This document shows, in pieces, positions 1 through 23,191 of a DNA stretch of 23,191 nucleotides (positions are counted from its first letter, which is position 1; each line of letters starts with the position of its first letter). The DNA lies in IMG/VR virus record IMGVR_UViG_3300042387_000412, positions 1 through 23,191 of that record; one strand, given 5' to 3'. A program made the position numbers and the translations under genes. The notes beneath the pieces are model-generated. The model was not told the origin of the DNA, ran no database searches, and was given only the letters and a program-made list of their open reading frames with translations. Source of the stretch: a virus.

Positions 1-1
1 A

Positions 2-538
2 CAAAAAGAGTTGTTTGCTAAGAGTCTATCGTTGACGGTTTCTCTTACCAATGAAACCTCTGACACATTCCTAAACAACGACTTTAGACAATTAGGTATT
101 GTAAAGAATCCTAGAATTTTCGGATCTTCTAGTAACTTTACTTCAAATACTGGCAATTGTTGTTATGTTGTCGTAATAAATAATCCTGAATTGGTAGATT
201 ATGATGATGTTATTGAGGGCGATGATGGAGGAAGATTCATTGTTGTCCAAAAAGAAGATAGTAATAATGATGGTGTCGTAGATAGAATTCACTTGTTGCC
301 TATTATACCAAAACTTTATGTATCGACTCAGTTGACTAATGTGAATACAGAAGTGGCATTAGGATCTATTGTACCCGATTCCTTTAATATAGGTACAGTA
401 GCAGAACCTATTCTTGTTGATTATCTGGAACCAGAAGTTGACAATAGAACTGGTGAAATCATATATCTAGATAATAGAGTTAAAATAATTAGAACATCTG
501 ATCAAGTCGAAAAAATCAGAGCATTGATCAATTTTTAA
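2..538 (+). CDS. gp8: Baseplate wedge subunit gp8-like protein, C-terminal part (5' truncated)
   Basis: The reading frame is open from base 2, so the gene begins upstream of the window and only about the last 178 codons are visible; the TTG at base 11 is an internal codon, not a start. The C-terminus (GEIIYLDNRVKIIRTSDQ followed by VEKIRALINF) lines up with what I recall of the end of T4 gp8 (GEMIYMENRPPIIMAMDQ, then TEEINILFTF), and the FRQLGIVKNP stretch near residue 30 matches the T4 FRQISIITNP stretch. T4 gp8 is about 334 residues, so roughly the C-terminal half is present. In T4, gp8 is part of the baseplate wedge that links the inner baseplate to peripheral fibre-bearing parts. The next gene starts 15 nt downstream, consistent with co-transcription of late structural genes. 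The assignment rests on remembered similarity at the C-terminus, not on a search. Confidence 0.82.
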   Translation, partial: QKELFAKSLSLTVSLTNETSDTFLNNDFRQLGIVKNPRIFGSSSNFTSNTGNCCYVVVINNPELVDYDDVIEGDDGGRFIVVQKEDSNNDGVVDRIHLLPIIPKLYVSTQLTNVNTEVALGSIVPDSFNIGTVAEPILVDYLEPEVDNRTGEIIYLDNRVKIIRTSDQVEKIRALINF

Positions 539-553
539 AAGAAGTAGGAAAAT

Positions 554-3500
554 ATGGCACTGAATTTAAATACACCTCCGTATTATGATGACTTTGATGA
601 GGCGAACAAGTTTCATAGAATTCTCTTCAAACCTGGATATGCGGTTCAGGCTCGCGAACTTACACAATTACAAACCATTCTCCAAAATCAAGTTAATAAG
701 TTCGGCGACCATATTTTCAAGAATGGCGCGATCGTTTCAGGTTGCGACGTTCAGATTGATAATGAATTATCATATGTAAAAATTGATGCAAATGCTGCTG
801 AAAATGCACGACTGCCAGAATATATCGGTAGAACAGTCGAGGGCGGTAACGGTCTTACAGCAGTAATCGTAGACGCAATTGAAGCAACAACAACAGATCC
901 AGGAACTCTTTATCTAAGATATATCAGCGGTGACGGTAGCACAAATGCTGTTCACTTCACTGGCGCAGAAACTCTTACAGTCGTGCCAACTCCGGACCCA
1001 GAGGACACAGACCCTCTGGCAAATGATACATTTAATGTTCAAGCACTTGAAGTTGATACTGACGTATTGACAAATAACTATTGGGGTCGTGCCACTCGCA
1101 TGACTGTCGGTGAAGGTATTCTTTATATCGACGGTAAATTTATTCTCCATAGTTCGCAAACAATTTATCTTTCAAAGTATACTAGTAACCCAACAGGTAG
1201 CGTATGCGTTGGTGCAGATGAGCAAGTAATAGACACGGGAGATGGTGTAGTGGGCGAGACTCTTCTCGATCCAGCACAAGGCACATATAACTTTGCTGCT
1301 CCTGGTGCAGACAGATACTATGTATCGACTGACCTAATTTTCGTCAATGTTGGGGATACAATCCCAGACGGGTATTATGAAGTTGCGACAGTTGTTTCTG
1401 GTGGTCTTAATAGAACACATACTTCTGACATCTATGCCAAACTTGGCGAAAATCTAGCACGCAGAACATATGATGAATCAGGTAACTATACGGTAAAGGC
1501 ATTTCCTGTTCTGGTTCGCGAACATCTCGATGTTGGTGGTAATAACGGTCTTTATACTGAAGAACTTGGTGGTAATGAGTTTCTCCTAGCAGTTGGTCTT
1601 GAAGCGGGCAAGGCATATGTTCGTGGTTACGAGTACGAAACCCGCCAGACAGAATATGCTATTACTGAAAAGGGTATCGACACAGTAGCGAAATATAGTG
1701 TTCCCATTAGTTCCGCTTATGGTAACTATGTTGTAGTAACAGACTATAAGGGTGTTCTACCACTAGATGGTTCTAAGATTTCTCTGCGCACTGATCCGCA
1801 AAATGGCGTTTCTGGTTCACAGACAGCAGTTCAAGGTACTGAAATTGGTACTGCTCGTGTTCGTCACATTGAATATGTAGACGGAGACGTTGGTTCTGCT
1901 ACCGCAAAATACAACATCTATGTTTACGATGTTCAGATGACAGCAGGAGACTTCGCCGACGTCAGCGGATTGTATTACTCAACCAGTGGAACTAACGATG
2001 GTTATGCTGACGTTGTAGAGTCTGTATTGAAATCATCTCAATATAATAAACTTCTCTATAGAATGCCATCGCGTGCCACTAAGACAATCAAACCTGTTAC
2101 CCCTTCTGGTAACTACGAAACATCTCTATATTATACTAAGGTGTATGAAAATATTGATATCGTATCAGGTGTTGGTAGCATTACCCTTTCAGGTAATGAG
2201 AAATTCATCCAGAATGAAAATGATGCAATTGAGTCGTATATAAACAATAATTTGTTGATGGTTCGAGATACTGGTGGTGCAATTGTTGATCTAACAGTAG
2301 GCACAGTTGATGCACAGGATCCTTCTTCGCAAATTATTAGTTTTTCTGGACTTGGTTTCTCTGATACGGTTACAGTATATTCTACGGTTGAAGTAAACTT
2401 TGCAGCACCTCTAACAAAAACTCTGAACCGAGCGAGACATGTTGCGTTTGATCTTTCACTAAAAATTCCTACCACTGGAGTAAATACTAGCACTGAAGTT
2501 ATTACATATAATAACCATGGTCTGCAAACGAATGATAAAATCAAGTATAAAGCGAATGGTGGAACTCCGATCGGCGGACTTACTGATGGGACTGAATATT
2601 TCGCAATCAGACTTGGAGTAAACACTTTCTCGGTTTCTGCATCGTCGGGTGGCTCAGCAATAAACCTTTCGGGGACAGGTAACAATGATCAATACTTCTT
2701 CAAGGTAGATGGCGCTGCGTCATTAAACTTGGGCGTTGCTGACGTATTCTCTGTTGATGCTGTTTACAGAGCACCAGTTGGACTGGTGGCACCAGTTGGA
2801 ACTTCTACACGTTCACTCGCTGTAACAACTGGTACTGATATTATCTCACAATATACGTTGGATAATGGTCAGCGTGATAACACATACGAACTTGCTAAAC
2901 TGATACAAGCAAATAATGCACCTTCTCTGGAAGGTTTTAATCTGATTGTCAAGTTTAGTTACTTCACTCATGGTACAGAGTCATCACCTGCTGGTTACTT
3001 CGCGGTAGACTCGTATGACGTATTGGATAGTGCAGAACCTGATAGTGCGTTTATTAAGACATACGAGATTCCGATTTATACTTCACCAACCACTGGTGAA
3101 TCGTATGACCTGCGCGACACGCTAGACTTCCGAGTAAGAATCACTGATTCCGTCGATCCAGTCACATTTGCACAAATCGATTCAGTACCAGTCAATCCAG
3201 CAAATTCAACTGGAACAATATTTAAACCATTGGGATTGAGTAATCTTACTATTCCTCGTCCTGAGCAAGAAATTAATATCAACTACGAATATTACGTTGG
3301 TCGTAAAGACAAGATCGTAATGGATGACCATGGAGTGTTCAGCGCAGTTAGTGGAACTCCATCACTAACTCCTGTCGAACCACTTACTCCAGAAAACGCG
3401 ATGTGTATTGCGATCGTTACAATTCCACCATATCCTTCGCTTGCTCCTAATGTTGCAAAGTCAACAGGGCGCAATGAATATGGTGTAACTTTCCGTACCC

Positions 3501-6500
3501 TTGATAATCGACGCTATACAATGCGCGATATTGGTGCAATTGAACAACGTGTTTCTCGCCTAGAATATTATACTACTCTGACACTTCTCGAAAAAGCAAC
3601 AGAGTCTCTGTTTATTCCGAGTGCCACAGATGAAATGTTGAATAGATTTAAACATGGTATTCTAGTAGATGCGTTTACTGGACATAATGTAGGTAATCCA
3701 AAGGATCTCAACTATAGTTGCTCGATTGATGCAGTCAATCAAGAACTCCGTCCTTACTTTAATATCGAAAATGTTGATCTAATTTTTGATTCTGCAAATT
3801 CTATTGGCGTAAAAAAGACAGGCGATCTTCTAACACTTCCATATAACTATGGTGTTCTTACTCAGAATAAATTTGCCTCGAAATCAAGAAATTGCGTAGG
3901 CGAACTTCTATTCAATTACATTGGTGACATGACTCTTGATCCACCAGTCGATAACTGGACTGATACTGCGGTTCTTCCTGACCTTGCAGTAAACTTTGAT
4001 GGTAACTATGATAACTTTGCTGCTATGGCAAATGCATGGGGAACTCAATGGAATGACTGGCAGGATATCGTAACTGGTCGCTCGATTTCTACCGATACAA
4101 CTACGACAGGCGGACAAACTAGAGTTTCTGGTGATACTCTTTTCCAAGAGCAAATTCAGATCTCAACTACTACTACCACGCAGCGTCAAACACGTCAAGG
4201 TGTGACTATGGGTGTCACTCCGCAAACTACGACGAAAGATCTTGGTAATCGTGTAACAAATGCTTCTATAATTCCATATATGAGAAGCGTTACAATTACA
4301 GTTAAAACTAAAAGACTAAAACCAGATACAAGAATCTATCCATTCTTCGATGGTATTGATGTATCTGCGCACTGTCGCCCACTATCAAGTGCTGCTCTAA
4401 CTGCATCACCGACTGATCCAGCAGAATATTCTGCATATGCTATTGCTGGTCCAACGGGTGTTTATGGTGCACCTTTGGTTACTGATGACAACGGAGAACT
4501 GGCGATCCAGTTTAGAATCCCTGCGAATACATTCAGAGTTGGAACTAAGAATTTCAGAGTTTGTGATGATCCGTTTAACAGATCTCCATTCGTTACAACT
4601 TCTGCCACAAATTCATTCTCTGCTAACGGTCTCTCGCAGGTTGTTGAAGGAACTGTTGTCTCTACTAGAGAGGCAAATATTGCGTTTACCAATGTTAGCG
4701 ATTCACGTTCGGTAACAGAAAACAATACTACAACAAATCGTATTGGTGAGAGAACAGTAGGAACAATTCAGAACACTACAGTAAATAATACCTTTACAAC
4801 TGTTAACAATACTACAAACGTTTCTAACGTCACTAATAATACAACACTTGTTAATACTACAAATGTGGTAAATACAGTGGTCAATAATATTACTCTGGTG
4901 GAAGAAGTTACTAATATTACTAACAATCCCACTATTGTTATTGAGAGGGAAGTTCCAGTTCCTCCAATTATACCACCAGCGCCACCACCACCTCCGCCTC
5001 CTCCTCCTCCTGGACCACCAGCAGAACCTGAGTTGGTAGAGTTTAATTTCGACGATAATGGGTTCCCAGATTTTGGAATAGATTTTGGAAATCTTGGGTT
5101 CTTTGGTATTGGTCCTTTTGGAGCATTAGATCCACTCGCACAAAGTTTCTTTGTCGATGGTATGCCATTTGGAACATTCGCAACTGGTCTGGATGTATAC
5201 TTCAGAAGCAGGGGAACTGCACCAATTACTCTACAACTTCGTGAGATGATTAACGGATTCCCATCGGAGAAGGTTCTTCCATTCGGCGAAGTTACTTTGA
5301 ATGCAGACGATGTTGCTGTATCGACTGAAAATCTGGCAGGTGTAGTAACATTCGCAGAAACTCGCTTCACATTCCCATCACCAGTATATCTGCAAAACAA
5401 TACAGAATATTGTTTCGTTCTTCTGCCTGCAGGTAACGATCCTGGATATACTACATGGGTTTCTGAAATTGGTGAAAATGAAGTAGGTACTTCTAAGAGA
5501 ATTTCAGAACAACCAAATGTTGGTATGCTGTTCACTTCTGCAAACAATCGCACATGGAGCGAAAAGCAAGCAGAAGATATAAAGTTTACTCTGTATCGCG
5601 CAATCTTTGATACATCAGTTATCTCGACTGCCAAGTTCCAGAATTCTAACTATGACTATCTTGCACTTTCAGAGCAGATGCTTCTTGTTTCTAATGATGC
5701 AGTGACCCCGACCAAGTTCGCTGCTGGTGAAAAGGTTTACGTTCTAGGATCTGAAGAAGACACAAAGTATGGTTATGTTAAGCAATATGATCCGTTGCAT
5801 AACGTTCTGAAGATTGTTGTACAAGAAGGCGAATTTGCTGCTGCAGATATAATCACAAACGGAACAATCAAAACTACAGTTGCTGAAGTCGAAAATAAAC
5901 TGATCAACTCTATCCAGACTAATATCGGTTACATGGACTTCACGCCAACTACGGGTGTTTGGACTTATGCTAAGACTGCAACTGGAGCATCTGGTGCAGG
6001 AAATACATATGAGCGACTAACGTTTGGTGAAACAAATGACATCCTAACAGAAGCAGCAATTTTCTCAAAATCAAACGAGACTGAGGATCTTGGTGGCAAT
6101 AAGTCAATGAATCTTCGATTTGGTATGAAAACAATGACTGATACAGTTTCTCCTGTGATCGATCTTAGAAAGTGTTCATTGATTTGTATTTCTAACTTCA
6201 TCAATTCAGATGATGGTAATAGAGATGAAGATACTAATGTTGGTACTGCAAGTTCTAAATATATTTCGCGCCGAGTTAATCTTGATGGTAACTCAGAAGA
6301 TTTGAGGGTCTATCTGAGTAATTATCTACCAGCAGGAACTTCAGCAAGAATATATGCTAAGTTGCAGAATGCATCAGACTCTAGAAACTTTGAAGATCTT
6401 GATTGGGTAGAACTAGAGACAAGTGTATCGCCACTAAGTTCTACTGCCGCTGCTGGATTTGTTGAGTATGAATATAAAATACCAAAGGCAAATAAAGTTG

Positions 6501-6652
6501 ACGAACTAGAAGATGAACCCTTCACATACATGTATTCGGGTGCGACTTATACCAAATTTGACAAAATGGCAATTAAGATTGTCATGTTCTCCAACAATAG
6601 TTCTGTAGTTCCTAAGTTTAAGGAACTGAGAGCAATCGCGCTGCAGGTGTAA
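554..6652 (+). CDS. Very large virion structural protein (DUF4815-like family of marine T4-like phages)
   Basis: A 2032-residue protein with a well-placed AGGA ribosome binding site at 546-549. The N-terminus (NTPPYYDDFDEANKFHRILF, then FKPGYAVQARELTQLQTILQ) is a hallmark I associate with DUF4815 structural proteins of T4-like cyanophages; it follows gp8, where T4 has gp9/gp10. Visible segments are: an N-terminal structural domain; a beta-rich module around residues 645-720 (NNHGLQTNDKIKYK, GGLTDGTEYFAI), a type that recurs in marine phage proteins; a region near 1245-1270 (KPDTRIYPFFDGIDVSAHC); an Asn/Thr-rich stretch (about 1390-1466); a polyproline stretch (about 1469-1490); and a C-terminal part beginning DPLAQSFF (near 1530) with GFPSEKVLPF. 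There is no signal peptide or membrane segment. It is probably a peripheral baseplate or fibre-attachment component. The structural assignment is firm, but the exact virion position is inferred. Confidence 0.8.
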   Translation: MALNLNTPPYYDDFDEANKFHRILFKPGYAVQARELTQLQTILQNQVNKFGDHIFKNGAIVSGCDVQIDNELSYVKIDANAAENARLPEYIGRTVEGGNGLTAVIVDAIEATTTDPGTLYLRYISGDGSTNAVHFTGAETLTVVPTPDPEDTDPLANDTFNVQALEVDTDVLTNNYWGRATRMTVGEGILYIDGKFILHSSQTIYLSKYTSNPTGSVCVGADEQVIDTGDGVVGETLLDPAQGTYNFAAPGADRYYVSTDLIFVNVGDTIPDGYYEVATVVSGGLNRTHTSDIYAKLGENLARRTYDESGNYTVKAFPVLVREHLDVGGNNGLYTEELGGNEFLLAVGLEAGKAYVRGYEYETRQTEYAITEKGIDTVAKYSVPISSAYGNYVVVTDYKGVLPLDGSKISLRTDPQNGVSGSQTAVQGTEIGTARVRHIEYVDGDVGSATAKYNIYVYDVQMTAGDFADVSGLYYSTSGTNDGYADVVESVLKSSQYNKLLYRMPSRATKTIKPVTPSGNYETSLYYTKVYENIDIVSGVGSITLSGNEKFIQNENDAIESYINNNLLMVRDTGGAIVDLTVGTVDAQDPSSQIISFSGLGFSDTVTVYSTVEVNFAAPLTKTLNRARHVAFDLSLKIPTTGVNTSTEVITYNNHGLQTNDKIKYKANGGTPIGGLTDGTEYFAIRLGVNTFSVSASSGGSAINLSGTGNNDQYFFKVDGAASLNLGVADVFSVDAVYRAPVGLVAPVGTSTRSLAVTTGTDIISQYTLDNGQRDNTYELAKLIQANNAPSLEGFNLIVKFSYFTHGTESSPAGYFAVDSYDVLDSAEPDSAFIKTYEIPIYTSPTTGESYDLRDTLDFRVRITDSVDPVTFAQIDSVPVNPANSTGTIFKPLGLSNLTIPRPEQEININYEYYVGRKDKIVMDDHGVFSAVSGTPSLTPVEPLTPENAMCIAIVTIPPYPSLAPNVAKSTGRNEYGVTFRTLDNRRYTMRDIGAIEQRVSRLEYYTTLTLLEKATESLFIPSATDEMLNRFKHGILVDAFTGHNVGNPKDLNYSCSIDAVNQELRPYFNIENVDLIFDSANSIGVKKTGDLLTLPYNYGVLTQNKFASKSRNCVGELLFNYIGDMTLDPPVDNWTDTAVLPDLAVNFDGNYDNFAAMANAWGTQWNDWQDIVTGRSISTDTTTTGGQTRVSGDTLFQEQIQISTTTTTQRQTRQGVTMGVTPQTTTKDLGNRVTNASIIPYMRSVTITVKTKRLKPDTRIYPFFDGIDVSAHCRPLSSAALTASPTDPAEYSAYAIAGPTGVYGAPLVTDDNGELAIQFRIPANTFRVGTKNFRVCDDPFNRSPFVTTSATNSFSANGLSQVVEGTVVSTREANIAFTNVSDSRSVTENNTTTNRIGERTVGTIQNTTVNNTFTTVNNTTNVSNVTNNTTLVNTTNVVNTVVNNITLVEEVTNITNNPTIVIEREVPVPPIIPPAPPPPPPPPPPGPPAEPELVEFNFDDNGFPDFGIDFGNLGFFGIGPFGALDPLAQSFFVDGMPFGTFATGLDVYFRSRGTAPITLQLREMINGFPSEKVLPFGEVTLNADDVAVSTENLAGVVTFAETRFTFPSPVYLQNNTEYCFVLLPAGNDPGYTTWVSEIGENEVGTSKRISEQPNVGMLFTSANNRTWSEKQAEDIKFTLYRAIFDTSVISTAKFQNSNYDYLALSEQMLLVSNDAVTPTKFAAGEKVYVLGSEEDTKYGYVKQYDPLHNVLKIVVQEGEFAAADIITNGTIKTTVAEVENKLINSIQTNIGYMDFTPTTGVWTYAKTATGASGAGNTYERLTFGETNDILTEAAIFSKSNETEDLGGNKSMNLRFGMKTMTDTVSPVIDLRKCSLICISNFINSDDGNRDEDTNVGTASSKYISRRVNLDGNSEDLRVYLSNYLPAGTSARIYAKLQNASDSRNFEDLDWVELETSVSPLSSTAAAGFVEYEYKIPKANKVDELEDEPFTYMYSGATYTKFDKMAIKIVMFSNNSSVVPKFKELRAIALQV
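4717..5035 (+). other. Asn/Thr-rich stalk and polyproline linker inside the 2032-aa protein
   Basis: This in-frame segment of the large structural gene encodes about 75 residues dominated by Asn, Thr and Val (for example VNNTTNVSNVTNNTTLVNTT), followed by a Pro-rich run with ten consecutive prolines flanked by further PP pairs. The Val/Ile/Leu spacing in the Asn/Thr part is roughly regular, which could suit a trimeric stalk; that is inference. The proline run would act as a stiff extended spacer between the body and the C-terminal domain starting near residue 1530. The composition contrasts sharply with the surrounding globular sequence. Confidence 0.7.
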
Positions 6653-6653
6653 T

Positions 6654-6881
6654 ATGGCAAAAATCGCACTTCAAGATACGAATAAATACATTAGAGATGG
6701 AGACTCCAAAGCAATTGTCTCTACTGATAGACATGAATTAGCAGCATATAATGCACAACGCGAAAGACTTAAACAAATGAAGTCATATGGAATTGAGATT
6801 AATGAATTAAAGAATGAAATGACGGAAATTAAATCTTTGTTAACACAAATTCTCAACAATCATGAAGGTAGGAAAGCATGA
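6654..6881 (+). CDS. Small coiled-coil virion-associated protein
   Basis: A 75-residue charged protein starting one base after the upstream stop codon and overlapping the next gene by 4 nt (ATGA), an arrangement suggesting translational coupling on both sides. The C-terminal half (about residues 35-70, NELKNEMTEIKSLLTQILNN) has the heptad-like spacing of a short coiled coil. There is no signal peptide or transmembrane segment. Small coiled-coil proteins sit at comparable places in the structural clusters of T4-like marine phages, but I do not recognise a named family. It may be an assembly factor or a minor oligomerising component between the large structural protein and the fibre genes. Coding status is supported by the tight packing; function is unknown. 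Confidence 0.7.
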   Translation: MAKIALQDTNKYIRDGDSKAIVSTDRHELAAYNAQRERLKQMKSYGIEINELKNEMTEIKSLLTQILNNHEGRKA

Positions 6882-7360
6882 GCACAATTACACTGAGGTC
6901 CGCCAAGGGCGTACCTTTAACAAATAATGAGGTTGATGATAACTTTACCAACCTCAATCAAGATAAGTATCAATCTGGTGACAGTCCATCGTTCGAGAAC
7001 CTGACACTAACTGGCGCATTTATCCCATCAGTAAATGCATCGGTTGCTGCAGCAGGAACTGATCAAGGTGGCGCAACTGCGCTGACAAAAACAGTCAATA
7101 TTGTTACCTCGGCAACAGCAAACCAAGGTGTCAAACTCCCGACTGCTGCTGTAGGCGTTTCTGTTACTATTGTCAATACTACTGCGGTTACCATTAAGGT
7201 TTATCCAAACACATCTGACGTCATTGACGAAGGAACTGTGAACGTTGCTGTTAATCTGGCACCATATAGTTCTGTTCAGTTAGTTGCGCAGGATACGCAA
7301 GATTGGTATCGCATTACTAATCTTATTGTTTACGATACAAGTGGTAACAGGTTGAACTAA
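6878..7360 (+). CDS. Small structural protein with fibre-type N-terminus
   Basis: A 160-residue protein with AGGA at 6870-6873, four bases before the ATG, which overlaps the preceding stop as ATGA. The N-terminal motif (LRSAKGVPLTNNEVDDNFTN, residues 6-25) is a recurring opening in tail-fibre or appendage proteins of marine T4-like phages, where it precedes variable C-termini; that is recalled family knowledge. The rest (residues 60-150) is Thr/Val/Ala-rich with alternating hydrophobic residues, suggesting a beta-sandwich: VKLPTAAVGVSVTIVNTTAV and KVYPNTSDVIDEGTVNVAVN. The gene ends one base before the first giant repeat protein. It probably acts as a virion appendage or adaptor. No enzymatic motif is visible. 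Confidence 0.72.
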   Translation: MSTITLRSAKGVPLTNNEVDDNFTNLNQDKYQSGDSPSFENLTLTGAFIPSVNASVAAAGTDQGGATALTKTVNIVTSATANQGVKLPTAAVGVSVTIVNTTAVTIKVYPNTSDVIDEGTVNVAVNLAPYSSVQLVAQDTQDWYRITNLIVYDTSGNRLN

Positions 7361-7361
7361 A

Positions 7362-10300
7362 ATGAATCCTCTAAAGGTCAAAGCATCTACGACGCCAATT
7401 ACGTCTGCTGTTTTCAGCGGACTGGAACCTTTGACCAACGCAGAGGTTCAGAACTATATTGCAAATGTCATCACAACTAAGTTTGCGACGGATACCACTG
7501 GATCTGGCGCTGCTGAGATAAACATCACAACAGATAATTCGGGTTCAGGAACTTCTATTGGAACGTTCGTTGACACGGATAGAACTGAAGCGACTGGGAC
7601 ACATCCTGCCACGGGTGACATAACTACTACTACCTATTATGTAAAGCAAGTAACTGCTCCTGTTTCCGAAAGCGTAACTGCTCGTCCTGTCGCATGGCAT
7701 TCTGATGGCATTCGCCGAATGACTGATGCTAATCTGGACGGTGTTTTGGATACTGTGATTTCGGCGTTTGTTTCCGAATCTGAATATACTGCTGGTCAAT
7801 ATAGACTACAAGCAACTGCTCCTACAGGTGGAACTTGGCAAGCAAGATACACGCTCACTGATGTCGCGAATGGCGGAAATACCACAACCTACCTGTGGCA
7901 AAAAACCGCTGCTTCAACAGTCGCCAACGATTCTCTTGCACCATTAAAAAGTAATGATGCCAACTCGTTGAAGATTATGACCGCTGCCGAAATTGAGCAG
8001 TTGGTTCCGAACTTCCGTAATCGCATTATCGATACTAATATCGGAACTTATAAACTGCAAGCGACTGCTCCAGGTGGCGGAACATGGGTTGAATTAGGAA
8101 CCTCTACTACTGATACTAGAGAGCAAGTTTCTCCGCAAAATTATGTTGGTAACTATACAGGAACGTATAGCGGAGCATATGGCAGTCCACCATATACCTC
8201 ACCATTCACAAGTCCTGGATACAGCAATAATTTCTCTGCTGGTTATACTGGACCTGCGAATTATACTGGAGTTTTTACTGGTGCAGGTCCAACGTACACT
8301 CGCAGTTTCAGCGGAGTATACACTAGAACTATTGTAGAAAATTTCGTAACCTATAGTAGAGCATACACAGGATCCTATACTGGACCTGCGTATACCACTC
8401 AGCGCGATGGAATACCATATTCTGTTGATGCACCCTCATACACTGGGTTCTATACTGGACCATCAACTTCAGGTGAAACTTTTACTGGTTTCTATACTGG
8501 ACCATCAACTCCAGCACCTTCATACACTGGTTTCTATACTGGACCATCAACTCCAGCACCTTCATACACTGGATTCTATACTGGACCATCAACTCCAGGA
8601 ACACCATACACTGGATTCTACACTGGACCATCAACTCCAGGTGAAACTTTTACTGGTTTCTACACTGGACCATCAACTCCAGCACCATCTTACACTGGGT
8701 TTTATACTGGACCGTCGACTCCAGGAACACCATATACTGGGTTCTATACTGCAGATCTAACTCCAGCGCCTGCATATACTGGATTCTATACAGGTCCATC
8801 TACTCCTGCTACGCCATATACTGGGTTCTATACTGGATTCTATACGCTGAAATGGGATGTTGCCGATCTCAATGGGATGCCGTCGGGACAGATTCCTGCC
8901 TTCTTTTCAGGAACCTATATTGGTGATTCCACTCCAGGAACACCATATACTGGTTACTATACAGGTCCATCTACTCCAGCGACACCATATACTGGTTACT
9001 ATACTGGCGATTCCACTCCAGGAACACCATATACTGGTTACTATACTGGACCGTCGACTCCAGGAACATCCTACACTGGATTCTATACGCTGAAATGGGA
9101 TGTTGCCGATCTCAATGGGTTTCCGTCGGGCCAACTTCCTGCCTTTTTCATTGGTTACTACACTGGCGGTGCATCTCCTGCTACGCCATATACTGGATTC
9201 TATAGTGGGACAAATCCAGGTGGGTCGTTTACTGGGACTTATACAGGTGATGGACCGCCTGAGCAAGACTTCATGGGTCCAATTTTAACTCCATATGTTG
9301 GTAATTATAGTGGTTCGCCTGTCACCCAGAATTACTTGGGAACTTACACTGGCGTACCTTCGTTAGAATTCTATGAGGGATATGAACCAGGACCACCAAT
9401 TTTCCCAGGTGAACCAGGACCACCAATCACGAATTATAGACAGGCTCTTGTTCCAGGAAATTATTCTGGATGGTACACAAGCACAGGTCCAGGAATTTAT
9501 ACAGGGTTCTACCAAGGTGTAGTTCCGACTATTGCGGAATACACTGGGTTCTATACTCTTGTAGGAAATCCGACTGGTCCATATACTGGTTACTATACTG
9601 GCGATTCTACTCCAGGAACACCTTACACTGGAGTGTATTCTGCACAACCAGTTTCAAAATCATTCACAGGTCCATCTACTCCAGGAACACCATACACTGG
9701 TTTCTATACAGGTCCATCTACTCCAGCGACACCATTCACTGGGTTCTACAGCGGTCCATCGACTCCAGGAACACCATACACTGGTTTCTATACTGGTTCT
9801 TCTACTCCAGGAACACCTTACACTGGGTTCTATACTGCACAAGCAGTTCCAAAATCATTCACAGGATTCTATACAGGTCCATCTACTCCAGCGACACCAT
9901 ATACTGGGTTCTACAGTGGTCCGCCTATTCAGCCAGGAACCTTGGTTCCAAGACCTGGAGGAGCAGGTCCAGGGGATCCAGGACCGTTGTTCGTTCCTAC
10001 AAGATACACTGGTTACTATACTGGCGATTCCACTCCAGGAACACCATATACTGGGTTCTATAGTGGCGAACCATCCCCAGCGACGCCATATACTGGATTC
10101 TACACAGGTCCATCTACTCCTGCTACGCCATATACTGGTTACTATACAGGTCCATCTACTCCAGGAACACCATATACTGGTTACTATAGCGGCGAACCAA
10201 CTCCAGGAACACCTTACACTGGTTTCTATAGCGGCGAACCAACTCCAGGAACACCTTACACTGGTTACTATACTGGTGCACCAATTCCAGGAACACCATA

Positions 10301-10670
10301 TACTGGTTACTATACTGGAGCGACTGGAACTGCATATACTGCATACTTTATTGGTCCAGCATACACTGGTAATTACACTGGATTCTATACTGGATTCTAT
10401 ACAGGAACTGCATCATATACAGGTAATTATACTGGGTTTTATACTGGTAGTTTCACCAGTGCAGGTAACTTTACAGGATTCTATACAGGAACTGCTATAT
10501 ATACAGGGTTCTATACTGGTTTCTTTACTAGCGTTTATACTTCACCTGCATACGGTGGTTTCTTTACGGGTAATTATACTGGAACATTCGCGGGGACGTA
10601 TTCCGGAGCAACTGTGCTTTCCTCGAAGGACACAATATCAACGGTTAAACTTTGGATTAGGACTGCATAA
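7362..10670 (+). CDS. Giant Tyr/Gly/Thr/Pro repeat fibre-like protein (paralogue 1)
   Basis: An 1102-residue protein with three parts. Residues 1-259 form a non-repetitive head (motifs YTAGQYRLQATAP, GGTWQARYTLTDVANGG, FRNRIIDTNIGTYKLQ, LGTSTTDTREQVSP). Residues 260 to about 1082 are repeats built on aromatic-X-Gly-X, mostly 14-residue units of the type YTGFYTGPSTPGTP. A short tail closes with GTYSGATVLSSKDTISTVKL and WIRTA. The head and tail are closely shared with the next gene, so the pair arose by duplication. Internal variants include two copies of a LKWDVADLNG segment and a Pro/Gly-rich piece (FPGEPGPPI). The frame stays open through more than 2.4 kb of repeats, implying selection. There is no signal peptide or enzyme motif. 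Location after the baseplate genes suggests a fibre or surface decoration; the receptor and fold are unknown. SD-like AGG lies about 10 nt before the ATG. Confidence 0.82.
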   Translation: MNPLKVKASTTPITSAVFSGLEPLTNAEVQNYIANVITTKFATDTTGSGAAEINITTDNSGSGTSIGTFVDTDRTEATGTHPATGDITTTTYYVKQVTAPVSESVTARPVAWHSDGIRRMTDANLDGVLDTVISAFVSESEYTAGQYRLQATAPTGGTWQARYTLTDVANGGNTTTYLWQKTAASTVANDSLAPLKSNDANSLKIMTAAEIEQLVPNFRNRIIDTNIGTYKLQATAPGGGTWVELGTSTTDTREQVSPQNYVGNYTGTYSGAYGSPPYTSPFTSPGYSNNFSAGYTGPANYTGVFTGAGPTYTRSFSGVYTRTIVENFVTYSRAYTGSYTGPAYTTQRDGIPYSVDAPSYTGFYTGPSTSGETFTGFYTGPSTPAPSYTGFYTGPSTPAPSYTGFYTGPSTPGTPYTGFYTGPSTPGETFTGFYTGPSTPAPSYTGFYTGPSTPGTPYTGFYTADLTPAPAYTGFYTGPSTPATPYTGFYTGFYTLKWDVADLNGMPSGQIPAFFSGTYIGDSTPGTPYTGYYTGPSTPATPYTGYYTGDSTPGTPYTGYYTGPSTPGTSYTGFYTLKWDVADLNGFPSGQLPAFFIGYYTGGASPATPYTGFYSGTNPGGSFTGTYTGDGPPEQDFMGPILTPYVGNYSGSPVTQNYLGTYTGVPSLEFYEGYEPGPPIFPGEPGPPITNYRQALVPGNYSGWYTSTGPGIYTGFYQGVVPTIAEYTGFYTLVGNPTGPYTGYYTGDSTPGTPYTGVYSAQPVSKSFTGPSTPGTPYTGFYTGPSTPATPFTGFYSGPSTPGTPYTGFYTGSSTPGTPYTGFYTAQAVPKSFTGFYTGPSTPATPYTGFYSGPPIQPGTLVPRPGGAGPGDPGPLFVPTRYTGYYTGDSTPGTPYTGFYSGEPSPATPYTGFYTGPSTPATPYTGYYTGPSTPGTPYTGYYSGEPTPGTPYTGFYSGEPTPGTPYTGYYTGAPIPGTPYTGYYTGATGTAYTAYFIGPAYTGNYTGFYTGFYTGTASYTGNYTGFYTGSFTSAGNFTGFYTGTAIYTGFYTGFFTSVYTSPAYGGFFTGNYTGTFAGTYSGATVLSSKDTISTVKLWIRTA
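8832..8876 (+). repeat. 45-bp direct repeat, copy 1 (LKWDVADLNG segment)
   Basis: These 45 bases recur identically at 9075-9119, 243 bp (81 codons) downstream. The repeat encodes TGFYTLKWDVADLNG, a non-tetrad insertion; past the identical stretch the two copies stay similar (MPSGQIPAFF versus FPSGQLPAFF). This indicates segmental duplication of a longer block inside the array. Confidence 0.9.
9075..9119 (+). repeat. 45-bp direct repeat, copy 2 (LKWDVADLNG segment)
   Basis: Identical to 8832-8876 across 45 bases and in the same reading frame. Recombination between the two copies would remove or add exactly 81 codons without a frameshift. Confidence 0.9.
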
Positions 10671-10672
10671 CT

Positions 10673-13204
10673 ATGGTTCTTAGAATTAAATCTTCTGCGA
10701 CACCAGTAACCTCTGCAAATATGCAGGGGTTGCAGGCAATGTCTGTAGATGAAATCAAAAATTATGTAGCAAATATCCTAACAGTTTCCTTTGGTGCGAA
10801 TGCTGATGGTACAGGTACTGGTGAAATTAATATCACCACAAATAATACTGGCACAGGAACTGCAATCGGAACCTTTGTTGATACAGATCGTCAAGAGGCA
10901 ACAGGAACTCACCCAGCTACTGGTGCGATTGATACTGTAACATATTACGCAAAGCAGGTATCTGCTGCGGCGACTGAAAGTATTACTAATAGACCGATCA
11001 AATATTCCACTGACCGCATCAAAGAAATGTCTGATGCAGAAATTGATAGTGAATTGCTTGATTATGCTATTTCTGCGATGGTCGCCGAAAGTTCGTATAC
11101 TGCTGGACAATATCGTCTACAAGCAACTGCCCCCAGCGGTGGAACGTGGGTTTCTCGCTACACACTGACTGATGTTGCAAACGGTGGTAATACTCTTACT
11201 TACCTTTGGCAGAAAACTGCGGCGACTAGCACTCCAGATACAAGTCTTAAACCACTTAAACTGATCAATACCAAGGACATTAAAGAAATGTCCTCTGGCG
11301 AAATTCTGCAGATGCTACCAAGTTTCCGTAATAGAATTATTGATTCTGGTTTAGGGACATACAAGGTTCAATCTTCAACACCATCTGGCGGAACATGGGT
11401 CCAATTAGGAACTTCTACTACTGATACCAGAGAACAAATTTCGCCAAGTAACTATGTTGGTAACTATGTTGGTAACTTCAGTGGTAATTATGCTGGTGGA
11501 TATGTAGGTCCAGCAAACTACTCTGGTGGATACTCTGGCACTTTTGCAAATAACTTTAGTGGTGGATTTGTTGGTCCAGCAAACTATTCCGGAACATATT
11601 CTGGCACTTTTGCAAATAATTTCAGCGGCGGATTTGTTGGTCCAGCAAACTACTCTGGTGGATACTCTGGTAGTTATGCCAACAATTTCAGCGGCGGATA
11701 TATAGGTCCAGCAAACTATACGGGCAACTATGTCGGTAACTTTTCTGGTACATACTCAGGAGCCTATGCAGGCACTGCTCCATATTCCGGATCATACTCA
11801 CAAGGATTCAGCGGTAACTATGTTGGAGGTTATGTTGGACCTGCCCCATATTCTGGTTCATACTCACGAGGATTCAGTGGCAACTATGTTGGTGGTTACG
11901 TAGGTCCAGCAAACTACTCTGGTTCATATTCTCGTGGATTTAGCGGCAACTATGCTGGTGGTTATGCTGGCACTGCTCCATATTCCGGAACATATTCAGG
12001 AAACTTCAGCGGAACTTACCTAGGAACTTTTGCAGGTTCTAGAAACTATGCTGGTAACTATGCCAGCAACTTTAGTGGCAACTATACTGGATTCTTTGCT
12101 GGTTCGAGAAACTACGCTGGATCTTATGCAGGTAACTTCTCAGGAAACTATGTAGGTTTCTTCTCGGGTTCAAGAAACTATGCTGCATCCTATGCAGGTA
12201 ACTATCTCGGAACATATTCAAGAAACTTCTCTGGAACCTACCTAGGAAACTTTAGTGGCAACTATCTCGGATTCTATGCACCATTTTTCGGTGGTTTCGT
12301 TGGAACAGCATTTGCTGGTAACTATCTAGGAACTTATGCGAGTAACTTTAGTGGCAACTATCTCGGATCATTCAGCGGTAACTATCTTGGAAATTATGCT
12401 GGATCGAGAAACTATGCTGGTAACTATGCGGGAACATTTAGTGGAAACTATGTAGGTTTCTTCTCGGGTTCAAGAAACTATGCTGCATCCTATGCAGGTA
12501 ACTATAGTGGCAACTATCTTGGCACTTTCTCTGGTTCAAGAAACTATGCTGCTAATTATGCTGGCAACTATAGTGGAAACTATGTAGGGAACTTTACTGG
12601 TAACTATATTGGTCCCGCAAACTATACTGGATTCTATGCGGGTAACTACACTGGATTCTTTACTGGATTCTATGCAGGAACTGCTACATATACTGGAACA
12701 TATACAGGCAACTACACTGGGTTCTTTACTGGTAACTATATTGGTACAGCAAACTATACTGGAACATATACAGGCAACTACACTGGATTCTTTAGTGGAA
12801 ACTATATTGGTCCAGCAAACTATACAGGTAATTATGTTGGATTCTATGCGAGAATTTTTTCAGGATTCTATGCAGGAACTGCTACCTATACGGGTACATA
12901 CACTGGAAACTTTAGTGGCAACTATACTGGATTCTATGCAGGAACTGCCACATATACAGGAACCTATTCTGGGAACTTTACTGGCAACTATACAGGATTC
13001 TATCTAGGAAGTGCTACCTATACGGGTACATACACTGGGAACTTTACTGGCAACTATACAGGATTCTATCTAGGAACTGCAACATATACTGGTTTCTATA
13101 GCGGATCGTATACGCAGTCGTTTTCAGGAACCTATTCTGGTGCGACCATTCAAGCGACTAAAGACACCATCTCAACAGTATATTTGTGGGTAAAAACTGC
13201 ATAA
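10673..13204 (+). CDS. Giant Tyr/Gly/Asn/Ser repeat fibre-like protein (paralogue 2)
   Basis: An 843-residue protein starting two bases after the stop of paralogue 1, with AGGA at 10659-10662. Its first 259 residues align with paralogue 1 throughout (IGTFVDTDRQEATGTHPATG, YTAGQYRLQATAPSGGTW, RYTLTDVANGGNT, FRNRIIDSGLGTYKVQ), and the tail is nearly the same (GTYSGATIQATKDTISTV, then YLWVKTA). The middle (260 to about 823) is also aromatic-X-Gly-X but without the Pro/Ser/Thr spacers: units such as NYVGNFSG, NYAGGYVGPANYSG and GSRNYAGNYAG. Head and tail are therefore conserved while the repeat core has been replaced or has diverged. It is probably a fibre or decoration protein made together with paralogue 1. 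There is no signal peptide or catalytic motif. Confidence 0.82.
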   Translation: MVLRIKSSATPVTSANMQGLQAMSVDEIKNYVANILTVSFGANADGTGTGEINITTNNTGTGTAIGTFVDTDRQEATGTHPATGAIDTVTYYAKQVSAAATESITNRPIKYSTDRIKEMSDAEIDSELLDYAISAMVAESSYTAGQYRLQATAPSGGTWVSRYTLTDVANGGNTLTYLWQKTAATSTPDTSLKPLKLINTKDIKEMSSGEILQMLPSFRNRIIDSGLGTYKVQSSTPSGGTWVQLGTSTTDTREQISPSNYVGNYVGNFSGNYAGGYVGPANYSGGYSGTFANNFSGGFVGPANYSGTYSGTFANNFSGGFVGPANYSGGYSGSYANNFSGGYIGPANYTGNYVGNFSGTYSGAYAGTAPYSGSYSQGFSGNYVGGYVGPAPYSGSYSRGFSGNYVGGYVGPANYSGSYSRGFSGNYAGGYAGTAPYSGTYSGNFSGTYLGTFAGSRNYAGNYASNFSGNYTGFFAGSRNYAGSYAGNFSGNYVGFFSGSRNYAASYAGNYLGTYSRNFSGTYLGNFSGNYLGFYAPFFGGFVGTAFAGNYLGTYASNFSGNYLGSFSGNYLGNYAGSRNYAGNYAGTFSGNYVGFFSGSRNYAASYAGNYSGNYLGTFSGSRNYAANYAGNYSGNYVGNFTGNYIGPANYTGFYAGNYTGFFTGFYAGTATYTGTYTGNYTGFFTGNYIGTANYTGTYTGNYTGFFSGNYIGPANYTGNYVGFYARIFSGFYAGTATYTGTYTGNFSGNYTGFYAGTATYTGTYSGNFTGNYTGFYLGSATYTGTYTGNFTGNYTGFYLGTATYTGFYSGSYTQSFSGTYSGATIQATKDTISTVYLWVKTA
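12143..12205 (+). repeat. 63-bp direct repeat, copy 1
   Basis: These 63 bases recur identically at 12443-12505, exactly 300 bp (100 codons) away and in frame. They encode the segment GNYVGFFSGSRNYAASYAGN plus the following Tyr. This is a recent-looking internal duplication in the repeat core. Confidence 0.9.
12443..12505 (+). repeat. 63-bp direct repeat, copy 2
   Basis: Identical to 12143-12205. The exact 100-codon spacing means recombination between the copies changes fibre length without breaking the frame. Confidence 0.9.
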
Positions 13205-13209
13205 ATCTA

Positions 13210-13238
13210 TTGACTTTGTAGCAATTATTATATATACT
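13210..13238 (+). promoter_or_regulatory. Sigma70-type promoter (TTGACT, 17 bp, TATACT)
   Basis: A -35 box TTGACT (13210-13215) and a -10 box TATACT (13233-13238) are separated by exactly 17 bp, each with five of six consensus bases. They lie in the 69-bp gap between the repeat protein and the next + strand gene. The predicted start is near 13245. It sits immediately upstream of the three-gene + operon of the accessory island, so those genes could be transcribed by unmodified host polymerase, as early or middle genes are in T4-like phages. Confidence 0.7.
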
Positions 13239-13273
13239 GTTACCATGACTATTATTTCTAATGGAGAATTGAA

Positions 13274-13744
13274 TTGATTAATACCTCACCTGTAGTTACC
13301 CGTAAGATCGAAAATCCTTATTGGGCGAATAAAGAACGTCAGCATATCATCGCTGAGTTTTTCTATCCTGACACTAATAAGCGTGTTACTGCATCCATCA
13401 TGAATGATGGTAGCAATCGTGATTACGAAGAAGTGATGCGTCTCTATAGTATCGGGCAGATCGATGCCAATACTGATCGGCGCATGGAAGAACGAAATAA
13501 TCAAATAAAGCAAAACCTTGAACGTCAGAAGGTAGACAAGACTCGCGTGCAACAAGAACAATTGTTTGCTGCTAAGTTGGATGCCTTCGAACTTGATATA
13601 GTTAAAAACTCTAAGAATCGCGATTTAAAATCTAAGATTCGCAAGTCTAAGACGTTTATGGAAGTCACTGCATACACAGTAATGTTACTGATGCAAGAAG
13701 AAGCGAATACTGCTATTGCGCAAGAAGCAGTTGATGCCGAATAA
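13274..13744 (+). CDS. Charged helical protein of unknown function (TTG start)
   Basis: A 156-residue protein. The only usable start in frame is TTG at 13274: the frame is closed by a TAA at 13259-13261, and GGAG at 13263-13266 is spaced seven bases from the TTG. The N-terminal part (NPYWANKERQHIIAEFFYPD, residues 14-33) looks like a small beta domain followed by an acidic segment (NDGSNRDYEEVMRLYSIGQI). Residues 70-105 are highly charged and probably coiled coil. The C-terminal third (SKNRDLKSKIRKSKTFMEVT) is helical. I recall similar hypothetical proteins among marine T4-like phage structural genes but no assigned function. It is the first gene behind the sigma70-type promoter and overlaps the glycosyltransferase-like gene by 11 nt. 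An assembly or chaperone role for the fibres is possible but unsupported. Confidence 0.75.
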   Translation: MINTSPVVTRKIENPYWANKERQHIIAEFFYPDTNKRVTASIMNDGSNRDYEEVMRLYSIGQIDANTDRRMEERNNQIKQNLERQKVDKTRVQQEQLFAAKLDAFELDIVKNSKNRDLKSKIRKSKTFMEVTAYTVMLLMQEEANTAIAQEAVDAE

Positions 13745-14429
13745 TGGATTCCTGTACGTTGCCACAATCCGCAAAGGTTACTACAGGGCAGCAAGAAACT
13801 CGGCAATTTCTTTAAAAGATTATTTTCCAGATGCAAATATCACATTCTTCACCCAAGAAGAATGGGTGCAACCAGATGATTATGAAATTTTTGATAATGT
13901 AATTACCGAAAATGTTCCTCGCGATAAACGAGCAAAACTTTGGGCGCTCGATCAGACTCCGTATGACTTGACAGTTTATATGGACTGTGATACTGAAGTC
14001 GAACACGAAGACATCCAAAAGATTTTTGATCAGATCCCAGAGGATACCGATGTTATCTTCACTGCCAATCGTCCGTATAACGCAGCACTGACCAAGTTAT
14101 CCGAGACAGAAGAAATGACTGAGCATTGTGGGTTGTTTGTCTATCGGAATAATCCACAAACCTTAGAGATGATGCGTGCTTGGTATGACGAGTATTGGGC
14201 GCAAAATAAACCAGAATGGGATCGCAAACATTATCCAAAATCTGCCTTGCAGTGGGATACGTTTACGATGTGGAGACTCCTCAACCAGTTTGATTTTGGG
14301 GTAAAGGCAGGTCGGTTTCCCGACCCAGATGCTCGATGGAATTTTGTCGCTGGATATAAAGAAGAAGAACTCCAAGGACAACCGAGAGTGATTTATCATT
14401 ATACTATCCCGCACGGTATGTTAGATTAA
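13734..14429 (+). CDS. Glycosyltransferase-like protein with DCD motif (GT-A type)
   Basis: A 231-residue protein. I chose ATG 13734, which overlaps the preceding stop by 11 nt; the earlier TTG at 13716 is possible but lies deep in the upstream gene. The N-terminus (GFLYVATIRKGYYRAARNSA) resembles the first strand and helix of GT-A nucleotide-sugar enzymes. Residues 81-87 (VYMDCDT) give a DxD-type metal and nucleotide-sugar motif at D84/D86. Later features (EHCGLFVYRNNPQTLEM, WDTFTMWRLLNQF, VIYHYTIPHG) suit the acceptor half of small family-8-like enzymes. It differs from the four minus-strand glycosyltransferases apart from the shared fold logic, so it is a separate lineage. It shares an operon with the oxygenase-like gene 10 nt downstream. 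Sugar and acceptor are unknown. Confidence 0.7.
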   Translation: MPNNGFLYVATIRKGYYRAARNSAISLKDYFPDANITFFTQEEWVQPDDYEIFDNVITENVPRDKRAKLWALDQTPYDLTVYMDCDTEVEHEDIQKIFDQIPEDTDVIFTANRPYNAALTKLSETEEMTEHCGLFVYRNNPQTLEMMRAWYDEYWAQNKPEWDRKHYPKSALQWDTFTMWRLLNQFDFGVKAGRFPDPDARWNFVAGYKEEELQGQPRVIYHYTIPHGMLD

Positions 14430-14439
14430 GGATTATCAA

Positions 14440-15117
14440 ATGTTGAAATTTACAAATTCAGTCTCAAAAGATCTTACAGATATTTTAGACCCGTTCACAG
14501 AATGGTTCTTCCAACAGAACGATCAACATCTAGTTCTCGGACCTGAAGATATGCAAGCAAAACGTCGCGGCGGACTGAATGTGGACACTGCTACTGATGA
14601 GCAGTATATGAATCATATCGTCAATAAGGGACACAATCATGTTGGATTTCCTGATGTTGCATGGTGCACTGACATGTCTCAGGCACATGGACAACCATGG
14701 TTCCCTTCTGAATATGGCAGAAGGCAGCAAGAAACAAATTCTGAATTAATAAATTATCTCGGTGCTAGAAATAATGCGGTCTTCACATATTATCCAGAAG
14801 ATGGGTTTATGGGATGGCACACTAATTGGAATGCGTCTGGTTATAATATTCTCATTACATATAACTCAGAAGAAAATGGCGGATTTTTCAGATATCTCGA
14901 TCCTGTAACAAAAGAAGTTGTCACTATGGTCGATCCAAAGGGATGGTCATGCAAGGTTGGTCACTTCGGCGATCGCAGCGATCCAAACAAAATCGTATAT
15001 CACTGCTGTGGTAATACTGCGAAGAGATTGACACTAGGATATGTTGTACCGCATCTAGAAATCTGGCGCTCAATGATTGAAGACATAAGCGGCGAGGATG
15101 CCTCTCACTTTTCCTGA
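14440..15117 (+). CDS. Probable double-stranded beta-helix protein, 2OG-Fe(II) oxygenase-like (HxN variant)
   Basis: A 225-residue protein with AAGGA at 14428-14432, seven bases before the ATG. The core pattern is FTYYPEDGFMGWHTNWNASG, with H127-T-N129, followed by NILITYNSEENGGFFRYLD, then KIVYHCC (H188) and KRLTLGYVV (R196). This is the order expected for a jelly-roll 2OG-Fe(II) oxygenase: HxD, distal His, then Arg binding 2-oxoglutarate. I recall related proteins with the GWHTNWN signature in marine phages. The usual HxD aspartate is Asn here, so catalysis is uncertain; it may be a divergent oxygenase or a non-catalytic cupin. Possible substrates are proteins or surface sugars. The final 13 bases overlap the end of a convergent minus-strand gene. 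Confidence 0.6.
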   Translation: MLKFTNSVSKDLTDILDPFTEWFFQQNDQHLVLGPEDMQAKRRGGLNVDTATDEQYMNHIVNKGHNHVGFPDVAWCTDMSQAHGQPWFPSEYGRRQQETNSELINYLGARNNAVFTYYPEDGFMGWHTNWNASGYNILITYNSEENGGFFRYLDPVTKEVVTMVDPKGWSCKVGHFGDRSDPNKIVYHCCGNTAKRLTLGYVVPHLEIWRSMIEDISGEDASHFS

Positions 15118-15725
15118 GTGCTTTTAACCTCACTATATTTTGCGAGTAGATCTTCCAGAATAGTCAACTGTTCATGCATTTTTTCAATATCATCTAATAA
15201 CTTAGGAACTGCAATTCTTGCTCGCTCGAGGATTGCAGTTTCATAGTTTTTAATTCCAACATTTGTAGCAGACTTAATTCGACGGTTTCTAAATAATGTT
15301 TTAATTTTACTAATTAACGATGGAATTTTTGGTGTCATGTTTAATTGAATCATGTGTTGATTGTTGCGCTGATCAGTTGCCTGTTGCCGCATCTTTACAA
15401 TTTGTTCTTCTTTTGCTCTTTCCGCTGCTTCTTTTTCACGTGTAAGTCTTTGGTTTTCTTCGCGTAAATTTTGCAACTCAGCAGAAATTCTAGATTCCTC
15501 TTCTGCTTTCTTTCGCTGCAATTCTTCATATTTTTCTTGTGCGATTCTTCCCTTCTCAAGTTCTTCTTGAGAAGGTTCAATAATTTCAACTTCAACAATT
15601 TCTTCTTGGAAATTTCCTTCGATCCACTCCTCCACAACCACTTCCTCGGGTGGAGGCGGCACTGACACTAAAGGTTCTGGAATATAATCTTGCGGAGGTG
15701 GTGCGACGACTCTTGCTCTACCCAT
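15105..15725 (-). CDS. Proline-rich coiled-coil protein of unknown function
   Basis: A 206-residue protein, last in the minus-strand operon, with AGGGA upstream of the ATG at 15725 and one base separating it from the methyltransferase stop. Residues 1-30 are Pro-rich and acidic (VAPPPQDYIPEPLVSVPPPP), residues 31-50 are strongly acidic, about 52-120 form a long Glu/Lys/Arg/Gln coiled coil, 128-150 are basic (KIPSLISKIKTLFRNRRIKS), and a second helical stretch covers 168-200. The architecture resembles scaffolds or rod-like virion or assembly proteins rather than an enzyme. No family is recognised. Its 3' end overlaps the convergent + gene by 13 bp. Confidence 0.7.
   Translation of the reverse strand: MGRARVVAPPPQDYIPEPLVSVPPPPEEVVVEEWIEGNFQEEIVEVEIIEPSQEELEKGRIAQEKYEELQRKKAEEESRISAELQNLREENQRLTREKEAAERAKEEQIVKMRQQATDQRNNQHMIQLNMTPKIPSLISKIKTLFRNRRIKSATNVGIKNYETAILERARIAVPKLLDDIEKMHEQLTILEDLLAKYSEVKSTQEK
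15551..15575. repeat. Perfect 10-bp inverted repeat with 5-nt loop
   Basis: CCTTCTCAAG at 15551-15560 pairs with CTTGAGAAGG at 15566-15575 around the loop TTCTT. It lies inside the coiled-coil coding region. Neither strand has a T-run after the stem, so it does not look like a standard intrinsic terminator. It may be a chance result of Glu/Lys-rich coding. Confidence 0.55.
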
Positions 15726-15726
15726 A

Positions 15727-16383
15727 TTATTTTTTCCCTATTACCATGAAGCGGTCGAACTCGACCTTACCATCCCAACTGTAATATGACTGCTTAATAG
15801 ATCCCTTGTAGAAAACATCAGTAACTCCAATATTCTCGATGTGCTCTTCAATCGTTGGTACGCAATTAATACCATACATTTCTTTGAATACATTTGACGA
15901 TTGGCAGGCAAAAATACAATCTGGGTTTGCAGTTGTCATTTTCTTGAGGGGGTACATGGTCTCACAACAAAGAGAAATAACAACATCTGTTTCTAGTGCA
16001 TTGATATCATGATATGCAAACGGAATATCCCAATTGATGTGATTTAACTCAACACCCGTGTTGGAATAATACCTATTAAACACTTTAGAGAGTTCCAATG
16101 CATCTTTGTCGATATCGATTAAATTAATTTTCTTGACGTTTAGATTTTCGCATAACAATGGAACGAGCGGAAACCCCAACCAAGAATTCAAAACCGTAAT
16201 ATTTAATTGCTTGGTTACATCTACGCATTTCTGCAATTCTTCTACCAACCAGATAGCAGCATCCATAGTATTTGGATTCAAAGACTTACGAAAGTCTTCG
16301 TGTTTAAACGGCATTTCGTGATTGATCTTTTCTAGACCTTCACCCCAATAACGATAGTTGTTTAAGTAATTATAATTTAACAT
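15727..16383 (-). CDS. Probable SAM-dependent methyltransferase (class I, divergent)
   Basis: A 218-residue protein. ATG 16383 is preferred over ATG 16407 because a GGAAAG sits about eight bases upstream, and it leaves a short 14-bp overlap with the preceding gene. Residues 62-70 (ITVLNSWLG) occupy the place of Rossmann motif I, though lacking the usual GxGxG; LIDIDKD (88-94) is the acidic loop after the second strand; DVVISLCCETMYPL (123-136) fits motif IV; and the end, FDRFMVIGKK, resembles a final strand. An N-terminal segment (NYRYWGEGLEKINHE) may cover the active site. The substrate is unknown; the position between glycosyltransferases and a coiled-coil protein suggests sugar or protein methylation. 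The fold call is moderate because motif I is degenerate. Confidence 0.6.
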   Translation of the reverse strand: MLNYNYLNNYRYWGEGLEKINHEMPFKHEDFRKSLNPNTMDAAIWLVEELQKCVDVTKQLNITVLNSWLGFPLVPLLCENLNVKKINLIDIDKDALELSKVFNRYYSNTGVELNHINWDIPFAYHDINALETDVVISLCCETMYPLKKMTTANPDCIFACQSSNVFKEMYGINCVPTIEEHIENIGVTDVFYKGSIKQSYYSWDGKVEFDRFMVIGKK

Positions 16384-17053
16384 CTTGTGGTCTTTCCATT
16401 GAATCATATAAACAAATAAGTGGTTCTTCGCGCAGGACTTGTTCTCTTACATCTGTCGGCCACATATATCCGTAGTTGTAACTATATACCCAACCGTCTG
16501 GGAAATGGTCAATTTTCAGAAGACGTTCTCTTTGATGCCCGAATAGATTGTCGAGACCGCGATAATAGAAGAACATTTGATCTGCATAATCTGTGACGAA
16601 CTTGGTGATTTTGTCGATATCTAACCTATCATTCCACCTCAACACGCTAGAATTTAAGTCTGTATATTTGTGCGGAATATCTTGGGTGTCTTGTTTCATT
16701 TTCTTCATGTTATGCCAATGAGTGCGAACAAAAGTTAAACCGTCTTCCGGATCATGATCAACGATGCAATCGATATTGTTTTGAATACCGATATCAAGAT
16801 CTAGAAAAAGTTTTTCTCCTTTTTGCTTAACAACATTTCGGTCAAAAAGATATAACTTATTCCACCATTTTTCGTAGTAGTTATCCTCGGGTAATGGGAT
16901 GACATTAATTTCTGGACTTAATCCACCAGAATGTTCGGTCAAACAATAAAAATTAAATTCTGTTGTAATGTGTTGTTTGCATTGTTCGAGAATTTTATTG
17001 ACATCTTCCGAATCATATTTGAATCCCCACTTTACTGTGTAAATATTAATCAT
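16370..17053 (-). CDS. GT-A-like glycosyltransferase, paralogue D of a four-gene array
   Basis: A 227-residue protein. ATG 17053 overlaps the stop of the upstream gene by one base (TAATG); the TTG further upstream is less likely. The opening (INIYTVKWGFKYDSEDVNKI) matches the shared opening of its three neighbours. A DxD motif occurs at D85/D87 (LFLDLDIGIQ), followed by LNSSVLRWND, then YYRGLDNLF, then FPDGWVYSYNYG, the same motif order as the others. It is the most diverged copy and one of the two shortest. It probably transfers a sugar from a nucleotide donor in the cytoplasm, as no signal peptide or membrane segment is visible. Donor and acceptor are unknown. Confidence 0.75.
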   Translation of the reverse strand: MINIYTVKWGFKYDSEDVNKILEQCKQHITTEFNFYCLTEHSGGLSPEINVIPLPEDNYYEKWWNKLYLFDRNVVKQKGEKLFLDLDIGIQNNIDCIVDHDPEDGLTFVRTHWHNMKKMKQDTQDIPHKYTDLNSSVLRWNDRLDIDKITKFVTDYADQMFFYYRGLDNLFGHQRERLLKIDHFPDGWVYSYNYGYMWPTDVREQVLREEPLICLYDSMERPQDVKL

Positions 17054-17871
17054 TATACATTCCAATGTTCTAAGAGATCAGGATCAACAAGCGATTCCTG
17101 CTTCACTTTCCCTCTGCTGTTGTCTGTAAATGGAAGTAAATCCACATTAAAAACACACACAATACAGTCCTTTCTATATATACCGACTTCAAGGTCGCCT
17201 GAATCCCAGTCGCGTCCGCGATTGTAAGAGTAAGCAAAGGTATTTGGAAAATGTTTCCATAATGGAGTATCGCTAAAGTCTCCCCATCGCCAACTATGAT
17301 AGTTGTCAGTTCCATCGGTGAACGTGAACCAAATACGTTCTTGATGTTCTAGCACATCCTGCCAGATGCACTCTGTCTGATCATCTGACCACACCATACA
17401 ACTACCATTAGTATATGCGCCATGGGAAAGTTTGAAGTTGCGAGACTTCATCGGTCTCGGATCTTGCCACCACGAGCGCAACTTGGTAGGATTCTCTAGG
17501 TCATAAGTGATGATTGGCGACAAATCATTTTGTATGATAACATCGAGGTCGAAGAATACAAATCTGCCAGTTGGTTTATCGTCTGCGAAGTTGTGGGTGT
17601 TGAAGATAAAAGTCTTTGGTCTGTCCCAACAACGTGCCATGCCGTATTTGAAATCCTCAGAACCGAACCAGTATTTTGGGTGGATGTCAGGAATGTCTGG
17701 GAAGTCGATGACTTTAATTTCAGTGTCAAACCCTTCACTATTATCTGTGTAGCAATAGAAGTGAAACTCAAAATTATCTGGGGTATGCTTCTTTGCCATT
17801 CGATAAAGACGATTGACAAACTCAGCGGAATACTTTGTTCCCCATTTACAGCAAACGTAATTAACTCTCAT
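17053..17871 (-). CDS. GT-A-like glycosyltransferase, paralogue C
   Basis: A 272-residue protein and the longest of the array. ATG 17871 is chosen over the GTG at 17883 because GGA lies seven bases upstream and the start overlaps the preceding stop as ATGA. The opening (VNYVCCKWGTKYSAEFVNRL) and FYCYTDNSEGF match paralogue B strongly. The metal-binding DxD is D108/D110 (FVFFDLDVIIQ). NGSCMVWSDD, TDGTDNYHSWRWGDF and HFPNTFAYSYNRGRDWD follow. HPKYWFG (also present in B) suggests B and C are the closest pair. A cytosolic sugar-transfer role is inferred from the family fold; the substrate is unknown. Confidence 0.77.
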   Translation of the reverse strand: MRVNYVCCKWGTKYSAEFVNRLYRMAKKHTPDNFEFHFYCYTDNSEGFDTEIKVIDFPDIPDIHPKYWFGSEDFKYGMARCWDRPKTFIFNTHNFADDKPTGRFVFFDLDVIIQNDLSPIITYDLENPTKLRSWWQDPRPMKSRNFKLSHGAYTNGSCMVWSDDQTECIWQDVLEHQERIWFTFTDGTDNYHSWRWGDFSDTPLWKHFPNTFAYSYNRGRDWDSGDLEVGIYRKDCIVCVFNVDLLPFTDNSRGKVKQESLVDPDLLEHWNV

Positions 17872-18626
17872 TCGCAGTTCCACAATCTGAGAATGTCTTC
17901 ATGTTCGCATTCCAATAACTTAATTTGCTCTTTAGCAGAAGGATGGGGAACATTATCCGTATTGAATAAGCAAATCTTGGCATCGGATCGAAACTTAAAT
18001 CGTTCAATATCATCTGGGTAATGCTTTCCTCGATTCCAAGAATAAATCCATCCGCCTGGAATGTCTTTCCAGAAATCCCTCTGTCTCCAGTAATGATAAT
18101 TATCGCTCCCCTTGAAGAAAGTTTTAAATATCGATTCGGAATTCTCGATGGCATCGTTGTAGATATGTTCGCATGATTTACCAGGCCAAAGCATCATACT
18201 AGAATTGTAGAATGTTCCTCGAGTATCAATAAACAGTCTGTCATGTTTCTGTGATTGTGGTTGCCAGCGGCATTGAATTATACGAGGTTTCTGAGCAAGT
18301 TCTTCAATGTCAGATATATCTTCTTGGATCACAAGGTCAAGATCAAAATAGCACCAGTCACCTATGTACCCCAACCAGTTGTGTGAATTAAATACTAAGA
18401 ACTTTGCTCGGTCAAAACAGAAGGTTTCTTTACCAAACCAATATTTTGGATGTAGAATACCATCGTCTGGTATAGGCGCAGTGTCGCAAATTAAACCATC
18501 GGTATCATCAGTATAACACGTGAATGTAAACAGGTTGGGGTAGTTCTTCTTTACCATGTTGTAAAGATTGTTCACATATTTGGCGGGATACTTATCACCC
18601 CACTTAATGCATACGAAGTTCATCAT
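17868..18626 (-). CDS. GT-A-like glycosyltransferase, paralogue B
   Basis: A 252-residue protein starting at ATG 18626 (a second ATG follows directly at 18623) and overlapping the end of paralogue A by 23 nt. Motifs in order are MNFVCIKWGDKYPAKYVNNL, FTCYTDDTDGL, HPKYWFGKE, YFDLDLVIQED with the DxD at D95/D97, FYNSSMMLWPG, FKGSDNYHYW, IPGGWIYSWNRG and a final ICLFNTDNVPHP. It pairs most closely with paralogue C. The C-terminal NTDNVPHP element (NVDLLPF in C, NGLDQFPG in A) follows the last strand and may close the active site. The glycosyltransferase call rests on the conserved DxD and overall motif order. Confidence 0.78.
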   Translation of the reverse strand: MMNFVCIKWGDKYPAKYVNNLYNMVKKNYPNLFTFTCYTDDTDGLICDTAPIPDDGILHPKYWFGKETFCFDRAKFLVFNSHNWLGYIGDWCYFDLDLVIQEDISDIEELAQKPRIIQCRWQPQSQKHDRLFIDTRGTFYNSSMMLWPGKSCEHIYNDAIENSESIFKTFFKGSDNYHYWRQRDFWKDIPGGWIYSWNRGKHYPDDIERFKFRSDAKICLFNTDNVPHPSAKEQIKLLECEHEDILRLWNCE

Positions 18627-19281
18627 ATTCTTTATCTGCTCCAGGAAACTGGTCTAACCCATTTAGTAATGCTATAGTATAGTCTGGTCTATACCAGAAA
18701 GATTTATTGTGGTCATCTATACCATAATAGTCTGCGCCATATACGAACGAATATATCTCACCTTTCGGAAAGTAATTAAATCTAAAATCTTCGTGCCATA
18801 AGAACCTGTCGTCACCAAAATACTTAACCATGAAGTAATCTGGATTTGATTGAAAGTGCTCCCATATATGATGAACAGTCCCATCTTTCCACATCATTAC
18901 GCTCGAGTTGTAATTACTTAAATACCGCATGCCATGAGTTTCTCCGACATAATCAGGAAACTCTATATTCTTCCAGTAAGTATACGCTATTGTTGGATGA
19001 ATGTCAAGGTATTTCCACAGATGATCAATATTTTTTTGAATACGAATATCTAGATCCAGATAAAGAACATCACCAAACCCTCGTTGACTGAACATCCAAA
19101 CCTTATACCAGTGACCTTCTATATCATCTGGCAACGGCCAAGGAACAACAATTGGATCCAATCCAGTCGGGTCGTCGGTAAAACATACGTATGTATATTT
19201 CCTGCCTGTATCTTTGACGATTCTATTCACATCATCGGCAGAATATTTTGTGCCATATTTAAGCATTATAATTGTTTTCAT
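18604..19281 (-). CDS. GT-A-like glycosyltransferase, paralogue A (first gene of the minus operon)
   Basis: A 225-residue protein. The frame extends further upstream, but ATG 19281 has GGAG five bases away and gives the MKTIIMLKYGTKYSADDVNR opening shared by the array. Other motifs are YVCFTDDPTGLD, WYKVWMF, LYLDLDIRIQKNI (DxD at D76/D78), NYNSSVMMWKDG, YFGDDRFLWHEDF, YFPKGEIYSFVYGADY and the C-terminal NGLDQFPGADKEYDEL. It shares the 50-bp divergent intergenic region with the first + gene of the right block and is probably transcribed from the late-like box at 19314-19321. The substrate is unknown. Confidence 0.78.
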   Translation of the reverse strand: MKTIIMLKYGTKYSADDVNRIVKDTGRKYTYVCFTDDPTGLDPIVVPWPLPDDIEGHWYKVWMFSQRGFGDVLYLDLDIRIQKNIDHLWKYLDIHPTIAYTYWKNIEFPDYVGETHGMRYLSNYNSSVMMWKDGTVHHIWEHFQSNPDYFMVKYFGDDRFLWHEDFRFNYFPKGEIYSFVYGADYYGIDDHNKSFWYRPDYTIALLNGLDQFPGADKEYDELRMH

Positions 19282-19295
19282 CACAACTCCAAAAT

Positions 19296-19303
19296 TATAA
19301 ATA
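19296..19303 (+). promoter_or_regulatory. T4-type late promoter box TATAAATA (+)
   Basis: An exact match to the T4 late-promoter -10 element (recognised by the phage sigma factor gp55 in T4), in the 50-bp gap between divergent operons. The expected start is about six bases downstream near 19309, leaving a leader of some 23 nt with AAGGG before the ATG at 19332. Exact 8-mers of this composition occur by chance a few times per 23 kb, but the intergenic placement favours function. Confidence 0.65.
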
Positions 19304-19313
19304 GTGTCATAGT

Positions 19314-19321
19314 AATTTATA
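19314..19321 (-). promoter_or_regulatory. T4-type late promoter box TATAAATT (-)
   Basis: The minus strand reads TATAAATT, seven of eight bases of the T4 late consensus. The expected start is near 19308, about 27 nt before the glycosyltransferase ATG at 19281, with GGAG in the leader. It faces the + late box at 19296-19303, so the two start points nearly coincide and each transcript runs through the other promoter. Confidence 0.5.
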
Positions 19322-19331
19322 AGGGTTCCCG

Positions 19332-19661
19332 ATGGCACAAATTCAAAATATCTATATCGACCAAGGAACAACTTTTTCTTTGTCTCTTATGGTAAATGAT
19401 CAGAACGGGGATCCGAAAGATCTTACTGATTATACTGCTGCAGCACAAATGCGCAAATCATATTATACTAATACTTCCGTTAGTTTTACTGCTGAAATTA
19501 CTTTACCAGAAGATGGTGAAGTTACTATTTCATTGACTGCTGTGCAAACATCAGCAATAAAAGCAGGGAGGTATGTTTATGATATTGAAATTACAGGCGA
19601 TGGCGAAACGCTACGAGTTCTCGAGGGGATCGTCGTAATTAATCCAGAGGTAACAAAATAA
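19332..19661 (+). CDS. Small virion or baseplate-associated protein, Ig/BppU-N-like fold
   Basis: A 109-residue protein with AAGGG six bases before the ATG. The sequence opens with IYIDQGTTFSLSLMVNDQNG, then DLTDYTAAAQMRKSYYTN, and ends GRYVYDIEITGDGETLRVLE followed by GIVVINPEVTK. This is a pattern I recognise from many phage baseplate or tail proteins (a short beta-sandwich like the N-terminal part of BppU), where it probably acts as an adaptor to the virion. There is no catalytic motif. It is first in the right block and overlaps the next gene by one base (TAATG). The fold is confident by pattern; the exact role is not. Confidence 0.75.
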   Translation: MAQIQNIYIDQGTTFSLSLMVNDQNGDPKDLTDYTAAAQMRKSYYTNTSVSFTAEITLPEDGEVTISLTAVQTSAIKAGRYVYDIEITGDGETLRVLEGIVVINPEVTK

Positions 19662-19876
19662 TGTCTTTAAAAGTTACAGTAGGAACTTCAAATACTATAA
19701 ATACAAATATAGTAAGTAAAAGAACATCAACCAAAATAGAAACGTTGGCAGATGTGGATGTAGACGGTATCCAAGATGGATACACTTTAATTTACAACAC
19801 TGCTACCAACAAATGGGAAGCGGCGAATCCTGCATCTGAGGTGGTATTAGATAATATAGACGGTGGAACGTATTAA
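19661..19876 (+). CDS. 71-aa structural mini-protein ending in DNIDGGTY
   Basis: A 71-residue protein whose ATG overlaps the preceding stop by one base. The first half (MSLKVTVGTSNTINTNIVSK) has no clear family. The second half (ADVDVDGIQDGYTLIYNTAT, then NKWEAAN) resembles a short linker found in phage fibre proteins ahead of their last domain. It ends with NIDGGTY, shared with the 563-residue fibre encoded next and close to the GGTYTT end of the 68-residue protein downstream. It is likely a minor virion component. An exact TATAAATA lies within its first 45 bases. Confidence 0.68.
   Translation: MSLKVTVGTSNTINTNIVSKRTSTKIETLADVDVDGIQDGYTLIYNTATNKWEAANPASEVVLDNIDGGTY
19696..19703 (+). promoter_or_regulatory. 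Possible internal T4-type late promoter box TATAAATA
   Basis: An exact 8-of-8 match inside the 71-aa gene, about 205 bases before the fibre gene start at 19908. It could give extra late transcription of the 563-aa fibre gene. Because it lies in coding sequence and such 8-mers arise by chance, confidence is low. Confidence 0.3.
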
Positions 19877-19907
19877 TAACGAAGACAACCAAAAAGGAAT
19901 AGTCTAA

Positions 19908-21599
19908 ATGTCAACAATTATTCAAATTAAAAGAAGTTCAGGTGCAACTGCTCCAACAACATCCGCCCTCCTAGAAGGCGAAATGGCATACGCACAAGAC
20001 GCCAGCAATAGCGGCGCTGGTGCAAAACTTTACATCGAATCGGTAGAAGGCGGAAGTGCCGCAATTCACGCAGTCGGTGGTAAGTATTTCACAGACAAGG
20101 TTGATGCTCGTCTTATCGACGCAACATCATCAGTTGGTGGTAAAGCAACCTTTGCTGAAGGAACAGATAACGGTTCCAACAAAGTAACTCTGAAAGCACC
20201 AGATACACTTGCTGCTGATCTTACTTTGATCCTTCCAACCGCAGACGGTACAAACGGGCAGATTCTTACCACAAATGGTTCAGGTCAACTTGCATTCGCT
20301 TCACCTGCTTCGTCAACATTCACAATCAGCGATAACCAAGGAGTTCCTAATACGGATTCCTTCTCGACTGGTGGAACTCTGACTTTTGCTGGTTCAGCTG
20401 GTGTCAAGACAACAGTTTCAGACAACCAAGTTGCTATCGCTGCTGATATTACTGGCGCTACTGCTCTGACATCACTTGCTGATGCGGATGAGTTCCTTGT
20501 TTATGATGCTTCGGCAACTGCAAACAAGAAAATTACTGCTGAAGATATTGGCGATTACATCTATGCTGCCGTTTCTGGCGACATTACAATCAGTGAATCA
20601 GGTGTTGCTTCGATTGCTGCCAACTCGGTTGCTCTTGGAACTGATACAACTGGTAACTATGTTGCTACTGTTGCTGGAACTGCAAACCAAGTTGCAATCA
20701 CAGGTTCAGGTTCTGAAGATGCTGGCGTAACTGTTGCTCTTACAGACAACGTTGTTCTTGTTGGTGACCTAACAGTTGGTGGTAACGACATCAAGGCATC
20801 TGGCGGAACAACTTCTATCACTCTTTCGGGTGCAGATGTTGCCGTTGCTGGCGACCTAACAGTTACAGGAAACGACATTAAGTCATCTTCTGCTACTGCG
20901 ATTACACTTGATGCTGCAAACGTTGCTATTGCTGGTGATCTTACCGTAACTGGTAATGACATTAAGTCATCTTCTGCTACTGCTCTAACACTTTCGGGCG
21001 CAGACGTTACTGTTGCTGGCGATCTTAAGATCGGCGGAAATGACATCAAGGCATCAGACGGAACTACTGCTCTTACACTTTCGGGTGCTAACGTTACTGT
21101 TGCAGGAAACCTAACAGTTTCGGGAACAACAACTACTGTTAACTCGACAACTCTAACTGTTACCGATCCTCTCGTATTCGTTGGTAACGACAACAATGCA
21201 ACCGACGCAGTTGACATCGGTCTGTTCGGTATGTATGATACCAGCGGTTCGCTAGACCTTTATTCAGGTCTTTTCCGCGATGCTTCGGACGGTAAGTGGA
21301 GACTCTTCAGAGATTCACAAGTTGCTCCAACAACAACTGTTAACACAGGCGCAACTGGTTATACCATTGCTACTCTTGTTGCTAACCTCGAAGGCGGAAC
21401 TATTGCTTCGCTTGCTTCAGCAATCGGCGTTGCAGACGGTGGTACTGGTGCACAAACACTGACTGCTAACGGTGTTCTCTTCGGTAGCGGAACTTCTGCT
21501 ATCCAAGCAACCGCAGTTGGAACTGCTGGTCAAGTTCTAAAATCTGGTGGTACAGGTGTTGCTCCTTCGTTCGGTAATATCGACGGTGGAACATACTAA
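19908..21599 (+). CDS. Tail fibre-like protein with GDLTV repeats
   Basis: A 563-residue protein with AGGA at 19895-19898. The N-terminus (STIIQIKRSSGATAPTTSAL, LLEGEMAYAQD) is a phage fibre attachment-type opening, also seen in the 116-aa protein downstream. About residues 285-405 contain four or five 28-29-residue repeats (GDLTVTGNDIKSSS, then ALTLSGADVTVA), probably forming a trimeric beta-stalk. The module VNSTTLTVTDPLVFVGN, then DIGLFGMYDTSGSLDLYSGL and KWRLFRD, is a module I recognise from marine T4-like phage fibres. The C-terminus has GVADGGTGAQTLTANGVLFG and ends NIDGGTY. There is no enzyme motif. Its role is an extended, probably trimeric virion fibre; the receptor is unknown. Confidence 0.85.
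   Translation: MSTIIQIKRSSGATAPTTSALLEGEMAYAQDASNSGAGAKLYIESVEGGSAAIHAVGGKYFTDKVDARLIDATSSVGGKATFAEGTDNGSNKVTLKAPDTLAADLTLILPTADGTNGQILTTNGSGQLAFASPASSTFTISDNQGVPNTDSFSTGGTLTFAGSAGVKTTVSDNQVAIAADITGATALTSLADADEFLVYDASATANKKITAEDIGDYIYAAVSGDITISESGVASIAANSVALGTDTTGNYVATVAGTANQVAITGSGSEDAGVTVALTDNVVLVGDLTVGGNDIKASGGTTSITLSGADVAVAGDLTVTGNDIKSSSATAITLDAANVAIAGDLTVTGNDIKSSSATALTLSGADVTVAGDLKIGGNDIKASDGTTALTLSGANVTVAGNLTVSGTTTTVNSTTLTVTDPLVFVGNDNNATDAVDIGLFGMYDTSGSLDLYSGLFRDASDGKWRLFRDSQVAPTTTVNTGATGYTIATLVANLEGGTIASLASAIGVADGGTGAQTLTANGVLFGSGTSAIQATAVGTAGQVLKSGGTGVAPSFGNIDGGTY
20761..21122 (+). repeat. In-gene repeats of about 84-87 bp (GDLTV-type) in the fibre stalk
   Basis: Four full copies and a partial fifth encode GDLTV-GGNDIK/TGNDIK followed by a Ser/Thr-rich turn and a LSGADV strand. 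Neighbouring copies share long near-identical stretches (for example around 20850-20890 and 20934-20974). Confidence 0.8.
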
Positions 21600-21605
21600 T
21601 AAATA
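21598..21605 (+). promoter_or_regulatory. Possible late promoter box AATAAATA
   Basis: Seven of eight bases of the T4 late consensus, overlapping the fibre stop codon and lying in the short intergenic region ahead of the 93-aa gene. A start near 21611 would put the GC-rich hairpin at 21615-21635 at the very 5' end of the transcript. Weak evidence. Confidence 0.3.
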
Positions 21606-21614
21606 GATAAGAAT

Positions 21615-21635
21615 GGGGTGGGATTATCCCACCCC
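21615..21635 (+). terminator. GC-rich hairpin after the tail fibre gene (terminator-like or 5'-leader stem)
   Basis: GGGGTGGGA (21615-21623) and TCCCACCCC (21627-21635) form a perfect 9-bp stem with a TTA loop, 15 bases after the fibre stop codon. The downstream sequence AACTTTGTGG lacks a real T-run, so it is a weak intrinsic terminator. It may instead protect the upstream mRNA from 3' decay or tune the downstream gene, whose GGAG follows seven bases later. Confidence 0.55.
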
Positions 21636-21654
21636 AACTTTGTGGAGATACATA

Positions 21655-21936
21655 ATGGACCAAACTAAATTTATTAATTCGTATATTGCCAATCTTGCAG
21701 AACGGTTGAAGGCGTTAACACTTGATAATATCATGCTGAGTACACAACTTACCATGGCAAATGAAACGGTAGCAGATCTTACGCAGAAAAATCAAATTCT
21801 GGAGCACGAAAAGAATCAACCAAAACCCAATGGGAATTATGTTGACCTTGAAGGCAGTTTGGCGTTTGGCACCTCTGAAGAGTATTCTATCGGGGAAGAG
21901 GATTTAGATGTCGACAATAGTCCAAGTAAAGCGTAG
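21655..21936 (+). CDS. Small coiled-coil protein with acidic C-terminus
   Basis: A 93-residue protein. ATG 21655 is chosen because GGAG (21643-21646) lies eight bases upstream; the in-frame ATG at 21613 would place the hairpin inside the coding sequence and has no binding site. Residues 5-60 (KFINSYIANLAERLKALTLD, STQLTMANETVADLTQKNQI) form a probable coiled coil with Leu/Ile/Val spacing. The C-terminal 30 residues are acidic (SEEYSIGEEDLDVDN). No family is recognised. It overlaps the next gene by 29 nt, indicating co-translation with a fibre-anchor-type protein. It could be a trimerisation or assembly factor for the following small fibre proteins; that is inference. Confidence 0.7.
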   Translation: MDQTKFINSYIANLAERLKALTLDNIMLSTQLTMANETVADLTQKNQILEHEKNQPKPNGNYVDLEGSLAFGTSEEYSIGEEDLDVDNSPSKA

Positions 21937-22258
21937 TGAGACTCCTGGAGCAGCACCAACTGGTGCAGATCTAGCGATTGGCGAACTTGCTGTTAATTTG
22001 GTAGATAAGAAAATTTACTCTAAAAAGACCGACGGAACAGTTGTTGGTCTCGGCGGAGTCGCAGTAAATGATGGTGGGGCGGATGCGGGGGTGACGACCA
22101 TCTCTTTCGCGGACACCATCTTCGGGGATTTCGTTGTTGATACTACAACAACTCCAGGCATTGCAGTCGTTCGCTTAAATCAAAACGCAGATTTAGATTA
22201 CGGTCTTATTACCGACAATGTTTTTGAGTACAACTCAATCGATTACGGGAGCATCTGA
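21908..22258 (+). CDS. Short fibre or appendage protein with anchor N-terminus, ending IDYGSI
   Basis: A 116-residue protein starting inside the previous gene (29-nt overlap). The N-terminal half (TIVQVKRSETPGAAPTGADL, AIGELAVNLVDKKIYSKKTD) is the generic fibre N-terminal module that in many phages precedes long variable fibres; it is related to the opening of the 563-aa protein. The remainder is short (VAVNDGGADAGVTTISFADT) and ends FEYNSIDYGSI, reminiscent of the DYGS-type termini I recall from cyanophage structural proteins. It is therefore an anchor module with almost no fibre body. Its stop overlaps the next start (TGATG). Confidence 0.75.
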   Translation: MSTIVQVKRSETPGAAPTGADLAIGELAVNLVDKKIYSKKTDGTVVGLGGVAVNDGGADAGVTTISFADTIFGDFVVDTTTTPGIAVVRLNQNADLDYGLITDNVFEYNSIDYGSI

Positions 22259-22464
22259 TGGCAGCAAGAGTCAAACTGAGAAGAGGTACTTCCACACAGC
22301 ACAATTCATTTATCGGTGCGGAAGCAGAAATTACTGTAGACACTACAAACAATACGCTAAGGGTGCATGATGGTACCACTGCTGGTGGACATGAGTTGTT
22401 GAAAACCACTCTAGCAAATATAGAAGAAGGTGCCATTATTAATGGTGGAACATATACTACCTAA
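22258..22464 (+). CDS. Stand-alone Mtd-N-like module (68 aa)
   Basis: A 68-residue protein. LRRGTSTQHNSFIGAEAEIT, then VDTTNNTLRVHDGTTAGG, matches the remembered N-terminus of the Bordetella phage major tropism determinant (FRGGTTAQHATFTGAAREIT, VDTDKNTVVVHDGATAGG). In Mtd this module is the N-terminal, trimer-forming base of the receptor-binding protein. Here it is followed only by a short tail ending INGGTYTT. The gene starts on the preceding stop (TGATG). It is a paralogue of the N-terminus of the next gene. It is probably a small virion component or cap; there is no sign of a variable lectin domain or reverse transcriptase nearby. Confidence 0.78.
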   Translation: MAARVKLRRGTSTQHNSFIGAEAEITVDTTNNTLRVHDGTTAGGHELLKTTLANIEEGAIINGGTYTT

Positions 22465-22487
22465 ATAGGGTGGACTAGGAGATACAA

Positions 22488-23191
22488 ATGGCAACGATTT
22501 TACAACTTAGAAGAGGGACTACCACCCAACATAATACCTTTACGGGCGCTGTCGGTGAAGTCACTGTCGACACAACAAAAGATACAGTAGTTGTTCATGA
22601 TGGTACCACCGCTGGTGGTAAACCTCTGGCAACAGAAGCATATGTTACTTCGGCAATTCAGACTAAAGATAACAGCGACGAGATTACAGAAGGTTCAACG
22701 AACCTCTACTTTACAACTACCAGAGCAAGAGACGCATTTAGTGCAAGCACTGGTATTAGTATTACTAGCGGCGCTATCTCTACTACCATTACACAGTATA
22801 CAGATACTCTTGCTAGAGCCTCCCTAAGTTTTACTGCTGGTTCAGGAGCATATAACAGCACAACTGGTGCTATTACCATCCCAACTAATACCAGTCAACT
22901 AACTAATGGTGCCAACTTTATTACTCTGTCAAGTCTAAGTGCTGGCACAGGGATTTCATATAACAATACAACTGGTGCAATTTCATCTACCATTACTCAA
23001 TATACAGATGCATCTGCAAGAGGTGCCATTTCTGTAACTGATTCTGGTGGCGATGGTTCGCTCGCATATAACAGTTCGACGGGTGTAATTACTTATACTG
23101 GTCCAAGTGCAACAGATGTTCGCGCTCATATCAGCGCTGGAACTGGTGTTACTATTACCAGCGGTCAAATTGCTATTGGTCAGGCAGTTGG
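22488..23191 (+). CDS. Tail fibre protein with Mtd-N-like N-terminus (3' truncated by window end)
   Basis: The frame is open from ATG 22488 to the end of the window (234 complete codons) with AGGAG at 22477-22481, six bases upstream. The first 45 residues (LQLRRGTTTQHNTFTGAVGE, VTVDTTKDTVVVHDGTTAGG) are the Mtd-N-like module, nearly the same as the preceding 68-aa protein. The module is followed by STNLYFTTTRARDAFSASTG and repeats of the type YNSTTGAI, TITQYTDASARGAI, VTDSGGDGSLAYNSSTGVIT and YTGPSATDVRAHISAGTGVT, which I recognise from long tail fibres of marine T4-like phages. These repeats predict a beta-rich trimeric shaft. The C-terminal receptor-binding part lies outside the window. Confidence 0.85.
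   Translation, partial: MATILQLRRGTTTQHNTFTGAVGEVTVDTTKDTVVVHDGTTAGGKPLATEAYVTSAIQTKDNSDEITEGSTNLYFTTTRARDAFSASTGISITSGAISTTITQYTDTLARASLSFTAGSGAYNSTTGAITIPTNTSQLTNGANFITLSSLSAGTGISYNNTTGAISSTITQYTDASARGAISVTDSGGDGSLAYNSSTGVITYTGPSATDVRAHISAGTGVTITSGQIAIGQAV

Follow-up and report, generated by a model that had tools for sequence, protein, structure and literature searches.

Glycogenin, a GT8 enzyme, glucosylates its own tyrosine, and the target of pneumococcal GlyE is a serine-rich repeat adhesin; both have the GT-A fold. PHD2 and the prolyl 4-hydroxylases are built on a double-stranded beta-helix and carry an HxD motif. The pairing of a hydroxylase with a glycosyltransferase for a repetitive fibrous protein is described, in the parts of the sources available, for collagen systems (human LH3 and, in a virus, the mimivirus collagen enzymes), where lysines of the collagen repeats are the residues acted on. 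In T4-like aquatic phages, the pelagimyophage host recognition cluster has fibre genes and glycosyltransferases downstream of VrlC. These glycosyltransferases, of which GT8 is the commonest, were interpreted as host O-chain modifiers, and the available part of that account mentions neither the three genes treated below nor a link with aromatic-tetrad fibres (PMC7029224). A review, likewise available in part, describes cyanophage glycosyltransferase clusters, some of them with 2OG oxygenases and methyltransferases (PMC7824862). Structural proteins of the S-RIM2 cyanophage have aliphatic GN[VL]TG repeats in the same tetrapeptide frame as the fibre family below, with V or L where that family has Tyr or Phe. 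No description of the three genes was found in a literature search outside which most subscription journals lay, and a eukaryotic hydroxylase/glycogenin-like parallel (Skp1) was sought there without a paper being found.

The window is the whole 23,191-nucleotide stretch of viral DNA analysed (IMGVR_UViG_3300042387_000412). A plus-strand VrlC-like structural protein (554..6652; phrog_358, 1213 bits), with tblastn matches to VrlC-annotated genes of Pelagibacter phage Mosig and Stenotrophomonas phage DLP_6, borders its host-recognition region. The closing gene of the region, o19 (19332..19661, plus strand), encodes an L-shaped tail-fibre assembly-like protein (phrog_3304, E 1.9e-26; also phrog_1084, of unknown function, E 8.3e-29). 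The first-pass annotation treated 13,205–19,331 as a single cassette. The gene stretch is real, but it consists of two oppositely oriented modules, a plus-strand trio gA-gB-gC located after the repeat proteins rep1 and rep2, and a minus-strand cassette gD-gI; two ORFs, gA and gD, had been overlooked. The five DxD-motif proteins counted there are present, as gB together with gF, gG, gH and gI, and the beta-helix oxygenase-like protein is gC, the predicted structure of which has the double-stranded beta-helix fold.

The two giant repeat ORFs reported upstream are also present, and have tandem repeats. Rep1 (7362..10670, plus strand, 1102 aa) has 14-aa PSTPGTPYTGFYTG-type repeats, and rep2 (10673..13204, plus strand, 843 aa) has [YF]xG tetrads in 22-aa units; they have an N-domain in common, 61% identical between the two. 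With composition taken from the copy in locus L002, the repeat region of rep1 is 14% Pro, 14% Tyr and 28% Ser+Thr, and that of rep2 is 26% Tyr+Phe, 22% Gly and 2% Pro. When the repeat regions of the family are pooled, Pro accounts for 1.5% of residues; Pro-rich repeats are unusual there, and the window's rep1, at 14%, is the outlier. What is general is the aromatic residue. Counting distinct ORFs, 97.9% of the 3,386 tandem GxZxG tetrads of the repeat family are aromatic, as against 14.5% of 325 in the remaining ORFs from the fetched loci, a set that includes the S-RIM2 protein and a Tyr-tetrad protein of locus L341. Asn is absent from the tetrads of only one of 77 non-redundant repeat proteins, and may thus be an acceptor. 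The prolyl hydroxylation of the repeats first proposed does not survive as a conserved function, since 45 of the 77 have no Pro in their tetrads and Pro is so scarce in the pool. Collagen-like lysine chemistry is rejected on similar grounds, Lys being absent from 60 of the 77 tetrad sets.

The first trio gene, gA (13274..13744, plus strand), encodes a charged protein of ~156 aa, placed by alignment and coiled-coil-like by eye, with weak matches to two PHROG families of one member each; it is a candidate fibre chaperone. The second, gB, probably starts at the ATG at 13734 within ORF 13716–14429 (13734..14429, plus strand), and its AlphaFold model (pLDDT 93.4) has a glycogenin-like GT-A fold. 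The nearest solved structure is glycogenin-1 (3t7n; VIA Z 17.4, rmsd 3.2, 189 aligned, 20% identity), and GlyE is also among the nearest (5gvv; Z 16.2, rmsd 3.0, 196 aligned, 14% identity over the aligned part). The DxD residues D87 and D89 are invariant in a 21-sequence alignment. In contrast to glycogenin, gB has no match to the Pfam GT8 model, only sub-threshold ones to GT2, Nucleotid_trans and DUF7910, and its profile gave no match at E up to 1 against the sequences of solved structures. Thus modelled, gB is a GT-A-fold glycosyltransferase-like protein predicted to transfer sugar. Among the minus-strand enzymes, gI is matched by gB in blastp over 23 residues only (E 0.7). Of two comparisons with the gF-gI profiles, one aligned 17 columns that do not include the DxD (E 0.051), the other 110 columns with the DxD in register (E 0.05, where five unrelated pairs gave 0.24–0.44).

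The third trio gene, gC (14440..15117, plus strand), encodes a 2OG-oxygenase-fold protein whose model (pLDDT 94.8) is nearest in fold to prolyl hydroxylases (PHD2, P4H), with a Foldseek E of 3.3e-6 to PHD2 and, against PHD2 3oui, VIA Z 10.6 and rmsd 3.4 over 147 aligned residues. TM-scores to solved oxygenases among the matches listed are low, 0.31–0.42 on the query, and the profile of gC, like that of gB, had no match at E up to 1 among sequences of solved structures; neither protein has a usable family in Pfam, NCBIfam or PHROGs. The metal-site residues, placed by motif rather than by structure coordinates, are H127-x-N129 and H188, followed by R196, and all four are invariant in 21 aligned sequences. 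HxN, not HxD/E, is found in 129 of 133 distinct sequences, the other four lying outside the search pattern. The two His are mostly 60–61 residues apart, and Arg stands at +8 in 128 of 135 candidate second His, an arrangement comparable to that of PHD2. With Asn where the iron-binding Asp/Glu would be expected, gC may have no activity or may catalyse a different reaction. The HxN and the low TM-scores are observations that count against fibre maturation by this protein.

The HxN, and the position of the trio after the fibre genes and ahead of one for a fibre-assembly-like protein, would suit a reading in which two enzyme folds, gB and gC, now serve as chaperones or structural components and fold the fibre without chemistry. 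A pure chaperone would not need the invariant gC residues or the invariant DxD of gB, and this reading is judged unlikely. Also unlikely is a phage-specific scheme in which the glycogenin-like enzyme glycosylates Tyr, together with Ser/Thr, the HxN protein performs unusual chemistry (aromatic or beta-hydroxylation, or halogenation, for example), and the tetrads themselves travel from one fibre protein to another as a mobile substrate module.

Whether one starts from the trio or from the repeat family, each leads to the other. A gC scan blind to repeats gave 172 loci, with 112 distinct gC sequences once 60 loci with a repeated gC were left out. In 85 of these the locus is complete: gA and gB adjoin gC, and the gene upstream encodes an aromatic tetrapeptide-repeat protein. 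Of the others, 14 are too close to the end of their contig, three have gA, gB and a repeat-family member with few repeats, one is rearranged, and nine are distant gC relatives on bacterial-bin contigs, without gB and repeats. The repeat protein in all 85 complete loci both matches the family profile and has at least six aromatic i/i+4 pairs in 60 residues; of 14,267 ORFs that do not match the profile, 485 reach six such pairs and 45 reach eight. Starting from repeat proteins, all of gA, gB and gC were found in 34 of the 34 loci with room (of 36, not deduplicated). In a distant marine set (79 loci from 167, 14 duplicates left out) 65 loci are distinct; 40 of them had room, and all 40 carry the three genes. 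Window and marine members share only 26–35% identity. The scans kept the best 80 of 477, 382, 268 and 462 loci and, in one case, of at least 585, and 79 of 167, so the counts hold for the nearer relatives of each query. Linkage in both directions favours action on the fibres. It suggests that phages of lake and sea chemically decorate their own fibres, the trio being almost always beside Tyr/Phe-rich repetitive tail-fibre proteins.

A search of 50,697 annotated phage records found gB in Phage C48C1 only (OQ984149). The same gene order is seen there, with a giant repeat protein and relatives of gA, gB, gC and o19; except for o19, these are annotated as hypothetical. The repeat locus has no minus-strand cassette, and a single gI relative lies ~40 kb from the repeat gene. 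S-RIM2 records were not among the gB or gC matches, and the annotation of the S-RIM2 stretch consulted lists no such gene.

Could the linkage be one of position, trio and repeat gene being swapped as one block while the enzymes act elsewhere in virion or cell? All the neighbours do have similar distance correlations: across 79 loci, the matrix for the repeat domain correlates with those of gC (0.917), gB (0.889), gA (0.870) and o19 (0.849), and gB with o19 at 0.934, so that the trio is not set apart from o19. Against this, the block is broken in a rearranged clade (L341 and L429): gB no longer stands with gC, but both still adjoin a Tyr-tetrad protein, gA-gC the usual one, gB a second fibre-like protein that is Gly-rich and mostly different in its flanks. 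Linkage by position is considered very improbable. The distance matrices, in giving the trio no signal of its own, are among the observations that count against fibre maturation. So are the three trio loci with few repeats, and L347 and L348, where distant gC relatives directly follow VrlC, beside another large structural-looking protein and without gA, gB or aromatic tetrads; these contigs are probably phage, because VrlC- and orf3-like genes are present.

The minus-strand cassette is a different matter. It begins with gD (15105..15725), Pro-rich at its N-terminus, then charged and helical-looking, which is not detected in some cassettes. The methyltransferase announced at first has a candidate ORF in gE (15727..16407), a possible SAM methyltransferase whose best Pfam match, Spermine_synth (E 0.028), falls at 14.4 bits under the cut-off of 22.9. 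Four DLD-motif glycosyltransferase-like proteins complete it: gF (16370..17053; phrog_1962 'glycosyltransferase', E 4.1e-11), gG (17053..17871; no PHROG match, 38% identical to gH, E 1.7e-54), gH (17868..18626; phrog_1962, E 0.0035) and gI (18604..19284; phrog_1962, E 8.9e-13), with gF, gH and gI also placed by alignment. They are paralogues (24–38% identity by blastp, E 7.3e-11 or better) and the DLD is invariant in 12 sequences; they match no NCBIfam model and no GT family in Pfam, and their profiles gave four matches at E up to 1, the best 0.058, among sequences of solved structures.

A relative of gF-gI is present in only 37 of the 85 complete loci, and these glycosyltransferases are accessory, confined to some lineages. 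The proposal that the enzymes modify the repeat fibres is partly supported: the two-way linkage of the trio favours it, but the stretch is not one unit. The expected co-occurrence of glycosyltransferases with repeat proteins is seen for gB (40 of 40 distinct marine repeat loci with room) and only in part for gF-gI. The cassette without repeats was also looked for. Of 59 newly fetched loci of near relatives (the best 80 of 462 minus 21 already in earlier sets, not deduplicated), 37 have the trio and repeat protein, 22 are incomplete with less than 4.5 kb beyond the cassette, and none with room is incomplete. Distant gI relatives behave otherwise: of 23 annotated phage records that match gI, 22 have no match to rep2.

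This last count, with the separate orientation and limited distribution of the cassette, is consistent with remodelling of the host surface, in which the glycosyltransferases, above all the minus-strand four, would change the O-chain or capsule of the host and so keep other phages out, their place in the fibre region being due only to its role as the host-recognition island of the phage. The locus follows VrlC, where pelagimyophages carry fibres and glycosyltransferases read as O-chain modifiers (PMC7029224, in the part available), and cyanophage clusters have been read as serving polysaccharide modification or a secondary metabolite (PMC7824862, also in part). For a host-antigen modifier, however, presence of the trio at every examined repeat-protein locus with room is strict; near cassette relatives were not seen without trio and repeats, given room; and in the ten proteins scanned, Pfam models detected neither a flippase nor a membrane or polymer partner. 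Host-surface remodelling is rated rather unlikely.

Upstream of o19, 28 bases ahead of it on the plus strand (19296..19303), is TATAAATA, a T4-type late-promoter-like motif. Of 96 stretches preceding o19 relatives, distinct but related to one another, 95 have it no more than 110 bases ahead of the gene (shuffle mean 2.3). In the window alone, TATAAATA-type sites number two versus 1.5 expected, and sigma-70-like sites are at chance (23 versus 22.7 expected). The trio is probably read late together with the fibre genes, because of its order and strand and because it has no late-promoter motif of its own.

Taking the predicted folds of gB and gC, their motifs, the gene order and the linkage as observed, the trio most likely modifies the repeat fibres. 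That gA, gB and gC are a maturation module for the upstream aromatic tetrapeptide-repeat tail fibres is given slightly more than an even chance. In such a module, gA would help the long repeat protein to fold or assemble. The glycogenin-like gB would add sugar to repeat hydroxyls, Ser/Thr being the most economical acceptors and Tyr a possible one, and the PHD2/P4H-like gC would oxidise, or at least bind, the same repeats. The minus-strand cassette of some lineages follows gC and precedes the next late promoter; with four further glycosyltransferases, and a methyltransferase if gE is one, it may lengthen the glycan or cap it.

The linkage provides a concrete enzyme-substrate pairing in uncultured T4-like phages. 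It brings forward two protein families, gB and gC, without a Pfam or NCBIfam assignment here, and in gC an oxygenase fold that naturally carries HxN. If the fibres are modified, host recognition by aquatic phages and the protease resistance of their fibres would be altered, and some fibres would not be rebuildable from the gene alone.

The window is a virus record of 23,191 bases, and its relatives are IMG/VR contigs. Since its first long gene is VrlC-like (phrog_358, and tblastn to VrlC-annotated genes of Pelagibacter phage Mosig and another phage), the region is read as that part of a T4-like aquatic phage which is devoted to fibres or host recognition. The VrlC-like gene is followed by two giant repeat fibre genes, rep1 (7362-10670, plus strand) and rep2 (10673-13204, plus strand), whose products have N-domains 61% identical to each other. 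Next on the same strand comes a trio of genes encoding a small charged protein (gA), a glycosyltransferase-like protein (gB) and an oxygenase-fold protein (gC), then on the opposite strand a cassette, gD to gI, and finally o19 (19332-19661, plus strand), fibre-assembly-like by PHROG profile match. The consecutive structural ORFs beyond it, o20 and o21 (19661-21599), both have a C-terminal NIDGGTY, and a small ORF at 22258-22464 ends in INGGTYTT, possibly a C-terminal tag shared by all three. An 84-base tandem repeat is present within o21 (20823-21103).

The trio and the repeat proteins are linked in both directions. Three gC-profile scans, blind to repeats, gave 172 loci (best matches, nearer relatives), and removal of 60 with a duplicate gC sequence left 112. 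In 85 of these, 83 from virus scans and two from bacterial bins, gC is accompanied by gB, gA and an upstream repeat-family protein with tetrapeptide repeats containing Tyr or Phe (aromatic tetrads). In three others (L293, L304, L313) gA and gB accompany a protein that has the repeat-family N-domain but few repeats, one (L341) has the parts rearranged, and in 14 the contig end is too close to judge. In the remaining nine, all from the genome-contig scan, gB and a repeat protein are both absent within the locus. A gA-like ORF follows gC in L340. Approached from the repeat-protein side, 34 of 36 loci had room for the trio and all 34 have it. In a more distant marine set of 65 distinct loci (best matches of the scan), gA, gB and gC are present in all 40 with room, meaning at least 2.3 kb; the 25 short loci have none of the trio in 23 cases, two members in one and all three in one. 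Among 50,697 annotated phage records a VrlC match at E 1e-20 occurs in 900, a gC-like sequence in two (in one case a weak, partial match) and gB in a single record, Phage C48C1. The repeat protein, the trio and cassette genes are also present on contigs filed under a Bifidobacterium breve MAG (L338, its gC 92% identical to that of the window) and a Muricauda MAG (L339), which therefore appear to be phage contigs that were binned with bacterial sequences.

In L341 and L429, gB follows a Gly-rich fibre-like protein with a Tyr-tetrad stretch and mostly different flanks (L341 3959-5113; L429 3448-4647, the latter matching the repeat-family profile weakly, at 34 bits), and gA and gC are found at another place in the locus, after an ordinary repeat protein. 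Thus gB and gC are separable, each still adjoining a Tyr-tetrad protein; the two loci count as one event because gene order is common and their glycosyltransferases are 59% identical. It is as if the Tyr-tetrad repeat in the Gly-rich protein were a mobile module. L347 and L348, of the nine loci lacking gB and repeats, are probably phage since they also have VrlC- and orf3-like genes. Their distant gC relative (33-34% over 89 residues) lies soon after VrlC and near a 3,192-residue ORF from which aromatic tetrads are absent, so the gC fold is not restricted to aromatic-tetrad fibres. The row, at about 7650-20255, runs VrlC-like, orf3-like, two unidentified genes, the HxN-oxygenase relative, a 115-aa gene and the giant ORF. 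This may be a parallel arrangement, an oxygenase near a giant protein but with no gB.

Neither gB nor gC has a significant family match in Pfam, NCBIfam or PHROG. The AlphaFold model of gB (pLDDT 93.4) compares with glycogenin-1 at Z 17.4 (rmsd 3.2, 189 aligned) and with GlyE at Z 16.2 (rmsd 3.0, 196 aligned), and its DxD is invariant in 21 aligned sequences. That of gC (pLDDT 94.8) resembles PHD2 and prolyl hydroxylases (Foldseek E 3.3e-6; TM-scores 0.31-0.42 among the matches listed; against PHD2, Z 10.6, rmsd 3.4, 147 aligned). By alignment its motif is H127-x-N129, H188 and R196. HxN is found in 129 of 133 distinct gC sequences, the other four falling outside the search pattern, and the spacing between the two His is mostly 60-61, comparable with that in PHD2. 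Judged by motif, not coordinates, N129 would replace the metal Asp. WHTN also occurs in proteins of L342, L343, L345, L347 and L349, contigs from bacterial genomes, and the HxN variant therefore occurs outside this phage group.

The commonest tetrad frame in 77 non-redundant repeat proteins is [ND][YF][TSAV][GR]. All 77 have Tyr, Thr and Gly in their tetrads; one has no Asn there, 45 have no Pro and 60 no Lys. The Pro-rich rep1 of the window is the exception. On this residue makeup Ser/Thr is the economical candidate acceptor. Tyr is a possible one, and makes up 0.8% of tetrad letters, nearly missing, in the L298 protein. Tandem tetrads are aromatic in 97.9% of cases in the repeat family (n=3,386) versus 14.5% in other ORFs of the fetched loci (n=325), where the same frame holds mostly V, L or I. 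Among these the S-RIM2 cyanophage structural protein (L257 7408-13146) has GN[VL]TG tetrads, sharing the frame but lacking Tyr/Phe. CDS0201 of Phage C48C1 (L092 34011-44054) is a 3,347-aa repeat protein whose tetrad stretches are separated by several non-repeat insertions; it also contains TSTRTSTR runs.

Transcription was approached through TATAAATA, which we take to be the T4 late-promoter motif. It lies at 19296-19303, 28 bases ahead of o19, though with two sites against 1.5 expected the window alone is unsurprising. Of 96 distinct stretches ahead of o19 relatives, 95 contain it in the 110 bases before the gene (shuffle mean 2.3), which makes it a firm candidate for a late promoter in uncultured phages. 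It is also above chance before some repeat genes (24/143 versus 2.9). Because it is near or below chance before gA (3/106), gB (0/109) and gC (0/123), the trio looks co-transcribed with the fibre genes. TTTATA, in 59 of 61 stretches between glycosyltransferase gene and o19, could serve the opposite strand.

The cassette is less constant. The glycosyltransferase-like gF-gI are paralogous by blastp, three of the four match phrog_1962 (annotated glycosyltransferase), and their DLD is invariant in 12 aligned sequences; gE is weakly methyltransferase-like (Pfam). Near relatives of the window have the cassette between gC and o19, C48C1 and many marine members lack it at that position, and a gF-gI relative was found in 37 of the 85 complete loci. 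Near cassette relatives (59 new loci, best matches) have trio and repeats in 37 cases, are too short in 22 and lack them in none; among distant ones, 23 annotated phage records have a gI match and 22 of these, including P1 and P7, have no rep2 match. Published accounts of glycosyltransferases in such regions lean towards modification of host polysaccharide (PMC7029224, PMC7824862). Linkage speaks against this in the case of the trio and less strongly in that of gF-gI; the cassette may either lengthen a glycan that gB starts or have the host as its target. Within this phage set, linkage gives good support to the view that the trio serves the repeat fibres, and its predicted folds and motifs suggest that it most likely does so through glycosylation and oxidation.
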